DNA from: Kitasatospora viridis
GTDB taxonomy: Bacteria; Actinomycetota; Actinomycetes; Streptomycetales; Streptomycetaceae
Assembly (NCBI RefSeq): GCF_007829815.1
Contig: NZ_VIWT01000001.1
Coordinates: forward strand, 930,001 to 994,000
Reading direction: 5' to 3'
Length of the DNA: 64,000 nucleotides
A program made the position numbers and the translations under genes. Within the stretch, counting starts at the first letter, position 1, and the number at the start of each line of letters is the position of its first letter. Below the pieces are notes generated by a model, which saw nothing but the letters and a program-made list of their open reading frames with translations, was not told the origin of the DNA and searched no databases. This document shows positions 1 through 64,000 of the stretch, in pieces.

Positions 1-2
1 GG

Positions 3-2588
3 TCGCCGGTCGGCCCCGACGACACGTTCCTGCTGGTGCACCCCACCACCTTCGACCCGTCGAACCTGGAGATCTGGCTGCCGCTGGCGCACGGCGCGGC
101 CCTGGTGATCCCGCCGCGGCGGCCGGTCGACCCGGTCGAGCTCGGCGAGCTGATCCGCACTCACGGGGTGACGGTGCTCTGGCTGTCCGCCACCATGACC
201 CAGATGACGGTCGACATCGATCCTCAACTGCTCGCCGGAGTGCGACAGTTGGGCATCGGCGGACAGGCCCCCTCGGTGCCGCACCTGCGCCGGCTGCTGG
301 ACGAGCTGCCCGGGCTGCGCCTGCTGAACTGCTACGGGCCCACCGAGTCCACCACCAACACCACCGTGCACCACGTGGCCGCCGCACCCGCCGAGGACAC
401 CACCGCGATCCCGCTCGGCCGACCGGTCGGCGACACCCGGGTCTACGTCGTCGGCGTGCACGGCGAAACCGTCCCGGTCGGGGTGCCCGGAGAGCTGTGG
501 ATCGGCGGGCGCGGCCTCGCCCGCGGCTACCTCCACGCGCCGGCCCGCACCGCCGAGCGCTTCGTCCCCGACCCGTTCGGCCCGGCCGGGGAACGGGTGT
601 ACCGCTCCGGTGACCTGGTGCGCTGGCTGCCGGACGGCACCCTGGACTTCCTCGGCCGCGACGACGACCAGGTCAAGATCCGCGGCTACCGGATCGAGCT
701 CGGCGAGGTCGCCACCGCGATCCGCCGGCTGCCGGGGGTCCGGGACGCCCACGTGCTGCGGCACGGCGACGGCGCGGCCGCCGAACTGGCCGCCTACGTC
801 GTGCCCGACGCCGCCGCGGTGGACGTCGACGACCTGTTCCACCGGCTGCGGGAGCAACTGCCCGGCTACCTGGTGCCCGCCACCATCACCCCGCTGCCCG
901 CGCTGCCGGTGTCGCCCAACGGCAAGGTCGACCGTGCCCGGCTGCCCGAGCCCCGCCGGCAACCGGCGCGGGACGGCGGCGGCCGGCCGCCGGGCACCGA
1001 GCTGGAGCAGGCGGTCCACTCGGCCTGGACAGAGGTGCTCGGCCGCGACGGCTTCGGCGTCGACGAGGACTTCTTCGCCGTCGGCGGCAACTCCTACCAG
1101 GCCGCCCAGGTGGTCGCGCGGCTGCGCGCGGCGCTGGGCACGGAGCTCACCGTCCGGATGCTCTTCGAGCACCCGAGCGTCGCCGACCTGGCCGCCGCCC
1201 TGACGGCCGCACCCGCCGCCGACGACGACGGGGACACCCCGCTGCGCCGCCGGCCGGACGGCGGCCCGGCACCGCTCTCGGTCGACCAGCAGCGGCTGTG
1301 GTTCCTGGACCAGCTCCACCCGGGCAGCGCCGACTACAACGTGCCGATGAGCCTGTGGCTGCACGGCCCGCTGGACCCGGGTGCGCTGCGCTCGGCGCTG
1401 GCCGAGGTGGTGCGCCGGCACGAGGTGCTGCGCACCAGGTTCGTCCTGGACGAGGACCGGCTGCCGGTCCAACTGGTCGAGCCTGGCGGTGAGTTCGAGC
1501 TGCCCGAGGAGGACCTGTCCGCCCTGCCCGCCGACCGGGCCCGGGCCGCGGCCGAGGAGTCGGCGGCGCGGGAGGCCCGACTGCCGTTCCGGCTGGACCG
1601 CGGGCCGCTGATCCGCGCCCGGCTGCTGCGGGTCGGCGCGGACGAGCACCTGCTCTCCCTCGTGCTGCACCACGCCGCCGCCGACGCCGAGTCGTTCCGG
1701 GTCCTGCTCGCCGAGCTCGGCGAGCTGTACGGGGCCCGCGGCGACGGGCGGCCGCCCGCCCTGGCCGCACTGCCGGTCCAGTACGCCGACTACGCCCACT
1801 GGCAACGGCAGCGCGCTGCCGCCGTCGAGGAGCTGGACCTGGGCTACTGGCGGGACCGGTTGCGCGACCTGCCCGCGCTGGAGCTGCCGCTCGACCGGCC
1901 GCGACCGCGGGTGCGCAGCGGAGCCGGCGGGCGGCTGACCGCCGACCTGCTGGACGCGGCGGACACCGCCCGGCTGGACGGGCTGGCGCAGGCCCACGGC
2001 ACGACCCGGTTCATGGTGCTGCTGGCCGCGGCGCAGGCCACCCTCGGCCGGCTCAGCGGTCAGCGGGACTTCGGCATCGGCACCCCGGTGTCCCTGCGGT
2101 CACGGCCCGAACTGGAGCCCCTGATCGGCTTCTTCGTCAACACCCTGGTGCTGCGGGCCGACCTGTCGGGCGATCCGACCTTCGCCGAGCTGTTGGTCCG
2201 CACCCGCGGCACCGCCCTGGAGGGCTACAGCCACCAGGAGTTGCCGTTCGACCGGCTGGTGCACGAACTGCTGCCGGCCCGCGACCTGAGCCGCACCCCG
2301 CTGGTCGACGTGGTGCTGCACGTCGACGAGACCGCGGCGGCGGCGCCGGAACTGCCCGGGCTGACGGCCCGGGTGGCCGAGGTCGGGACCGGCACCGCCA
2401 AGTTCGACCTGGACATCGCGGTGGTCCGCCGGGACACCGGACTGAGCTGCACGATCGAGTTCAGCACCGACGTGTTCGAGACTCCGAGCGCGGGCCGGCT
2501 GGCCCAGGAGCTCGGGCGGACGCTGCGGGCCGCGCTGGCCGACCCGGGGCGGCGGCTGTCCGAACTCGGCCCGGACCGGCTGTCGTGA
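3..2588 (+). CDS. NRPS, C-terminal part: adenylation (partial), PCP, condensation
   Basis: The gene enters from the left edge: the frame is open from base 3, so the 5' end is missing. Adenylation-domain cores are visible from about A4 (FDPSNLEIW) through A5 (NCYGPTEST), A6, A7/A8 (YRSGDLV, DDQVKIRGYRIELGE) and A10 (SPNGKVDR). A carrier domain follows (FFAVGGNSYQ, Ser is the 4'-phosphopantetheine site), then a complete condensation domain starting at PLSVDQQRLWF, with HHAAADAES as the HHxxxDx catalytic motif and later cores to about residue 760. Visible specificity positions by GrsA alignment (my alignment, tentative) are D235, P236, L239, C322, T330 and N331, which I do not match to a known substrate. 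The protein stops just after the C domain, so the module order ends A-PCP-C with no TE. Release or a final condensation must involve another carrier or amine. The thioesterase gene follows 34 bases later. Confidence 0.93.
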   Translation, partial: SPVGPDDTFLLVHPTTFDPSNLEIWLPLAHGAALVIPPRRPVDPVELGELIRTHGVTVLWLSATMTQMTVDIDPQLLAGVRQLGIGGQAPSVPHLRRLLDELPGLRLLNCYGPTESTTNTTVHHVAAAPAEDTTAIPLGRPVGDTRVYVVGVHGETVPVGVPGELWIGGRGLARGYLHAPARTAERFVPDPFGPAGERVYRSGDLVRWLPDGTLDFLGRDDDQVKIRGYRIELGEVATAIRRLPGVRDAHVLRHGDGAAAELAAYVVPDAAAVDVDDLFHRLREQLPGYLVPATITPLPALPVSPNGKVDRARLPEPRRQPARDGGGRPPGTELEQAVHSAWTEVLGRDGFGVDEDFFAVGGNSYQAAQVVARLRAALGTELTVRMLFEHPSVADLAAALTAAPAADDDGDTPLRRRPDGGPAPLSVDQQRLWFLDQLHPGSADYNVPMSLWLHGPLDPGALRSALAEVVRRHEVLRTRFVLDEDRLPVQLVEPGGEFELPEEDLSALPADRARAAAEESAAREARLPFRLDRGPLIRARLLRVGADEHLLSLVLHHAAADAESFRVLLAELGELYGARGDGRPPALAALPVQYADYAHWQRQRAAAVEELDLGYWRDRLRDLPALELPLDRPRPRVRSGAGGRLTADLLDAADTARLDGLAQAHGTTRFMVLLAAAQATLGRLSGQRDFGIGTPVSLRSRPELEPLIGFFVNTLVLRADLSGDPTFAELLVRTRGTALEGYSHQELPFDRLVHELLPARDLSRTPLVDVVLHVDETAAAAPELPGLTARVAEVGTGTAKFDLDIAVVRRDTGLSCTIEFSTDVFETPSAGRLAQELGRTLRAALADPGRRLSELGPDRLS

Positions 2589-2622
2589 CGATTCCGAACC
2601 ATGTGATCACGGAGGAAGTGGG

Positions 2623-3405
2623 ATGAGAACCGACGTCGAACCGGGCGCCACCGGCGACCTGGACCGATGGTTCCTCGCCGGCCTCGGGCGCGCCTGGCGC
2701 GGCACCCAGCTGCTGTGCCTGCCGCACAGCGGCGGCAACGCGTCCAGCTACCGCGGCTGGCTGGCCGGGGCCGAGACCGAAGTCGACGTGGTGCCGGTGC
2801 AACTACCGGGCCGTGAGACCCGGTTGACCGAGCCGGCGATCACCGACCAGCCGACCCTGATCGCCGAACTCGCCCGGGTGGTCGAGGCGGCGCCGTTCCG
2901 GCGGATCGCCCTCTTCGGGCACAGCATGGGCGCGGTGCTGGCGGTCAACCTCTGCCGCGCGCTGGAGGCCGCCGGCGTCCCGGTGGCGCACCTGTTCGTC
3001 TCCGGGCACGGCGGGCCGTCCCAGCGGCCGGTCGCCGACTTCCCGACCGACTCCTCCGACGAGGAGCTGCTGGAGGCCCTGCGGGAGAACGGCGCGCTCA
3101 ACTTCGAGGCCCTGATGGAGCATCCGGAGCTGCGCGAGATGGTCCTGCGGGTGCTCCGGTCCGACCTGCGGCTGGTGCTGTCCGGGATCGTCGCCGGACC
3201 GCCGGTGCAGGCGCCGATCACCGTCATCAACGGCCAGGACGACCCCATCCTGGCCCAGTGGGACACGGCCGAGTGGGCCGGCCTCACCGAGGGGCGCTGC
3301 GAGCGGCACCTGCTGCCCGGCGACCACTTCTACCTGGCCGAGCAGGGCGACCGGGTGGCCCGGATCATCCGCACCGCCCTGCAGGACGCGGAGGTGTCCG
3401 GATGA
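2623..3405 (+). CDS. Type II (external) thioesterase
   Basis: 260 residues, usual length for GrsT/RifR-type editing thioesterases of the alpha/beta-hydrolase fold. Visible features are the N-terminal [14 protein letters not shown] oxyanion segment, the nucleophile elbow GHSMG (Ser101) and the C-terminal GDHFYL containing the catalytic His (about residue 235). A good ribosome site (GGAGG) lies just before the ATG. In known systems such enzymes remove misprimed or stalled acyl groups from carrier proteins. Here it could also help release the chain, because the upstream NRPS has no TE domain. The 3' end overlaps the MbtH gene by four bases (ATGA), indicating one transcript with the NRPS. Confidence 0.93.
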
Positions 3406-3596
3406 CCTCGTACGCGGTGGTGGTCAACGACGAGGAGCAGTACTCGATCTGGCCGCTGGACCGGGACGTCCCGGCCGGCTGGCGGGAGGCCGGCACGCGC
3501 GGCACCAAGGAGGAGTGCCTGGCCCGGATCGAGGAGGTCTGGACCGACATGCGGCCGCTGAGCCTGCGTCGACGGATGGAAGGGGCGGGGGCATGA
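3402..3596 (+). CDS. mbtH: MbtH-like protein
   Basis: 64 residues. It shows the family signature: Y-x-V-V-V-N-x-E-x-Q-Y-S-I-W-P near the N-terminus, then P-A-G-W, a central C-L and the C-terminal [10 protein letters not shown]. MbtH proteins bind adenylation domains and are often needed for their folding and activity. Likely partners here are the A domain at the left edge and the free-standing A enzyme at 4.3-5.9 kb. The start is set by the ATGA overlap with the thioesterase gene; the stop overlaps the SDR start in the same way. It was missed as a separate long frame because an upstream in-frame start lies inside the thioesterase gene. Confidence 0.95.
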
Positions 3597-4348
3597 CGTC
3601 AGCACGGGTGGCGGTGGTCACCGGCGCCGGGCGCGGCATCGGCGCCGCCACGGCACTGCGGCTGGCCGGGGACGGCGCCAAGGTCGGCGTCCTGGACATC
3701 GACGCGGACACCGCGGCGGACACGGTGGAGCGGATCCGGGCGGCCGGCGGCACCGCGCACGCGGTGGTCGCCGACGTCGGCGACCCGGCCCAGGTCGAGG
3801 GCGCGCTGGCGAGCGTGGCGGCCGAGCTCGGGCCGCCGGTGATCCTGGTCAACAACGCCGGTGTGATCCGGGACCGGCCGGTGCAGGAGCTGTCGCTGGA
3901 CGAGTGGAACACCGTCATCGACGTGAACCTGCGCGGACCGTTCCTGCTGTGCCAGGCGATCGTCCCCTACCTGCGCGAACAGCGCTGGGGACGGATCGTC
4001 AACTTCTCCAGCTCCTCCGCGCTGGGCAACCGCGACCAGGCCAACTACTCGGCCGCGAAGGCCGGGATCGACGGCCTGACCCGCACCCTGGCGATCGAGC
4101 TGGGCCCCCTCGGGGTGACCGTGAACGCGGTGGCCCCCGGCTACATCGTCACCGACATGACGGCGCACACGGCCACCCGGATGGGGATGGACTTCGCCAG
4201 GCTCCAGCAGATGGTCGCCGCGCAGACCCCGGTGCGGCGGGTCGGTCAGCCCGAGGACGTGGCCAACGCCGTCGCGTTCCTGGTCGGGGAGGAGGCCGGG
4301 TTCGTCTCCGGGCACACCCTGTACGTCACCGGCGGCCCGATGCGGTAG
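3593..4348 (+). CDS. SDR-family oxidoreductase (FabG-like)
   Basis: 251 residues, classical short-chain dehydrogenase. Cofactor motif TGAGRGIG at residues 10-17, NNAG at 87-90, catalytic Ser near 139-141 and YSAAK with Tyr152 and Lys156. An acidic residue after beta2 (VLDIDAD) suggests NAD(H) rather than NADP(H); this is inference. The ATG overlaps the MbtH stop, so it is the last gene of the NRPS transcript. The substrate is unknown; a beta-hydroxy or keto group on an acyl or aminoacyl intermediate is typical. Its last 23 bases overlap the 3' end of the convergent adenylation gene. Confidence 0.92.
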
Positions 4349-5861
4349 GCGCGGCCGGGTCCGGCAGGGCCCGGCGGTCGACCTTCCCGTTGCTGGTCAG
4401 CGGCAGCCGGTCCAGCAGCACGAACCTGCCCGGGACCAGCGGCTCGGGCAGCCGTTCGCCCAGGTGGGTCCGCAGCTGCGCGGCGTCCACGCCGCCGGCC
4501 GGCCCGCCCGGGGCCACCGGGACCACGTAGGCCACCAGCTCGGTCGCGAGTCCGCTGCCGGAGACGGTGACGAAGGCGTCGCGCACCGCCGGATGCTGCG
4601 TCAGCACCGCGCGGATCTCGCCCGGTTCGATCCGGAACCCGCGCAGCTTGACCTGGTCGTCGATCCGGCTGGCGAACTCGATGACGCCGTCGGCCCGCCG
4701 GCGCACCAGGTCGCCCGTGCGGTACAGCCGGCCGCCCGGCGGCCCGAACGGGTCCGGCACGAACCGCTCGGCGGTCAGGCCCGGCCGCCCCAGGTAGCCC
4801 CGGGCCACCCCGGCCCCGCCGACCAGGAGTTCGCCGAGCACCCCGGCGGGCACCGGCCGGCCCTCGGGGTCCACCACGTGGCAGCGGGTGTCGCCGATCG
4901 GGCGGCCGATCGGCACGCCGCCGGCCTCGTCGAGGTCCGCCGGGGCCACCGGGTGCGTGGTGGCGAAGGTGGTCGTCTCGGTGGGCCCGTAGCCGTTGAC
5001 GATGCGCAGCTGCGGGTTGGCCGCCAGCAGCAGCCGCAGGTGCGGCACGGACAGCACCTCGCCGCCGACCACCAGGGTGCGCAGCGGCTCCAGCGCCTGC
5101 GGGTGCAGGTCCGCCACCAGGTTGGCCAACTGCGCGGTCAGCCACAGCACGGTGACCCCCGTGCGCCGCAGTTCCGCGCCGAGCTCGCGCGGGCCGACCG
5201 GCCCGGGCGGGTGGATCGCCAGCCGGGCGCCGTTGCACAGGGCGCTCCACACTTCGAAGGTCGACGCGTCGAAGGCCGTGGGCGCCAGCATCAGCAGGGT
5301 GTCGTCCGGGCCGACCGCCACCTCGTCGAGCCCGCGCACCAGCCGCACGACGCAGCGGTGGGTGACCGCGACGCCCTTCGGCGTGCCGGTGGATCCCGAG
5401 GTGTAGATGACGTAGGCGAGGCTGTCCGGTGCGACCGCCGGGCGCTGCGGCGGGGCCGCCGCGGGCCGGGCGGGCAGCGGCAGGTCGATGTGCAGCCGCT
5501 CGACCGGGTGGGTGGGCCGGCCGGTGAGCCGCTGATCGGTCACCAGCAGCCGGGCCCCGCTGTCCCGCAGCAGGAAGTCGATCCGCTCGACGGGATGGGC
5601 CGGGTCGAGCGGCACGTAGGCGCCGCCCGCCTTGAGCACCGCGAGCATCGCCACGACCTGTTCCGGCCCGCGCGGCAGCAGGATCGCCACCCGGTCGTCC
5701 GGCCGGATCCCGAGGCCGACCAGATGGTCCGCCAGCTCCTGTGCCTGTGCGTCGAGTTCACCGAAGGAACGGCGGTACGGCGGGCTCCACAGCGCTGTGC
5801 TCGCACCCCGCGCGGACACCTGCCGCGCAAACAGGTCGAGGACCGTTTCGGATATCGGCAT
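4326..5861 (-). CDS. Free-standing NRPS adenylation enzyme
   Basis: 511 residues, one complete adenylation domain without a fused carrier. Core A3 is YTSGSTGTPKG, A4 FDASTFEVW, A5 NGYGPTETTT, A7 YRTGDLV, A8 DDQVKLRGFRIEPGEI and A10 LTSNGKVDR with the catalytic Lys. Visible pocket residues by GrsA alignment are D235, A236, F239, G322, T330 and F331 (tentative). It should activate an amino or aryl acid and load it in trans onto a carrier, or supply an adenylate to another acceptor. It lies on the opposite strand to the NRPS block and its 3' end overlaps the SDR gene. A divergent promoter region of 126 bp separates it from the acyl-CoA dehydrogenase pair. Confidence 0.93.
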   Translation of the reverse strand: MPISETVLDLFARQVSARGASTALWSPPYRRSFGELDAQAQELADHLVGLGIRPDDRVAILLPRGPEQVVAMLAVLKAGGAYVPLDPAHPVERIDFLLRDSGARLLVTDQRLTGRPTHPVERLHIDLPLPARPAAAPPQRPAVAPDSLAYVIYTSGSTGTPKGVAVTHRCVVRLVRGLDEVAVGPDDTLLMLAPTAFDASTFEVWSALCNGARLAIHPPGPVGPRELGAELRRTGVTVLWLTAQLANLVADLHPQALEPLRTLVVGGEVLSVPHLRLLLAANPQLRIVNGYGPTETTTFATTHPVAPADLDEAGGVPIGRPIGDTRCHVVDPEGRPVPAGVLGELLVGGAGVARGYLGRPGLTAERFVPDPFGPPGGRLYRTGDLVRRRADGVIEFASRIDDQVKLRGFRIEPGEIRAVLTQHPAVRDAFVTVSGSGLATELVAYVVPVAPGGPAGGVDAAQLRTHLGERLPEPLVPGRFVLLDRLPLTSNGKVDRRALPDPAAPTASGRR

Positions 5862-5987
5862 TCGTGCACGCTATCACTCGGGCACAACGGCGGGACATCC
5901 ATCAGGCCTGTGCAATAGGCTCGTTGGGAGCCCACGCCCACGCACCACCGGCGACGCGGCACAGAAGGTCCGCATACGGGGGGACAT

Positions 5988-7163
5988 ATGGACTTTTCCC
6001 ATACCAACGATGAATTGATGTTCCGTGAACGGGTCAAGGAGGAACTCCGTTCTCCGGACCTCGGCGCGGCCCTGGCCGCATTGCTGGGCAGCGCGGAACG
6101 GGAGCCCGACGAACGGGGGGTGTACCGGCTGCTCGGCGAGCACGGGCTGCTCGGGGTGGACTGGCCCCGCCGGTACGGCGGGCAGGGCCGCACCGCCGTC
6201 CACGCGGCCATCGCCGTCGAGGAGATGATGCGGGCCGGGGTCCCCGACACGCTGTTCGTCAACGGCGTCCAGACCGTCGGCAACCTGCTGCTGCTCGCCG
6301 GCACCGAGGAGCAGAAGCAGCGGATCCTGCCGCGCCTGGCGGCCGGCCGGTGCTTCGCGAGCGTGCTCTACACCGAGCCCGGGGTCGGCTCCGACCTGAG
6401 CGCGCTGACCACCCGCGCCGTCCCGGTCGACGGCGGCCACCGGATCGACGGCGTCAAGATGTTCAACCTCAAGAGCGGCATCACCGACTACGGGCTGTGC
6501 GCGGCGCGCACCTCGACCGAGGGTTCGCGCTACGAGGGGCTCACCCTGTTCCTGGTCGACATGCGCGCGCCCGAAGTGCTGGCCGAGCGCCTGGACACCA
6601 TGTCCGACGAGCAGTTCTACCGGGTCGCCCTGGACGGCGTGCGGGTCACCGGGGCCGATGTCGTCGGCGGGCTGGGCCAGGGGTGGGCGGTGCTCGCCGA
6701 GGCGCTGCCGCTCGAACGCACCGGCCTGGACTTCGCGTTGCGCGCCGAGCGCTGGTACCGGGCGGGTTGCGGGGGCTTCGACGCCCCCGAGGGCCTCGCC
6801 GGCTCCGACGGCCACGACCGCGCCGCCGCGCCCGGGCCGACCGCGGACCAGCTGGCCGACATCGGCCGGCACGGCGCCGCCACCAGCGCGGCCCGCCTGC
6901 TGGCCTGGCGCTGCGTCGGCTCGGCCGAGGCCGGGCGGCTGGACGAACTGGGCACCTCCACGGCCAAGTGGTACGCGAGCGAGCAGGCGGCCGCCGTCGC
7001 CCGCTGGGCCACCGCCGCCCACGACTTCGACGCCCCACCGGAGTTGGCCGCGCTGCTGGACAGCGCCTACCGGGAGGCCCCGGGGCTGACCCTCTCCGGT
7101 GGCACCTCCGAAATGATGCTCCAGACCATCTCCAGCTTCCTGCTCGCCGGTGGAACCACATGA
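5988..7163 (+). CDS. Acyl-CoA dehydrogenase-like flavoprotein, subunit 1
   Basis: 391 residues with the acyl-CoA dehydrogenase fold: an N-terminal helical domain, the central flavin segment YTEPGVGSDLSAL followed by the GxK segment (DGVKMFNLKSG), and a C-terminal helical domain ending in LSGGTSEMMLQTI. The GTSE segment near the C-terminus sits where catalytic Glu residues or flavin contacts are found in several family branches. It oxidises an acyl thioester (CoA or carrier-bound) to the alpha,beta-unsaturated form. The ATG follows a purine-rich stretch (GGGGGGAC). It overlaps the next acyl-CoA dehydrogenase by ATGA, so the two probably form a hetero-oligomer, as known for paired actinobacterial FadE enzymes. 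Confidence 0.88.
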   Translation: MDFSHTNDELMFRERVKEELRSPDLGAALAALLGSAEREPDERGVYRLLGEHGLLGVDWPRRYGGQGRTAVHAAIAVEEMMRAGVPDTLFVNGVQTVGNLLLLAGTEEQKQRILPRLAAGRCFASVLYTEPGVGSDLSALTTRAVPVDGGHRIDGVKMFNLKSGITDYGLCAARTSTEGSRYEGLTLFLVDMRAPEVLAERLDTMSDEQFYRVALDGVRVTGADVVGGLGQGWAVLAEALPLERTGLDFALRAERWYRAGCGGFDAPEGLAGSDGHDRAAAPGPTADQLADIGRHGAATSAARLLAWRCVGSAEAGRLDELGTSTAKWYASEQAAAVARWATAAHDFDAPPELAALLDSAYREAPGLTLSGGTSEMMLQTISSFLLAGGTT

Positions 7164-8245
7164 GACTCGAACTCGACGACGTACAGCGCGACCTGCTGCT
7201 GGCCCTGCGGGCCGGACTCGGCCGGGTGGCGGCAGCCGACGGACGACTCGACCCGGCCGAGGTGCACTCCTGCCTGGCCGAGTTGGACCTGTTCGCCCTG
7301 GAACTGCCGGACGACGCCGGCGGACTGGCCTTCGGCCTGGACCACGCGGCGCCGGTCTGCGAGGAGTTGGGGCAGTGGGCGGCGGCCGACCCCTACCGGG
7401 CCGGCGCACTCTTCGCCGACCTGCTCCGGGCACCGCGGGCCGACGGTGCGCAGCACCAGCCCCGTGACCTGGACGAGTTGCTGCCGCTGCTGGCCACCGG
7501 CAAGCTCACCGCGGGCCTGGCCGCCGGCACCGGCGTGGTCGCGACCCCCGGCACCGGCGGCTGGCGCCTGCACGGCGACTGCGCCCTGCCGGATCCGCCG
7601 CCCGAGGCCGCCTTCCACCTCGTCCCGGTCCGCCACGGCGGCGGCACCGCCCTCGCCGTCGTGGCCGTCGACTCCCCCGGCCTGGGCTGCGCGCCCACCG
7701 GCCGCGACGGCGTCCGGCGGCTGAGGCTGGCGGGTGTCACCGCGCACGCACTGTCCACGCCGCTGCACGACGCCGACGGCCTGCCCTCGCCGCTGCTGGT
7801 GCGGGCCCGGATCCGCCAGGCGGCGTACCTGCTCGGCCTGGCGGCGGGCGCCCACCGGCTCGCGGTCGCCCGGGCGGTGACGCGCCGTCAGTTCGACCGC
7901 AGCATCGGCGACAACCAGGCCGTCGCCTTCCCGCTGGCCGAGCAGTTCGCCCGACTGGAGGCGGCCCGCCTGCTGGTGCACGAGGCCGGCTGGCACAGCG
8001 ACAGCGGTGGCGACGGCGGTGGCGACAGCAGCGGCTCGGCGGCGCTCGGCGCCACCCAGTCGCTCGCCTGCACCGCCGAACTGGCGCTCCAGGTCACCGC
8101 GCACGCGGTGCACGTGCACGGCGCGGCCGGGATCGCCACCAGCTCAGCCGTCCAACGGCACTACCGGGCCGCCGCGGTGGAGGCGACCCGGTGGGGCGCC
8201 CCGGCCGCGCTCTGGCGGGAGGCCGGGGCCCTGCGACTACGGTGA
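7160..8245 (+). CDS. Acyl-CoA dehydrogenase-like protein, subunit 2
   Basis: 361 residues, more divergent than its partner. The C-terminal half is recognisable (RRQFDRSIGDNQAVAF and the AAGIATSSAVQRHYRAA segment), while the N-terminal half is shortened and degenerate around the flavin motif. A Gly/Ser/Asp-rich insert interrupts a helix at about residues 277-295. In paired FadE-type systems one subunit carries the catalytic base and the other mainly builds the FAD site; that fits the asymmetry here. The start is fixed by a four-base overlap with the first subunit. The 3' end overlaps the convergent lysZ-like gene by nine bases. Confidence 0.83.
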   Translation: MRLELDDVQRDLLLALRAGLGRVAAADGRLDPAEVHSCLAELDLFALELPDDAGGLAFGLDHAAPVCEELGQWAAADPYRAGALFADLLRAPRADGAQHQPRDLDELLPLLATGKLTAGLAAGTGVVATPGTGGWRLHGDCALPDPPPEAAFHLVPVRHGGGTALAVVAVDSPGLGCAPTGRDGVRRLRLAGVTAHALSTPLHDADGLPSPLLVRARIRQAAYLLGLAAGAHRLAVARAVTRRQFDRSIGDNQAVAFPLAEQFARLEAARLLVHEAGWHSDSGGDGGGDSSGSAALGATQSLACTAELALQVTAHAVHVHGAAGIATSSAVQRHYRAAAVEATRWGAPAALWREAGALRLR

Positions 8246-9115
8246 CGTCCGGCCGACCGGCGCCGGCTCGGGCAGCACGATCCTGGTGCCCGGGCCGTCG
8301 CCGCAGGCCGCCGCCAGCGGACGGGCCGCCCCGCCGTCGGCGATCCACACCTGCTCCACCCCGCCGACCAGCGCCTCCCTGGCCGCGACCAGTTTGATGG
8401 TCATGCCGCCGCCCACCCAGGGCGGTGCCGGTTCGCCGGCCGGCGGCAGCCGGTGGGTGTCCAGCACGCTGGCCGGGTCGGCGGGGTCGGTGAGCACGCC
8501 GGGCGCACCCGTGAGGAAGAGCAGCCGGCTCGCCCGCAGGGCCACCGCGACGGCCGCCGCGGCGCGGTCCGCGTTGGTGTTGACCGGCTCGCCGTCCTCG
8601 GCCAGGGCCGGCGGCGACACCACCGGCACCACACCGGCGGCGAGCAGCCCGTGCAGCAGCGCGGCGTTCACCTCGACGATCCGGCCGCTGCGGTCGTCCC
8701 TGACCACGGTGGGACGCCCGTCCACGACGGCCCGCACGGCCTTCTTGCGGCGGGCCCGCAGCAGGCCCGCGTCGAGGCCGGTCAGTCCCACGGCGGCCAC
8801 GCCGTGCCGGTCCAGGGCGGTGAGCAGGGCGGGTTTGACCCGGCCGGCCAGCGCCATGGTCAGCACGTCCAGCGTGGCGGCGTCGGTGTAGCGGGTCACC
8901 ACGCCGTCGGGCGCGGTGAGCTGACGCAGCGTCAGACCGAGCTGTCCGGCGAGCCGGGCCATCTCGGCGGATCCGCCGTGCACCAGCACCAACCGGCGCC
9001 CGGCGGCGGTGAGTTCGGCCACGTGCTCGCAGAGCCGCTGCACGTCCAGGGCCCCGCTGCCACCGCACTTGACCACGACGGTCTCCGCGCCGCCGGCGGG
9101 CGCCGGCGCGCTCAC
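8237..9115 (-). CDS. lysZ: LysZ-type carrier-bound amino acid kinase (ArgB family)
   Basis: 292 residues, amino acid kinase fold. Visible features are the N-terminal VVVKCGGS nucleotide/phosphate loop, LVHGGS, the central NTNADRAAAAVA segment and the C-terminal GGGMTIKLVAA with the conserved Lys. In the LysW route this enzyme phosphorylates the side-chain carboxylate of an amino acid held on the carrier protein. With glutamate-like substrate it would give the gamma-acyl phosphate for the LysY reductase. The GTG start overlaps the lysY stop (GTGA). It is the last gene of the eight-gene carrier-protein operon. Confidence 0.92.
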   Translation of the reverse strand: MSAPAPAGGAETVVVKCGGSGALDVQRLCEHVAELTAAGRRLVLVHGGSAEMARLAGQLGLTLRQLTAPDGVVTRYTDAATLDVLTMALAGRVKPALLTALDRHGVAAVGLTGLDAGLLRARRKKAVRAVVDGRPTVVRDDRSGRIVEVNAALLHGLLAAGVVPVVSPPALAEDGEPVNTNADRAAAAVAVALRASRLLFLTGAPGVLTDPADPASVLDTHRLPPAGEPAPPWVGGGMTIKLVAAREALVGGVEQVWIADGGAARPLAAACGDGPGTRIVLPEPAPVGRTSP

Positions 9116-10158
9116 AGCGGGTGCAGGCCGGGGAACTCGATCCCCAGCCGCTCCGGCCAGCCCTGCCTGATGTTGAGGCACTGCACGGCGTTGCCGGCGG
9201 CGCCCTTCACCAGGTTGTCGAGCGCGCCCACCGCGACCACCTCGCCGCGTTCCGCGTCGAGGGCGAAGCCCACGTCGCAGAAGTTGGAGCCGCTGAGGAT
9301 CTTCGGCTCGGGCAGCCGGTACAGCCCGCGCCGCTGGGCGACGATCCGCACGAACGGCTCGTCGCCGTAGCACTCGCGGTAGACCCGCCGCAGCTCCGGT
9401 TCGCGGACCTCGGTGGCGAGCGGGGCCCGGCACACCACCTGGGCACCGCGCACGGCCTCCACGCCGGTCGCGCCCATGGTCACGTCCAGGCCGGTCGCCT
9501 GGGCCACCTCCGCCTCGTGCCGGTGGCCCAGCGGCGCGAACACCCGCATCGCGCCGCTGCGTTCGGCGTGCAGGTTCATCGGCCCTGCGCCGGAGCCGGA
9601 ACCGCTGGACCCGATCCGGCCGTCGACGCTCACCCGGCCGGCGATCAGCCCGGCGGCCGCCAAGGGGTACAGCGCCAGGATGGCGGCGGTCGCCATGCAG
9701 CCGGGGACGCTGATCCGGTCGGCGCCGACGAGCTCCTTGCGGTGCCGCTCGGGCAGCCCGGTGACGAACTCCGCCAGCAGCTCCGGGGCGGTGTGCTCGG
9801 CACCGTAGTACCGCCGGTACACCGCCGGGTCGCGCAACCGGAAGTCGGCGCTGAGGTCGATCAGCACACCGGCCCGACCCGCCCACCGCGACACCATCGC
9901 CATGGTCTCGCGGTGCGGCGTGGCCAGGAACAGCACGTCGCAGTCGGGCGCGTCGTCGGGGGCCGTGAAGGTGAGGTCGGTCAGGCCGCGCAGGTTCGGG
10001 TGCACGCCGTCCACCCGCTTGCCGGCCAGGCTGCGGGAGACCGGCGCGACCAGCTCGACGTGGGGGTGGCCGAGCAGGATCCGGCACAGCTCCCCGCCGA
10101 TGTAGCCGTTCGCGCCGACGATCCCGGCCCGGACCACCCGCTCCCGGGTGTCACTCAC
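9112..10158 (-). CDS. lysY: LysY-type carrier-bound acyl-phosphate reductase (ArgC family)
   Basis: 348 residues, N-acetyl-glutamyl-phosphate-reductase family. The N-terminal NADP motif GANGYIGGEL, the catalytic segment VPGCMATAAILAL with the nucleophilic Cys, the SGSGSGAGP loop and the H-A-E region of the substrate site are present. It would reduce the carrier-bound acyl phosphate to the semialdehyde. The GTG start lies inside the end of lysW (8-base overlap), which ties translation of the reductase to that of the carrier protein. Confidence 0.93.
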   Translation of the reverse strand: MSDTRERVVRAGIVGANGYIGGELCRILLGHPHVELVAPVSRSLAGKRVDGVHPNLRGLTDLTFTAPDDAPDCDVLFLATPHRETMAMVSRWAGRAGVLIDLSADFRLRDPAVYRRYYGAEHTAPELLAEFVTGLPERHRKELVGADRISVPGCMATAAILALYPLAAAGLIAGRVSVDGRIGSSGSGSGAGPMNLHAERSGAMRVFAPLGHRHEAEVAQATGLDVTMGATGVEAVRGAQVVCRAPLATEVREPELRRVYRECYGDEPFVRIVAQRRGLYRLPEPKILSGSNFCDVGFALDAERGEVVAVGALDNLVKGAAGNAVQCLNIRQGWPERLGIEFPGLHPL

Positions 10159-10321
10159 CCCAGTCCTCCTCGGCCTCCGGCGCGAGGGCCAGCAGCACCG
10201 GGTCGACGCTGAGGACCTCAAGCTCGCTGCGGCAGTCGGCGCACTCGATGATCTCGTTCTGCCGCGGCGCGGCAGTGAGCTCGACGTCGCTCTCGCAGCT
10301 CGGGCACATCACTGTGGTCAT
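10151..10321 (-). CDS. lysW: LysW-type amino-group carrier protein (AmCP)
   Basis: 56 residues, too short for usual gene finders. It has two CxxC zinc knuckles (CPSC near residue 6 and CADC near residue 32) and ends exactly in EDWGE. The terminal Glu is the residue whose gamma-carboxyl is joined to the substrate amino group in LysW/AmCP pathways of Thermus, Sulfolobus and Streptomyces. A GGAGG ribosome site precedes the ATG. It sits between the transketolase C-half and lysY. It acts as the scaffold on which kinase, reductase, transketolase and aminotransferase work before LysK-type release. This is the diagnostic gene of the cluster. Confidence 0.96.
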   Translation of the reverse strand: MTTVMCPSCESDVELTAAPRQNEIIECADCRSELEVLSVDPVLLALAPEAEEDWGE

Positions 10322-10322
10322 G

Positions 10323-11339
10323 TCATTTCCTCCTCTGATCAGGGCTGTCCGACCGGGCGGCGCCCAGCAGGGTCAGCGCCTCGGTCACGATCCGGTCCAC
10401 GGTCACTCCGCCGTCCTCCAGCAGGTCGCGCTCGTCACCGACACTGTCGAGGTAGCGGTCCTCGATCCCCACCCGCCGCACCCGGCAAGGGTGTTCGGAG
10501 GTGACGAGTTCACTCACCGCACCGCCGAGCCCGCCCACCACGAGGTGGTCCTCGACGGTGACCAGGCCGGCCGTCTCCTGGGCCGCGGCGAGCACGGCCG
10601 CCCGGTCCAGGGGCTTGATGGTGTGCATGTTCAGCACCCGGGCCGAGATCCCGCGCTCCGCCAGCAACCGCGCCGCGGTGAGCGCGTAGTGCACCGGCAG
10701 CGGTCCGGTCGCGAGCAGCGCCACGTCGTCGCCGTCCACCAGCCGCACCGCCTCGCCGATGGTGAAGGCGTACGGCTCGGGGTGGACCTGCGGCGTCGGG
10801 TTGCGGCCGAGCCGGATGAACACCGGGCCGGGGTGGTAGGCGGCGGCCCGGACCGCCAGCGCGGTCTCACCGGCGTCGGCGGGCACCAGCACGGTCAGCT
10901 GCGGCATGGTCCGCAGGATCGCCAGGTCCTGCAGGGCGTGGTGCGAGGGCCCGTAGTGGCCGGCGGACAGGCCGCCGTGGGTCGCCACGATGCGGACCGG
11001 CAGGCTGCTGCCCGCAACGTCCAGCTTCAGCTGCTCGGCCGCCCGGGTGGTGGCGAACGCGCTCATCGTGTTGGCGAACGGGATCAGCCCGGCGGCGGCG
11101 AGCCCGGCGGACAGGCCGAACAGGTTCGCCTCGGCGATCCCGACGTTCACGTACTGGCCCGGCAGTTCGGCCGCGAAGCCGTCCTCGAACCCGCCCATGT
11201 CGGAGTCGACGCAGTGGATCCGCTCGTCGGTGCGGGCCAGCTCCAGCAGCGTGCGCCGGTAGGTGTCCCGGGCCGCGCCCTGGTAGAGCGCCGCCCAGGA
11301 GTCCTCGACCGGCGCGGGCCGCTCTTCGGCCGTGGTCAT
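10323..11339 (-). CDS. Transketolase, C-terminal subunit
   Basis: 338 residues, corresponding to the pyrimidine-binding and C-terminal domains of transketolase. The catalytic Glu context is VNVGIAEANLFGLSAGLA, and THGGLSAGHYGPSHHALQD matches the substrate-channel segment. It must pair with the separate N-terminal subunit encoded just upstream (ATGA overlap) to form a thiamine-diphosphate enzyme. In AmCP secondary metabolism a transketolase adds a two-carbon ketol unit to the carrier-bound glutamate semialdehyde, giving the C7 keto intermediate. Its position directly upstream of lysW supports that role rather than central metabolism. Confidence 0.92.
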   Translation of the reverse strand: MTTAEERPAPVEDSWAALYQGAARDTYRRTLLELARTDERIHCVDSDMGGFEDGFAAELPGQYVNVGIAEANLFGLSAGLAAAGLIPFANTMSAFATTRAAEQLKLDVAGSSLPVRIVATHGGLSAGHYGPSHHALQDLAILRTMPQLTVLVPADAGETALAVRAAAYHPGPVFIRLGRNPTPQVHPEPYAFTIGEAVRLVDGDDVALLATGPLPVHYALTAARLLAERGISARVLNMHTIKPLDRAAVLAAAQETAGLVTVEDHLVVGGLGGAVSELVTSEHPCRVRRVGIEDRYLDSVGDERDLLEDGGVTVDRIVTEALTLLGAARSDSPDQRRK

Positions 11340-12178
11340 GTCCGGTTCCTCCGTCGTGCGTTCAGTCCCGCCACCGCCCGCTCGTGGAGCCGCGGCGTGA
11401 GCCGGACGTAGTGGCTCTTCCGGTTGTCCTCGAAGATCGGCACACCACGCCCCTTCAGGGTCCTGGCGATCACCACGGTGGGACGGTCCGGTGCGGCCGG
11501 CAGCGCGCCGAACACCGCCCGCAGCGCCTCCAGGTCGTGCCCGTCGACGTCGACCACCGACCAGCCGAAGCTGCGCCAGCGGTCGGCGAGCGGTTCCAGC
11601 GCCATGGCGTCCTCGGTGCGGCCGGTGATCTGCCAGCCGTTGCGGTCGATCACGGCGGTCAGGTTGCCGAGGCCGAAGTGGGCGGCCGACATGATCGCCT
11701 CCCAGTTGGAGCCCTCCTGGAGTTCGCCGTCGCCGAGCAGCGCGAACACCCGGTTGTCGCGGCCGGTGCGGGCCATCGCCAGCGCGACCCCGCAGGCCAG
11801 CGACAGCCCGTGGCCGAGCGAGCCGGTCGGGAACTCCACCCCGGGCAGCCGGCGCAGCGGGTGCCCGGCCAGCCGGCTGCGCCGCTGCCCGTAGCTGGCG
11901 CACTCCTCGGGCGGGAAGTAGCCGTGCTCGGCCAGCACCGCGTACAGCGCGGCGCTGGCGTGGCCCTTGCTGAGCACGAACCAGTCCCGGTCGGCCCAGG
12001 TAGGCTCCTCCGGCCGGTAGCGCAGCACCGAGCCGTACAGCACGGTGAGGATGTCGACGGCCGACAGGCTGCCGCCGACGTGGGTGCCGTGCTCGGTCGC
12101 GCCCATCGCCAGCACGTTCTCCCGGGCCCGGTGCGCCCGGTCCGCCAACTCGGCGGTGCTGACCGGCTGTTCCGTCAC
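11336..12178 (-). CDS. Transketolase, N-terminal subunit (TPP-binding)
   Basis: 280 residues with the thiamine-diphosphate motif GDGELQEG...N (residues about 157-190), the conserved GHASAALYAVL His segment and PTGSLGHGLSLA. The GTG start overlaps the aminotransferase stop and its own stop overlaps the C-terminal subunit start, so the two halves are made in sequence. Split transketolases of this kind occur both in central metabolism and in natural-product clusters; the operon context argues for C2 transfer onto the carrier-bound semialdehyde. Confidence 0.92.
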   Translation of the reverse strand: MTEQPVSTAELADRAHRARENVLAMGATEHGTHVGGSLSAVDILTVLYGSVLRYRPEEPTWADRDWFVLSKGHASAALYAVLAEHGYFPPEECASYGQRRSRLAGHPLRRLPGVEFPTGSLGHGLSLACGVALAMARTGRDNRVFALLGDGELQEGSNWEAIMSAAHFGLGNLTAVIDRNGWQITGRTEDAMALEPLADRWRSFGWSVVDVDGHDLEALRAVFGALPAAPDRPTVVIARTLKGRGVPIFEDNRKSHYVRLTPRLHERAVAGLNARRRNRT

Positions 12179-13491
12179 GCTTGCGCCGCCGTCCGGTCGA
12201 GCTGCTGCCACAGCGGCCGGTAGGTCATCGACCGGGCGGCGGGCAGCAGCAGCTCCCGCTGCTCCCACACCTTCTCGAAGGCGTCCGCGCAACGGTCCAG
12301 CAGCGGCCCGGCCGCCGGGTTGAGGTGCCAGCGCTGGATGGTCAGCGAGTCCTCGATCACGGCCAGCGTGGTCGGGTGGTCCTGCGGGCGGTAGGGCTGG
12401 TCCGCGGGCCGGACCGCGCGCAGCGCCGGCTGGGCCGGCAGCGGCAGCGACTGGTACGGCCGCACCGGCACGCCCTCGGCGCGCAGCGCGCGCTGCAGGA
12501 TCGTGCGCAGCGCGCCGGGGCTGACGTCCGGGCAACCCGAGCGCTGGTTGTCGAAGCGCAGCCGCAGTTGGAACCAGGCGTGGGTGCGGTCCGGCGGGCA
12601 GTGCGGCGTGACGATCCCGTCGAGTGCCGCCAGCCGGTCCAGGAACCGGCGCACGTTGCGGTCCCGCTGCTCGTGCCGCTCGGCCAGCCGGGCGAGTTGG
12701 CAGCGGGTGAAGGCGGCCTGGATGGTGCTGAGCTTGGCGTTGCCGGCCACCACCGTGGAGAGGTAGGCCCGTTCGCCGCGGCCGGTCAGCTCCTCGCCGA
12801 ACTGCCGGTGCAGCAGCACGCGTTGGAGGATCTCCGGGTCGTCGGTGGTGATCAGCCCGCCCTCGCCGCTGGTGGGCAGGTTCTTCGAGGCGTTCAGGCT
12901 GAACGCCGCGACGTCGCCCAGCGCGCCCGCCTGCCGGCCGTGGTAGGTCGCGCCGTGCGCCTGTGCCGCGTCCTCGATCAGCACCAGGCCGTGCCGGTCG
13001 GCCAGGGCCCGCAGCGCGTCCATGTCGCAGGGCAGGCCGTGCAGGTGGACGGCGAGGATCGCCTGGGTGCGCGGGGTGATCGCGGCGGCCGCCGCGACCG
13101 GGTCGATGGTGTAGGTGACCGGGTCGATGTCCACGTACACCGGCACGCAGCCGCGCAGCACCGGCGCGGACGCGGTGGCGATGAAGGAGAAGGCCGGCAC
13201 CAGGACCTCGGCACCCGGTTCGATCCCGGTCGCCACCAGTGCCAGCTCGATCGCGGCGGTGCCGGAGGAGAGCGCCGCGCAGTGCCGGACCCCGACGTAC
13301 TGCGCCCACTCCTGCTCCAGGAGTTGCACCTCGCCGTGCTCCACCGAGGTCAGGCGCCCGCTGTCGAGGACCCCGAGCACCGCCTCGCGCTCGGCGTCCG
13401 TGACGATCGGCCACGCGGTGCTCTCGGAGGCTCCCGCGTCGGCGTCCACGGTGCGGGTCCCGCCGAACATTGCCAGCCGTGAGTCGGCCAT
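12175..13491 (-). CDS. DegT/DnrJ/EryC1 PLP-dependent aminotransferase
   Basis: 438 residues. The PLP Lys lies in FSLNASKNLPTSGEGG, the DAAQAHGA segment supplies the Asp contacting the pyridine nitrogen, and SSGTAAIELAL is the phosphate-binding segment. In the carrier-protein route an aminotransferase installs the second amino group on the keto-C7 intermediate made by the transketolase, giving the DADH skeleton. The start codon overlaps the lysX stop (TGATG) and its stop overlaps the transketolase start. Confidence 0.92.
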   Translation of the reverse strand: MADSRLAMFGGTRTVDADAGASESTAWPIVTDAEREAVLGVLDSGRLTSVEHGEVQLLEQEWAQYVGVRHCAALSSGTAAIELALVATGIEPGAEVLVPAFSFIATASAPVLRGCVPVYVDIDPVTYTIDPVAAAAAITPRTQAILAVHLHGLPCDMDALRALADRHGLVLIEDAAQAHGATYHGRQAGALGDVAAFSLNASKNLPTSGEGGLITTDDPEILQRVLLHRQFGEELTGRGERAYLSTVVAGNAKLSTIQAAFTRCQLARLAERHEQRDRNVRRFLDRLAALDGIVTPHCPPDRTHAWFQLRLRFDNQRSGCPDVSPGALRTILQRALRAEGVPVRPYQSLPLPAQPALRAVRPADQPYRPQDHPTTLAVIEDSLTIQRWHLNPAAGPLLDRCADAFEKVWEQRELLLPAARSMTYRPLWQQLDRTAAQA

Positions 13492-14405
13492 CAGTTCCTC
13501 ACCAGTTGCTCGACCAGGTAGTCCACGTAACAGCCGGCCAGGTCGATGTCGAGGACCTCGGCGGCGCCACGGAACTGGGGTGTGTGATTGACCTCGTTGA
13601 CGAGGAGTCGTCCCTCGCCGTCCTCCAGGACGTCGATCCCGTAGACGCCGGGGCCGATCGCGGCGGCGGTGGCGGCCAGCAGCTTCTCCAGCTCCGGGCC
13701 GACCGGGCACGGTTCGGTGCGGGCGTCGCGGGCGGTGTTGGTGCGCCACGACGCGGAGGTGCGGTACACCGCGCCGACCACCTCGGTGCCGAACACCAGC
13801 CCCCGGATGTCCCGTCCGGGCTTGTCGACGTACTCCTGCAGGTAGGTGATGCGCTGCTGCGGATCGGGCAGCGCCTCGCGCAGTTCGAGCACCGCCTCGG
13901 CGGCGTCCCGGTCGGCGAGCCTGGCCACCTGTCGGCCCCAGGAGCCGGTCAGCGGCTTGACCACCGCCGGGTACCCGAAGTCGTCGAGGGCGTCCAGCGC
14001 GGCCTGCGGGGTGAGCGTGACCAGGCAGCGCGGCACGGGCAGGCCCGCGGCCTGGAGGGCGAGCGTGGTGAGGAGCTTGTCGCCGCACAGGGCGATCGCC
14101 GCGGCGCTGTTGACCACCGTCACGCCCGCGTGTTCGAGGAGCCGCGCCGTGTTCAGGTTCCGGTGGTGCGACACCTCGCGGGCCACCGCGACCGACCAGG
14201 GCACGGTCGGCCGGTCCAGCCGGAAGACCGCGGTCCGCGGGTCGAGCACCTGGTACGAGACCCGGCGGCGGTCGAGCTCGTCGAGGATGCGCTTCTCCTC
14301 GAACGCGATGCGCGAGGCGACGAAGGCCAGCCGCGGCGGCAGCTCGGCGTCGTGCTCGGGGGCGTGCTCGGCGTCGTGCTCGGAAGCATGCTCGGGGGCG
14401 TTCAC
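13491..14405 (-). CDS. lysX: LysX-type ATP-grasp ligase (loads amino acid on LysW)
   Basis: 304 residues, RimK/LysX branch of the ATP-grasp superfamily. Visible features: N-terminal LAFVASRIAFEEKRILDEL, ATP-binding YPAVVKPLTGSWGRQVARL, and the C-terminal NEVNHTPQFRG metal-binding segment typical of LysX/ArgX. It joins the alpha-amino group of the substrate (glutamate or aminoadipate) to the terminal Glu of the carrier. An unusual N-terminal extension of about 20 residues is made of His/Glu/Asp/Ala repeats encoded by a short tandem DNA repeat. The GTG start overlaps the LysK stop (GTGA), preceded by GGGAGG. Confidence 0.93.
   Translation of the reverse strand: MNAPEHASEHDAEHAPEHDAELPPRLAFVASRIAFEEKRILDELDRRRVSYQVLDPRTAVFRLDRPTVPWSVAVAREVSHHRNLNTARLLEHAGVTVVNSAAAIALCGDKLLTTLALQAAGLPVPRCLVTLTPQAALDALDDFGYPAVVKPLTGSWGRQVARLADRDAAEAVLELREALPDPQQRITYLQEYVDKPGRDIRGLVFGTEVVGAVYRTSASWRTNTARDARTEPCPVGPELEKLLAATAAAIGPGVYGIDVLEDGEGRLLVNEVNHTPQFRGAAEVLDIDLAGCYVDYLVEQLVRN
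14345..14402 (-). repeat. Tandem repeat encoding the His/Glu-rich N-terminus of LysX
   Basis: Imperfect repeats of about 12 to 15 bases (GCG-TGCTCGG-type units) lie just inside the lysX start. They encode alternating EHA/EHD steps. The repeats keep the reading frame. Such tracts can change length by slippage, and the encoded His residues might bind metal; both points are inference. Confidence 0.7.
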
Positions 14406-15499
14406 CGCAACGCCTCCCGGTCGCGGCCGGCACCGGCCGGCAGCGGTCGGCGTGCGGCGGCCAGGGATTCGGCCAACTCCTCGACCGCCGTGGTCAGCAC
14501 GTCGATCGCGGTCAGGTAGTCGGCCAGTTCCACGTGCTCCTCGTCGGTGTGGTCCAGCCGGGAGTCCCCCGGGCCGTAGGCCGCGATCGGCACGTTCCAC
14601 TCCGGTCCGACCACGTTCATGTCGGAGGTGCCGAGCTTCACCTTGGCGGTGGGCGCCCCGACGTGCCGCCGGATCCCCGCGCGTAAGGCGGCCACCACCG
14701 GGTCGGTGCCGCGCGACCGGACGGCCGGCAGGCTCTCGATCACGGTCAGCCGGTCCGGCGCCACCAACTCGCGCAGCCAGCCCAGGAATTCGTCCCGGTC
14801 GAAGCCGATCGGGATCCGGCAGGAGACCTCCAGCCGGGCGTTCAGCAGATCGCCGCCCAGGGCGACCAGGGCCGGGATCGCCCGGTCGAAGGCGGGCTGT
14901 CCGGCGTCGTCCGGGTCGAGCCGGCGGCGCACCGCCTGCCAGTGCTCCACCGCGACCTCCACCGCCTTGGGCGCCGGCGAGCTGGTGTGCGCACCCGGGC
15001 GGGAGACGTCGACGGTGAAACGCACGATGCCCTTGTAGCCGAGCACCACGTTGCCCAGTCCGCTGGGCTCGCCGATCACCACGGCGTCCGGCCGCACCTC
15101 GCCGCGCAGGTGCTGGGCGCCGGGCGAGTTGCCCTCCTCGCCGACGGCCCCCACCACCATGAGGTGGGCGTCGCAGAGCGCCGACGCGCGCAGCGCCGCC
15201 CACACCATGGTGGCGAGCGGGCCCTTGGCGTCGACCGTCCCGCGGCCGTACAGCTTGCCGTCGCGCTCGTACACCGGCAAGTCGCCGGGCACGGTGTCCA
15301 GATGGCCGAGCAGCAGGATGAGCGGCGCACCGGGGTTCCCCAGCTCGCCGATCGCGTTCCCGACGCCGTCGACGCGGGCCCGGAAGCCCAACCGGCTCAT
15401 CTCATCGACCAATTGATTGACCAACCGGTCCTCGTTGCCGGTGGTCGACGGGATCTCCACCATCCGCCGGAGCAGCCCGACCTCGTCGTATCCGCCCAC
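14402..15499 (-). CDS. lysK: LysK-type M20 metallopeptidase (carrier-protein release)
   Basis: 365 residues, M20 family. Metal and catalytic segments: GHLDTVPG (His, catalytic Asp), GTVDAKGP (bridging Asp), GAVGEEGN (catalytic Glu and metal Glu), a GEPSG segment, and the C-terminal DHTDEEHVEL with the last His ligand. In LysW pathways LysK hydrolyses the isopeptide bond and frees the finished amino acid. GTG start preceded by a GGGGG stretch. This is the first gene of the carrier-protein operon, transcribed leftward from the 15.5-15.9 kb divergent region. Confidence 0.91.
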   Translation of the reverse strand: MGGYDEVGLLRRMVEIPSTTGNEDRLVNQLVDEMSRLGFRARVDGVGNAIGELGNPGAPLILLLGHLDTVPGDLPVYERDGKLYGRGTVDAKGPLATMVWAALRASALCDAHLMVVGAVGEEGNSPGAQHLRGEVRPDAVVIGEPSGLGNVVLGYKGIVRFTVDVSRPGAHTSSPAPKAVEVAVEHWQAVRRRLDPDDAGQPAFDRAIPALVALGGDLLNARLEVSCRIPIGFDRDEFLGWLRELVAPDRLTVIESLPAVRSRGTDPVVAALRAGIRRHVGAPTAKVKLGTSDMNVVGPEWNVPIAAYGPGDSRLDHTDEEHVELADYLTAIDVLTTAVEELAESLAAARRPLPAGAGRDREALR

Positions 15500-15904
15500 G
15501 ACTCAGCCCCCAGCCGGAATCGTCATTGCTTACTTCCCCCGTGTCGTCCGTCGCCGTCCGCTGTCATCCGCGCCAGGCATCCGTCCCTGCCGTGACGCTA
15601 GAGGCGGACCACCGATTCGGTCAAGGCATGATCGTCTGCACGGCTCGGTTCCACGACGTTGACCAGGAACTTCGTGAGCAACGGAAAATAGTGGGCCTTC
15701 TCACGACAGTTCGGCACGATGGCCGCACCCTACCCCGAACCCGCTCCGATCTGCGCAACGGCGCCGTAACTACCAGTGATACGAAGCCATTTGCGTTCGA
15801 CAAACGACGGGCGGCCGAGGTTAGGATCAACTCGGCTGGCACTCTGGGGACTTCTGGGGAGAGCGGCTTCTTCGCGCGGCGTCCAAGCGAAAGTTGGGGG
15901 ACAA
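15500..15904. promoter_or_regulatory. Divergent promoter region between lysK and the TDO-like gene
   Basis: 405 bases without a convincing gene. It must hold the promoter of the leftward AmCP operon and that of the rightward TDO-like gene. On the minus strand a 7-codon frame (MTIPAGG) with a GGGGGAAG ribosome-like site ends just before the lysK GTG and could act as a small leader. I see no certain -10/-35 pair or operator. Confidence 0.5.
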
Positions 15905-17179
15905 ATGGACCAGTTAGCGGCAAACAGGCAGGGGTCAGTCGCCCTTGACACCCGCCGCGGAGTCGGCGGCCTGAACCTTCATACCGTCGACGAGCGAACA
16001 GAATCCGCAATTCTCGAACGCGCGGTCCGCAGTCTCGACACATGGCGCGGTTATGTCAAGACGTTTCCGGCATCCGCTCCATCCGCGCCTTTCGGGACAT
16101 TCCCTTTTGCCGAACTGCTCGCGCACTTCCGGCATACGGGTCGATTGGCCGCAGATCCGTCGCTACTGGCGGCCCTGCGGGAAACGCTGGCCGCGGAGCG
16201 CGATCCCGAGCTCTCGGCATGGCTGCGGATGACGGTCGATCAGGAGGACGGCGACTACGCCTCCTACCTCGGCGGCGAGCTCTACGAACGGCACGCGGGC
16301 CGGACCGGCGAGCGGCGCGGCGACGACGCGATCGACGACGAGGTGGTCATCGCCCTGATCGCCGACCTGGTGTCCCTGGAAGCCCGGGCACTCGGCTCGG
16401 CGCCCGGCAACGACCGCCAACGCGCCCGCACTCGGGCGGCGTTGCAGGCGCTGGCCGGCCTGGCCGAGCTGGCACCGGACCGGGCGCCGGGCCACGAGCT
16501 GCTCACCGCCGCCGAGTTGGCCGGCCCGCTGGCCGGCCGCCTCGACGACGGCGCGCTCGCCGAGCGGGCGTCCGCCGTCGCCGCCGCGGTCGCCGACACC
16601 ACCACCGCCGGAACCCGGCGGCTGGTCGACCTCACCCTGCTCCCCGTCACCCGGATGCACGACGAGCTGATGTTCATCCGGATGATCCAGGTGTTCGAGA
16701 TCCTGTACACCCATGTCGGGAACGGCCTGGCGGACGCGGCGGAACTGCTGGACCGGGGCGAGGTGGAGGCCGCGTGCGCGGTGCTGGCCAAGGCCACCGG
16801 CCGCATGCAGGCGACCCGCATGCTCTACCGGGTACTGACCACGATGCCGCCGGAGGCGTTCTCGGTGATCCGGAACAACACCGACGGCCGCAGCGCGATC
16901 CAGTCGCTCGCCCACCGGCGCGTGGAGCAGTTGAGCACCTCGACGGTGCAGGAGGCCTTCGAGCGGCGCTCGCCTCGCCTCGACGACGCTCAACTGCACG
17001 ACCTGGTAACGGTGTTGAAGGCCATGGACACGAGCTGGACCACGGCCAAGCGCACCCACTGGGGCATCACCTTGAAGATCATCGGAAGCGTGGCCGGAAC
17101 CGGCGGAACCACCGGGGCCGACTACCTCGCGACGCGGTCCGTGATCCCGCTGTTCCCCTTCCTGCACGGCAGCGCCTGA
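15905..17179 (+). CDS. Tryptophan 2,3-dioxygenase-superfamily haem protein with N-terminal extension
   Basis: 424 residues. The C-terminal ~180 residues follow the TDO pattern: HDELMFIRMIQVFEILY (about 252-268), an Arg-rich helix ending RMLYRVLTTMPPEAF, the IQSLAHRRVEQ segment, and HWGITLKIIG followed by GTGGTTGADYL. His385 aligns with the proximal haem ligand. The distal His of bacterial TDO (the H in IHQ) is Ile261 here. The first ~240 residues have no TDO counterpart that I recognise. The family opens indoles with O2; a changed distal pocket suggests another substrate or reaction. The ATG at 15905 follows a GGGGG stretch. Single-gene transcript ending at the hairpin at 17.2 kb. Confidence 0.7.
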   Translation: MDQLAANRQGSVALDTRRGVGGLNLHTVDERTESAILERAVRSLDTWRGYVKTFPASAPSAPFGTFPFAELLAHFRHTGRLAADPSLLAALRETLAAERDPELSAWLRMTVDQEDGDYASYLGGELYERHAGRTGERRGDDAIDDEVVIALIADLVSLEARALGSAPGNDRQRARTRAALQALAGLAELAPDRAPGHELLTAAELAGPLAGRLDDGALAERASAVAAAVADTTTAGTRRLVDLTLLPVTRMHDELMFIRMIQVFEILYTHVGNGLADAAELLDRGEVEAACAVLAKATGRMQATRMLYRVLTTMPPEAFSVIRNNTDGRSAIQSLAHRRVEQLSTSTVQEAFERRSPRLDDAQLHDLVTVLKAMDTSWTTAKRTHWGITLKIIGSVAGTGGTTGADYLATRSVIPLFPFLHGSA

Positions 17180-17207
17180 CTCGCACTGCCTGACCCGTAC
17201 CGCGTGC

Positions 17208-17241
17208 GCGGGCAGGACGGACACCGAGCCGTCCTGCCCGC
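17208..17241. terminator. Bidirectional hairpin terminator
   Basis: A perfect 13-bp inverted repeat (GCGGGCAGGACGG and its complement) with an 8-base loop lies between the convergent 3' ends of the TDO-like gene and the ATP-grasp gene. It has no long T tract, as is common in high-GC actinomycetes. Confidence 0.75.
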
Positions 17242-17270
17242 CCCGTCTTGCCCCGCCCCGTCCCGCCCGC

Positions 17271-18671
17271 TCAGTCGCCGCCGTGGAAGACGCAGCCCAC
17301 CGCGGCGCCGCTGCCGACGCTGACCACCCCCACCGCCGGATCGGCGCTGGCCCGGACGAAGCCCCCGGCGTACCCGTCGTCCCCGTCGTCCCCGGCACCG
17401 CGCGCGCCCACGTACAGGCCCCAGTTGAGGAAGAGCTCCTGGAGCCCGCCGGCGCCGTCGGGGAACGGCTCGGCGGCGGGCCGCACCCGGTGCTGGAGCA
17501 CGAACGGGCCGTCCATGGCCGCGGCGACCTCGCGCTCCCACGCCGCCGGGTCGCTCTCCCAGCCGGCGGTGATGCCGTGGCCGCCGTGCAGCAGGGTCGG
17601 TTTCAGGATCAACTCGTGCCGGTGGGCCAGGGCGTGGGCCAGCGTGTCGACCCGGGCGCCGTCGGGGGCGGTGAGCCGCGGGCGCACGTACCGCGTCCAC
17701 GGCAGCAGCCGGTCGACGCAGGCCAGTTCGGCGGCGTCGAACAGGTCGCGGTGCCGCTCGTCGGAGAGGATCGCCAGGGTGCCCTTGTTGCCGTACAGTT
17801 CGGCGTCCAGCCGGCTGAACAGGCCCACCCGGCCCCGCTCGACGGCGAGCAGCAGCGGCTCCAGCTGGGCGGTCGCCACGGGGTCGGTGAGGTCCTCGGG
17901 CAGGAAGTACCGGAAGACCACGTCGACGGCCCGGCCGCCGACCGTCGGGCGGCCGTTCGGGTAGCTGAGCTCGCCGAGGTCGCAGGCGATCCCCTCGGCC
18001 CCGTGGTCGGCCAACTTCGCGGCGAACACCCGCAGTCGGGGTCCGACGACGGCGAAGTTGTCCACCGTGTCGACCACGGCGACCACGGGCGGCCGGTCGG
18101 CGGGAACGTGGGCGGCGCACTCGGCGCGCATGGTCCGCACCATGTGGCCCAGCGTGTCCTGGTAGCGGAGCCCGTGCCGGTGCACGAACTCCGCGAGCGG
18201 CGGGTAGGCCAGCATCGCGCGGTTGATGTCGGCGTTCTCGAAGCCGCCGAGCGCGCTGGTGAGGTTGAACTCCAGGAGCTTGAACCCGGCGCCGTCGTGG
18301 TAGAGGTCGGCCCGCCCCAGCGGGAGCAGCGTCCCGGTCCGGGCGCTGCGGGTGATCAGCGCCGACTGCCCGGGGTCCAGGCCGACGGCCGCCGCCAGCG
18401 CGGTGGTGCTGCCGCCGAACACCCGCTCCGGCAGCGAGCGCAGCAGCCGGTAGACGGTCTGGAGGTCCGCGACGACGGTGCGGCGCTCGCCCTCGCCGAG
18501 GAAGGCGGGGCCGTTCAGGAACCGGTCCTGGTACGCCAGGGTGAGGGTGGCCGAGTCCCGGGCGGCGGCCGCGGGGTGCTGACTGCCGGTCAGCGGGTGC
18601 TGCGCGAGCTGCTCCCCGTACGCGTGGCCCAGGCGCGATCTGGGCGGCTCGGGCGGGCTCGTGGTCGTCAT
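17271..18671 (-). CDS. ATP-grasp-type ligase, glutathionylspermidine-synthase-like (paralogue 1)
   Basis: 466 residues, soluble. It shares a pattern with the gene at 26.6 kb: LLEFNLTSALGGFE in the first half, an FSRLDAELYGNKGTLA segment, LLPWTRYVRPR, then ELILKPTLLHGGHGI as the likely nucleotide-binding Lys strand, and a closing FVLQHRV strand. I read this as a divergent ATP-grasp amide ligase related to glutathionylspermidine-synthase-like proteins; the exact family is uncertain. It would join a carboxylate to an amine at the cost of ATP. The minus-strand MFS gene lies just upstream and probably shares its transcript (60-base gap). Confidence 0.68.
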   Translation of the reverse strand: MTTTSPPEPPRSRLGHAYGEQLAQHPLTGSQHPAAAARDSATLTLAYQDRFLNGPAFLGEGERRTVVADLQTVYRLLRSLPERVFGGSTTALAAAVGLDPGQSALITRSARTGTLLPLGRADLYHDGAGFKLLEFNLTSALGGFENADINRAMLAYPPLAEFVHRHGLRYQDTLGHMVRTMRAECAAHVPADRPPVVAVVDTVDNFAVVGPRLRVFAAKLADHGAEGIACDLGELSYPNGRPTVGGRAVDVVFRYFLPEDLTDPVATAQLEPLLLAVERGRVGLFSRLDAELYGNKGTLAILSDERHRDLFDAAELACVDRLLPWTRYVRPRLTAPDGARVDTLAHALAHRHELILKPTLLHGGHGITAGWESDPAAWEREVAAAMDGPFVLQHRVRPAAEPFPDGAGGLQELFLNWGLYVGARGAGDDGDDGYAGGFVRASADPAVGVVSVGSGAAVGCVFHGGD

Positions 18672-18731
18672 GGCAGGTCCGGATTCGCTAGTAGGTGGTT
18701 CGGCTCGGGCCGGTCTCCGGCCGGCCCCGGC

Positions 18732-19997
18732 TCAGTTCGGCTGCGCGAGCGAGGCGCTCTGCTCGGCCCGGGTGATCCAGCGGTGCCGGGCGCCGACCAG
18801 CAGCGCCACCGCGACGACCGCCATGACGACCGCGCCGGCGCCGAACACGGCGCGGGTGCCGACCGCGGCGGCGACCAGGCCGCCGACCGCCGCACCGACG
18901 GGCAGTCCGCCCCAGGCGACCAGCCGGTACACGCTGTTCGCCCGCCCGAGCAGGTGCTGCGGCACCAGGGTCTGCCGCAGCACGACCACGACGACGTTCC
19001 AGGTCACCGTCCCGCAGGCGAAGATCATCAGGGCCGCGCCGGCCGCGTACGCCGAGGGCACGGCGGCCAGCACCGTCTCGCTCACCGTGATCAGCACCGC
19101 GGTGGCGACCAACGCGCCTTCCCGGCCCAGGCGTTGGCTCAGCGCGGGGGCGAACCGGGCGGCCAGGACGGCGCCCAGGGCCTGGCAGGCGAGCAGCACG
19201 CCGTACCCGAAGGCGCCCAGGTGGAGCACCTTCCCGCTGTACACCACGAGCACGGCGAGCATCGCGTTCCCGGCCAGGTTGATGACGCAGGACACCAGGG
19301 CGAGGCTGCGCATCAGGCGGTGCGAGAACAGCCACTTGGCGCCGGCCATCATCTCCGACAGCACGCTCGCGCCGGCCGGTCCGCGCTCGATCGGCCGGGT
19401 GCGGCGGATCCGGCTGATCAGGGCGGCGGAGCACAGGAAGCTGGCCCCGTCCACGCCGAAGGGCAGGGCCACGGCCACGCCGAAGATCAGCGCGCCGAGC
19501 AGCGGGCCGATGAACCCGGTGCCCGCCTCCTGCACGCCCATGATGCGGGCGTTGGCGACGGACAGCCCGTCCTGCGGGGTGATGAACGGCACCAGCACCT
19601 GGGCGGCGTTGCGGCTGAGCACCTCGCCGGTGCCGAGCAGGAACATGCACCCGTAGAGCAGCGGCAGCCCGCCCCAGCCGCCGAGGATCCCGGCGGTGAG
19701 CGTCGCGAGCACGAGGGCCCGGGTGACGTCGACCCGCACCATCATCTTGCGGATGTCGACGCGGTCGCCCACCAGCCCGGCCGGTATGCCGAACAGCACG
19801 AACGGCGCGGTGAAGGCGACCGAGGCCGCGCCGATCAGCAGCGGGTCGCTGGTCAACCGGGAGGCCAGCAGCGGGCTCGCGGCGATGGTGGCCCCGTCAC
19901 CGAGCGAGGAGACGGCGGCGGACCACCACAGCTTGGAGAAGTCACGGCCCAGGCGCAGCCGTTGGGTGCCGGCCCGCTCCGTCGTCAATGCGCTCAT
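18732..19997 (-). CDS. MFS transporter (probable product exporter 1)
   Basis: 421 residues from ATG 19997, with about twelve hydrophobic segments and the MFS loop 2-3 motif GLVGDRVDIRKMM. This branch is typical of efflux proteins beside antibiotic clusters. I prefer the ATG at 19997 over upstream in-frame codons because the first hydrophobic segment starts 25 residues later and because an 11-codon reading frame with a strong ribosome site overlaps it by ATGA. Role inferred: export of the product or self-protection. Confidence 0.85.
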   Translation of the reverse strand: MSALTTERAGTQRLRLGRDFSKLWWSAAVSSLGDGATIAASPLLASRLTSDPLLIGAASVAFTAPFVLFGIPAGLVGDRVDIRKMMVRVDVTRALVLATLTAGILGGWGGLPLLYGCMFLLGTGEVLSRNAAQVLVPFITPQDGLSVANARIMGVQEAGTGFIGPLLGALIFGVAVALPFGVDGASFLCSAALISRIRRTRPIERGPAGASVLSEMMAGAKWLFSHRLMRSLALVSCVINLAGNAMLAVLVVYSGKVLHLGAFGYGVLLACQALGAVLAARFAPALSQRLGREGALVATAVLITVSETVLAAVPSAYAAGAALMIFACGTVTWNVVVVVLRQTLVPQHLLGRANSVYRLVAWGGLPVGAAVGGLVAAAVGTRAVFGAGAVVMAVVAVALLVGARHRWITRAEQSASLAQPN

Positions 19998-20029
19998 GAC
20001 GCCGTGCGGCGGTGCAGCCGACAGTCCAT
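19994..20029 (-). CDS. Possible 11-residue leader peptide upstream of the MFS gene
   Basis: A short frame (MDCRLHRRTAS) begins with ATG seven bases after a strong GGAGGGG site and ends in TGA overlapping the MFS start codon (ATGA). The MFS ATG itself has no ribosome site, so translation may depend on ribosomes finishing this leader. Seen: frame, site and overlap. Inferred: translational coupling. Confidence 0.5.
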   Translation of the reverse strand: MDCRLHRRTAS

Positions 20030-20073
20030 TGGTTTCCCCTCCGAGGTGCCGCAGCGTTGTTGACGCCCCATCA

Positions 20074-20123
20074 GTCCGTATCGGTCCGTATCGGTCCGTA
20101 CACCGGTCCGTGCACCGGTCCGT
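20074..20123. repeat. Five direct repeats of GTCCGT (possible operator array)
   Basis: GTCCGT occurs at 20074, 20084, 20094, 20106 and 20118, mostly as CGGTCCGT, with steps of 10, 10, 12 and 12 bases. That is close to one helical turn per copy. The array lies upstream of the MFS leader, in the divergent region between the exporter and the aldehyde-dehydrogenase operon. Such phased repeats are a common layout for regulator binding in Streptomyces clusters; the regulator is not identified. Confidence 0.55.
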
Positions 20124-20129
20124 CGTCAT

Positions 20130-20611
20130 CGACCGAGGCCCGTCCGGTCAGGAGCACGCGGTTGCCGACAATAGTCGGCGTCCACGGCGGCGTCGAGGGA
20201 AAGATCGGCCCCACCGGCCGAGCTGGCCGAACGCCTCCGGAGAAGATCGAATTCCGTCTGACTGGAGGGGGGTCGTGCCCCGCAGTCTTCTGATATGTTC
20301 GCCGCCGCTGGGCGCTGAATCGACGCGGCCGATGTGCATGATGGGGAGGGCATGCCGCTCAACGGCCTTTCACACACTGTGTATTGACACGCAGTTCGTG
20401 CTTGCGCGTGATCGACTCGGCGCGACGACGAACGTCCGCGAATTCTTGAGTTTCCGCGTCCTCCGCACGCGACCGCTCGTCGACCTCCTCTTCCTCGCGA
20501 AACGCGTCGACGCACCGTCCGGCACCGAGGACATCCCCACACATCACCTGAGTGTCTGCAATCAGGGCCGCCACAAGCAGCCGCGCGCATCGAAGGATGA
20601 GGGCAACGTTC
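20130..20611. promoter_or_regulatory. Intergenic control region upstream of the 20.7-30.0 kb operon
   Basis: About 480 bases with no convincing gene. At 20372-20382 there is a perfect dyad (ACACA-C-TGTGT) inside TTTCACACACTGTGTAT, directly followed by TTGACA (20384-20389), a possible -35 box. A similar TTCACAC-type dyad lies in front of the LuxR regulator at 38.8 kb. The region probably holds the promoter of the plus-strand operon. I cannot fix the transcription start. Confidence 0.45.
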
Positions 20612-20719
20612 ATGGGAACCTGCGAACCGGATGCGGTGAGGAACACCACCACCACTCGCCGTTGCCCCTTAGGCCGTCGGCGGACCTGCCGCCCCGGGTC
20701 CCCCGGAGGCAGACCTTGA
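20612..20719 (+). CDS. Candidate leader peptide (35 aa) with a TTA codon, coupled to the aldehyde dehydrogenase gene
   Basis: ATG at 20612 follows a GAGGG stretch; an internal GTG at 20636 is an alternative start. The frame runs in phase through a Thr run (TTTT), RRCPLGRRR and ends in TGA overlapping the TTG start of the next gene. The Leu codon at 20669-20671 is TTA, which in Streptomyces is read only by the bldA tRNA. Seen: frame, TTA codon, overlap. Inferred: translation of the operon may depend on passage through this leader. Confidence 0.45.
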
Positions 20720-21645
20720 GTCCCGCGGCGGGTCTGCGCGGCGCCCGTCCCGAGGTCGCCGAACCCGTGACGGTCGCCGTCATCGGGACGGGGGCGATCG
20801 GCCGGGACCTGGTGAGCAAGATCGACCGGTCGCCGGCCCTGGAGTGCCGGCTGGTGGCCGGACGCAATCCGCAGTCGGCCGGCCTGCGGTACGCCGAGGG
20901 CCTCGGCCTCGCCACCACGGCCGGCGGCATCGAGGCCGTGCTGGCGGCCCCGCGCCCGTTCGACGTCGTCTTCGACGCCACCAGCGCCGCCTCCCACCGG
21001 GAGCACTGGCCGCTGCTGGAGCCGCTCGGGACGCTGGTGATCGACCTGACACCCAGCAAGGTCGGGCAGATGGTGGCGCCCACCGTGACCGGCGTGTCGC
21101 CGGCCACCGGACGCAACGTCAACCTGATCAGCTGCGGCGGCCAGGCGGCCGTCCCGATCGTGCACGCGCTCGCCGCCGAGTTCCCGGTGACCTACTTCGA
21201 GGTCGTCTCGACCGTGGCCAGCGAGGTCGCGGGCCGCGCGACCCGGATGAACCTCGACGAGTACGTGGCGACCACCGGCCAGGCCGTGACGGCGTTCTCC
21301 GGCGTGACCGACGTCAAGGCGATCCTCAACATCAGTCCGGCGGTGCCGCCGGCCACCTTCCGCACGGCCGTCCACGCCCGACTGGCCGGCGCCGACCCGG
21401 TGGCGGTGCGCGCGGTGGCCGAGCGGGTGGCCGAGCGGGTGCGGTCGTTCGCCCCCGGCTACCAGGTCGTCGCCTGCACGGCGGCCGGCGACCTGGTGAC
21501 GATCACCCTCCAGGTGCTGGCGCACAGCGACGTGCTGCCGCCGTACGCCGGCAACCTCGACATCATCAACTCCGCCGCCGTCATGGTCGCCGAGCAGTAC
21601 GCGACCCGGCCGGACCGGGCGTCCCGCACGGGGGTGATCTCATGA
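20716..21645 (+). CDS. Acetaldehyde dehydrogenase (acylating), DmpF/MhpF-like
   Basis: 309 residues from a TTG start, chosen because GGAGG lies six bases upstream; no ATG or GTG fits as well. NAD motif [11 protein letters not shown], nucleophilic Cys in NLISCGGQA, and C-terminal [21 protein letters not shown], all typical of DmpF. The enzyme turns an aldehyde plus CoA and NAD into acyl-CoA. It forms a channelled complex with the aldolase DmpG, encoded next (ATGA overlap). In a biosynthetic cluster the pair could make an acyl-CoA from a hydroxy-oxo acid, or run in reverse to build the hydroxy-oxo acid. Confidence 0.92.
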
Positions 21646-22655
21646 AGCGGCTGGTGATCCACGACCCGACGCTGCGCGACGGCCAGCACGCGGTCCGGCA
21701 CGGGCTCGGGCTCACCGCGCTGCGCCGCTACGCGCAGGCGGCGGACGCCGCCCGGATCCCGGTGGTGGAGGTCGGCCACGGCAACGGCCTGGGCGCCTCC
21801 TCGCTGCAGGTCGGGCAGGCCGCGGTGAGCGACGACGAGATGCTCTCGACCGTGCGCGAGGCGCTGGGCCACAGCCGGCTGGGCGTCTTCATGCTGCCCG
21901 GCTGGGGCACCTCCGCGGACCTGCGGCGGGCGATCGGCCACGGGGCCGAGGTCTTCCGGATCGGCGTGCACGCCACCGAGGTGACGCTGGCCGAGCGCCA
22001 CCTGGGCTTCCTGCGGGACGCGGGCGTCGAGGCCCAGTGCATGCTGATGATGAGTCACATGGCCTCCCCCGAGGTGCTGGCCGAGCAGGCCGCGCGGGCC
22101 GTCGGGTACGGGGCGCAGGCCGTGGGGATCATGGACTCTGCGGGCCACTTCCTCCCCGCCGACGTGAGCGCACGGATCGGCGCGATCGTCGAGGCGGTCG
22201 GCACCGTCCCGGTGGTCTTCCACGGGCACGACAACCTCGGGATGGCCGTGGCCAACTCGGTGGCCGCGGCGGACGCCGGCGCCGGGATCCTCGACGGCTG
22301 CGCCCGCGGCTTCGGCGCCGGCGCGGGCAACACCCAACTCGAAGTGCTGGTACCGGTGCTGGAGCGCAGCGGGTACACCACCGGCATCGACCTGTACGCG
22401 CTGCTGGACGCCGCCGACCTCGCCGAGCGCGAGCTCATGCCGGCGCCACCGGTGACCGGCTCGATGAGCATCGTCAGCGGGCTGGCCGGAGTGTTCTCCG
22501 GTTTCAAGCACCGGGTCGTCGAACTCTGCGCCGGCACCGGGGTGGACCCGCGCGACGTCTTCTTCGAACTCGGACGGCGCCAGGCCATCGCCGGCCAGGA
22601 GGACCTGATCGTGGACGTGGTGGCGGAGCTGAGCAGCCGCGCCACCGACAGCTGA
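21642..22655 (+). CDS. 4-Hydroxy-2-oxovalerate aldolase, DmpG/MhpE-like
   Basis: 337 residues, DRE-TIM (HMGL-like) barrel: [13 protein letters not shown] at the N-terminus (divalent-metal Asp and catalytic Arg), [13 protein letters not shown], the [12 protein letters not shown] segment with metal-binding His residues, and a C-terminal communication domain. It splits 4-hydroxy-2-oxo acids to pyruvate and an aldehyde, or condenses them. It is coupled to DmpF. The usual catabolic partners of meta-cleavage pathways are absent, so the pair serves the biosynthetic pathway here (inference). Confidence 0.92.
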
Positions 22656-22669
22656 GGAGGACGGACGAC

Positions 22670-23536
22670 GTGGCAGTACCGCAGAGCGTGCCCGGGACCA
22701 ACGGGACGGCGGGCGTGGAAGTCGCCCGGATGTCGTTCGAGGAGTTCACCGCCGTCGGCCCCCGGGGGCTGTACGCGGCCGACCGCCCGGTGGTGGTCCG
22801 ACTCCCGAGCAGCGTGCAGGGACTCGGCCGGGAGGAGGTGGCGGCGCGGCTGGCCGAGATGACCGTCACGCTGTTCACCGAGCCCGGCGACAAGAACTTC
22901 CCGGGCCGCTGGGAGACCCGGGACATCAAGCTCCGCGAGTTCTTCGCGGACGAGCGGAACCTCACCGCCTCGGACACCTGGCACCGGGTGGTGTCGAACA
23001 TCCGCAGCAGCCCGGCCGACGTGAACGCCGTCATCGGGTTCGACGCCGAGGAGCTCTTCGGCTACGGCAACGCCCTGTACGCGGCGAACCTGTGGATCAG
23101 CCACCAGGGCGTCTTCACCAAGAGCCACTTCGACGAGTTCGAGAACTTCAACATCGCGCTCGAAGGCCGCAAGCGGTTCATCATCGCGCCGCCCGGCGTG
23201 CGGGACTACTACCCGAGGTCGGTGCTGCGCGGGTACGGCGACAAGTCCCAGGTGGTCGACCTCGACGACGCCGACCTGGCGCGCTACCCGAGGCTGGCCG
23301 CCAAGCTCGCGCAGCGCCGCGACTTCGTCCTCGAACCCGGCCACATGCTCTACCTGCCGCTCGGCTGGTGGCACCAGGCCGAGTCGCTGGACGACCTGAA
23401 CATCAACGTCAATTTCTGGCTCAAGTCCAAGAAGATCCTCCGCAGGCCGCACGTGCTCGGCATCGCGCTGTACACGTACGCCTACCGGAGGTTCAAGGGC
23501 GTCTACAGCTACAAGCCCACCGAGGTGAACTCCTGA
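22670..23536 (+). CDS. Cupin_8/JmjC-type 2-oxoglutarate Fe(II) oxygenase
   Basis: 288 residues from GTG 22670, chosen because GGAGGA lies just upstream. The Fe(II) triad is visible: HxD in KSHFDEFENF (His153, Asp155) and distal His235 in LGWWHQAES. Lys168 in GRKRF lies in the region of the usual oxoglutarate contact. The family hydroxylates amino acids, peptides or protein side chains. Its stop overlaps the alpha-oxoamine synthase start by one base, suggesting it acts on the same intermediate. Confidence 0.87.
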   Translation: MAVPQSVPGTNGTAGVEVARMSFEEFTAVGPRGLYAADRPVVVRLPSSVQGLGREEVAARLAEMTVTLFTEPGDKNFPGRWETRDIKLREFFADERNLTASDTWHRVVSNIRSSPADVNAVIGFDAEELFGYGNALYAANLWISHQGVFTKSHFDEFENFNIALEGRKRFIIAPPGVRDYYPRSVLRGYGDKSQVVDLDDADLARYPRLAAKLAQRRDFVLEPGHMLYLPLGWWHQAESLDDLNINVNFWLKSKKILRRPHVLGIALYTYAYRRFKGVYSYKPTEVNS

Positions 23537-24777
23537 TGAGCGAGCGCAAGTCCATCACTCCCACCCACCGGTACCGCAACAACGACAAACTCATCGGGAT
23601 CGGCAACGCGTTCTGGAACACGTCCTACGAGAACGGGGTCGCCGGCATCGTCGGCGACCTCCAGGACGGCGTGTTCCACATGCCCGACGGGCACGAGTTC
23701 GTCAACTTCACGGTCTGCTCCTACCTGGACCTGGACACCCACCCCAAGGTGATCGACGGCGCGGTCGAATCGCTGCGCCGCTTCGGCGTGCTGGACCACT
23801 GCATCCCGCGCACCCGGGTCCAGACGCCGGTGCTGCTGGAGCTGGAGGAGTCGCTCGGCGAGCTGTTCGGCGCGACGGTGATCAGCGCGCTCTCCACCGC
23901 GGCGGCCAGCACCGGCCTGCTCCCGCTGATCGCCTCGGGCCACCTGGGCGACGGCACCCGGCCGCTGATGGTCTTCGACAAGAACGCCCACGTCTCGATG
24001 GGCAACGCCAAGCCGAACTGCGCCGACGAGACCGAGGTGGTGACCAGCCGTCACCACGACCTCGACTTCCTCGCCGACATGTGCCGCAGCTACCAGCGGG
24101 TCTGCTACGTGGTCGACGGCTCGGACAGCCTCGGCGGGTACGCGCCGGTCGCCGAACTGGCCGAACTCCAGGAGAAGTACAACCTGCTGGTCTTCTACGA
24201 CGACTCGCACTCGCTCTCCGCCTACGGCGAGCGCGGCATCGGCTACGTGCGCTCGCACTCCCCCGTGCTGGACGAGCGGACCATCACCGTGGCGACCCTG
24301 ACCAAGGGCTTCGGGGCCGGCGGCACGGCGATCCTGCTCGACGGCTACCCCGAGCAGACCCGGCGGCTCATCGAGCGCTTCGCCGGCCCGCTGGGCTACT
24401 CGCAGAAGATGAACGCCGCCGCGGTGGGTGCGGCGCTCGCCTCCGCCGAGATCCACCGCACCGAGGAACTGACCGAGCTGCAGGGGAGGTTGCGCACGAA
24501 CATCGCGCTGTTCGACTCGCTGGTCACCACCGAGCAGGCCGAGAGCACCTTCCCGATCCGCGTCGTGCCGATGACCGACGAGACCGTCGTCGAGGCCGCC
24601 CGGCAGGTCTTCGCGGCCGGCTTCTACACCTCGCCGGTGTTCTTCCCGATCGTCGCCCGCGGCACCGCCGGACTGCGCGTGATGCTGCGGGCCGGCCAGA
24701 CCGAGGACCAGATCAGGCGGCTCGCCGCCGCGCTGGTCCGGGCCGGGGCCCGCCCGGGGGCCGGGGTGGCCGAGTGA
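23536..24777 (+). CDS. Alpha-oxoamine synthase (PLP, KBL/SPT/CqsA-like)
   Basis: 413 residues, fold-type I. The PLP Lys is Lys257 in TLTKGFGAGG; FYDDSHSLSAYG supplies Asp223 and His225; SALSTAAASTGLLPLI is the cofactor phosphate region. Family members condense an amino acid with an acyl-thioester and lose CO2 to give an alpha-amino ketone. Neighbours that make or consume acyl-CoA (DmpF, CitE-like, MaoC) make a CoA-linked partner plausible. A 1-aminoalkyl ketone could be one end of the product. Confidence 0.87.
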   Translation: MSERKSITPTHRYRNNDKLIGIGNAFWNTSYENGVAGIVGDLQDGVFHMPDGHEFVNFTVCSYLDLDTHPKVIDGAVESLRRFGVLDHCIPRTRVQTPVLLELEESLGELFGATVISALSTAAASTGLLPLIASGHLGDGTRPLMVFDKNAHVSMGNAKPNCADETEVVTSRHHDLDFLADMCRSYQRVCYVVDGSDSLGGYAPVAELAELQEKYNLLVFYDDSHSLSAYGERGIGYVRSHSPVLDERTITVATLTKGFGAGGTAILLDGYPEQTRRLIERFAGPLGYSQKMNAAAVGAALASAEIHRTEELTELQGRLRTNIALFDSLVTTEQAESTFPIRVVPMTDETVVEAARQVFAAGFYTSPVFFPIVARGTAGLRVMLRAGQTEDQIRRLAAALVRAGARPGAGVAE

Positions 24778-25661
24778 CCGGCACGGCCAGGGCGGTGCCG
24801 CGCAGCATCCTGTACACGCCCGCCCTGTCGCTGGAGCGGGTGGTGAAGGCCTGGTCGTACGACGCGGACGTCCACCTGATCGACCTTGAGGACTCCGTAC
24901 CGCCCGCCGACAAGCCGGCCGCCCGCGCGGTCTGCCGGGCCGCGCTGGAGCAGGCGCCGCGACCGCAGAACCTCGCCGTGCGGATCAACGAACTCGGCAG
25001 CCTCGCCGCGCTGCACGACCTCCTGATGCTGACGGACAGTCAGATCAGGCCCGGCATCGTGCTGATGACGATGGTGACCTCGGCGGACGAGGTCGACCTG
25101 CTGCGCCGGATGCTGGCCTCGGCGGGCGCGTTCCCGGAGGTCTACGTGACAGTGGAGACGGTCGAGGCGGTCACCCGGATCGACTCGATCGCCGGCGCCG
25201 CCGACGGCCTGGTGTTCGGCTCCGCCGACCTGGCCGCCACGCTCGGCGTCGACATCGGCTGGGAGGCCATGCAGGCGGCCCGTCAGGCGATGGCGATGGC
25301 CTGCGCCCGGTTCGGCACGGCCTGCATCGACACGGCCAACTACCGGCTCGCCGAGCCGGCGGTCCTCACCGAGGAGACCACCCGGGTGCGGGCCCTCGGC
25401 TTCCACGGCAAGGCGACCGTGCACCCGCGCGAACTCGACGTGATCAACCGGATCCTGCGGCCCCGGCCCGACGAACTGGCGCTGGCCCGCCGGGTGGCGC
25501 GGGCCGTGGCCGCGGCCGACGGCGGGATCGCCGTCCTGGACGGCAACATGGTCGGCCCGCCGTTCGCCCGGCTGGCCCGCGACACGGTCGCGCGCGGCGA
25601 CGCCTGGACCAGCCGGTTCGGCGTCTGCGTCACCGGGACCGCAGACGGTGGCGAGGCATGA
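24774..25661 (+). CDS. CitE/HpcH-HpaI-family lyase (malyl-CoA or beta-methylmalyl-CoA lyase-like)
   Basis: 295 residues from GTG 24774 (GTGA overlap with the synthase). Features: RSILYTPAL, HLIDLEDSVPP (metal Asp region), VYVTVETVEAV with the metal-binding Glu, LVFGSADLAATLG, and GFHGKATVHP near the C-terminus. These match CitE-like enzymes that split or form 3-hydroxyacyl-CoA thioesters (malyl, methylmalyl, citramalyl). The presence of a MaoC hydratase four genes downstream fits a dehydration-hydration-aldol sequence on a CoA ester. Confidence 0.88.
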   Translation: MTGTARAVPRSILYTPALSLERVVKAWSYDADVHLIDLEDSVPPADKPAARAVCRAALEQAPRPQNLAVRINELGSLAALHDLLMLTDSQIRPGIVLMTMVTSADEVDLLRRMLASAGAFPEVYVTVETVEAVTRIDSIAGAADGLVFGSADLAATLGVDIGWEAMQAARQAMAMACARFGTACIDTANYRLAEPAVLTEETTRVRALGFHGKATVHPRELDVINRILRPRPDELALARRVARAVAAADGGIAVLDGNMVGPPFARLARDTVARGDAWTSRFGVCVTGTADGGEA

Positions 25662-26641
25662 CCGCCGAACCGCTGATGATCCGCGCCGCCGACATGGCCG
25701 GCGCCGCACCGATGACCCGGGTGGTCGACGTGCTCGGCGAGATGTTCGTCGACCTGGCCGCCGGCCTGACCCGCTCCCCGGCCCGCACCGTGCTCGAACA
25801 CGGCGACCGGCGGGTCCTGCTGGTCAGCCCCGCCGTCTGGGAGCAGCGCGGGGTGGGCAGCGTGAAGGTCACCACGCTCACCCCGGACAACCCGGCGCGC
25901 GGCCTGCCGCTGATCCACGGGATCGTCGCGCTCACCGACCTGACCACGGGTCAGGTCACCGCCCTGCTCGACGGCGCCGAGCTCACCGCCGTGCGCACCG
26001 GCGCGGTCGCCGCGCTGGCGACCCGCTGCTGCACCCCGGACGACACCGACGAGCTGGCCGTGATCGGCGCGGGGGTGCAGGCGCGCGCCCTGATCAGGGC
26101 GGTCTCGGCGGTGCGCCCGATCCGCACCGTCCGGATCCACTCGCGCACCCGGGCCGGCGCCGAGCGGCTCGCGGACTGGGTGCGGCACACCGCGCCCGGC
26201 CCGGTCCGCGCGACGGTCCACGACACCGCACGGGACGCCGTCACCGACGCGGCGATCATCTGCACGGCCACCTCCACCGACGACGCCGCACCCGTGGTGC
26301 ACGCGGACTGGGTGGCCGCCGGGGCGCACGTGAACGTGATCGGCGGCACCCACCCGGACGCCGTCGAGCTCGACCCGGCCCTGCTGGCCCGCGCCCTGAC
26401 CGTGGTCGAGGACCGGACCGCCGCGCTGGACGGCGCGGGCGAGGTCCGGGCGGCCCTGGCCGGCGGCCTGATCGAGGCCGAGGACCTGTACGAGCTGGGC
26501 GGGTTGGCGGGCGGCGAGGTCGCCGTCGCCGGCCGGACCTCGGTCCTGCGCACGGTCGGCATGGCCATCGAGGACACGGCCGCCGCGGTGGCGCTGTTCG
26601 GACACGTGACAGAGAGAGGTTCGTCGGATGGACACGCATGA
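25658..26641 (+). CDS. Ornithine cyclodeaminase / mu-crystallin family enzyme
   Basis: 327 residues. VGSVKVTTLTPDN holds the substrate-contacting Lys, ELTAVRTGAVAALAT is the conserved RTGA helix, and VIGAGVQARA is the NAD-binding glycine loop. The family includes ornithine and lysine cyclodeaminases, SbnB-type dehydrogenases and imine reductases. Candidate roles are ring closure of a diamino acid (for example the DADH-type acid) or oxidation/reduction of an amine. ATGA overlap with the CitE-like gene; the 3' end overlaps the next gene by 14 bases. Confidence 0.86.
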   Translation: MTAEPLMIRAADMAGAAPMTRVVDVLGEMFVDLAAGLTRSPARTVLEHGDRRVLLVSPAVWEQRGVGSVKVTTLTPDNPARGLPLIHGIVALTDLTTGQVTALLDGAELTAVRTGAVAALATRCCTPDDTDELAVIGAGVQARALIRAVSAVRPIRTVRIHSRTRAGAERLADWVRHTAPGPVRATVHDTARDAVTDAAIICTATSTDDAAPVVHADWVAAGAHVNVIGGTHPDAVELDPALLARALTVVEDRTAALDGAGEVRAALAGGLIEAEDLYELGGLAGGEVAVAGRTSVLRTVGMAIEDTAAAVALFGHVTERGSSDGHA

Positions 26642-27983
26642 GAGCCCCGGTACCGGCACCGGGCACCCGTGGTTCGGGGAGCACCGGCTGCGGCCGGCCG
26701 CGTCGGCGGACACCATCCGGCAGCTGCTGCGGCACGAGCTCCGGGACACCGGGTGGCCGTACCAGGCGGTGCTGCCCGCGGCGCCGATGGCGATCCCGCG
26801 CGCGGCCTACGCCGAGGTCTTCCGGGTCAGCGTCGCGCTGATCGAACTGCTGCGCCGCACCGCCCTGGAGACCGGGCGCACCACCGCCGACCGGCTGGCG
26901 GCCTACGGCATGCCCGCCGAGGAGGACCGGCTGTGGCTGGCCGACCCCTTCATCGAGGAGCGGTACGCCGACAGCGTGGTCCGTCCGGACCTGGTCATCG
27001 GCCCGAACGGGCCGCAGTTCCTGGAGTTCAACGTCAGCGGCGCGCTCGGCGGCGTGGTGGAGACGCACAGCCGCCTGGGCGTGTGGAACCGGCTGCACGC
27101 CGACGACCAGGGCCGGACCCCGTACCGCTCGCCGAGCCCGCTCGCCGTGCGCGCCGAGATGTTCCGCTCGCTCAGTGCGGAGCTGGCGCTGGCACCGCGG
27201 GTGGCCGTGGTCGGCAGCTCCCGGGTGATCGGCGTGGAGCGGCGGTACTTCGAGCTGGAGACCGACTACTACAACAGCCACGGCCTGACCGCCCGCTTCT
27301 TCGAGCCGGAGGAACTGCACCAGGCGTGGGACTGCGCGCCGCACCTGCGCCACCCGATCGGGCTGCGGAACTTCACCATCCCGGACTGGCTGGAGGTCGG
27401 GCTCGACACCACGCCGGTCCAGCACGCGCTGGACAACGGCTGCGTGCTGGTGGGCACCCAGACCTCGACCTTCCTGCACAACAAGCTCACCATGGGCCTG
27501 CTGTCGGAGGGGCGGCCGTGGATGACCGCGGGCGAGCGCGGGCTGGTCGAGCGGTACCTGCCGTGGACCCGGATCCTCGCCGAGCGCAAGACCGACCGCC
27601 GGGGCGAGCAGGTCGACCTGCTCCCGTTCGTGCTGGCCAACCGCGAGCTGCTGGTGCTCAAGGCCGGCCTGGGCGAGTGCGGCAAGCAGGTGGTGATCGG
27701 CCGTCAGGTCGACCAGGGCGCCTGGGAGTCCGCCGTCGGCGAGGCCGTCGGCGCCGGCAGCATCGTGCAGGAGTTCGTGCAGCCGCAGACCTGCCGGGTC
27801 GCGCTGATCGCCGACGGTGCGGACCGGCCGCAGGACGTCGACGTCGCCCCGGTGCTGGGCCCGCTGGTGTTCGGCGGCCGCGCGGCCGGGCTGTTCTGCC
27901 GGTTCTTCGGCGACGGCACCGCCGGGATCGTCAGCGTCCGGGGCAACACCAGCAGCTCCGACAACGTGATGGTGGCGATATGA
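26628..27983 (+). CDS. ATP-grasp-type ligase, glutathionylspermidine-synthase-like (paralogue 2)
   Basis: 451 residues. Same architecture as the protein at 17.3 kb: FLEFNVSGALGGVVE, a STFLHNKLTMGLLSEG segment, YLPWTRILAE, then ELLVLKAGLGECGKQVV as the probable ATP-binding Lys strand and SIVQEFVQPQ. It probably makes an amide bond between a free carboxylate and an amine. Having two members of this uncommon ligase type in one cluster is notable. ATG at 26628 is inside the end of the cyclodeaminase gene; its own stop overlaps the MaoC gene. Confidence 0.7.
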   Translation: MDTHESPGTGTGHPWFGEHRLRPAASADTIRQLLRHELRDTGWPYQAVLPAAPMAIPRAAYAEVFRVSVALIELLRRTALETGRTTADRLAAYGMPAEEDRLWLADPFIEERYADSVVRPDLVIGPNGPQFLEFNVSGALGGVVETHSRLGVWNRLHADDQGRTPYRSPSPLAVRAEMFRSLSAELALAPRVAVVGSSRVIGVERRYFELETDYYNSHGLTARFFEPEELHQAWDCAPHLRHPIGLRNFTIPDWLEVGLDTTPVQHALDNGCVLVGTQTSTFLHNKLTMGLLSEGRPWMTAGERGLVERYLPWTRILAERKTDRRGEQVDLLPFVLANRELLVLKAGLGECGKQVVIGRQVDQGAWESAVGEAVGAGSIVQEFVQPQTCRVALIADGADRPQDVDVAPVLGPLVFGGRAAGLFCRFFGDGTAGIVSVRGNTSSSDNVMVAI

Positions 27984-28507
27984 CCTTGCGTCAGGTAGGC
28001 GACAACGAGTTCGTCGAGGAACACGGCGGCGACTACGAGGACTTCGAGCCCGGCATGGTGATCCGGCACTGGCCCGGCCGCACCCTCTCCGAGGCCGACA
28101 ACACCTGGCTGACCCTGCTGACGATGAACCAGCACCCGCTCCACTTCGACCAGCACTACGGCGCCGGCGCCGAGTACGGCAAGGTCCTGGTGAACAGCGG
28201 CATCACGCTCTGCCTGGTCGGCGGGATGACCGTGCAGGCGCTGTCGGCGCGGGCGGTGGCCAACCTGGGCTGGGACCGGGTGCGCCTGAAGGACCCGGTC
28301 TTCGTCGGCGACACCCTCTACGCGACCAGCCGGATCCTCGACAAGCGGCTGTCCCGGTCCCGGCCGGGGCAGGGGATCGTCACCGTGGAGACCACGGGCA
28401 CGAAGTCGACGGGAGAGACCGTCATCGTCTTCGAACGGTCGTTCATGGTGCGCTGCCGCGAGGGGGTCGACCCTCGATCTTCCGATACGACAGGATGTCT
28501 GACATGA
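27980..28507 (+). CDS. MaoC-like (mesaconyl-CoA) hydratase
   Basis: 175 residues, hot-dog fold. The hydratase signature is MNQHPLHFDQHYGA with Asn50 and His55 in the places of the usual catalytic pair, followed by VNSGITLCLVGGMTV and WDRVRLKDPVFVGDTL. The spacing resembles mesaconyl-CoA hydratases more than the long MFE-2 hydratases. It would add or remove water at a CoA-bound double bond. Paired with the CitE-like lyase and the acyl-CoA dehydrogenases it could complete a succinyl/methylsuccinyl-type CoA route. ATGA overlaps on both sides. Confidence 0.86.
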   Translation: MTLRQVGDNEFVEEHGGDYEDFEPGMVIRHWPGRTLSEADNTWLTLLTMNQHPLHFDQHYGAGAEYGKVLVNSGITLCLVGGMTVQALSARAVANLGWDRVRLKDPVFVGDTLYATSRILDKRLSRSRPGQGIVTVETTGTKSTGETVIVFERSFMVRCREGVDPRSSDTTGCLT

Positions 28508-30015
28508 CCAGCGAGAATCAGCCCAAGGCCGGCCACCGCGACACTCCCGTCAGCACCGAGTTCCGCGAGTTCATGGCCGCCGGGTGGGCGGCCGACGACC
28601 GTCCGCCCGCGCCCCGCGCCGAGGTGGCCGATCACGCGGCCCGCCGCCGCGCCGCGCTGTCCCGGCGCTTCCCCGGCGAGCGGCTCGTCATCCCCGGCGG
28701 CGGCCTGAAGGTGCGCAGCAACGACACCGACTACACCTTCCGGCCGCACACCGCCTTCGCCCACCTGTCCGGGCTCGGCTCGGCCGCCGACCCCGACAGC
28801 GTGCTCGTCCTGGAGCCCGCGGCCGAGGGCGGGCACCAGGCCGTGCTGTACTTCCGCCCGCCGGCCCCGCGGGACACCGAGGAGTTCTACACCGACTCCC
28901 GGTACGGGGAGTTCTGGGTCGGCTACCGCCCGACCGTCGCCGACGTCGAGTCGGAACTCGGCCTGACGGCCCGCCACATCGACTCGCTCCAGGCCGACCT
29001 GGCCAAGGACGAGGCCGCCGCCCGACTGCGCGTGGTCCGCTCGGCCGACCCGCAGCTCGCCGAACTCGTCGACACCACCCGCACCCAGGCGGGCAGCACC
29101 CTCACCACCGAGCAGCAGCACGAGGCCGACGAGGAGCTCGCCCGCGAGCTGTCCGGCATGCGGATCGTCAAGGACGAGTGGGAGGTCGGCGAGATGCGCA
29201 AGGCGATCGCCGCCACCCACCGGGGGTTCGAGGCGATCATCGACACCCTGCCGGAGGCCGTCCGCAAGGGCCGCGGCGAGCGCTGGGTCGAGGGCGTCTT
29301 CGGCCTGTACGCGCGCCACGAGGGCAACGGCGTCGGGTACGAGTCGATCTGCGCGTCCGGCGACCACGCCAACACCATCCACTGGACCCGGAACACCGGC
29401 GAGGTCCGCGCGGGCGACCTCATCCTGATCGACGCCGGGATCGAGATCGACTCGCTGTTCACCGCCGACATCACCCGCACCCTCCCGGTCAACGGCCGCT
29501 TCACCGACGTCCAGCGCAGGATCTACGACGCGGTGTACGCCGCCCAGCAGGCCGGCATGGCCGCGGTGAAGCCCGGCAACAAGTTCAGCGACATCCACGC
29601 CGCCGCCAACGAGGTCATCGCCCGCCACCTGCACGAGTGGGGCCTGCTCCCCGAGGGCGTCACCCTCGAACAGACCCTCGACCCCGAGCGCGGCGGCTTC
29701 CACCGCCGCTGGATGGTCCACGGCACCTCCCACCACCTGGGCATGGACGTGCACGACTGCCAGCTGCTGCTGCGCCAGGACTACCTGGACGGCGAGCTGA
29801 AGGCGGGCATGGTCCTCACCGTCGAGCCCGGCCTGTACTTCAAGGCCGACGACCTGCTGGCCCCGGAGGAGTTCCGCGGCATCGGCGTGCGCATCGAGGA
29901 CGACGTCCTGGTCACCGAGGACGGCTACGAGAACCTGTCCGCCGCGATGCCGAGCACCTCCGACGAGGTGGAGCAGTGGATCGCCCGGATCTCGGGCCCC
30001 ACCGCCACCAGCTGA
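28504..30015 (+). CDS. M24 metallopeptidase, Xaa-Pro aminopeptidase
   Basis: 503 residues from ATG 28504, chosen over an ATG three codons earlier because AGGA is well spaced and the start overlaps the MaoC stop (ATGA). N-terminal creatinase-like domain, then a pita-bread domain with metal ligands in LILIDAGIEIDSLFTADITR (two Asp), HGTSHHLGMDVHD (His), LTVEPGLYF (Glu) and GVRIEDDVLVTEDG (Glu). It removes N-terminal residues before Pro. Here it could trim a precursor, protect the cell by degrading product, or be a housekeeping gene captured in the operon. Last gene before the 30.05 kb terminator. Confidence 0.9.
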   Translation: MTSENQPKAGHRDTPVSTEFREFMAAGWAADDRPPAPRAEVADHAARRRAALSRRFPGERLVIPGGGLKVRSNDTDYTFRPHTAFAHLSGLGSAADPDSVLVLEPAAEGGHQAVLYFRPPAPRDTEEFYTDSRYGEFWVGYRPTVADVESELGLTARHIDSLQADLAKDEAAARLRVVRSADPQLAELVDTTRTQAGSTLTTEQQHEADEELARELSGMRIVKDEWEVGEMRKAIAATHRGFEAIIDTLPEAVRKGRGERWVEGVFGLYARHEGNGVGYESICASGDHANTIHWTRNTGEVRAGDLILIDAGIEIDSLFTADITRTLPVNGRFTDVQRRIYDAVYAAQQAGMAAVKPGNKFSDIHAAANEVIARHLHEWGLLPEGVTLEQTLDPERGGFHRRWMVHGTSHHLGMDVHDCQLLLRQDYLDGELKAGMVLTVEPGLYFKADDLLAPEEFRGIGVRIEDDVLVTEDGYENLSAAMPSTSDEVEQWIARISGPTATS

Positions 30016-30025
30016 CCCGCGAGCA

Positions 30026-30081
30026 CGCGCACAGCCCCCGCACGCCCGGGAGGACCCGGTCGCGTGCGGGGGCTGTGCGCG
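30026..30081. terminator. Strong bidirectional hairpin terminator
   Basis: A perfect 20-bp stem (CGCGCACAGCCCCCGCACGC and its complement) with a 16-base loop lies between the convergent ends of the aminopeptidase and GNAT genes. It marks the meeting point of the two large operons. Confidence 0.85.
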
Positions 30082-30160
30082 TCGGGCCGGCGGTCGACCT
30101 GGCGCGGGAGGGCACTGCTCGTCCTCCTGCGCCACCACCGGCACCGCCCGGCTGGGGACC

Positions 30161-31159
30161 TCAGCCGGAGACCGTCCGGGTGGTCAGGCCGGCGAGGAAC
30201 CCCGCCCGGTGCGAGGACAGGTCGACGTCCGCCGCCGCCGACATGACGGTCAGCCGCAGCGCCGGCTCGGGCACCGGCAGGTCGCCGGCCACCGCCGTGC
30301 CCACGGCTCCCGCCGCCGGCCGGCCCGGCGCGGCGTACGACAGCAGCAGCGTCGGGTCGGTGAGGCCGCGCAGGCTGAGCACGGCGTCGGCCTGGTCGGG
30401 CTCCGCGGGCTGCAGGAACCGGGTGGGCACCGGCCGGAAGCCCAGCCGCGCCTTGAAGCCGAACAGCCCCGGCTCGGTGATGTGCCCGTACAGCGTCGGG
30501 TCGCTGCCCAGCGAGATCCACTCCCGGCCGCGCCCGCGCGCCTCGGCGGTCGCCGTCATGTACAGCGCCCGGACGACCCGGCCCTGGCGCTCCGCCGCCG
30601 CCTGGGCGGTGAAGGCGATCCGGGTGATCGACAGCTCGGGCTGGTCCCAGCACAGGCAGGCCCCGAGCAGCTCGCCGTCCGCGTCCCGGGCCGCCACCAC
30701 GTAGTAGAGGTCCGGGTCGGCGGCGATCTCCTCGCGCCAACTCGCGGCGTAGGAGCTGCCGTTGCGCATCCGCGCCACCTGGTCCTCGTACAGTCCCAGG
30801 AAGTCGTCGAACACCGCCCGGCTCAGCGGGGCGTGCACGGTGATCCGCAGCGAGCGCTTCGCGGTCTCCCGCAGCGCCCGGCGCACGTTGCTCCGCTCCC
30901 CCGAGGTCATGGCCGCGAGGAACGTCTCGTCCGCGGCCCGCACCGGAGCCAGCCAGGTGACCCAGCTCGGTGTGACGAGGAAGCCGGCCCGCTCCAGGTC
31001 GGCGTGCAGCGCCGCCGGCGGATCCACCACCCGCAGCACGCCGACCCCGTCCTGCGCGGACAGCGCGTACAGCCTGACCGGGTCGGACTCCAGCGCCTCC
31101 TCGGCGCCCAGCAGGGCGATCCGCAGGCCGTGGTCCTCGATCAGTTCCAGCGTCCTCAT
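30161..31159 (-). CDS. GNAT-family acyltransferase (FemAB-like architecture possible)
   Basis: 332 residues. The GNAT-like core is in the second half (YYVVAARDADGELLGACLCW, then AERQGRVVRALYMTATAEARGRG and WISLGSDPTLYGHITEPGLFGFKARLGF). The length and central helical part (ERSNVRRALRETAKRSL) resemble FemX/peptidoglycan-type or BioF2-like transferases that use aminoacyl-tRNA or acyl-CoA. The donor is not evident. Last gene of the leftward operon; ATGA overlap with the dehydrogenase upstream. Could acylate the product for assembly or self-protection. Confidence 0.72.
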   Translation of the reverse strand: MRTLELIEDHGLRIALLGAEEALESDPVRLYALSAQDGVGVLRVVDPPAALHADLERAGFLVTPSWVTWLAPVRAADETFLAAMTSGERSNVRRALRETAKRSLRITVHAPLSRAVFDDFLGLYEDQVARMRNGSSYAASWREEIAADPDLYYVVAARDADGELLGACLCWDQPELSITRIAFTAQAAAERQGRVVRALYMTATAEARGRGREWISLGSDPTLYGHITEPGLFGFKARLGFRPVPTRFLQPAEPDQADAVLSLRGLTDPTLLLSYAAPGRPAAGAVGTAVAGDLPVPEPALRLTVMSAAADVDLSSHRAGFLAGLTTRTVSG

Positions 31160-32139
31160 CGCTCGACCGCTCCCCGGGGCACCGGGTGCGGCGGCGGGGT
31201 GCCGTCAGCGACCGCCAGCAGGTTCGCGACCGCCATGTCGGCCATCGTCCGCAACGCCTGGTGGGTGTGGTAGGCGTTGTGCCCGGTGACCAGGAGCCGG
31301 TCCGGGACGAACTCCAGCAGCCCGAACGGGTCTTCGCGCGGGTGCGGCGCCGGTTCGGCGTAGTACCCGTCGATCGCGGCGCCGGCGAGCCGGCCCTCCC
31401 GCAGCGCCTCGCGCAGCGCCTGCGGGTCCACCAGCGCGGCCCGGCCGGTGTTCACCAGGAACCCGCCGTCGAGCGCCCGCAGGTGCTCCGCCCCGATCAG
31501 CCCTTCGGTCCGGCCGGGCACCAGGTCGACGTGGAGCGACACGAAGTCGCAGCCCTCGAACAGCCCGATCAGCGACTCCTCGCGCTGGTACGGCAGTTCG
31601 GCGAGCTCCGGACGGTCCGTCCGGTTCCAGTAGCGGATCCGGGTGCCGAACGCGGCGCTCGCCATCCGCGCCAGCTCGCGGCCGATGTGGCCCATGCCGA
31701 CGATGCCGAGGGTGGCACCGGTCAGCGACCGGGTCGGCTGCTCGTCCCACTCGCCGCGGGACACCCCGACGGCGCCCCGGGAGACCCCGCGGACCAGGTC
31801 GAGCAGCTGCGCGAGCGCGAACTCGGCGACCGCGACGGCGTTGGCGTGCGGCGTGTAGGTGAAGCGGGTCGCACCGGGCTCGTCGGGCAGCTCGACGAAG
31901 GAGCGGTACCCGGTCGCCAGCACGCAGACCGCCGCCAGCGAGGGCACCCGCTCCCACACCCGCTTGGACAGCAGGGCGGTGCCGCCGTGCACCAGCGCCC
32001 AGGCGCCGTCCAACTCGCCCAGCACCAGGTCCTCGTCGGCGTCGCCCGGCAGCCGGGTGACGGCGAGGCCGCGGGAGCGCAGCTGCTCCTCGGCGGCTTC
32101 GGGGAACGCTCCGGTGATCACGACGCGCTGCTCAGGCAT
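31156..32139 (-). CDS. D-2-hydroxyacid dehydrogenase
   Basis: 327 residues. NAD motif GIVGMGHIGREL, catalytic Arg in VNTGRAALVD, Glu in YYAEPAPHP and His in VTGHNAYHT. It interconverts 2-oxo and D-2-hydroxy acids. Possible substrates in this cluster are oxo acids related to the aldolase step. Start inside the end of the flavin reductase gene (8-base overlap). Confidence 0.9.
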   Translation of the reverse strand: MPEQRVVITGAFPEAAEEQLRSRGLAVTRLPGDADEDLVLGELDGAWALVHGGTALLSKRVWERVPSLAAVCVLATGYRSFVELPDEPGATRFTYTPHANAVAVAEFALAQLLDLVRGVSRGAVGVSRGEWDEQPTRSLTGATLGIVGMGHIGRELARMASAAFGTRIRYWNRTDRPELAELPYQREESLIGLFEGCDFVSLHVDLVPGRTEGLIGAEHLRALDGGFLVNTGRAALVDPQALREALREGRLAGAAIDGYYAEPAPHPREDPFGLLEFVPDRLLVTGHNAYHTHQALRTMADMAVANLLAVADGTPPPHPVPRGAVER

Positions 32140-32692
32140 GGACGGCTTCCTTCTCGCTCAGGGCCACGAAGTCCCGACGGTGCCACAGCAGCGGCCCGTC
32201 GGCCGGCTGGGCCGCGAAACCGGTCACCTCGCCGATCAGCAGGTGGTGGTCGCCCACCGGGATGCTGCCGGCGGTGCGGCAGCGGTAGGCGGCGTGCGCG
32301 TCGACCAGCCGGGGCGGCCCGTCGGCGGACCACGGCACGAACTCGTGCCCCGCGAACCGGTCGACGCCCTTGCGGGCGAACGACTCGGCCACCTCGCGCT
32401 GCCGCTCGCCCAGCACGTTGACGGTGAAGCTCTCGGACCCGAGCATCGCCTCCAGGCAGCTCGACGTGTTGCCCACGCCGACCAGCACGAGCGGCGGGCT
32501 CTGCGAGACCGACAGCGCGGAGGTGGCGGTGAACCCCCAGCGCCTGCCCAGCGCGTCCCGGGTCGTGACCACGGTGAGCGCGCCCGCCAGGTGGGACATC
32601 GCCTCGCGGAACTCCGCCGGGGGGAGCGGCTCTTCGGCCGGCCGGACCGCGCGGGTCAACGGGTCCGGGTCCGGGTACGTCCAGGTGCTCAT
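32132..32692 (-). CDS. Flavin reductase of a two-component monooxygenase
   Basis: 186 residues, flavin-reductase-like (split barrel) family: ALTVVTTRDALGRRWGFTATS, SQSPPLVLVGVGNTSSCLEAM, FTVNVLGERQREVAESFA and a C-terminal GDHHLLIGEV segment. It supplies reduced FMN. The natural partner is the luciferase-like monooxygenase two genes upstream. ATG overlaps the MFS stop (ATGA). Confidence 0.92.
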   Translation of the reverse strand: MSTWTYPDPDPLTRAVRPAEEPLPPAEFREAMSHLAGALTVVTTRDALGRRWGFTATSALSVSQSPPLVLVGVGNTSSCLEAMLGSESFTVNVLGERQREVAESFARKGVDRFAGHEFVPWSADGPPRLVDAHAAYRCRTAGSIPVGDHHLLIGEVTGFAAQPADGPLLWHRRDFVALSEKEAVHA

Positions 32693-34020
32693 GCCTTCGC
32701 CTCCGATTCCACGAGGGCGTCCGTCAGGGTGTCCGCCACGGTGTCCTTCAGGGTGTGCAGGGTGTCCGAGGTGTCCGCCGGGCTCCGCTCCCGGCCGGCG
32801 ATCGAGCGCGCCAGGCTGCGCGCGGTCAGCGGGACGAGGACCGCCCCGACCGCGGCGAGCAGCACGGCCAGCGCCGCCACCAGGTGCTGCGGGCCGGCCC
32901 ACGAGCCGACGGTGGAGATCAGCAACCCGCCGATCGGGAAGGCCAGGACGTTGATCAGGAAGAACGGGCCCATCACCTTCCCGAGGTGCTCGCTCGGGAT
33001 CACCTGCACCCGCTGCGTCCGGTTGAACGTGTTGTAGTAGGCGACGCCCACCTCGACCGCCACGAACCCGATCGCGTAGACCGGGTACGACCGGGCCAGG
33101 CCCAGCACCAGCAGCGAACAGCAGGCCAGGGCGAACCCGACCGCGCCGACCACCCTCGCCGGGTACCGCTTCAGCAGCAGCGGCGTCACGGCCAGGTTGA
33201 GCAGGCCCGCCAGCCCGGCGAAGACGTTGAGCATCCCGAACGCGGACTGCGACTGCCCGAAGACGCCGGTGACGACGGCGGCGTTCGCGCCCATCGTCGC
33301 GGCGAGCGCCAGGTTCATCGTGAAGTTGACCGCCGCGAGCAGCACGACCGGCCGGTTGTCGAACAACAGCGTCCAGCCCAGCCGGAGTTCGGCCAGCGCC
33401 GCCCGCGCGCCGGCCGCGCTCGCCGCCACCGCGGTCCGCGGCACGCTGAGCCAACTGACCGCGGCCGCGGCGAACATGCCCGCGGCCAGGCCCAGCAGCC
33501 ACACCTTGCCCAGCAGGACGACCGCGGCCATCGCGAGCCCCGGCCCCAGCGCGAGCGAGAGCAGCTCCATGTTCTGCACCAAGCCCTGCATCCGGGCCAG
33601 GGCCTCGCCCTGGCCCAGCTGCGGGACGACCTTCTCGATCGCCATGTGGATCGGGGCCACCAGCGTGGTCAGCAGCGCCCCGTTGACCATCAGGACCGGA
33701 ATGCTCCAGCCCGGCTCGGCCAGGCACAGGACGACCGTCGAGGCCAGCACCAGGGCCCGGCCGCAGTTCGCGAACCGGAACAGGCGCGGGCCGCCGTCAC
33801 GGTCGGCGAGGACCCCGCCGAGCGGGTAGGCGAGCAGGTAGGGCACCCATTCCAGGGCGTAGGCCAGCCCCAGCATCGACACCCGCTTGCTGTCCTGATA
33901 GATGATCAGCGGCACTGCGAACAGCACCACCTGTTCCGCCATCAGGCCGACGATGATCCCGGCGGCGAAGAGCAGGATCCGGGCCGACCGGGTCCGCGAC
34001 GGGTTGGCGCCACTCAGCAC
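32689..34020 (-). CDS. MFS transporter (probable product exporter 2)
   Basis: 443 residues with about twelve hydrophobic segments, starting at GTG 34020, seven bases inside the end of the monooxygenase gene. PLGGVLADRDGGPRLFRFA matches the loop 2-3 motif. Its C-terminal tail (TSDTLHTLKDTVADTLTDAL) is built from short GTGTCCG-like DNA repeats. It belongs to the same broad family as the first exporter. Role inferred: efflux of product. Confidence 0.86.
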   Translation of the reverse strand: MLSGANPSRTRSARILLFAAGIIVGLMAEQVVLFAVPLIIYQDSKRVSMLGLAYALEWVPYLLAYPLGGVLADRDGGPRLFRFANCGRALVLASTVVLCLAEPGWSIPVLMVNGALLTTLVAPIHMAIEKVVPQLGQGEALARMQGLVQNMELLSLALGPGLAMAAVVLLGKVWLLGLAAGMFAAAAVSWLSVPRTAVAASAAGARAALAELRLGWTLLFDNRPVVLLAAVNFTMNLALAATMGANAAVVTGVFGQSQSAFGMLNVFAGLAGLLNLAVTPLLLKRYPARVVGAVGFALACCSLLVLGLARSYPVYAIGFVAVEVGVAYYNTFNRTQRVQVIPSEHLGKVMGPFFLINVLAFPIGGLLISTVGSWAGPQHLVAALAVLLAAVGAVLVPLTARSLARSIAGRERSPADTSDTLHTLKDTVADTLTDALVESEAKA

Positions 34021-35132
34021 GGCGCGTCCGCCGCCGCGGCGGCCCGCTCCCGCTCCCGAACCAGCGGCAGCACCCGGGTGAAGAAGTGCTGCATCTCGTC
34101 CCGGGCCGGCCAGCCGGAGAAGATGAACTCGCTGACCCCGGCGGCCTTGTAGCGCATCAGGTAGTCCGCGACCTCCTCGTAGTCCCCGACGATGCACAGC
34201 GCCGGACCGCCCCGGTAGGCGACCGCACCGGACCACAGCACCGGCGACATCCAGCCGTGGCCGGCCTCGTCGGCGAGCCGGAAGGAGTTCTTCACGGCCT
34301 CGGAGTCGGCCGCCGCCACGAACTGCGCGACCCACTCGCGGTGCGCCTCGTCCGCGCCGCCCATCACCTCGGCCAGGTCGGCCAGCGCCTCCTCGCGGGT
34401 GGGCCTGGCCAGGACCTGCATCCGCAGGCCGACCCGACCGCCCCGGGCGAGCAGCGGCCCGACCTCCTGCGCGATCTTCTCCGGGGTGTCGGCGTACCGG
34501 AACCAGCAGTCCCCGTACTCCAGGGAGGTGTCCTGGGCGATCTGCGAGGCACCGCTGACGTAGATCTTCGGCCGGCCGCCGCCGTAGTGCGGCAGGCCCA
34601 ACTGCCCCTGCGCGATGCGGTAGTGCTCGCCCTCGAAGTTGACCGGCTGGTCGTCGCGCCACAGCTCGTGCAGCACGTGCAGGAACTCGCGGGAGCGCTC
34701 GTGCCGGCCGTCGTGCGCGACGAAGTCACCGTAGTAGCCCTGCTCGACCGGCGAGATGCCGGAGATCAGGTTCAGCGCGATCCGGCCGCCGGACATCCAG
34801 GAGAGGGTGTTGACGATCTGGACGAACAGCGTCGGCGAGAGCAGCCCGGGCCGGTAGGCCAGGATGAACTTGACGTTCTCCGTCTCCCGGACCAGCGCGC
34901 CCAGCAGCGGGAGCGGGTCGGGCAGGTCGTAGCTCTGGGCCATCAGCAGCGACTCGACGCCCAGCTTGTCCGCCTCGCGCGCGAAGTCGATCGCGCCCTC
35001 CAGGTCCAGGACCCGGAAGTCGTAGCGCTCGGCCGACTTCTTCTGCCCGTCGTCGAGCGCCGATCCCCAGTGGAACCGCAGCTCCCCGGGGCGGACGTCC
35101 ACGTTCGAGTTCGAGTTCGAGTTCGCGTTCAC
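34014..35132 (-). CDS. Luciferase-like FMNH2-dependent monooxygenase (SsuD-like)
   Basis: 372 residues, TIM-barrel luciferase family. ESLLMAQSYDLPDPLPLLGAL-type core strands, RIALNLISGIS, and a C-terminal EFIFSGWPARDEM strand are typical of SsuD-type alkanesulfonate monooxygenases and relatives in antibiotic clusters. It needs reduced FMN from the flavin reductase in the same operon. The N-terminus has an Asn/Ser repeat encoded by a hexamer repeat. Possible role: N- or C-oxygenation of an intermediate. Confidence 0.9.
   Translation of the reverse strand: MNANSNSNSNVDVRPGELRFHWGSALDDGQKKSAERYDFRVLDLEGAIDFAREADKLGVESLLMAQSYDLPDPLPLLGALVRETENVKFILAYRPGLLSPTLFVQIVNTLSWMSGGRIALNLISGISPVEQGYYGDFVAHDGRHERSREFLHVLHELWRDDQPVNFEGEHYRIAQGQLGLPHYGGGRPKIYVSGASQIAQDTSLEYGDCWFRYADTPEKIAQEVGPLLARGGRVGLRMQVLARPTREEALADLAEVMGGADEAHREWVAQFVAAADSEAVKNSFRLADEAGHGWMSPVLWSGAVAYRGGPALCIVGDYEEVADYLMRYKAAGVSEFIFSGWPARDEMQHFFTRVLPLVRERERAAAAADAPC
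35107..35131 (-). repeat. Hexamer tandem repeat at the monooxygenase start
   Basis: Consecutive GTTCGA-type hexamers (plus-strand reading) encode alternating Asn-Ser at residues 2-9 of the monooxygenase. A 9-base repeat (CTCGACCGC-type, about 35155-35190) lies close by and encodes the Glu-Ala-Val tail of the adjacent ATP-grasp protein. Both keep frame. Confidence 0.7.
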
Positions 35133-36499
35133 AGCGCCACCGGCTCACCGTCGAGAACCTCGACCGCCTCGACCGCCTCGACCGCCTCGGCCACCGCTGC
35201 CGCCTCGGCGGGCTCGACGTCCACCCGGTAGTGCGCGATCGCCGCCAGCATCGCCGCGTTGACGGACGCCTGGTCCGCCCCGCGCAGCAGGAAGCGGCCA
35301 CCGGCGTGGTCGTAGCCACCGCTGCCGTCGAAGACGTGCCCCACGGCCGGCAGCGCCTCGCCGTACACCTCGGGCACCGCCTCGACCAGCGACGCCCGGG
35401 AGACCACCCGGGCGGGCTGCGCCTGCGGCTCGGGGAACACCAGCCAGCCGCCGGCGGCGGCCTCGGCGGGCAGCACGTGCTCGGCGCTCAGCGGCTTCAG
35501 GCCGACGCTGGTGCGGAACGCCTCGCAGTACAGGTCGATCCCGTACAGGTCGCGGTGCACGAAGGGCACGCCGGCGCCGCCCGGCCGCAGGCCGACCTCC
35601 AGGAACACCGGTTCCCCGGCGGCGTCGGTGATCAGTTCGAGGTGGAACGGCCCGGTCCACAGCTCCAGCGCGTCCAGGCAGTCGATCGCGAAGCCGGCCA
35701 GGTGGTCCCGCAGCGGCCCCGGGTCGAGCAGGGACGAGCCGAGCGGCGCGCCGTGCACGAAGTCGAGGCAGGTGTTCAGGTACTGCGAGACGGTGACGCA
35801 GTGGTACTGCCCCTGGACCCTGATCCCGTCGACGTGGAAGATCGGGCCCTCGACGTACTCCTCCACCTCGTGGCCCGGGCTGCTGCCCTCCTCGGCGAGC
35901 TCCGCCAGCGCGGCCGCCAACTCCTCCTCGCCGCGCAGCAGTCGCACGCCGCGCGAGGCGGCGCCGTCCTTCGGCTTGAGGATCAGCGGCAGCGGGATGG
36001 CTTCGAGCACCTGCTCGGCGGTGGTGTCCGCGGCCAGGCCCAGGAACCGCGGTGCCCGCACCCCGGCGGCCGCGACCCACTCCTTCATCACGGTCTTGTC
36101 CCGGAAGCGCTGCACGTACGAGGTGCCCCAGCCCGGGAGCTCCAGCTCCTCGCGGAGCCGGGCGGCGACCTCCAGGTCGAACTCGGAGAGCCCTACGACC
36201 CCGGCCAGCGGACCGTGCTCCTCGGCGATCCGGCGGGCCTGCGGCAGCAGGGTCTCCAGCCGCAGGTCGGGGACCACGACGGTGGCCACGGCCCCTTCGC
36301 GGTCCAGCGGGTCGAGGGCGTCGGCGGTGGCCAGGTAGGCCAGCCGGAAGCTGCCCTCCGGCAGGAACCGGTGGTACTCGCCGAACTCGTCGTCGAACCG
36401 GTTGATGACCAGGAGCAGCGGTTCCTGGCCCGGGACCGGCGGGACGGGCGGCTCGCTCGGGGACTGATCAGGCCAGTGGCAGGACAAAGGTGACTCCAT
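35129..36499 (-). CDS. ATP-grasp ligase (carnosine-synthase/BacD-like) A
   Basis: 456 residues. N-terminal preATP-grasp domain, YVQRFRDKTVMKEWVAAAGV, ATP-binding LPLILKPKDGAASRGVRLL, and the C-terminal metal site FLEVGLRPGGAG. This branch forms amides between amino acids or small acids. The start lies 32 bases inside the upstream ATP-grasp gene. The C-terminal tail is an AVEAVEAVE repeat. ATGA overlap with the monooxygenase. Confidence 0.87.
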   Translation of the reverse strand: MESPLSCHWPDQSPSEPPVPPVPGQEPLLLVINRFDDEFGEYHRFLPEGSFRLAYLATADALDPLDREGAVATVVVPDLRLETLLPQARRIAEEHGPLAGVVGLSEFDLEVAARLREELELPGWGTSYVQRFRDKTVMKEWVAAAGVRAPRFLGLAADTTAEQVLEAIPLPLILKPKDGAASRGVRLLRGEEELAAALAELAEEGSSPGHEVEEYVEGPIFHVDGIRVQGQYHCVTVSQYLNTCLDFVHGAPLGSSLLDPGPLRDHLAGFAIDCLDALELWTGPFHLELITDAAGEPVFLEVGLRPGGAGVPFVHRDLYGIDLYCEAFRTSVGLKPLSAEHVLPAEAAAGGWLVFPEPQAQPARVVSRASLVEAVPEVYGEALPAVGHVFDGSGGYDHAGGRFLLRGADQASVNAAMLAAIAHYRVDVEPAEAAAVAEAVEAVEAVEVLDGEPVAL

Positions 36500-37742
36500 G
36501 TGTGATCCGACCGCCCAGGTCGAGGGCGTCTTGGTACGAGTCGGCGGTGTAGAGGACGTGGCCGACGCGGCTGCGGTAGTCCTGGTCCCCCGGCAGCGGG
36601 GTGTCCGCGTCGAAGGTGAGCTCGGTCTCCAGCACGCCGGGCAGCGCGGCGATCCGGTCCAGCCCCTCGACCGTCCGCCGGCCGCTCTCGCCGGGTGCGG
36701 TGAGGAAGCGGATCCCGGCGTACTTGGCCTGCGGCGCCCGGGACGGGAGCGCCTCGACGCCCAGCCCGGTGTGGGCCGCGACGGCCAGCTCCGGCAGCCG
36801 CACCCCGGTGGCGACCTCGACCAGGTCCGGGATCCGGTCGCCGCCGAGGCGGGCGGCCAGCTCGATCAGCACCGGCTCGTCCGCGACGAGCCGCAGCTCG
36901 CAGTGGAACGGACCGACCGTGACCCGCAGCGCGCCGAGCACCTCGCGGACGTAGTCCTCGACGGCGCGCCGGGTCGCCGGCGGCAGGTCCGCCTGGACCA
37001 CGTGCCCGATCTCGACGAAGGACGGCTCGGGGCCGAGCACCTTGTGCGTGAGCGCGACGACGACCACTCGCCCGTCGGCCCCCACACACCCCTCCACCGA
37101 CAGTTCGGGGCCGTCGAGGTACTCCTCGACCAGTGCCCGGCCGTCGGTCAGCCGACCCATGTCCGGCCGCCGGTCATCGGCCAACGCCCGGTAGGCCACC
37201 AGCAGTTGGTGAGCGTCGTCGGCGCGGCTGACGTGCACGCTGCCGGCCGAGTCCACCGGCTTGAGGACGCAGGGGAAGCCCACCCGGGTGGCCGCCGACG
37301 CCAGCTCGGCCTCGTCGGACACCTCCGCGAACCGCGGCACCCGCAGCCCGGCGGCGGCCGTCGCGGCCCGCATCACCGCCTTGTCCCGGACGCCCTCGAC
37401 GCTGTCGGCGGGCAGGCCGGGCAGCCCCAGCCGCGCCGCGAGCCGGGCGGCGACGGGGACGTAGAACTCGAAGCCCGCGAGGACCCCGGCGAACGGGTCG
37501 GCCCCGTGCGCCGAGGCCGCGGCGCGGTACAGCGCCTCCTCGTCGTTGGTGTCGACGACGAGGAGTTCACCGGCCTCCTGACGCACCCGGTCGGGCAGCG
37601 TGCGGTCGTCCGCGTCGTAGGAGGCCACCACGGTCTCGAATCCGAGACCCCTGGCCGCTCCCACCAACGCTGTGCCCGACGACGCCGGTTCGATGATGAG
37701 AACGCGGCCGGGCCCGACCGGGGATTCGCGACGGGTGCTCAC
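36468..37742 (-). CDS. ATP-grasp ligase (carnosine-synthase/BacD-like) B
   Basis: 424 residues from GTG 37742. SVEGVRDKAVMRAATAAAGL, ATP-binding FPCVLKPVDSAGSVHV, VEEYLDGPELSVEG and the metal site LIELAARLGGDRIP are all in order. It resembles ligase A in plan but not closely in sequence. Two consecutive ligases of this type suggest two successive amide bonds. One base separates it from the diiron oxidase gene. Confidence 0.88.
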   Translation of the reverse strand: MSTRRESPVGPGRVLIIEPASSGTALVGAARGLGFETVVASYDADDRTLPDRVRQEAGELLVVDTNDEEALYRAAASAHGADPFAGVLAGFEFYVPVAARLAARLGLPGLPADSVEGVRDKAVMRAATAAAGLRVPRFAEVSDEAELASAATRVGFPCVLKPVDSAGSVHVSRADDAHQLLVAYRALADDRRPDMGRLTDGRALVEEYLDGPELSVEGCVGADGRVVVVALTHKVLGPEPSFVEIGHVVQADLPPATRRAVEDYVREVLGALRVTVGPFHCELRLVADEPVLIELAARLGGDRIPDLVEVATGVRLPELAVAAHTGLGVEALPSRAPQAKYAGIRFLTAPGESGRRTVEGLDRIAALPGVLETELTFDADTPLPGDQDYRSRVGHVLYTADSYQDALDLGGRITHGVTFVLPLA

Positions 37743-37743
37743 G

Positions 37744-38445
37744 TCAGACCCCGACCGGCTGCGCCTCGCGGGCGCCCACGGTGCTCTCGTAGAGCTCGGT
37801 GAAGTAGTCGCCGATCAGGTCGATGAGCGTGGTGAGGTAGGCCTCGGCCTGCTCGGCGGTGCTGAACTTCTCCACGGCGCGCGAGACCGTGCGGAACATC
37901 AGGTCGTCGTGGTCGTGCGACTCGTCGAAGGCGATGTGCGCCCGGGTGCCGTAGACGAAGTCCGCCCCGAACTCGGCCGCGGCCTTCTCGGTGATGACCG
38001 GGTTGTACCGGTCCGAGTACCACTCGACGAACCAGTCCCAGATCGTGGTGGGGGCCGGGCCGGACCGGTCGGCCTCCAGGCGCAGGTACCCCATGAGCAT
38101 CGCGGTCGAGGTGAACACCGGCGTGGCGTCCAGCTGCTCGATCGACATGCCGAACCGCTCCAGGTCACGGGTGAACATGTGCTCGTGCCCGTACTCCTCG
38201 GCGAGGTAGCGCGCCAGCTTCGCGGCGAGCACGTCGTCCTGCGAGCCGACCCGGTACAGGGCGTAGGCGTCGACCTCGTTGTTGAGCCGGATGCGCAGCA
38301 CGGTCTCGGCGATGTGCCGGATGTAGTACTCGCGGTCGATCCACTCGCCCTGGTGCAGCTCGCGCAGCTTCGGGACGCGCTGGAACTGCTTCTCCATCAA
38401 CTGCGCGGCGAGCGCCTCGAACGACTCGCGGTCAAGCTTGGACAT
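37744..38445 (-). CDS. Haem-oxygenase-like diiron oxidase (HDO superfamily)
   Basis: 233 residues, all-helical. Likely metal ligands are in LAEEYGHEHMF (Glu84, His87) and in RAHIAFDESHDHDDLM, where His170, Asp174 and His177 follow the HxxxDxxH spacing seen in SznF-type oxygenases; Glu57 is a candidate for the remaining carboxylate. Known relatives hydroxylate amine nitrogens, cleave C-C bonds or make alkenes (SznF, RohS, UndA, BesC). First gene of the leftward operon, with an AAGGAAGG ribosome site. Here N-oxidation of an amine is a reasonable guess. Confidence 0.82.
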   Translation of the reverse strand: MSKLDRESFEALAAQLMEKQFQRVPKLRELHQGEWIDREYYIRHIAETVLRIRLNNEVDAYALYRVGSQDDVLAAKLARYLAEEYGHEHMFTRDLERFGMSIEQLDATPVFTSTAMLMGYLRLEADRSGPAPTTIWDWFVEWYSDRYNPVITEKAAAEFGADFVYGTRAHIAFDESHDHDDLMFRTVSRAVEKFSTAEQAEAYLTTLIDLIGDYFTELYESTVGAREAQPVGV

Positions 38446-38814
38446 GGCTGGACTACTACCTTCCTTTGGACGTCATACGTGTGGTGTGACCTCAGCCACA
38501 GGCGCGCGGCGCACCGCGGCCCGGGCGCGGACGATCAGGGTCCCCACTGGGAGTCGGCGGGATGACCCACCGCCGGACCCGCGACAGTGGTCGACCGGAA
38601 CCAGTCGTCGGCCGACGACCCCTCAGTCACCAGAATTGTGAGTACCACGCAGCTCGCGACAACGGTCGCGAAGCGAAGAAGGCGATTAGCCGACCGACGC
38701 ACGTTCCAGTCCCCTCAACACCCCGTTTAGGCCGCCGGACAAAGATCCTTTGGCGATGTGCCGATCCTGACACGCAGGACCGGATCACCGCATGATCAGT
38801 TAGCCTTCACACTT
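38446..38814. promoter_or_regulatory. Divergent promoter region, HDO operon versus LuxR regulator
   Basis: 369 bases without a gene. It should hold the promoter of the eight-gene leftward operon and of the regulator. TGTGG and CCACA flank 11 bases near 38480-38500, a weak dyad. No convincing -10/-35 pair is visible to me. Confidence 0.45.
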
Positions 38815-38819
38815 GTGAA
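38806..38819. promoter_or_regulatory. TTCACA-CT-TGTGAA inverted repeat at the regulator start
   Basis: A perfect 6-bp dyad with a 2-base spacer overlaps the GTG (38815) that I use as the regulator start. It resembles the TTTCACACACTGTGTAT site at 20.37 kb. It may be an operator, in which case the true start could be the ATG at 38830. Confidence 0.45.
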
Positions 38820-39873
38820 CCGCTCACTCATGCAGTGCTGTGCAGATTGCCCGGAAACAGGCAATTCCCCCGATAGCCATGCCCTTGCACTGTGCGAGCT
38901 GGCCCTCAAGGCCTACGCCGCGGTTCTCCAGGAGCCCCGTTATCCCCGCTCCGAAATCCCCGGGTGCCTGGTGGCCCTCGGCCTGACCCCCCCGTTGCCC
39001 GACGCGCCCGACTACGTCTACGCGCTCTCCCCGGGCACCGCGGCCGGATTCGCGGTCGGCCGGATGGAGGAACGCGTCGCCGAGTACCAGGCGGCCATCC
39101 GCAGCACCCAGGCGGCCTTCTCGGCCCTGGAGTCGATCCACGCCGAGTCCTCGATGCGCGACGGCGCGGGCTACTCGCTGATCAGGGGCAGCGAGACCAT
39201 CAGCGAGGTGCTGAGCACCTCGGTCGCCGCCTGCCGCTCCGAGCTCCTCACCACCCAGCCCGGAGCGAGCCGACCGGCCGAACTCCTGGCCCGGGCCCTG
39301 GAGTCGGAGATCCCCCGACTGCGCCAGGGGATCCGGCAGCGGACCATCTACCAGCACAAGATCCGCTTCGACGCCCCGACCATGGACTACATCAACCTGA
39401 TCACCGCGGTCGGCGCACAGGTGCGGACCACCAGCGAACTCTTCGACCGGCTGATCATCATCGACCGGGAGACCGCCTTCATCCCGGTCGACGACGAGCG
39501 CGAGGTCACCGCCCTGCAGATCCACCACCCGGGGATCGTCCGCTACCTCGGCAAGATCTTCGACCACATCTGGGAGCGCGCGATCGACGTCGGCACCGCC
39601 AGCGCCAGGCACGCCCCGCAGATCTCCGACACCCAGCGGGCGATCCTCCACCACCTGGTCTCCGGCCAGACCGACGAGTGGATCGCCCGCCGCGTCGGCC
39701 TGAGCCGCCGCAGCATCGCCGAGCACGTCCGCCGCATCTCCGAGCAGCTCGGCAGCTCCAGCCGCGCCCAACTCGGCTACCTCATCGCCCTGAACGGCGT
39801 GCTCTGGGGCGCCGAGGGAGCCACCAACCCGCAGCCCACCGCCCCCGCGCCGGACCAGGACCAGGACCAGTAG
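38815..39873 (+). CDS. LuxR-type transcriptional regulator
   Basis: 352 residues from GTG 38815; other possible starts are GTG 38758 and ATG 38830, none with a strong ribosome site. The C-terminal HTH is clear (about 290-340): ISDTQRAILHHLVSGQTDEW, ARRVGLSRRSIAEHVRRISEQLG. The N-terminal part resembles the TrmB/LuxR-like Streptomyces regulators with a segment that reads sugars or acyl groups, but no ligand is evident. The tail ends in a DQDQDQ repeat. It is the only regulator in the cluster and probably controls it. Confidence 0.85.
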   Translation: MNRSLMQCCADCPETGNSPDSHALALCELALKAYAAVLQEPRYPRSEIPGCLVALGLTPPLPDAPDYVYALSPGTAAGFAVGRMEERVAEYQAAIRSTQAAFSALESIHAESSMRDGAGYSLIRGSETISEVLSTSVAACRSELLTTQPGASRPAELLARALESEIPRLRQGIRQRTIYQHKIRFDAPTMDYINLITAVGAQVRTTSELFDRLIIIDRETAFIPVDDEREVTALQIHHPGIVRYLGKIFDHIWERAIDVGTASARHAPQISDTQRAILHHLVSGQTDEWIARRVGLSRRSIAEHVRRISEQLGSSSRAQLGYLIALNGVLWGAEGATNPQPTAPAPDQDQDQ

Positions 39874-39900
39874 GCCGGCCCGGCCGTCGAGCCGCCGGCC
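39873..39900 (+). terminator. Hairpin after the LuxR gene
   Basis: GGCCGGC and GCCGGCC flank a 14-base loop immediately after the stop codon. Plausible terminator, no T tract. Confidence 0.5.
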
Positions 39901-41122
39901 ATTCGGGCGGGGCGGCACTACGCGCGTTGAGCGCGGACAGGAGTTCCGGCATTCCGGGCTCGCCGATATCGCGACATCAACTCCGCGTGATGTCCGGGGA
40001 GTCGCTATCGGCCTTTGACAGTTGCCGCCCGGGTGGATCGTCACCCAGCGGATCCATCACAGTATCCGCCCTCCCGCAATGCCCGGCAAAGGATTCCTTG
40101 AAGTATTTAATACAGCGTTCATAACGGCGGACCGAATGGCGCGATAAGCCCGATTTGTCACGTCATGGAATAGCGTTCAACGTCGACAGAGTTCGCACCC
40201 CTACCCACCCTCCCCGCCCCACCCCCAACTACACCACGTAACCCTTTTCCCCCACGAACCCGTTCACCACCGCCACCCCCGCCCCGGATCCACCGATTCT
40301 GATGAACCATCAGCCCCCCGCGACCGAAATCACCCCCCGCCGGCAACTCCAGCCGAGCCCGCCGATCCGTACCCAACTCCCACTCGGCCCTGCCACCACC
40401 AGCACCCAGGCGCCCAAACGCCATGTTCCAGCCGACGTGCCACACCTCGACTCCACCAACCCCCAACCCCACAACGCCCCACAGAAAAGAGCGGCTCGCG
40501 CCGAACACCCGCCCCCTGCCACGCGGACTGCGTCGAACCCGACCTGCACCCCACGCACGTCACCCCCGGGGTCACCACCTGGCAGCAGGCCAACCCTGTG
40601 CAACGCGCTCAACGCCGATGCCTACTCCCTGACGCCTGCGCCACATCCGGCCAAGCCCCAGGCCGCGGAGCGCACCTCCCGGCCTACAAGGAGGCCGCAA
40701 CCTTCCTGCACCTCAACGTAGAGCAGCTCCCCGATCCATTGGTCACGCTCAGCACGAGCATGCCTGCAGCGCAGGCCGGCGCGCCGCTGGGCCGACGTCC
40801 AAGCCCTACGTCCGCTGGCCCCGGACCGTCGCCGACAACGAGAATCTCTTCCGCAAAACCTCCCGCAAGCCGTGCAAGGTCCGGCTCTGAGGCCGAGCGG
40901 GTACGCCCACCAGCCGCGGGCGAGAGGATCCTCACCCGCGGGGAGGGGGCTCCCGCAAAACAGGCGAAGAAGATCGAGTCCGACCTGCCCAGGCGCCCGG
41001 GCTGCCCGTCAGAGGTGCGGATGCCTGGTCACTCGTCCATCGGCCGGCTTGGCAAAGGTCGTGCACACCACTCGACGCCACCATGGACTACGGGACATCG
41101 TGGCCGAGCGTATAGACCCCGA
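39901..41122. other. Gene-free border between cluster and defence island
   Basis: About 1.2 kb with no gene I can defend. Between roughly 40180 and 40720 the plus strand is very C-rich and G-poor, unlike coding Streptomyces DNA. Open frames here give low-complexity Pro/Thr or Gly-rich translations. A stretch near 40690-40900 reads like a decayed gene but I cannot name it. The region separates two functionally unrelated blocks and may be a recombination border. Confidence 0.55.
40198..40226 (-). other. Potential G-quadruplex (six G-tracts on the minus strand)
   Basis: Six runs of 3 to 5 C on the plus strand (40198-40201, 40204-40206, 40208-40210, 40212-40215, 40217-40220, 40222-40226) are separated by 1-2 bases. 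The minus strand therefore meets the usual four-tract G4 pattern with very short loops. Confidence 0.7.
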
Positions 41123-42475
41123 TCAGGCTCGCAGGAAGCCGTGGATGGCCGAGGCGATGGCCATGCCCAGCGGGATGGGCACGGCATTGCCGATCTGGCG
41201 GGCCACATCGGTCTTCGACCCGCACCAGCGGAAGTCCAGGGGGAAACCCTGGATCCGGGCGGCTTCGAAGTGTGTGATCGGCCGGGGATCGGTCGGGTGG
41301 AGGTAGCGGCCCTTCTCAGGCTTGAAGAACTCGGTTCGGATGGTGACCGAGGGCTCGCCCAGCCGGAGCCGGCCCATGACGTCGCCGGTCCCGGTGTTGT
41401 GCTTGTCCCAGCTCTCGGTGGAGAGGTACCTGACCGCGGTTCGGATGCCCGGCGGGTTCGCCGTGTCGAAGATCCGGATCTCGTTCCGCTCGTCCACCGT
41501 GTACCACCTGTCGCGCAGGTCCTTGCGGTTTCCGTTCGGGGGGATGGCCGCGTACCGGGCCATCGACAGCATCTCCGGGTTGCGACCGATGTGCAGTTCA
41601 CCCGTCGTGAACACCCCCGGAAGCACGTCGTCCACCTCCGGGATGAGCGCGGTCCGCTCCGGCAGTTCCGTACCGCGGAGCTGTAGGACCGCGGACTCCG
41701 CGAAGACACTGTCGACGGCACGCCATGACGGCAGGGGCGGCTCGGTGCCCGGCAACGGCCGAGCCGAGCCGTCGACGCCGCCCTTCGGACGCCGCGTGTG
41801 TGTCGCAACGGGGTATGACATGGTGCGCCCATCGCCGACGTCACGGCGTACCCCGATGACGATGGTTCGCCGACGCGCCTGTACGGCCCCATAGTTGGCG
41901 GCGTTGAGAAGGTATCGACTGTTCTTCGTCGCTTCACTGTCGGCCGGCGTGTAACCGGGCGGGTCGACAAGCCGGTAGTCGGCCAGCAAGCCAGTCTGTT
42001 GCAGCTCGCTCAACAGGTTCTGGAACTCGTCCGACTTGAGGAACCGGTCGACGTTCTCGATGACGAACACCTTGGGGCGGATCTTGGCGACGATCCGGAC
42101 GTACTCCTCCCAGAGGCGGTTGCGCTCGCTGCCCTTCTTGTTCCGGTTGAGCGCCGAGAAGCCCTGGCAGGGAGGGCCTCCGACCACCACATCGGCGTGC
42201 AGGTCCTCGGGAGCCGGCTCCCACTTCTCGATGTCACCGAAGTGGATGCGGGCAGCCGGAACGGTGGTGTCCGGCCGCCCGCTACCGAAGTTCGCGGAGT
42301 AGGTGGCGGCCGCCGCGGCGTCGTGCTCGACTGCGGCAAGGCTGTGGAAGACCGGCCCCGAGTCTTCGGCACCGACGGGCCGAAACTCGTGGAACCCCTG
42401 AGTGAAGCCCCCACAGCCGGAGAAGAGATCAACGACTGTGATGGGCTCGGGCTTGCGGGGGCCGGGCGTATGCAT
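41123..42475 (-). CDS. C5-cytosine DNA methyltransferase (catalytic)
   Basis: 450 residues from ATG 42475, ten bases after the preceding gene. Motif I VVDLFSGCGGF (15-24), motif IV GGPPCQGFSALN with catalytic Cys103, motif VI VIENVDRF (Glu140), motif VIII VQARRRTIVIGV, and motif IX/X GNAVPIPLGMAIA near the C-terminus. A long target-recognition region lies between VIII and IX. It should methylate the host DNA site protected from the restriction module encoded upstream. Last gene of the Z1-type operon. Confidence 0.93.
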   Translation of the reverse strand: MHTPGPRKPEPITVVDLFSGCGGFTQGFHEFRPVGAEDSGPVFHSLAAVEHDAAAAATYSANFGSGRPDTTVPAARIHFGDIEKWEPAPEDLHADVVVGGPPCQGFSALNRNKKGSERNRLWEEYVRIVAKIRPKVFVIENVDRFLKSDEFQNLLSELQQTGLLADYRLVDPPGYTPADSEATKNSRYLLNAANYGAVQARRRTIVIGVRRDVGDGRTMSYPVATHTRRPKGGVDGSARPLPGTEPPLPSWRAVDSVFAESAVLQLRGTELPERTALIPEVDDVLPGVFTTGELHIGRNPEMLSMARYAAIPPNGNRKDLRDRWYTVDERNEIRIFDTANPPGIRTAVRYLSTESWDKHNTGTGDVMGRLRLGEPSVTIRTEFFKPEKGRYLHPTDPRPITHFEAARIQGFPLDFRWCGSKTDVARQIGNAVPIPLGMAIASAIHGFLRA

Positions 42476-42485
42476 GGATCCGATC

Positions 42486-44351
42486 TTAGCGTTGGAGGGC
42501 GGCTGCGATGGCACGGCCGACCGCCGTTGCCAGAGGTGGGGGCATCGCGTGACCGATCTGACGGTATCTGGAGGTCTTGCCGCCGAAGACGATCCAGTCA
42601 TCCGGGATGGCCTGGATCATCGCGGCCTGGTCGACGGTCAGCTTGGGCTGGCCTCCGACCGGGAACTCCGTGTCCGGGACATCGTTACCGAGGCTGTCAC
42701 CGTTCACCCCGAGCGCAGCCCATGCCTTCTTGCTGCCCGTGGGGCCGAGGTCGGCGCCACCCCGCCGGTCGGAGCCACCGACGAGTGCCGGGGCGATCCG
42801 GTTGGCCGACCTGGCCCATTCGCCGGCGCCCGGCCAGCCGCCCGCGGCCATCGAGGAGCCGAGCACCTCACCGACCGTCGGCGAGGGCATGGGAGACGGC
42901 TCGGGCCAGGAGAACGCGGCGTGGTACGGGGCCGCCAGCGCCACCAAGAATCCGCTGCGACGATTCTGGGGGACGCCGAAGTCGGCTGCGTTGAGGACCT
43001 TCCAGCTCGGTTGGTAGCCGGCGAGTCGCAACCGTTCCTCGATCCAGGAGCGGTCCTCGGCGAAATCCGAGCCATCGACCAGATCCGGGACATTCTCCAG
43101 TAGCAGGGCCTTGGGCCTGATGGAGTCGACGAGCGACACCGCCGCCTTGAGGACCCTCCGCTCCTCCGTGTCCTCGGCCCGGCCGGCGGCGGCCGTCGAC
43201 TTCACCCGGGGAAGTCCCGCACTGAGCAGGTCGACGCCCAGTACCTGCGCCTCGGCACGAGAGTCGAACTCCGTCACATCCGCGCAGAGAACCTTCCACT
43301 GCGGCCGGTTGGAACGAATCGTCGAGCAGGCATCGGGCTTGCTGTCGATCAGCAGCACCGGGTGGAAGCCGGCGCGCTCAAGTCCCAGGGCCTGTGCGCC
43401 CGAGCCGGCGCAAAGCTCCAACGACGTAAGGGTTTGCGGACCGGCCCCGCGCTCCGAGGGAGCACCCGATGTCGCAGGCGCCTCCGATGCCGAAGCCACG
43501 GTCTCATCGAAATCGCCACGAACGATGTCGGGGACCGGCATGGCGATCTCGGGGACCGGCCTGGTCGGAAGGGCGCCGTCCACAGTCGTCGACCGCAGGT
43601 GTCGTTGAGCATCCACCGATTCCCGAGCGACCGCACGAAGCTCGTCATCCAACGGGCCCTGCTCGATTCCGTCGAACAGGACGAACGGTGCGAGTCGCAA
43701 CAGACGCTTGAGGAAATCGCGAAGGGTGTCCCGTTCGTTGAGTCCCTGCAGGTCGAGGTCGTTCCACACCCGGAGGATGGCCCGGACCAGGTGCGGGCTT
43801 CCGCCGAGCGCCGCACGACGTGCGTAGATCTGGTCGAAGGCGGCCTCTCCGAGGATCTCAAGGGCGCCGTACGGTTCGAGGTCGTCGGAGGACCGGACCA
43901 ACTGAGCCCGCCACCACAGGCGACCGAAGACATGTCGGGTGAGGTCTGTGCCCAGTACACGATCCGTCGGTGGCTGCGGGTAGCGCCAGTAGGCGACATC
44001 CGGAAGAAGGATCAGCGCGAGGAAGGCCCAGACGTCCCGTGAGGCGGCCTCTGCGGGAACCATGCCCATCTCCGCGTGCAGCAGAGCGGCCAGCCGGAGA
44101 TCGAAGTCAGTGTTCCCCCCACGACTCGTCTCGGCGGGGAACCCCGCGTTCTTGGCGAGGTCCACGACGGCTGCACGTAGCTCGTGGAGCCGGTCGGCGG
44201 AGACCCGATCACCACCGGTGGCCACATAGACGGCGGCCTCGTGGGTGGTGGCGACTCTGGCGGTCAAGTCGACCACCGTCAGATGCCGGTACCTCTCGAA
44301 AAGGGGCTTTGCCTGCTCTGCGAGCAACCGCGGGTACAGGAAGCTCATCAC
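42486..44351 (-). CDS. Two-domain DUF6339-like / C5-methyltransferase-like protein lacking the catalytic Cys
   Basis: 621 residues. The N-terminal ~250 residues (start FLYPRLLAEQAKPLFERY) look like the DUF6339 family. After a Pro/Ser/Ala-rich linker comes a methyltransferase fold: motif I LTSLELCAGSGAQALGLERAG, motif VI LLLENVPDL, motif VIII VPQNRRSGFLVAL, and motif X GHAMPPPLATAVGRAI. Motif IV reads LLSAGLPRVKSTAAAG: the Cys of the PCQ motif is Arg382. It is therefore unlikely to methylate by the usual covalent mechanism, unless an alternative residue serves. It may bind DNA, form a heterodimer with the active enzyme, or recognise sites. ATGA overlap with the gene upstream. Confidence 0.85.
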   Translation of the reverse strand: MMSFLYPRLLAEQAKPLFERYRHLTVVDLTARVATTHEAAVYVATGGDRVSADRLHELRAAVVDLAKNAGFPAETSRGGNTDFDLRLAALLHAEMGMVPAEAASRDVWAFLALILLPDVAYWRYPQPPTDRVLGTDLTRHVFGRLWWRAQLVRSSDDLEPYGALEILGEAAFDQIYARRAALGGSPHLVRAILRVWNDLDLQGLNERDTLRDFLKRLLRLAPFVLFDGIEQGPLDDELRAVARESVDAQRHLRSTTVDGALPTRPVPEIAMPVPDIVRGDFDETVASASEAPATSGAPSERGAGPQTLTSLELCAGSGAQALGLERAGFHPVLLIDSKPDACSTIRSNRPQWKVLCADVTEFDSRAEAQVLGVDLLSAGLPRVKSTAAAGRAEDTEERRVLKAAVSLVDSIRPKALLLENVPDLVDGSDFAEDRSWIEERLRLAGYQPSWKVLNAADFGVPQNRRSGFLVALAAPYHAAFSWPEPSPMPSPTVGEVLGSSMAAGGWPGAGEWARSANRIAPALVGGSDRRGGADLGPTGSKKAWAALGVNGDSLGNDVPDTEFPVGGQPKLTVDQAAMIQAIPDDWIVFGGKTSRYRQIGHAMPPPLATAVGRAIAAALQR

Positions 44352-45244
44352 GATACCTCGAAGATCTTGACGGCGGCCTGCAGCTCCGAGGCGAACAGGC
44401 TGGGCGATTGCCGATGGCGCAGACGGACGTCGGTGATCGACCGGCTCGGGAAGAGCTGGTCGAACAGACTCATCAGCGTTGCCCCCAGCGAACCGTCCGG
44501 GAAGTCGGCGTCGTCGACGAAGTCGTCAAGGCTGAGAGCGTGCTCGATCATGATCCTGGCGGCATCCGCATACACCGCGGACAGCACGACCCGATCGACA
44601 GGGCGGGGCTTGGCGGCGTTCTCGAACGCGGACGCGGTAACGGAGTTCTGTTCATTGACCAGTAGGAGCAGCGAACCCATCGTTGCGTTCTCAAGACCAC
44701 CGCTGATCTGCAGATGCCAGGCCGCGCCTTCGGGGAAGGAGGTGCGAGCGAAGTCGATCACCGCCATCGGGAACTGGGGCGCGTCCCCCTGAAGACGCAA
44801 CGACTCCCGATCGCTCCACAGCACGGAACCCGCCCGACGTGGCGAAGAGGGCCGAGCATCGGGACGGCGCTCGGCCAGTACAAGGGCGGTGTCGAGGAGG
44901 AGGAGACCCCCCAGATCGGATCCACGGAGTCGGACGTCGAGCTCGACCGTGCACGTTCCGCCCCCGACCAGGCGCAGGTGTTGGGCCGGGCCACCGAGGT
45001 TGGACCCGGTGGCCGTCCACACCGCGGCCAGTACGAGCGGTGCATCGGTCGGCAGGCCGGACTCGGAGCGTGCCCGCCCCAGGTCGACCCGAACGGTTCT
45101 GCGCAGGTGCAGGTCCATGTGGTAGTCCCAGTCGGGCAGCGACTCGGGTTTTGCGATATCACCGTCCTCGGTCACGAGCACCCAGGCTTCGGCGACGATG
45201 ATGTCCTCCGAAGGAACGCGATACGGGAGGGCGCGCATGCTCAC
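44348..45244 (-). CDS. Uncharacterised protein of the Z1 operon
   Basis: 298 residues, not recognised. No membrane segment or signal peptide. The first half is rich in beta-type alternation (TCTVELDVRLRGSDLGGLLLLDTALVL), the second half is helical. Four-base overlaps on both sides (ATGA) place it firmly inside the operon, so it is likely a structural or specificity subunit of the complex. I do not see catalytic motifs. Confidence 0.75.
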   Translation of the reverse strand: MSMRALPYRVPSEDIIVAEAWVLVTEDGDIAKPESLPDWDYHMDLHLRRTVRVDLGRARSESGLPTDAPLVLAAVWTATGSNLGGPAQHLRLVGGGTCTVELDVRLRGSDLGGLLLLDTALVLAERRPDARPSSPRRAGSVLWSDRESLRLQGDAPQFPMAVIDFARTSFPEGAAWHLQISGGLENATMGSLLLLVNEQNSVTASAFENAAKPRPVDRVVLSAVYADAARIMIEHALSLDDFVDDADFPDGSLGATLMSLFDQLFPSRSITDVRLRHRQSPSLFASELQAAVKIFEVS

Positions 45245-47223
45245 CGGGCCTCCACCGCCTCCACCTTGATACCGATCTCGGTCATGGTGTCGGGGGCCGG
45301 ACGCACGAGCGCTCGGCAGACCGCGTCACCGCCATCGAGTTCGCATGCCTCAGTCGTGTGTAGGAGTCCACTGCCGTCCTCCCAACCGACGAGGACCGGC
45401 ACGCTCGCGCCGAACGGTGCCTCAGTCTCACGGCCGCCACCGGGTACGGTGACTGCGAGATCCACCCGGACGCGCTGCGGACCCGGTATGGGAAGTCGGA
45501 ACTCCTGAACGAGCACAGTGGTGTCGCCGCGGTCGGCGTAGTAAGGGGAACCGACGTATTGCACCCGAGGGCGCCGGCGAATCGTTGGCGCCGTACCGCC
45601 CTCAGGTTGACCGGCGACGGCCGGCTCGTTCGTACCACCCCCGCCGGCGAAGTCATCATTCTCGCCAGGTGCCTGCGCATGAGCGCCGGAGCTCGCGGCC
45701 TGACCGTGCGTGGGGTGCCGATCGCCACCACCGAGCCTCGATCGCGTCGATGCCCGCACGGTGCTGCCCGGCTTCGAGTAGGCAGTGGCCCCGCCGATGC
45801 CCCAGGCTCCACCAACGAGGCCGGAGAAGAGCGAACTCGCCGCCCCCAAAGCGATGTTGGTGGCACCTGGCCGAGCAGCACCGCCGAGTGAAAGGACCCG
45901 TGCCAGGTTCTCGTCGATGCGCCGGAACGTGCTACTCACATAGGTGCTCTCGGGCTTCTCCAGCGACTGCGGATTCCAGGCGTCATGGGTGGGAGGTTCG
46001 GCCCGGGCATAGATCTCGTCCATACTCTGGTCCGCCCGGAACACCCCGGCGTAACCCTGATTCTCACTCGATGGCTTCGGCCCCGAGTAGTAGGTGACGA
46101 CAAGTTCGGCGGGCCGCATCAGGCAGACGTGGTGGACGAGGGTCTCGATCCCGAGCATCCGGGATGCGTGCGTGGGCTCAAGTGACGGCATGATCCGTTT
46201 GACCAGCCCGAACCGGCCGAGAAAGCGACTGGGCCTCAGGCAATCGAGTCTGATGCCGTCCGAGCCCTCCATCGTCTCGTACGCGGCGACGAACATGTTC
46301 AGCGGGCGAGTCTCCCGCGGATCCGGCACGTCGTGGCCGCGGCCGTCGCAGGTGACCGAGAACTGCATCGCGGGACGGCCGTCACCCTTGGAGAGCATCT
46401 TGGGCCACAGGTGCCAGGTGATGGTTTCCGCCAGGTAGTCGGCGCTCTGGGCTGGGCTCAGCCCGTCCAGACTCGGGTCGAGAATGACCACGGAGGTGCC
46501 CGTTTCGTCGGGACCGAAGGGCTTGAGACCGAGGCGTCGGACCATCGCCTCGGCCTCGGGGCCGGCCAAAGGCTCCACGACGTCCCCGGACGTGTCGCCC
46601 CACCAGTGCCGTCCGGTGTACCGGCGGTCTCCCTCCGGTTCGGAGGCCACGTAGCTCTTCCAGAGGGTGCAGCCGATTAGTCGCGTCTCAAGGTCCCCAC
46701 CTCCGGTGCGGCAGCGGGAGTGCACCAAAATCGTTCCCGGCTTGGACAGCAGGTAGAAGATTCCCTTGCCGAACCCATAGGTGCCGCCACCCAGCGGAGT
46801 GTCACGCGGTTCGCCTATGTTCCGGATGAAGGAGACGAAGTCGCGTTCGACGCCGACGGCGCTGTCCGCCCGGGTGGGACCGCCAAGCCCCCGGGTCCCT
46901 CGGTCGGAAACGGTCAGGAGGCGAATGGTCGGCTGCCTGAGGGACTCACGAAGTGGGAAGTGCTCCACACGCGAGGGCGCGCCGGCCATGAGGAGCTCAC
47001 GCCAGGCCAGGACGTGAGCCGGTCCCACGACCGACAGGTCGATCCGGTAGTCAACCGGTTCGGCGGAGGAGGGCATCCTGGCATCCCAGCTGTTCTGCGC
47101 GGATTCCCGAACCAGGATGGTGAGCAGGTCGAGTTCTGGACGCCCGAGCTGATTGCGGATGCCCTCGGCCGCACTGGCGCCTTCCGGCGGATAGGGCTGG
47201 GAGAACCACCGGGGCTCCGTCAC
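45241..47223 (-). CDS. GHKL ATPase (MutL/MORC-like) of a restriction module
   Basis: 660 residues. Bergerat-fold motifs: N box ILVRESAQNSWDAR (Glu40, Asn44, Asp47), G1 box LLTVSDRGTRGLGG (about 103-115), and G2 box GGGTYGFGKGIFYLL (146-160). A long C-terminal half contains a Gly/Ser-rich linker and a beta-rich end (residues about 540-655) unlike MutL. GHKL ATPases of this type occur with Z1 and PD-(D/E)XK proteins in methyltransferase-linked operons. It may act as an ATP-driven clamp coordinating the nuclease. ATGA overlaps on both sides. Confidence 0.87.
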   Translation of the reverse strand: MTEPRWFSQPYPPEGASAAEGIRNQLGRPELDLLTILVRESAQNSWDARMPSSAEPVDYRIDLSVVGPAHVLAWRELLMAGAPSRVEHFPLRESLRQPTIRLLTVSDRGTRGLGGPTRADSAVGVERDFVSFIRNIGEPRDTPLGGGTYGFGKGIFYLLSKPGTILVHSRCRTGGGDLETRLIGCTLWKSYVASEPEGDRRYTGRHWWGDTSGDVVEPLAGPEAEAMVRRLGLKPFGPDETGTSVVILDPSLDGLSPAQSADYLAETITWHLWPKMLSKGDGRPAMQFSVTCDGRGHDVPDPRETRPLNMFVAAYETMEGSDGIRLDCLRPSRFLGRFGLVKRIMPSLEPTHASRMLGIETLVHHVCLMRPAELVVTYYSGPKPSSENQGYAGVFRADQSMDEIYARAEPPTHDAWNPQSLEKPESTYVSSTFRRIDENLARVLSLGGAARPGATNIALGAASSLFSGLVGGAWGIGGATAYSKPGSTVRASTRSRLGGGDRHPTHGQAASSGAHAQAPGENDDFAGGGGTNEPAVAGQPEGGTAPTIRRRPRVQYVGSPYYADRGDTTVLVQEFRLPIPGPQRVRVDLAVTVPGGGRETEAPFGASVPVLVGWEDGSGLLHTTEACELDGGDAVCRALVRPAPDTMTEIGIKVEAVEAR

Positions 47224-48245
47224 GCGGACTCCTGGATCATCGTTTCGATTAGTTGGGAGGCTTCATCCGGTGTCATAGGCACGGGAGTACCACCGGACAG
47301 GTCGATCGTGTACTCGACGTCCAGAACCGATACCGGTAGACCCGCGACCGCGAGGGCATGACCGGTCAGCCCGGGGAACTGCGCATCGACCCGATACCAC
47401 CTCTCCTCGATGATCGCGAACCGCACGTCACCGTAGAGATCGACGTCGGAGGAGCGGTAGCCGACCGCAGCGAGTAGGTCAAGGAGCGAGCTCTCGTCGT
47501 CGCACCGTTCCAGCGCTTGCCCGATCAACTCGACCAGCCCGGTACCGATGCCGCGGGCCGCCACACGTTGTAGGCGGAACCACGCCAGGCTCAGCAGACC
47601 GTCCGTCGGTGGTTCGAGCTGGTCGAGCCCGTGGATCCGCGGCCTACGACCCTCGCTGTCGGTAGTGGCCTTCACCTCGACCGCGGTGGCCGCCGTAGAG
47701 AAGTCATGCCGGTGACCGTGGGGGCCGCGCCAGAGTCGGTGCGCACTCGGATCTCGTTCGAGAAGCCGGTTCAACACCGTCAACTCACCGAAAAGACCAG
47801 CAATCTGTTCCGGCCTAAGCGGGTGCCCCTCCGTCCGGAACAGTGCCCGCCACCTGTCGAGGACGCGGTAGAGCGCCTTCACGGGGTGCGCGGGCATACT
47901 CTCGGCCGTCCCCAGCACGTCGGCGCACAGTTCGGTGAACAGATAGTCGAGATCCGGGCGGAGGCATACCAGATCGGCGTAGGACTGGTAGGTCTCCTCG
48001 TCTTCCAGGTCCCGCTTGCGCAGCCGGAGCACCGGCCCGTCCAGTCCGCGTCGAACCTTCTGGTGAGCGTGGATCGGTACGAGGACGTGGCGGTGACCCT
48101 CATGGTCGATGGCCACCACCAAGGGCCCGCTGTCCGTGACTACCGGCAGTTCAGCGACTCGTAGCCTGCGGTCGCTCGTGATCTGCCCGGTCCCGAGCGC
48201 GGCCCAGTGCTCCTCGACGACCCCACGGAGTGCGCTGTCGGTCAT
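47220..48245 (-). CDS. PD-(D/E)XK nuclease-like protein (DUF4420-like)
   Basis: 341 residues. The nuclease core lies around residues 148-195: LFGELTVLNRLL (Glu154), RHDFSTAATAVEVKATT with Asp181, Glu190 and Lys192 giving the D-(x)8-ExK pattern. This matches the DUF4420 type of PD-(D/E)XK proteins. It is the probable DNA-cutting subunit of the system. Start overlaps the Z1 stop by ATGA. Confidence 0.86.
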   Translation of the reverse strand: MTDSALRGVVEEHWAALGTGQITSDRRLRVAELPVVTDSGPLVVAIDHEGHRHVLVPIHAHQKVRRGLDGPVLRLRKRDLEDEETYQSYADLVCLRPDLDYLFTELCADVLGTAESMPAHPVKALYRVLDRWRALFRTEGHPLRPEQIAGLFGELTVLNRLLERDPSAHRLWRGPHGHRHDFSTAATAVEVKATTDSEGRRPRIHGLDQLEPPTDGLLSLAWFRLQRVAARGIGTGLVELIGQALERCDDESSLLDLLAAVGYRSSDVDLYGDVRFAIIEERWYRVDAQFPGLTGHALAVAGLPVSVLDVEYTIDLSGGTPVPMTPDEASQLIETMIQESA

Positions 48246-50803
48246 GCACCCTCTCCGTCGAGCATGCTGTAGTCCTCGTCCTCGATCTGAATGCGCGAGA
48301 GATCGGCACGGATGTAGTTCGCCACCGTGCTATCGGCACCCCTCGCCTCGGGGAACACCAGACCCACGCCGATGACGTGCTCCTCCGCGTTCAATGCCTC
48401 ACGCAGCTTCTTCGACGGGGTTGGCACGGATTCCTTGTCGATCGGATACAGCACCAGCAGGCCGGTGTCCGGAAGTTGCCGCTGGCGCTCGGCCTTGATG
48501 GCGTCCTCCGGGAGCTTGGCCGTGTCCCCCAGCAGGTCGATCGCCGCATCGCGGCGGCTCATCAGAGTCTTAATGTCGGCGAAATCCGCCGGAGGGTTGT
48601 CCACGGCGATTCGGGCACGGGTGATCCGACCGACCGTCACACCGGCCGCGAATGTGAGGTTCCGCTGCTCCACCCCGATGGGATTTCCCACGATCGCCAC
48701 ATTCCATCGGCGCAGTGAGCCGGCCGTATCGACTCGCTTGCGAATGTAGTCGATGACGAGCTCGGCCTCGTTCTCGGGGGCCTTTTCGTGGAACCGGTAC
48801 GTCGACAGGAAATCGATGACGAGATCGTACGGCACGTCACGGAAGATGAAACGGCCATCCGCTGAACGGTCATCCGTTCGAAGCGCATGCGTAGCGGATG
48901 CCGACACGAGGGTACGAGCGGCACCGAGGTTCACCTTCAACCACTCGGCATTGGTGTGGAAGTAGTGGGTCTGCACCCGCTGCCCGCCGTAGGCGGCGGA
49001 CGCCCTGACGGCATCCCGCATCTTGGCTGCCGCCGTCACGCGGAGGGCCGGGTGTGTGCGCAGGCGAACGGCGAAGGTGAGAGGCGTCTCGTCCTCCGTC
49101 ATATAGATGTCGATGTCCTTGCGCATCTCGGTCTCGACCGTGGCGAGGTGGCGGAACCACTCGGCGAGCTCGTCGGTCATCCAGATCCGGGGCAGGTCGG
49201 CGTAGCCGTTCCGGAATCCGAACCAGCGCCCCATCTGGAGAAGCGTGTCATACGCCGAGACGGCGCGGACGAAGTAACTCACGGACAGACCTTCCAAGGT
49301 CAGCCCCCTGGAGAGGGTGTTACCGCCCACGGCAATGGCCACGACCGGACCATTCTCGTAGTCGAGCCGGTCCTCACTACTGGAGTTGTCCATGATGACC
49401 CGACAGTTGGCGAGGACACCCGGCAGTTCCGGCAGAAGCCGCTCGAACTCCACCGTCTTCTCTCCGAAGTCCTCGGCGGAGACGCGTGCCGTCTCCCGTT
49501 CCCAGAGGTCACGCAGCCGCGCGATGAAGTCGGGGTCCCCAAGGGCATCCGCGGATCGGTCTCGTAGCTCCTTGAGTGGCCGGCTGAAGCTGTTGTGCAC
49601 GGACGTGTTGACGCTGGTGTGGATCAGCATCGTGTTGTGCGGGTTGCCCGTGGCCCGCACGTGTCGGGCCGCCGTGACCAACCAGAAATACTCAACGGCT
49701 TGACGAAGAGTCTCGGTGATGATCGGCTCGAAACCGTCGACATCCGCCTTCGACTTGGGGCGCACACAATTCACGTCGTCCTCGGGAACCGACCTGATCA
49801 TGTCGTGTCCGTCGTCGACCTGCTCCGGATCCTCCCCATCGAGCGCGTAGCGGCCGAAAAGGACCTCTGTTCCGAAATGCCCTGCAGGCTTGGGCAAGTT
49901 GACGATGAAGTCCTTCGGATAAAGATCCTCAGCACTCGGGTCGATTAGCAGATTCGCGAAAGGCGAGGCGGTGTATCCCAGATATGCAGACTTCGGCAGA
50001 GCACCCATGATGCTCAGGATGAGCGGGTTGATCGACTTCGTCGCGACCGTCGCCTGGTCGGCCTCGTCATCGATGATCAGGGCCGGACAGTCCTGGAGGT
50101 AGTCGGACGCCTTGCCGAGCCAGCGGGCGAGTTTGCGCAGCACGGTGGCGTTCTTCTTCACCACGCAGAGCACATGGGTTCGGTTGCTCTTCCCGAAGAA
50201 CGAGGCAGGGTTCTCACTCGGCGTGAAGTCCTTGTCGAGCCCGGTCAGCTGGTGCCACATTGTGGGGTTCTGTTCCACCAGCTGCTGAATCAGCCTCGCC
50301 TGGGTCTGGCGACGCAGACCGTTATGAATACCGGCAAGCACGATGAACAACTTGTACCCGCGGTCCGCGGCCTTCGCGACGACCGAGGTGAAGTTGGTCG
50401 TCTTTCCCGACTGCACGTAGCCGACGACGAGGCCACGAGTGGAGAACGCCTTCTCTCGCGGGTGGTTAAGCAACGAGACGATCCGGGTAGAGGAATCGTC
50501 GAGACTGCTGATAGCCGGTTCCTGCGGCCACCCGTCCTCTCGGAGCAGGTTGACGATCCTCGGCCAGCACTTGTCCTTGGCCTGCGGGCCCGTGTACCAG
50601 GTGTCGCGATTGCCGAGGATCACCGCGTGCGGCTCCTCCATCTCCCTGATGCGGACGGTCTGCTGTTCGTGCCGTTCACGGATCCGCTCAACGATGTCGG
50701 CGCTGATCCCGAGCTGCTCCAACCGCTTGACCGACTCCGCGGGAGTGAAGGTCTCAACGAGAGCCTTGAACGTCTCGTACATTCCGTCGAATTCATCGGT
50801 CAT
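48242..50803 (-). CDS. Z1-domain P-loop ATPase
   Basis: 853 residues from ATG 50803, preferred over an ATG 16 codons earlier because GGAGAA lies before it. Walker A VQSGKTT (130-136) in GLVVGYVQSGKTTNF, Walker B PALIIDDEADQA, then YLGYTASPFANLL (motif III-like) and a C-terminal NTLSRGLTLEGLSVSYFVR strand. This is the Z1 superfamily of helicase-like ATPases found with MutL-like ATPases, PD-(D/E)XK nucleases and methyltransferases. First gene of the six-gene operon. It probably uses ATP to move on or remodel DNA. Confidence 0.9.
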   Translation of the reverse strand: MTDEFDGMYETFKALVETFTPAESVKRLEQLGISADIVERIRERHEQQTVRIREMEEPHAVILGNRDTWYTGPQAKDKCWPRIVNLLREDGWPQEPAISSLDDSSTRIVSLLNHPREKAFSTRGLVVGYVQSGKTTNFTSVVAKAADRGYKLFIVLAGIHNGLRRQTQARLIQQLVEQNPTMWHQLTGLDKDFTPSENPASFFGKSNRTHVLCVVKKNATVLRKLARWLGKASDYLQDCPALIIDDEADQATVATKSINPLILSIMGALPKSAYLGYTASPFANLLIDPSAEDLYPKDFIVNLPKPAGHFGTEVLFGRYALDGEDPEQVDDGHDMIRSVPEDDVNCVRPKSKADVDGFEPIITETLRQAVEYFWLVTAARHVRATGNPHNTMLIHTSVNTSVHNSFSRPLKELRDRSADALGDPDFIARLRDLWERETARVSAEDFGEKTVEFERLLPELPGVLANCRVIMDNSSSEDRLDYENGPVVAIAVGGNTLSRGLTLEGLSVSYFVRAVSAYDTLLQMGRWFGFRNGYADLPRIWMTDELAEWFRHLATVETEMRKDIDIYMTEDETPLTFAVRLRTHPALRVTAAAKMRDAVRASAAYGGQRVQTHYFHTNAEWLKVNLGAARTLVSASATHALRTDDRSADGRFIFRDVPYDLVIDFLSTYRFHEKAPENEAELVIDYIRKRVDTAGSLRRWNVAIVGNPIGVEQRNLTFAAGVTVGRITRARIAVDNPPADFADIKTLMSRRDAAIDLLGDTAKLPEDAIKAERQRQLPDTGLLVLYPIDKESVPTPSKKLREALNAEEHVIGVGLVFPEARGADSTVANYIRADLSRIQIEDEDYSMLDGEGA

Positions 50804-50982
50804 GGGAATCGACCGTTCTCCGCTCTCGTTCGCTGCAACCAGTCTCATCACCGAGTGCTTCCAGCTCCCTCGGCACGCCCCACACGCCGTCCGAACACCC
50901 GGTGGAGCCGGGTGAGGACACGCCCATCAGGCGGTAAGTACACGCTAGCGGGCACGAAGGCGCCCACGGCACGAAATCAAGA

Positions 50983-53900
50983 TCAGCTCTCACGAATACG
51001 ACCGGCTTCCGGATCGCTGCCGAGTCCGGTCCTTGCCGGACCGGCGGAACCGCGTGCGGCGGCAGGAGTGGGAACCCGCGACGGCGGTGATGAGACGTTC
51101 AGGGCCAAGAGCCCGTCGCTCAGACCGACCAGGAGGAGTCCCTTGGCCTGGATGACTGAAAATGCCGGAGAGCGTACCGGGATCACCAGGACCGAGTGCG
51201 GCGATCGGGCATCCCAGAGCCGAACCGTGTTGTCTTTTCCCGCGCTGGCGAGCAGGGTGCGATCGCCCAGGACGATCGGGCACACTGCCCGCACCGGACC
51301 CGTGTGGTCTCGGAAGGCCCGCAGCATCTCGCCGGTCTCGGGATCCCAAAGACGCACCGTCCGATCCTCGCCGGCGGTGGCCACGAGGTTGCGACCGTCC
51401 ACCGGAACCACGCAGACACTGTTGACCCAGCTGCCATGGCCCTCGAAGGCCCGCAGCATCTCGCCGGTCTCGGGATCCCAAAGACAGACCGTCTCGTCGT
51501 CGCCGGCGGTGGCCACGAGGTTGCGACCGTCCACCGGAACCAGGCAGACACTGTTGACCCAGTTGAGGCGGCGCTCGCCGTCATGCTTCCGCGGCACGTC
51601 GATCGTGCGCAGCATCGTCCCCGTTTCGGGGTCCCACAGTTGGACGAGGTGGTCGTCACCGGCGGTGGCGAGCAGGATCTGATCACCTGACGGGACAACA
51701 CAGAGCGCGTTGGTTCCGTTGATTTGGCCCTGGAGTTCGTGCAGCATCTCGCCGGTCTCGGGTTCCCAGAGCCGCACCGTACCGTCGTCACCGGCGGTGG
51801 CGACGACACGTCGACCCTCCGTGGGGACCACGCACACGGCCCTGACCCAGTCCGTGTGGCCTTCGAATGTAAGCAGGACGCCACCCGTCTCCACATCCCA
51901 GAGCCGGACCATGTGGTCGGCTCCCGCGGTGGCGAGGAGCGTGTCCTCCCTCGCCGAGATCGCGCAAAGGGCCAACACCGCGCCGCTGTTGCCTTCGAGG
52001 GCACTGGAGGATCCGTCGATCTCCGGGTCCCAGAGACGGACCGTGTTGTCGGCTCCGGCGGTCGCGAGGAGCTGGTGGCCGTCCATCCACACCGCGCAGG
52101 CCGTGTTGACCCAGTCGGTGTGACCTTCGAGCGTCCGCACCAAGGCCCCGCTCTCCGGATCCCAGAGGCGAACGGTGTGGTCGTTACCGGCGCTGGCGAG
52201 CAACGTCCGACCAACCACCGACACCACACAAACCGTGTTGACCCAGTCGGTGTGACCTTCAAGGGTCCGCACCAAGGCCCCGCTCTCCGGATCCCAGAGG
52301 CGAACGGTGTGGTCGTTACCGGCGCTGGCGAGCAACGTCCGGCCAACCACCGACACCACACAGACAGCTCGGACCCAGCCGGTGTGACCTTCAAGGGTCC
52401 GCAGGGTGCCACCCGTCTGGCAGTCCCAGAGGCGGACCGTGTTGTCGTTGCCGTTGGTGGCAAGGAGCATCCGACCATCCACCGGCACCACGGACACGGT
52501 ACCGACGAGGTCGGTACCGCCTTCAAAGGTGCGCAGCAGGGCGCCCGTCTCCGGGTCCCAGAGACGTACGGTCCTATCGGCGCCATCGGTGGCTAGCAGC
52601 GCACGGTCGCCGTCCGGCACCGAACAAGCGGCCCGCACCGCGCCCGTATGCCCTTCGAGGACGCGCAGTGCCGAGCCCGTCTCGGGGTCCCAGAGACGCA
52701 CCGTCCCATCGGACCCGGCCGTGGCAAGCAGTACGCGACCGCCCGTCGCCACCACACACAATGTCAGCACCGCAGCGGTGTGGCCCGTGAGGATCCGGAG
52801 TGCACCACCTGTCGCCGGATCCCAGAGGCGAACGGTGTTGTCGTTGCCGGCGGTGGCGAGCAGCACGGTGTCGCCCACCGGGATCGCACAGATCGTGTTC
52901 ACAGTGTCGGTGTGGCCTTCGAGGACGATCTCCTCTGCATGGGGTGTGCCGACGGCCCATGCCGCCCGGTACGGCGCCTCCAGCCCGCTCTGACGGTAGG
53001 TGGAGCCCAGATGCTCACGCGTCTCGGTGACGCTGAACAACGCGACCCGGTCCGCCGGTGCCGCGTCGAGGGCGTGCGGGGTTCTGCGCAACAGACGACC
53101 GCGGGCTTGTGCCAAGGCCGAGGACGACGCCTTGGCGGCCGGGATGAGCCGGCGCAGATCGGCGTGGAGGGGATACAGGTCGTCAGCCAACAGGTCGTCG
53201 ATCACGCCGCTGCGGACGGCGTGGCGAGGGAGTGCACGCAGCAGGTAGGCGGGGATGTTCTCCCATCCGCCTGCTCTGCCAAGGGACATGAACGCACGAG
53301 TGATGGCGTGTTCGTCGGTCGTATCCGCCCTGCTCGCGGCCCGCCCCCCGATGAGTGAGTCGTTGAGCGCCTGGTGAAACAGTCGAAACGACCCCGCCCG
53401 AGTGGTGTCGTCGCTCGATTCGATCAGGAAGTTGGCCGCCGAGGAGCGGGCGAATGCCGTCAGCGCCTCGCTGTCGGGTGCGTGACCGGTCACAGCCTGA
53501 ACCGCAGTGCGCCACAAAGCGACCGTCAGTCCGGGGGACTCCGCATAGGCCAGCGCCGTGAGAACGTCGACGGCCGGGATTCCGTCCACACTCGACAACA
53601 GCACCAGGTACTCCCTCAGGGCGGCGTCGACCGTCGAGGTGAAGGACAGTTCCTCCGGAGCCGCCGGCGCCCGGTCGTGCATGCCATGGGTACGCGCCAC
53701 CAACCCGGCGATCAGGAAGTTACCGCCTGCCATGACGGCGATCCGCTCGGCCACCGCGACAGCTGTGGAGACCTCGGTGTACGGGCTGTCCGCACGCTCG
53801 TCGCCGAGCAACTGCAGAGTCGCCAAGGTGTAGGCGACCAGATCCTCCGGCGCGAAGAACTCCTCACTGTCGAGGTCCACCGTCTCGACGGCGGTTCGAA

Positions 53901-55182
53901 AGGGTGCCAGGAGGTCACCGGCGTCATCCGTCCGCCGGCTTCCTACCACCACCCGCACGCCGAGGTCCGCACAGGTCTCCGCCATGGGGATCGCGACGCT
54001 TCGCATGATCACCCGGGCCTGCTCCGGCGTGCTCGCCTCGTCCAGGGCGTCGATGACGATCGCGAAGCTGCCGTGGGAACGCTCCTTGAGAGCGTCGCGC
54101 AGCACGGTGGGAAGGTCGTCGACGCGTTCGGGCAGGGCGGCGGAGGCCGCAGCCGCGATCTCCCCGGCGACGTCCAGCGCTGTCTTCCCCCTGGCGTGCA
54201 CCGCACATGCCACCGAGCCCTCGGGCGCCCGCACCGCGTCGTCCTCGGGCGGCAGGGACGCAGCGATCCCCCTGTCAGCGGTGGTGACGATGCGTCCGAG
54301 CACGGCGGACTTGCCCACGCCCGGCGAACCGGTGACGAGCAACACCTGGCGGCGGTCACCGCGACGACCCGTGATCCAGGCGACGATCACGTCGAGCGCG
54401 GCTGCTCGACCACGGAAACGGAAACCCTGCTCGGCCTCCGTGCTCACACCTCGGGCGCGAGGGCGCCAGTGTCGCCCGGACTCCGGATCGTCTGCCAGGG
54501 TCCATCCCCAAGCGGACAGCGCGGCGTCACCTGCGGCCTCGGCGGACCAGTCCGTGAGGAGACTCAACTTCTCGTCCGGCAGGTATTGGTCGATCGCCCG
54601 CAGCGTCAAGGCACGAGCGTCTCCGCGGCTGCCTTGCGCCTGGCCAACGATCCCGACGACGGCCTGGTAGTCCGCCGACCAGAGCGCACCACCGCTGTAC
54701 CCGGGCCCGACCGAATAGCGCGACTCGGTGTCCAGGCGGACCCACCCGTAGCCGAGCGCCTCACCGACCGTGCCCCCCGAGGAGTTTCCGAGCATGCCGT
54801 CCGGGAATCCGAAGGACCACCATTGCCCACCGACCAGGTCACCGCCCTTCGGAATGCGCAGCCGTGCGGCGAAGTCCTCTGGTACTGCTTGATCGAGGAC
54901 CAGTACCGCCACGTCCTGTTCGTCCTGAACGTTCGGAGGAGGCGCCGACACCTGACGCACTTTCACCCGGCGGTACATCAGCTCATCCGCCTTGGGAAAC
55001 GCCACCCACAGGTCGTCAAGCGGCTGACCACCGGAGAAGACCACATGAGCGCAGGTGAGTACCCGATCGGCATCGATCAAAAAGCCGGATCCGATCGGGC
55101 TCCGATCATGTTCGGCCCTGTGAACGGCCGCCACCCAACCGTCCATCTCCGGGCGAAGAGCCTCCAGAAACGCCGCGGTCAT
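50983..55182 (-). CDS. Trypsin-like protease / STAND NTPase / WD40 sensor protein
   Basis: 1399 residues from ATG 55182; upstream in-frame sequence is antisense to or overlaps the small partner gene. Residues 1-210: chymotrypsin-fold protease with His46 (TCAHV), Asp90 (EQDVAVL) and Ser163 (GPGYSGGAL), so the triad is complete. About 255-600: P-loop NTPase with Walker A GSPGVGKSA (285-293) and Walker B FAIVIDALDEAS (373-384), STAND/NACHT-like. About 600-790: helical region. About 790-1380: 13 WD40 repeats, each ending in a VRLWD-like step. No membrane segment. The layout is that of intracellular sensors whose NTPase switch releases a protease effector. ATGA overlap with the small gene upstream. 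Confidence 0.92.
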   Translation of the reverse strand: MTAAFLEALRPEMDGWVAAVHRAEHDRSPIGSGFLIDADRVLTCAHVVFSGGQPLDDLWVAFPKADELMYRRVKVRQVSAPPPNVQDEQDVAVLVLDQAVPEDFAARLRIPKGGDLVGGQWWSFGFPDGMLGNSSGGTVGEALGYGWVRLDTESRYSVGPGYSGGALWSADYQAVVGIVGQAQGSRGDARALTLRAIDQYLPDEKLSLLTDWSAEAAGDAALSAWGWTLADDPESGRHWRPRARGVSTEAEQGFRFRGRAAALDVIVAWITGRRGDRRQVLLVTGSPGVGKSAVLGRIVTTADRGIAASLPPEDDAVRAPEGSVACAVHARGKTALDVAGEIAAAASAALPERVDDLPTVLRDALKERSHGSFAIVIDALDEASTPEQARVIMRSVAIPMAETCADLGVRVVVGSRRTDDAGDLLAPFRTAVETVDLDSEEFFAPEDLVAYTLATLQLLGDERADSPYTEVSTAVAVAERIAVMAGGNFLIAGLVARTHGMHDRAPAAPEELSFTSTVDAALREYLVLLSSVDGIPAVDVLTALAYAESPGLTVALWRTAVQAVTGHAPDSEALTAFARSSAANFLIESSDDTTRAGSFRLFHQALNDSLIGGRAASRADTTDEHAITRAFMSLGRAGGWENIPAYLLRALPRHAVRSGVIDDLLADDLYPLHADLRRLIPAAKASSSALAQARGRLLRRTPHALDAAPADRVALFSVTETREHLGSTYRQSGLEAPYRAAWAVGTPHAEEIVLEGHTDTVNTICAIPVGDTVLLATAGNDNTVRLWDPATGGALRILTGHTAAVLTLCVVATGGRVLLATAGSDGTVRLWDPETGSALRVLEGHTGAVRAACSVPDGDRALLATDGADRTVRLWDPETGALLRTFEGGTDLVGTVSVVPVDGRMLLATNGNDNTVRLWDCQTGGTLRTLEGHTGWVRAVCVVSVVGRTLLASAGNDHTVRLWDPESGALVRTLEGHTDWVNTVCVVSVVGRTLLASAGNDHTVRLWDPESGALVRTLEGHTDWVNTACAVWMDGHQLLATAGADNTVRLWDPEIDGSSSALEGNSGAVLALCAISAREDTLLATAGADHMVRLWDVETGGVLLTFEGHTDWVRAVCVVPTEGRRVVATAGDDGTVRLWEPETGEMLHELQGQINGTNALCVVPSGDQILLATAGDDHLVQLWDPETGTMLRTIDVPRKHDGERRLNWVNSVCLVPVDGRNLVATAGDDETVCLWDPETGEMLRAFEGHGSWVNSVCVVPVDGRNLVATAGEDRTVRLWDPETGEMLRAFRDHTGPVRAVCPIVLGDRTLLASAGKDNTVRLWDARSPHSVLVIPVRSPAFSVIQAKGLLLVGLSDGLLALNVSSPPSRVPTPAAARGSAGPARTGLGSDPEAGRIRES
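51314..51577 (-). repeat. 132-bp tandem duplication in the WD40 region (copy pair 1)
   Basis: Two 132-bp units (51314-51445, 51446-51577) are nearly identical in their first ~110 bases at the DNA level and encode WD40 repeats 11 and 12 (VNSVCxVPVDGRNLVATAG). Identity at the DNA level shows recent duplication or conversion. Confidence 0.8.
52121..52384 (-). repeat. 132-bp tandem duplication in the WD40 region (copy pair 2)
   Basis: Units 52121-52252 and 52253-52384 differ at only a few bases over most of their length. They encode WD40 repeats 5 and 6 with identical cores (GNDHTVRLWDPESGAL). Confidence 0.8.
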
Positions 55183-55511
55183 TCCGAGTTTCCGCCCTCG
55201 CCTCCGTCCCGGTCCACGGAAGGTCGCCATTTGAGGGTTACCCCGAAGTTGGCCTCCGTGGCCGCCTTGGCGACCAACCAGTTGGCCGATCCGGTGACCT
55301 TGACGCCGAAGGACACTTCGACCTCGGCGGGACTGAGCTTCACGACCTGATCCAGGACAGCTCCTGCGGCTTCGACAACCGGTCGGACCGCCTCCTCGAT
55401 CCGACCTAGGACCCGCTCGGCACCGACCGGGCGCCATCCGTCCACCGGTTCGATCTCGAACTGGACCACTGTGCCCGAGTCAAGCTCGTACGACACCGAC
55501 TGAGATTCCAC
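55179..55511 (-). CDS. Small trypsin-co-occurring protein (CU044_2847-like)
   Basis: 110 residues from GTG 55511, chosen because GAGGGG lies just upstream and the protein then starts at the conserved strand SVSYELDSGTVVQFEIEP. The C-terminal half (SPAEVEVSFGVKVTGSANW, then EANFGVTLKW) is the usual hallmark of this family, which is encoded beside trypsin-STAND proteins. It is coupled to the protease gene by ATGA. Likely role: partner, substrate or adaptor of the protease; this is inference from co-occurrence. Confidence 0.8.
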   Translation of the reverse strand: MESQSVSYELDSGTVVQFEIEPVDGWRPVGAERVLGRIEEAVRPVVEAAGAVLDQVVKLSPAEVEVSFGVKVTGSANWLVAKAATEANFGVTLKWRPSVDRDGGEGGNSE

Positions 55512-55699
55512 GAGCCCCTCTTCGCTAGCGCTGCGTGGCAGAGAGGTTACCGGTAGCCCCTGAGATCGGAAGACCCGGGGGCGTGTCACACAAGCGCACG
55601 GAACGCGATCGGAGCCACTTCCGACGACGCTACCCCGCTCCGGCTCACAGGTCGTATCGTCGTGGCGAAGCACACGCTCGATAGGCAGGAGCCCGGTCA
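55512..55699. promoter_or_regulatory. Divergent promoter region of the defence island
   Basis: 188 bases between the leftward trypsin-co-occurring gene and the rightward vsr gene. Contains no gene and must hold both promoters. No clear operator seen. Confidence 0.5.
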
Positions 55700-56488
55700 G
55701 TGACAGCGAAGAGGACGGGCCAGACGACGCGGACGGCTGCTGCGCCGGACCGCGCCTGGTGTCCTGGCCCGGGCCTCGACCGGGCCCGGCGTTCGCGCGA
55801 GCAGGACCGTGCCGCCGGGGGCGCCGAGCATCGACTGGTGGACGCCGGCGAAGGGCGGCTCCGGTCGGCGCGCGTGGTTCTGAAGGCTTCCACCCGCACC
55901 GGACTAGTGACCGCCGTCCTCCGTTGGTCCGTCGACGGCCAGGAGACAAGCCGTTCACTCGGGGTGGTCGGCCACCCCACCCGAGCCCAAAACCTGCGCG
56001 AAGGCTGGCGACTGGCCGATGAAGCGGGGATGCTCTCCAAAGCGTCGGTCCCGGAGGACTCGTGGGCATCGTCTCCCGCAACACGGAAGTCGATGCGCGC
56101 GAACAAGGGAAAGAACACGAAACCCGAGATGCGGCTTCGCTCGCTCTTGCATCGCGAGGGACTCCGCTACAAGGTTTCGGCTCGGCCGGTCTCCACCATC
56201 CGTCGTACGGCTGACGTGGTGTTCCCGAAGGTCAAGGTGGCGGTCTTCGTGGACGGATGTTACTGGCATGGTTGTCCGGACCATCGGAGCGTACCCGTGA
56301 CGAACCGGGAGTTCTGGGTCACGAAGCTCGAAGGGAACATGGTCCGTGACAAGGAAACGGTCCGCCTGCTAGAGGAGGCCGGCTGGAAGGTGCTCCGGAT
56401 CTGGGAGCATGTGCCGCCCGAGGAAGCCGCCCGTCTGGTGATCGACCAGGTCACCGCGGCCAAGCGGAACAGCGCGGCCTCGGAGTGA
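55700..56488 (+). CDS. vsr: Vsr-type very-short-patch DNA endonuclease with N-terminal extension
   Basis: 262 residues if started at ATG 55700. The Vsr core is residues about 125-255: ATRKSMRANKGKNTKPEMRLR, the catalytic/zinc segment ADVVFPKVKVAVFVDGCYWHGC with Asp and His residues, KLEGNMVRDKE, and GWKVLRIWEHVP. In E. coli Vsr nicks T:G mismatches produced by deamination of 5-methylcytosine, or acts as a restriction-like nuclease in Z1-type operons. The first ~120 residues include LRWSVDGQETSRSLGVV, an extra domain also seen in some Streptomyces Vsr proteins. A later start is possible. Confidence 0.85.
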   Translation: MTAKRTGQTTRTAAAPDRAWCPGPGLDRARRSREQDRAAGGAEHRLVDAGEGRLRSARVVLKASTRTGLVTAVLRWSVDGQETSRSLGVVGHPTRAQNLREGWRLADEAGMLSKASVPEDSWASSPATRKSMRANKGKNTKPEMRLRSLLHREGLRYKVSARPVSTIRRTADVVFPKVKVAVFVDGCYWHGCPDHRSVPVTNREFWVTKLEGNMVRDKETVRLLEEAGWKVLRIWEHVPPEEAARLVIDQVTAAKRNSAASE

Positions 56489-56743
56489 CTCTGTAGACAA
56501 ATTGGAGATCTCGCCGAACTGCTCAGGGCCGACTCTCTCGACCACTGTTCCAGTACGCGTGGCGTCAGACATGTACATCAGCCTCCGTTTTGCTCCGCAT
56601 CCACTCATGGGCGCTCACGGCAGCTTGCCCCAGCCTCGAAATCCGGGCCACGAGGAGCAACCGTCGCCTGACGGGTCTTCAGTGCCCCTTCCGCGAAGCT
56701 CGGCACGGGCCGTCTGCGTTGGAGTCGGAGCAGCGGCCACCCT

Positions 56744-57126
56744 GTGCCCCAAGGTGAGCTCATCGAGGACGCCGCACGCGCCCTGGCCAGCCGGGGCGCC
56801 CCCGCCGCCACCGCCGAACTCCACCTCGCCCGAGGCCTGCTGGCCACGCCCGCCCAACCCCCGCGCGCCGCCGGCCACTTCGCCGCCGCCCAACACCTGT
56901 GGCAGGACATCGACCACCCGTACTAAACCGCCCAAGCCGCCGAACACCACGCCCGCGCCCCCGCCCGCGCCGAAACCGACCCCGCCGAAGCCGCCCAACC
57001 ACTCGCGGAAGCCACGGCTACCTTTACCTCGCTCGACACCACCGCCGACTTCGCGCGCACTGGCCGGCTCTCCCGCAGCCTCGGGCTCACCAAAACCCGA
57101 ACCCGCCCGGAAGATTTCAAGTCCAG
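56744..57126 (+). pseudogene. Left fragment of a decayed LuxR-family regulator (helical repeat region)
   Basis: The frame reads GELIEDAARALASRGAPAAT and LHLARGLLATPAQPPRAAG, then meets a TAA at 56924 in DHPY-stop where an E codon is expected. It reads on in phase as TAQAAEHHARA... to SLGLTKTRTRP at the IS end. The pattern is the TPR-like region that precedes a C-terminal LuxR HTH in large ATPase regulators. The 5' part is missing or scrambled. One nonsense mutation plus the IS insertion show it is dead. Confidence 0.72.
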
Positions 57127-57142
57127 TGAGACGGTCGTGATG

Positions 57143-58161
57143 CTATGAGGTTTGTGGTGTGGGTTCCCTGCGCTTGCTGGGGTCGTTGATCCATGCTGTC
57201 TGCGGTATCTCGGGCGGCCGGGGACGGCGTCCGAAGCGTTCGGGATGCCGGGCGTATGCCTCGGCGAGGGTGACGGCCCGCTGGTCGCGGACCTGTTCGG
57301 CGGTGCCGAAGTGGACGCTGGCGGGCGTGTGCAGGCCGATGCCCGAGTGCCGGTGCTCGTGGTTGTAGTACGAGATGAAGGCGTCGAACCATTCACGTGC
57401 ATGGGCCAGGGAATCGAAGCGCGGCGGGAAGTCGGCCATGTACTTGACGGTCTTGAACTGGGCCTCGCTGTAAGGGTTGTCGTTGGAGACCTTGGGGCGC
57501 GAGTGGCTCCTGGTGACGCCGAGGTCGGTCAGCAGCTGGGAGACCTTCTTGGAGGTCATGGAAGTGCCGCGGTCGGCGTGCACGGTCTCGGGGACGATGC
57601 CGTTGCGCTCGATGGCCTCGCGGATCAACTCCTCGGCCCGTTCGGCCGATTCGACCGGCTCGACGGTATGGCCGACGATGTAGCGGCTGAAGATGTCGAT
57701 GATGACGTAGGCGTGATACCAGATGCCCTTGCGGGGGCCGGCGGCCTTGGTGATGTCCCACGACCACACCTGCGAGGACGCGGTGGCGACCAGTTCGGGA
57801 ACCGTCCTGGCCGGGTGGGTGGCCTGCCTGCGCCGCTCGCCCGACTGCCCGCGCTCGCGCAGGATCCGGTACATCGTGGAGACCGAGCAGTGGTAGCGCC
57901 CGGTGTCCAGCTCGCGGGCCCAGATCTGCGCGGGCGGCAGCTCGGCGTACTCGGGGCTGTTCATCAAGGCCAGTACCGCATGCCGTTCTTCGGCCGTCAG
58001 GGCGGAGGGCTGGACCTGCGGAGATCGGGGCCGGCGCGCGGGCGGCGGTTTCAGTCTTCGGTAGTGGGTGGCCCGGGAGCGGCCGGTCAGCCGGCATGCG
58101 GCCGTGGTGCCCAACTCGTGTTCGACGGCGGTGAACGCCTCGTCCACGACGGGGTCGGCGG
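57143..58161 (-). CDS. IS3-family transposase OrfB (DDE integrase core)
   Basis: Catalytic triad visible: Asp in SSQVWSWDITKAAG, Asp in VHADRGTSMTSK and Glu in NDNPYSEAQFKTVKY. An N-terminal HTH_21-type segment (ALMNSPEYAELPPAQIWARE) precedes it. The frame lies in -1 register relative to OrfA, as required for a fused OrfAB by programmed frameshift; the A-rich GGGAAAAGCG near the end of orfA is a possible slip site. The core looks intact, so the element may still be active. Confidence 0.88.
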
Positions 58162-58167
58162 CGTGTG

Positions 58168-58551
58168 TCAGTCCGCGCTCTCGGAGATCATTTCCAAGAG
58201 CGCCGACGCTTTTCCCAGGACCTCCAGCGCGGCCTTGTTCCGGGCGAGTTCCTTCTCCAGCCGTTCCACCTGCCGGCGCAGCTTCTCGTTCTCGGCCTCG
58301 GCGGCGGACTTCTTCGGGCGGGCCGGGCTCGTGCGGTGGTCGACCAGCCTCTCCAGGGCCCCGGCGTCGCGCGCGGCCCGCCACTCGGTGACGTGCGAGT
58401 GGTACAGGCGCTCGCGGCGCAGGACCGCACCCTTCTCGCCCTCGGGCGCGGCGTCGTACTCGGCGACGATCCGCAGCTTGTACTCGGGGCTGAACGTGCG
58501 GCGCTTCGGCCGGGGAGCCGGGTCAGTGGCGGACGGATTACTGCTGGTCAT
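58168..58551 (-). CDS. IS3-family transposase OrfA
   Basis: 127 residues. An N-terminal HTH (RRTFSPEYKLRIVAEYDAAP) binds the IS ends; a C-terminal leucine-zipper-like coiled coil (EAENEKLRRQVERLEKELAR) is typical of IS3 OrfA. It ends a few bases after the -1 overlap with OrfB. Confidence 0.9.
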   Translation of the reverse strand: MTSSNPSATDPAPRPKRRTFSPEYKLRIVAEYDAAPEGEKGAVLRRERLYHSHVTEWRAARDAGALERLVDHRTSPARPKKSAAEAENEKLRRQVERLEKELARNKAALEVLGKASALLEMISESAD

Positions 58552-58589
58552 CAGGGGTGAAACTCCTACTCGGGCCCTCTCAGGCTAAC

Positions 58590-58850
58590 CCGACAAAGCG
58601 GGATGTCTCACCCAAGGCTGACAGAGAGGGGCCGGACACCGCAGCTACGGAGCCCCCCGAGCGCCAGGTCGCCGAACCGCTCGCCAAGAACGCCACCAAC
58701 CAGCAGATCACCGACACCCTCCTCCTGTCCCCGAGGACAGTGGAGCAGCACGTCGCCAACGCCCTGCGCAGGCTCAACACCACCGCAAAAACGTCGCAAC
58801 AAAGCTCGCCGAAGACGCCCCGAACCAGGGACCACCGACTGACGACAGGT
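58590..58850 (+). pseudogene. Right fragment of the decayed LuxR-family regulator (HTH)
   Basis: The translation RQVAEPLAKNATNQQITDTL, LLSPRTVEQHVANALRRLNT is a LuxR HTH. After NTT the phase changes: reading on in the +1 frame gives RKNVATKLAEDA, the expected family ending, so one base has been lost. With the fragment left of the IS it reconstructs one regulator cut by the insertion. Confidence 0.75.
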
Positions 58851-58952
58851 CAGCCCACGATCCCGGCGTCGCCCGGACCAGTGACGCTCACTCAAGCACG
58901 CTCCGGGCCACGGCGACTGGCACCCACCCGAGCACATCGCGACCACAACAAC

Positions 58953-58987
58953 AAAAAGGCCGCTCCCGCCTTTAGGCGAAAACGGCC
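58953..58987 (-). terminator. Intrinsic terminator of the tRNA-Pro locus
   Basis: On the minus strand GGCCG and CGGCC enclose an inner GCCTAAAGGC hairpin and are followed by TTTTTGTTGTTG. This is a regular factor-independent terminator just after the tRNA 3' end. Confidence 0.8.
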
Positions 58988-59005
58988 TCCGACCTGCGAA
59001 AACGC

Positions 59006-59055
59006 TGGTCGGGACGACAGGATTTGAACCTGCGACCCCTTGACCCCCAGTCAAG
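59006..59055 (-). tRNA. 3' half of tRNA-Pro(GGG): attachment-site remnant
   Basis: Minus strand: anticodon arm CTTGA-CTGGGGG-TCAAG, then the variable loop, T arm (GCAGGTTCAAATCCTGT) and acceptor 3' strand ending CCGACCA. The D arm and 5' acceptor strand are absent; sequence right of 59056 is unrelated. Together with the adjacent integrase this is the duplicated 3' core left by integration into a tRNA gene. By geometry the element lies to the right of it and the intact tRNA should be beyond the right edge of the window. Confidence 0.85.
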
Positions 59056-59583
59056 GGGTTCACTTATTGTCGACAGTCGGAGCATCACCGCTTCAGCGTT
59101 TTTGTTGTCCAACTAGCTTGAGGTGAACATGAGTTGGTATTCCGACTCAGGCGCACCCATCGAACGAGCTGACCGTTTGCCAGTTGTTACTTTGTACACG
59201 ATTGCCCGATTCGGCCTGTGGGCGCCGAGTTGTGCCCTCGGGGCCTGGTCCCAAAGTGGTCCCACGGCAGCAGACCCCGCTCCAACTACTGCCGGTGACG
59301 AGGATCTGTCGGACCTTCAGGAACCACCATTGCGAGGCGCAGATGGTTGCGGAGACGGCGGTGCAGGTGGGCGCAGGTCCGGCGCTGCGGCTGTGGGCGG
59401 ATCATGGTCGCTTACCCATCGGCTACGGATCGTCACCTTCCAAGCGGTATGTCGTCTGGAGCGTGTCCTGCCCGCCCTGCCCCGCCGTGCCTCGCGCCTC
59501 TGACCTCACGCTCTGCCGACACACCCAGCCGCCCGACGAACCTTGGCTCCAGGAGGTCAACCACTCTTCGAAGGAGGAAGCCC
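59056..59583. other. Region upstream of the integrase
   Basis: About 530 bases. It holds the inner end of the attachment site and the integrase promoter. Open frames here look non-coding. No excisionase gene is seen. A GGTCCCA direct repeat occurs near 59250-59265. Confidence 0.5.
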
Positions 59584-60834
59584 ATGGGACAGCGAGCGCA
59601 GCGTGGTCGGGGCTACCGGCGGTGCGGCTGCATGGACGGGCACGGAAAGCAGCTCGGTCCGTGGTGCCTGAGGTTGGTGGCAGAGGCAAGCCACGGGAAG
59701 TGGACGTACTGCGTCGACCTCGCCCCAGAGGAAGGCCGGCGCCGCACCCGCCGGCGGGGCGGCTTCGCCACCCGCGCGGAGGCGGCCAGGGAGATGAAGG
59801 CGGTGCTCGACGGCGAGCTGCGCGGGGTCTACGAGGACCATCGCGTCACGGTGGCGAGCTTCCTGCGGCAGTGGCTGGCGGCGCGGAAGGGGGAGCTCGC
59901 TCCGAACACCTACGCCGGCTACGAGGCGTGCGTGGAGCGGGACCTGATCCCCGCCTTCGGCCACTTCCGGCTGCCCGACCTGCGCCCCAAGCACATCGAG
60001 CGCTGGATCGCCACCCAACGAAAGGCCGAGCGCGGCAAGGTCACCGTCTACCGGATCGTCTCCACCCTGCGCAACGCCCTCAACCACGCGGTGCGCTCCT
60101 GGGGGCTGCGCTACAACCCCGCCAAGCACTCCGTCCCGCCCAGGCCCCGCGCGGAAGAGCGCACCTGCTGGACCCCCGACGAGGCCGCAGCGTTCCTGCG
60201 CCACAGCGCCGAGCACTACGCGGACCAGCTGGCCGACCTGTTCGAGGTCATGCTCGGCACCGGCATGCGTCGCGGTGAGGTCCTGGCCCTCCACTGGTCC
60301 AACGTCCACCTCATGGACCGCAAACTCTTCGTCCGCTGGACCCTCGCCGCCATCGACAACGGCAAGATCCACCTCCGCGAGCCGAAGACCGAGGCCGGCT
60401 GCGCCTGGATCAGTCTCTCCCCCAGAGTCATGACCGCCCTCCACCGCCAGGCCGCCCTCCAGATGTCCGCCGACCCGGAGGGCCGGCTGGAGGGCCTGGT
60501 CTTCGCCCACCCGGACGGATCGCCCCTGCGACCGCAGTGGGTCCTCGACCAGCTCCGCAAGCGCACCACCGAACTCGACCTACCGAAGATCGGCCTGCAC
60601 GACCTGTGCCACACCGCCGCCAGCATCATGATCGCCGAGGGCATCCCCATCGCGATCGTGTCCAAGACTCTGCGCCATGCCATCCTGGCGACCACGATCA
60701 ACCTCTACGGCCACCTCTTCAAGGACTCCGCCGACCATGCCGTCAACGCCCTCGCCCGAGCACTCGACCAAGCACAGCGAGACCGGCTCCGAGCCGTCCC
60801 CCGTGGCGACGACGACCTGCCGCTCGCCGCATAG
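59584..60834 (+). CDS. int: Tyrosine site-specific integrase with altered catalytic box
   Basis: 416 residues from ATG 59584, preceded by GGAGGAAG. N-terminal arm-binding and SAM-like core-binding domains (VTVASFLRQWLAARKGELAP) precede the catalytic domain. Catalytic positions: Arg229 in GTGMRRGEVLALHW, Lys in REPKTEAG, His339 and His343 in HDLCHTAAS, His365 in LRHAI and nucleophile Tyr375 in INLYGHLF. The second Arg of the box (HxLRH) is Cys342, codon TGC, one base from CGC. Loss of this Arg normally kills activity. The gene sits next to the tRNA-Pro remnant, as in actinobacterial integrative elements. Confidence 0.92.
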   Translation: MGQRAQRGRGYRRCGCMDGHGKQLGPWCLRLVAEASHGKWTYCVDLAPEEGRRRTRRRGGFATRAEAAREMKAVLDGELRGVYEDHRVTVASFLRQWLAARKGELAPNTYAGYEACVERDLIPAFGHFRLPDLRPKHIERWIATQRKAERGKVTVYRIVSTLRNALNHAVRSWGLRYNPAKHSVPPRPRAEERTCWTPDEAAAFLRHSAEHYADQLADLFEVMLGTGMRRGEVLALHWSNVHLMDRKLFVRWTLAAIDNGKIHLREPKTEAGCAWISLSPRVMTALHRQAALQMSADPEGRLEGLVFAHPDGSPLRPQWVLDQLRKRTTELDLPKIGLHDLCHTAASIMIAEGIPIAIVSKTLRHAILATTINLYGHLFKDSADHAVNALARALDQAQRDRLRAVPRGDDDLPLAA

Positions 60835-60837
60835 CCG

Positions 60838-60870
60838 CCCGGCACGGTCGCCCCGAGCTACCGTGCCGGG
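60838..60870 (+). terminator. Integrase terminator hairpin
   Basis: Perfect 11-bp stem (CCCGGCACGGT and complement), 11-base loop, starting three bases after the integrase stop codon region. Confidence 0.75.
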
Positions 60871-60908
60871 CCGAATGTGCGCCGCCGGCCTTCCTCGCCG
60901 GTTGTCGC

Positions 60909-60951
60909 GGACGGTGGGCGGAGGCACACAAGGTGCCTCCGCCCACCGTCC
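60909..60951 (-). terminator. Very stable hairpin after the minus-strand cargo gene
   Basis: Perfect 19-bp stem (GGACGGTGGGCGGAGGCAC and complement) with a 5-base loop, 18 bases past the end of the convergent gene. Confidence 0.8.
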
Positions 60952-60968
60952 GGCGCGGGCTCGGCCGT

Positions 60969-62426
60969 TCAGCGGCGGAAGCCGCGGTGGGGGTCGCGGG
61001 CCGTGATGTTCCCGAACGGTTCGAACCAGGCCTGCGCGCGCAGGTCCCCCACGCCGAGCTGCCGGTTGGCGTCGTCGTCGGGGTCCTCGATGCCGTCGAA
61101 GCGGGAGCTGTAGAGCATGAGGACATCGGTGTCCTGGAAGAACATGTCCGTGCAGGCGCCGAAGTCGTAGTCGTCGCGGTGCGTCGGCAGCGTGCTGTGC
61201 GTGCCGTGCTCGGTGCCGTCGGAGTCGTCCCCGAGTTCGTCGGCGCTTTCGCCGGCGTCGGCGATGGCGAGGTGCAGGGCGAGTTCCTCGGCGGTGCAGG
61301 TCGGCCGCGGCCAGTGGCCGCGTTCGAGGTCGTCGGCGAGGTCGTCGGCGGCGCGGGCGAAGCGGCGCCGCCACTGGAGGTCGGTGGCGAAGGTCAGCTT
61401 CGGCAGCCGCGAGAACACTCCCCAATCGCCCTCGTGCTTGTCCGGCACGAGGCGCCCGTCACCGAGGCCCTCCGCGTCGTCGTACGCCTCGTCGGCCAGC
61501 AGCGACAGCGCGGTGTGGAGGAGGTCGGCCGTGCGAGGAGTCAGCTGCCACAAGCAACTCTCTTCCTCGCACTCCGGGTCCTCGCAGTGCGGAGGCTCCA
61601 CAGGGAAGAGCGCCGCGAAATCGGGAAGTTCCTCCCCGCGGCTGTGCTCAGGGGACTCCCCGGCCTTGGCCGCACGCGGGCCGGGGCCGAAGTCCGCCAC
61701 GACCGGCTCCGCACTCCACTCGGCGACCTCGTCGCCCTTGTTCCGCCGCAGCAGAGAGATATGGCTGCGTTCGGTCAGGGCGTCCGCCCCGTCGACGTCG
61801 GCAGGCGGGTCCGCGAGCCACATGACCGCGCCGACCACGTCGTGCGGGTCGTCCTCGTCGAGCTGGTCGGCCGGCATCGGCTCCCACCCCTGCTCGCCCG
61901 CCGCGTCCAGCAGGGCCTGCCGGTCGTGGACGTGGAACTCGCGGAGCGTGGCGATCCGTACGACCTGGCCCGGCAGGTCACGCAGCCGCGCCTCACCTCG
62001 CGCGGGAGCGCCGGATTCCGGGGCCGCGTCGTTGTCGCCGCTGCCCTCACTATCGGCGCCGTCCTCCTGGTCGGGTTCCTCGTGCGCGGATCCTTCGGGC
62101 CAGGCGATGAGCGTTCCGGCGGCAGCCGGCCAGGTCCCGGCAAGCACGTGGGCCACGGCCTGCCGGAGCGAGGACCCAGGAGCGTCCGGCAACTGCCCGC
62201 ACAGCCCGTCCACGGACTCCGTATGCCGGGCACCCGCCGCCCGGCTCAGGGTCCGGCGCAGCAATTCGGCCGCGCGGTAGGCGAGTTCGGGGTCGCGGCA
62301 GGTAAGGACGGCCTGGAGTGAATCCGGTCCGTCGTCGTGGGCGAGGAGTGCGAGGACGCGGCTCTTGCTGGGGGTGTGTTCGCAGAGGAAGTCGCGGGGT
62401 GAGGCGGTGAGTTGGTGCTCGGGCAT
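60969..62426 (-). CDS. Uncharacterised acidic protein of the integrated element
   Basis: 485 residues, strongly acidic, with an Asp/Glu-rich linker near 110-145 and a second near 410-430. HCEDPECEEESCLW (about 285) holds three Cys that could bind metal. No catalytic motif, signal peptide or membrane segment recognised. The C-terminal part ends in a structured FFQDTDVLMLYSSRFDGIED stretch. Starts at ATG 62426. Probably cargo of the integrated element; function unknown. Confidence 0.7.
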   Translation of the reverse strand: MPEHQLTASPRDFLCEHTPSKSRVLALLAHDDGPDSLQAVLTCRDPELAYRAAELLRRTLSRAAGARHTESVDGLCGQLPDAPGSSLRQAVAHVLAGTWPAAAGTLIAWPEGSAHEEPDQEDGADSEGSGDNDAAPESGAPARGEARLRDLPGQVVRIATLREFHVHDRQALLDAAGEQGWEPMPADQLDEDDPHDVVGAVMWLADPPADVDGADALTERSHISLLRRNKGDEVAEWSAEPVVADFGPGPRAAKAGESPEHSRGEELPDFAALFPVEPPHCEDPECEEESCLWQLTPRTADLLHTALSLLADEAYDDAEGLGDGRLVPDKHEGDWGVFSRLPKLTFATDLQWRRRFARAADDLADDLERGHWPRPTCTAEELALHLAIADAGESADELGDDSDGTEHGTHSTLPTHRDDYDFGACTDMFFQDTDVLMLYSSRFDGIEDPDDDANRQLGVGDLRAQAWFEPFGNITARDPHRGFRR

Positions 62427-62770
62427 GCGAGGAACTCCGGTGCGGTGGAGGGCGCGCCATGCCGATGGCGGCGCGGAAGATGGTGGAGTTCCGCTGGTGG
62501 GCGCGCTGCTGACGCGCCTCCGGACGGTGAGGAAGTCTGCTGACCGCAGCTGGTTCCGCCGATGCTGTCGGCGGCCCGGACCTGGTCCTGTCCGACACCG
62601 TACCCGAGTCGCCGAGGAGTTGTCCCCCGCGATGTCGCTGTGCTCTGACGGTCCAGCAGCCCGGTCGGCCGCGGTCTCGGGGATTCCCTGGCGTGTGGCC
62701 TCTCGCCGCTGTTGGAGGGCAGCGGAAGGATATCGGCACGGGTGTCAGTGGGAACGGCTAGCGTGCCAGC
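62427..62770. promoter_or_regulatory. Divergent region between two cargo genes
   Basis: 344 bases without a convincing gene, lying between divergent starts. Presumed promoters; no clear motif. Confidence 0.4.
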
Positions 62771-64000
62771 ATGCCGTCGACTACCGCCGCAGTCCGTCTT
62801 GTTCCGCTCGGCCACACGTTCACTCCGGAGATTCCTCTCGGCCCTGTCGGGAACGTCCCCCTCACCTGCTACGCCACGGCGTCCGGCAAGGGCAAGCTTC
62901 ACGGCGACGAACACTGCGGTTTGCTGCGGTCAGCCTCTTCCGTCCGGAGCGCCGAGATCCCGCTGGGTGAGGCTGTGGGACGGCTGTGCGGGACCTGCCG
63001 CTGGCCACTTCCCGCCGATAGCCCGCTCCTCAAACTCCTGGCGGCGGTCATCGACATCGGCACCCTCAAGATCTGGCTCGACCGCGAACCCGACTCTGAG
63101 GAGGAGAAGGCGGAGGAAGCGGACGCTGCCCTCGCCCTGGCCACTGGCGAATACCCCCCGGGCAGTACGGGTGAGCCGTCGGACGAGACGGACGGCGAAC
63201 CCGGGGAGCCGGAAGAGGACTTCGACGACGAGGCCTGGGAGCGCTACTCACGCGCCTGGGAGACGCGGCGCCACCACCATGAGCACTGGCGACGCCTGCA
63301 AACCTACCTGCTCAGGAGCAACAAGGCCGTCCAGGCGTTCCCCGTTCTGCGGCCCTGGGCCGAACCGTTGCAGGTCCGGCTCGCCGAGGTCATCGACGAA
63401 GAGCGCCGGGCGTTCGCCGCCCTGGTGCAGCCGGTGCCGCTGGTGGAGGCCGCGGCGGTCAGGCTGCTCCCGGATCCGGAGTTCACACCGGGCCCGGAGT
63501 TCGCGGGTCTCGGAGCCGATGCGGCCAAGGTGGGGCGACGTGCCTGGCACGCCTGGGAGCGCCGGGCGTCCTGGTCGTGGCACCGTCTGGAGGACAACAG
63601 CTTCGCGGTGTCCTCCGTGGTGAACGACGCGTTCGGCCGCCGCCGCAAGGGTCGGCCGGAAGCCGAGGCCGCGTTCGAGCAACTCGTCGCGGACTGGATC
63701 TCCGAAGTCCGCCGGCAGGTCGCCCTGCGCAGCGAAGCCCCGCGGCAGCTCGTCGCTGTCAAGGTCCCCGCCGCCGAGAAGGAGCCCTACGAGGAACGGG
63801 CCCACGATCCGCTGACCGCGTGGGAGGCAGCCGTCATCGCCACCTACCAGGTTGCGGTCGACTGGCCGGCCGGCACGGCGGCACTCCTCGTCCCGCATCT
63901 GATCGGCGAGCACCTCATAGCAGGAGCCTCTACGGCCATGCCGGTCACCCGACTCGCGGTGCCGGACTCCGCACTTCCCGTTCACGCGCTGCTCCGAGCC
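62771..64000 (+). CDS. Uncharacterised protein, truncated by the window end
   Basis: The frame is open from ATG 62771 to base 64000 (410 codons, no stop). The N-terminal 80 residues have a Cys/His cluster (CYATASGKGKLHGDEHCG and LCGTCRWPL) that resembles a small zinc site. An acidic low-complexity stretch (about 105-155) follows, then a helical Trp/Arg-rich region. Not recognised. GC-rich third positions support coding. It diverges from the acidic protein gene. Confidence 0.65.
   Translation, partial: MPSTTAAVRLVPLGHTFTPEIPLGPVGNVPLTCYATASGKGKLHGDEHCGLLRSASSVRSAEIPLGEAVGRLCGTCRWPLPADSPLLKLLAAVIDIGTLKIWLDREPDSEEEKAEEADAALALATGEYPPGSTGEPSDETDGEPGEPEEDFDDEAWERYSRAWETRRHHHEHWRRLQTYLLRSNKAVQAFPVLRPWAEPLQVRLAEVIDEERRAFAALVQPVPLVEAAAVRLLPDPEFTPGPEFAGLGADAAKVGRRAWHAWERRASWSWHRLEDNSFAVSSVVNDAFGRRRKGRPEAEAAFEQLVADWISEVRRQVALRSEAPRQLVAVKVPAAEKEPYEERAHDPLTAWEAAVIATYQVAVDWPAGTAALLVPHLIGEHLIAGASTAMPVTRLAVPDSALPVHALLRA

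Follow-up and report, generated by a model that had tools for sequence, protein, structure and literature searches.

Comparison with described carrier-protein pathways

LysW-dependent lysine and arginine biosynthesis occurs in Thermus and Sulfolobus. A related enzyme set of Streptomyces reportedly produces DADH, a C7 diamino-dihydroxy acid, on a carrier protein for vazabitide A. PMC9570651 describes DADH for compounds that bear an azabicycle, the DNA-alkylating azinomycins for instance, and places sulfation before aziridine closure in the azabicycle pathway (citing Kurosawa et al. 2022).

The present locus lies in a 64,000-nucleotide stretch of the Kitasatospora viridis genome, which is referred to as the window. 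By homology, it is an intact amino-group carrier protein (AmCP) operon with a split transketolase, which is an already known kind of operon and a common one in this bacterial family. Homologues of LysW, LysX, LysZ, LysY and LysK are shared with the primary lysine/arginine pathway, but the operon contains a transketolase pair and adjoins an NRPS, and family scans revealed no aminoadipate or arginine genes next to it. The carrier, ligase, kinase, reductase, split transketolase, aminotransferase and hydrolase are also reported for the vazabitide A pathway, and the C7 acid is probably shared. In contrast to that pathway, which was compared through sister clusters rather than the reference cluster, the locus has no sulfotransferase of the sister-cluster type, an altered code in the first adenylation domain (A1) and a cobalamin radical-SAM methyltransferase. 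As described in PMC9570651, the azinomycin route likewise uses a kinase, a reductase, a split transketolase (AziC5/C6) and an aminotransferase and leads to DADH, but it includes a sulfation step, and the enzyme that sister clusters have for this step is absent here. What is new is not the kind of operon but the borders and kin of the cluster, the missing sulfotransferase, the A1 code change and the common radical-SAM gene. No paper on this sulfotransferase-less AmCP branch was found in the open literature, among the matches listed.

Organization of the operon and of the cluster

The preliminary description had proposed eight chained genes in the order lysK-lysX-aminotransferase-tkN-tkC-lysW-lysY-lysZ, with a 56-residue carrier ending in EDWGE. 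Both claims hold, all eight genes being on the minus strand (Table 1). The junctions from lysK to lysZ measure -4, +20, -4, -4, +1, -8 and -4 bases; such short or overlapping junctions suggest that the genes are translationally coupled. Third codon positions have a G+C content of 91-97% in each gene. The two transketolase halves complement each other on a single 627-residue model (NF004559), tkN covering residues 13-283 and tkC residues 316-625, and each scores below the whole-protein cut-off, as is natural for half-length chains. The best solved relative of tkN, 6yak, is itself the N component of a split-chain transketolase. Intact motifs, whose functional meaning is presumed, comprise two CxxC and EDWGE in LysW, GDG(X)N in tkN, G-I-A-E in tkC, the PGC cysteine in LysY and the M20 ligand motifs in LysK. 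A pattern search for the lysine of the aminotransferase gave no match, and by eye a lysine is seen at the expected place in LNASKNLP.

Table 1. Predicted genes of the cluster within the window.
Position	Strand	Predicted product	Evidence and remarks
1..2588	+	3' part of NRPS gene	Whole gene G000:C1:925695-932588, 2297 aa, A1-T-C-A2-T-C; first 200 residues without assigned domain; A1 left of window
2623..3405	+	Type II thioesterase-like hydrolase (type by eye)	Weak alpha/beta-fold matches only; 73-76% in G499, S. rishiriensis, AC550
3402..3596	+	MbtH-like protein (by eye)	No NCBIfam match; 81-86% in G499, S. rishiriensis, AC550
3608..4348	+	Short-chain dehydrogenase/reductase (SDR)	86-89% in G499, S. 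rishiriensis, AC550
4326..5861	-	Stand-alone adenylation domain	Adenylation-domain code read, DAFWVGGTF
6081..7163	+	Acyl-CoA-dehydrogenase-like half 1	78-80% in G499, S. rishiriensis, AC550; 53% in Kibdelosporangium; best NCBIfam match prolyl-PCP dehydrogenase RedW, weak, far below cut-off
7160..8245	+	Acyl-CoA-dehydrogenase-like half 2	67-68% in G499, S. rishiriensis, AC550
8237..9115	-	LysZ/ArgB-like kinase	NF010659 ([LysW]-aminoadipate kinase) 237 bits, cut-off 223
9112..10158	-	LysY/ArgC-like reductase	TIGR01850 (argC) 340 bits, above cut-off; catalytic-Cys motif
10151..10321	-	LysW-type amino-group carrier protein, 56 aa	Two CxxC, C-terminal EDWGE; Zn-ribbon PF21344 2.4e-14, above cut-off; stricter TIGR01206 (lysW) 52.6 bits, just below the 53.2 needed
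10323..11339	-	Transketolase C-terminal half (tkC)	PF02779 and PF02780; complements tkN on NF004559
11336..12178	-	Transketolase N-terminal half (tkN), ThDP binding (predicted)	PF00456 1e-46; GDG(X)N motif; solved relative 6yak
12175..13470	-	DegT/DnrJ/EryC1 aminotransferase	PF01041 1.4e-93
13491..14405	-	LysX-like ATP-grasp ligase, proposed joiner of amino acid to carrier C-terminal Glu	TIGR02144 (LysX_arch) 283 bits, above cut-off; motif NEVNHTPQFRGA; 25-row clade
14402..15499	-	LysK-like hydrolase, proposed releaser of finished acid from carrier	NF003367 ([LysW]-lysine hydrolase) 349.5 bits, cut-off 363; TIGR01902 270 bits, cut-off 163; metal-site motifs
16229..17179	+	Tryptophan-2,3-dioxygenase-like (TDO-like) protein, optional right-hand member	PF03301 2.1e-12

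As delimited by comparative gene content, the cluster begins some 8.5 kb before the left edge of the window and ends at or before base 17179. The same cluster is present in Streptomyces sp. SPB162 (G499), S. rishiriensis NBRC 13407 and Streptomyces AC550_RSS872, with 67-89% identity per shared gene, and a rearranged, more distant version occurs in Kibdelosporangium persicum. The cobalamin radical-SAM gene is common to all five genomes, whereas the TDO-like gene adjoins the operon only here and in SPB162 (57% identity). In S. rishiriensis and AC550, the counterpart of the stand-alone adenylation domain, whose code we take to be valine-like, is by eye part of a longer C-A-T-like protein. The radical-SAM enzyme belongs to a family whose name refers to ribosomal peptides. 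A precursor peptide of that kind encoded next to this gene was considered and dropped, as no common reading frame was seen in the intergenic stretch, which is partly similar in four genomes.

Separation from the right-hand genes

Judging from gene recurrence, the genes right of 17271 belong to separate clusters. It is very unlikely that the stretch to 38.4 kb forms one hybrid cluster coupling the carrier-made acid to a ketomemicin-like right module, although AmCP and AONS/CitE/MaoC genes do stand side by side in two genomes (G334 and G764). Four genomes contain the module at 17271-30015 at 79-95% identity, and the 20-40 kb read around it there holds no AmCP gene. The left cluster also occurs in four genomes, and the stretch read in these lacks the right module. 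On this evidence, a single hybrid cluster reaching to 38 kb was rejected as the main reading. In G448, one of the carriers of the right module, an AmCP cluster lies on a different contig.

Compared with the ketomemicin clusters, as described in PMC11943689, the neighbour has the same aldolase, PLP acyltransferase, MaoC-like dehydratase and dehydrogenase types, along with two probable ATP-grasp ligases, which are named by eye and have no model match. It differs by an extra aldehyde dehydrogenase/aldolase pair and by JmjC-like and Xaa-Pro peptidase genes. None of the 11 genes scanned with NCBIfam matched an amidinotransferase, and the full ktmA-F set was not encountered.

Pathway type and carrier substrate

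The five Lys enzymes all have homologues in the primary pathway, and in the LysX tree the clade of the window is placed next to the primary-type MAG enzymes, with weak support (81). Even so, it is extremely improbable that the operon serves primary lysine or arginine synthesis. The genome has argB (C1:209222) and dapA (C1:1621823) away from the operon, the operon has a split transketolase and lies beside an NRPS, and the distribution is patchy: of 394 family genomes, 51 have LysW. Of the 31 further AmCP sites read in the family, 30 have the transketolase halves; these sites represent 31 of the other 50 LysW-carrying genomes, one site each, some genomes having two. Conversely, tkN, tkC and the DegT aminotransferase are absent from all 24 primary-type MAG loci among the best 80 of 551 matches, some of which lie on short contigs. 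These 24 loci were chosen by record title and include one unplaced and one actinobacterial MAG; the other six of the 30 loci without tkN/tkC among the same 80 are actinobacterial. The primary pathway was rejected on the separate argB and dapA, together with this 24/24 absence.

The nature of the loaded amino acid is less directly indicated. The LysX of the window falls in a clade of 25 rows, with an inner clade of five, in a tree from which L124, L142 and L162 (duplicates of fetched sites) and rows shorter than 200 residues were left out. Its motif, RGA, differs both from the GF of most sister clusters and from the motif of a solved relative, which we take to be the glutamate-specific ArgX of Sulfolobus. 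It also has an N-T pair, as in the Thermus LysX structure, whereas most sister clusters and the presumed ArgX structure have N-V. The N-T pair, as well as the LysZ score above the cut-off of a kinase model named for aminoadipate, which is a point against a DADH-type acid, would fit a carrier loaded with alpha-aminoadipate, giving a C8 homologue. We consider this quite improbable, as neither family scans nor inspection by eye showed a gene for aminoadipate supply within the cluster, and primary-type loci with the HGA motif mostly adjoin arginine genes. Among the best 80 of 551 matches, 16 primary-type loci carry HGA: ten lie by arginine genes (one of them also with a weak, 31% homocitrate-synthase-like match), one by both sets, one by aminoadipate genes only and four by neither. 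Six RNS loci lie by aminoadipate genes (four), arginine genes (one) or neither (one); HTL and HTA occur at one additional locus each. The motif thus appears only partly informative as an indicator of substrate. We infer that the carrier would be loaded with glutamate rather than aminoadipate, followed by two-carbon extension to C7.

Adenylation domain A1 and absence of the sulfotransferase

Among AmCP loci, the nearest relatives of A1 form one lineage with the code DVFDFGGV[TA], whereas the code here is DVFESGGIG, the pocket positions being placed where we presume them to lie. The first comparisons used domains from AmCP loci only (31 sites, four kin, L122-L148) and were thus biased; the G334 row, which was too short, and the rows of five loci repeating kin or sites were dropped. 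A search of 394 family genomes served as control: 18 of the 20 best-matching genomes have LysW, against a base rate of 51/394 (Fisher p 8e-16, three candidates scored per genome), and the other two, G610 and G725, have no LysW above the cut-off. On this comparative evidence, A1 belongs to an AmCP-linked lineage with an altered code, a lineage feature that is proposed here and lies outside the published definition of AmCP operons.

All 21 compared clusters with the code DVFDFGGV[TA] have the sulfotransferase (the group label caught 17 of these rows, the remaining four also having the old code), as opposed to none of five with DV[FQ]ESGGIG within the stretch read; as these five form one clade, the association reflects few independent events. 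Overall, a Sulfotransfer_5 enzyme is present at 25 of 31 fetched sister sites. The preliminary description had seen no sulfotransferase in the window and suggested that the acid is used differently here or that the gene lies to the left. The sister-cluster type is indeed missing from the window, and it was found neither in the 39.8 kb to the left nor anywhere in the genome, which makes different use the likelier of the two and disfavours a gene to the left. No homologue was detected genome-wide in this genome or its three closest kin (G499, G778 and G779), while five of five known positives matched; PF19798 agrees (0/4 against 3/3 positives). Within the 103.8 kb searched, neither cysCDN nor the two genes that commonly go with the sulfotransferase were found. 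In Kibdelosporangium, a sulfotransferase homologue lies on a different contig. Two other apparent cases of absence, G715 and G667, were ruled out by whole-genome search, the copy lying just beyond the 20 kb flank in G715 and on another contig in G667. The absence is not unique to this clade, since G352, G441 and G512, though no close kin, also have none. The branch of the window has thus, to judge by these searches, lost the sister-type sulfotransferase or never had it.

Since this enzyme is absent and the A1 pocket is changed, the product probably contains no azabicyclo[3.1.0]hexane and would instead be a derivative with an open chain or a simple ring. A vazabitide-, azinomycin- or ficellomycin-like product, in which an unrelated enzyme would activate the hydroxyl for azabicycle formation, would agree with the shared operon type and A1 lineage and with the acyl-CoA-dehydrogenase-like pair found in several sulfotransferase-bearing clusters. 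It is unlikely given the absence of the sulfotransferase from all four genomes and of its partner genes and cysCDN from the region searched, and the altered pocket code.

Proposed pathway and implications

The preliminary description had assigned the cluster to a C7, DADH-type acid made on the carrier, and this remains the best reading. It is favoured by the separate argB and dapA, by the transketolase and aminotransferase, which primary-type loci do not have, and by the lineage of A1 in the NRPS. We consider it likely that such an acid is made on the carrier and enters a peptide via A1 as a non-aziridine derivative. By homology, LysX would join the amino group of glutamate to the C-terminal Glu of the carrier, LysZ and LysY would give the semialdehyde, the split transketolase would add a two-carbon ketol unit, the DegT enzyme would transaminate and LysK would free the acid. 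The acid or a derivative could then be activated by A1 and incorporated into a short peptide, together with valine if the DAFWVGGTF assignment holds, and the peptide or acid may be processed by the acyl-CoA-dehydrogenase-like pair, the SDR and the cobalamin radical-SAM C-methyltransferase.

A more specific route is conceivable, though rather doubtful: the dehydrogenase pair would introduce alpha,beta-unsaturation into the carrier-bound acid, and the 6-amino group would close on C3, yielding a 4-hydroxy-5-hydroxymethyl-pyrrolidine, aza-deoxyribose-like and C-methylated by the radical-SAM enzyme. If true, this would be a new natural-product scaffold, with one carrier pathway splitting into alkylating and iminosugar-like products.

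For the DADH-type acid itself, the sulfotransferase-less branch with its changed pocket offers a natural comparison, in which one acid factory is put to another use. Which step commits the pathway to an alkylating or to a non-alkylating product becomes testable, and S. rishiriensis NBRC 13407 and Streptomyces sp. SPB162 are named strains in which the product may be sought.

The amino-group carrier protein operon

The eight genes of the amino-group carrier protein (AmCP) operon were confirmed, all on the minus strand and in the order of the preliminary description. Adjacent genes share 4 or 8 bases or are separated by gaps of 1 to 20 bases, and the G+C content at codon position 3 is 91-97% in each. 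All eight were recognised by family models, but some scores stayed below the strict threshold, narrowly so for LysW (TIGR01206) and LysK (NF003367). Every motif examined was intact, except that the pattern used for the aminotransferase gave no match; its lysine was identified by eye. The contig holding the window (bases 930001-994000) accounts for 6.1 Mb of the 10.1 Mb genome.

Main features of the region (window coordinates unless stated; C1, the Kitasatospora viridis contig)
Feature	Position	Content
AmCP operon	8237-15499, minus strand	LysK-LysX-DegT-tkN-tkC-LysW-LysY-LysZ
Cluster limits	C1:921539 to window base 17179 at most	left limit 8.5 kb left of the window
NRPS gene	C1:925695-932588	2297 aa; A1-T-C-A2-T-C
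Radical-SAM gene	12781-14613 of fetched stretch L032	cobalamin type; TIGR03975 471.7 bits (cut-off 281.85)
TDO-like gene	16229-17179	tryptophan-2,3-dioxygenase-like
Second block	17271-30015	AONS (PLP acyltransferase), CitE (aldolase), MaoC dehydratase, OCD-type (dehydrogenase), two ATP-grasp-like (by eye), extra acetaldehyde dehydrogenase/4-hydroxy-2-oxovalerate aldolase pair
Third block	30161-38445	GNAT-like (by eye), D-2-hydroxyacid dehydrogenase, flavin reductase, MFS, alkanesulfonate-monooxygenase-like, two ATP-grasp, heme-oxygenase-like iron enzyme
Low-G+C stretch	~38-60 kb	G+C down to 63.5-69%, weaker coding signal, few genes called
Cluster of Streptomyces sp. SPB162 (G499)		MFS transporter, cobalamin radical-SAM, carrier-domain protein, NRPS, thioesterase, MbtH, SDR, adenylation protein, two acyl-CoA-dehydrogenase-like, eight-gene operon, TDO-like

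LysW exceeded the Pfam cut-off in 51/394 genomes of the same family and in 5/396 drawn from the phylum. Of the 50 other LysW-bearing genomes in the family, 31 had their neighbourhoods read, up to 20 kb per side. Both transketolase halves are present at 30 of these 31 sites (the exception, G667, is on short contigs), so a split transketolase is typical of AmCP operons in the neighbourhoods read. Large Streptomyces plasmids (H1-H3) also bear related operon stretches, which match 33-54% of the query at 75-76% DNA identity.

A primary metabolic role was rejected, as argB and dapA both lie elsewhere in the genome, outside the operon, and all 24 primary-type MAG loci lack tkN, tkC and DegT (some contigs are short). 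These loci, which with few exceptions come from Chloroflexi and Bipolaricaulota, were among the best 80 of 551 loci from a LysX-alignment scan of named genomes; their nameable neighbours are arginine or aminoadipate genes. In the LysX tree, the window clade (a starred clade of 25 rows) is separate from the sulfotransferase-type clade. Its LysX motif has a GA ending, which is shared by 16 of the 24 primary-type loci; 10 of those 16 have arginine genes nearby, one has both sets, one has only aminoadipate genes and four have neither. Six loci carry RNS (aminoadipate genes adjoin four of them, arginine genes one and neither set the last), and the remaining two carry HTL and HTA. Glutamate is the better guess for the carrier substrate, although the name of the LysZ model points the other way.

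The NRPS cluster and its kin

Beyond the G499 cluster lie genes unmatched in the window set and, by eye, housekeeping-like. Streptomyces rishiriensis NBRC 13407 and Streptomyces AC550_RSS872 (AC550) have the G499 gene set minus the TDO-like gene, which adjoins the operon only in K. viridis and G499. In K. viridis its product retains a GTGG-type motif close to the C-terminus but, by eye, lacks the usual distal histidine. In Kibdelosporangium persicum the cluster is rearranged, and the MFS and MbtH genes have no match there. The radical-SAM gene, whose family is named after ribosomal-peptide methyltransferases, lies within the NRPS cluster in all five genomes; no conserved small reading frame was seen beside it.

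In S. rishiriensis and AC550, the stand-alone adenylation protein is embedded in a longer protein of C-A-T-like make-up; in G499 the T part and much of the C part are gone, and the window version is A alone (domains by eye, starts from our own gene caller). At adenylation-pocket positions taken from the literature, the codes are DVFESGGIG (A1), DPLWGGCTN (A2) and DAFWVGGTF (stand-alone domain), the last presumably valine-like.

A1 and adenylation domains from further AmCP clusters share a starred clade of 26 rows in a tree built from AmCP loci only; as a control, 394 family genomes were searched, with three candidates scored per genome. Of the 20 top-scoring genomes for A1, 18 had LysW above the cut-off, versus 51/394 overall (Fisher p 8e-16), and 16/18 did once K. 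viridis and G499 were removed (p 4e-14). The A1 match and LysW share a contig, at most 23 kb apart, in 16 of the 18 LysW-bearing top genomes and lie on different contigs in the other two. Adenylation domains of genomes without LysW come close behind in A1 score.

Codes were compared across the clusters of the 31 sites, the four kin and loci L122-L148. A1 relatives with DVFDFGGV[TA] occur in 21 clusters, all with a sulfotransferase, whereas the five clusters of the window clade have DV[FQ]ESGGIG and none showed a sulfotransferase in the stretches read. These results suggest an NRPS that accepts the carrier-made acid in a form unlike that of the sister clusters. The window clade being one lineage, the shift is a single correlated change rather than many.

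The sulfation step

Protein clustering placed a sulfotransferase-like family (Sulfotransfer_5) at 25 of the 31 sites, two partner families (one BtrH-like, matching BtrH_N; the other matching no Pfam family) at 23 each, and CysC, CysD and CysN homologues at 21, 17 and 14. None of these six families had a match in the 103.8 kb read from K. viridis or the 40 kb from G499. Of the two options in the preliminary description, a different use of the acid is therefore more likely than a sulfotransferase gene to the left. Genome-wide, the sister-type sulfotransferase was absent from K. viridis, G499, S. rishiriensis and AC550, while 5/5 positive sister genomes matched (8/15 genomes in all); a Pfam-model search agreed (0/4 versus 3/3 positives). 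The relation between absence and clade is not simple: G715 and G667 have the gene outside the stretches first read, the Kibdelosporangium homologue lies on a different contig, and the gene is missing from G352, G441 and G512, which are not close kin. According to a review (PMC9570651), (2,6)-diamino-(5,7)-dihydroxyheptanoic acid (DADH) is sulfated before aziridine closure. Given this order and the missing sister-type sulfotransferase, the one sulfotransferase family searched, an azabicyclo[3.1.0]hexane is unlikely here.

Neighbouring blocks

Genes of the second block recur in G439, G657, G744 and G448 at 79-95% identity, incompletely (no MFS match in G439, no Xaa-Pro peptidase match in G744). 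No AmCP gene was found in the surrounding 20-40 kb that were read; in G448 an AmCP cluster lies on a different contig. The gene types resemble ketomemicin clusters as described in PMC11943689, except that no amidinotransferase was found among the 11 genes scanned with NCBIfam. The block is a separate ketomemicin-like cluster. The third block had no match in these four regions, and its union with the other two was not found in the genomes compared. In G334 (L118, L119) and G764 (L238, L239), a sulfotransferase-bearing AmCP operon adjoins a related AONS/CitE/MaoC/Xaa-Pro module; LysZ and LysY had no match in the stretches read. These pairings may represent AmCP-pseudopeptide hybrid clusters.

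Conclusion

The core of the preliminary description, an AmCP/DADH-type operon, is supported by the split transketolase, the non-primary setting and the AmCP-linked A1 domain. The sequence data support an AmCP/DADH-type cluster, its chemistry and product being predicted, from a branch that lacks the sister-type sulfotransferase and has an altered NRPS pocket. While AmCP/DADH-type clusters were already known, this branch is new.
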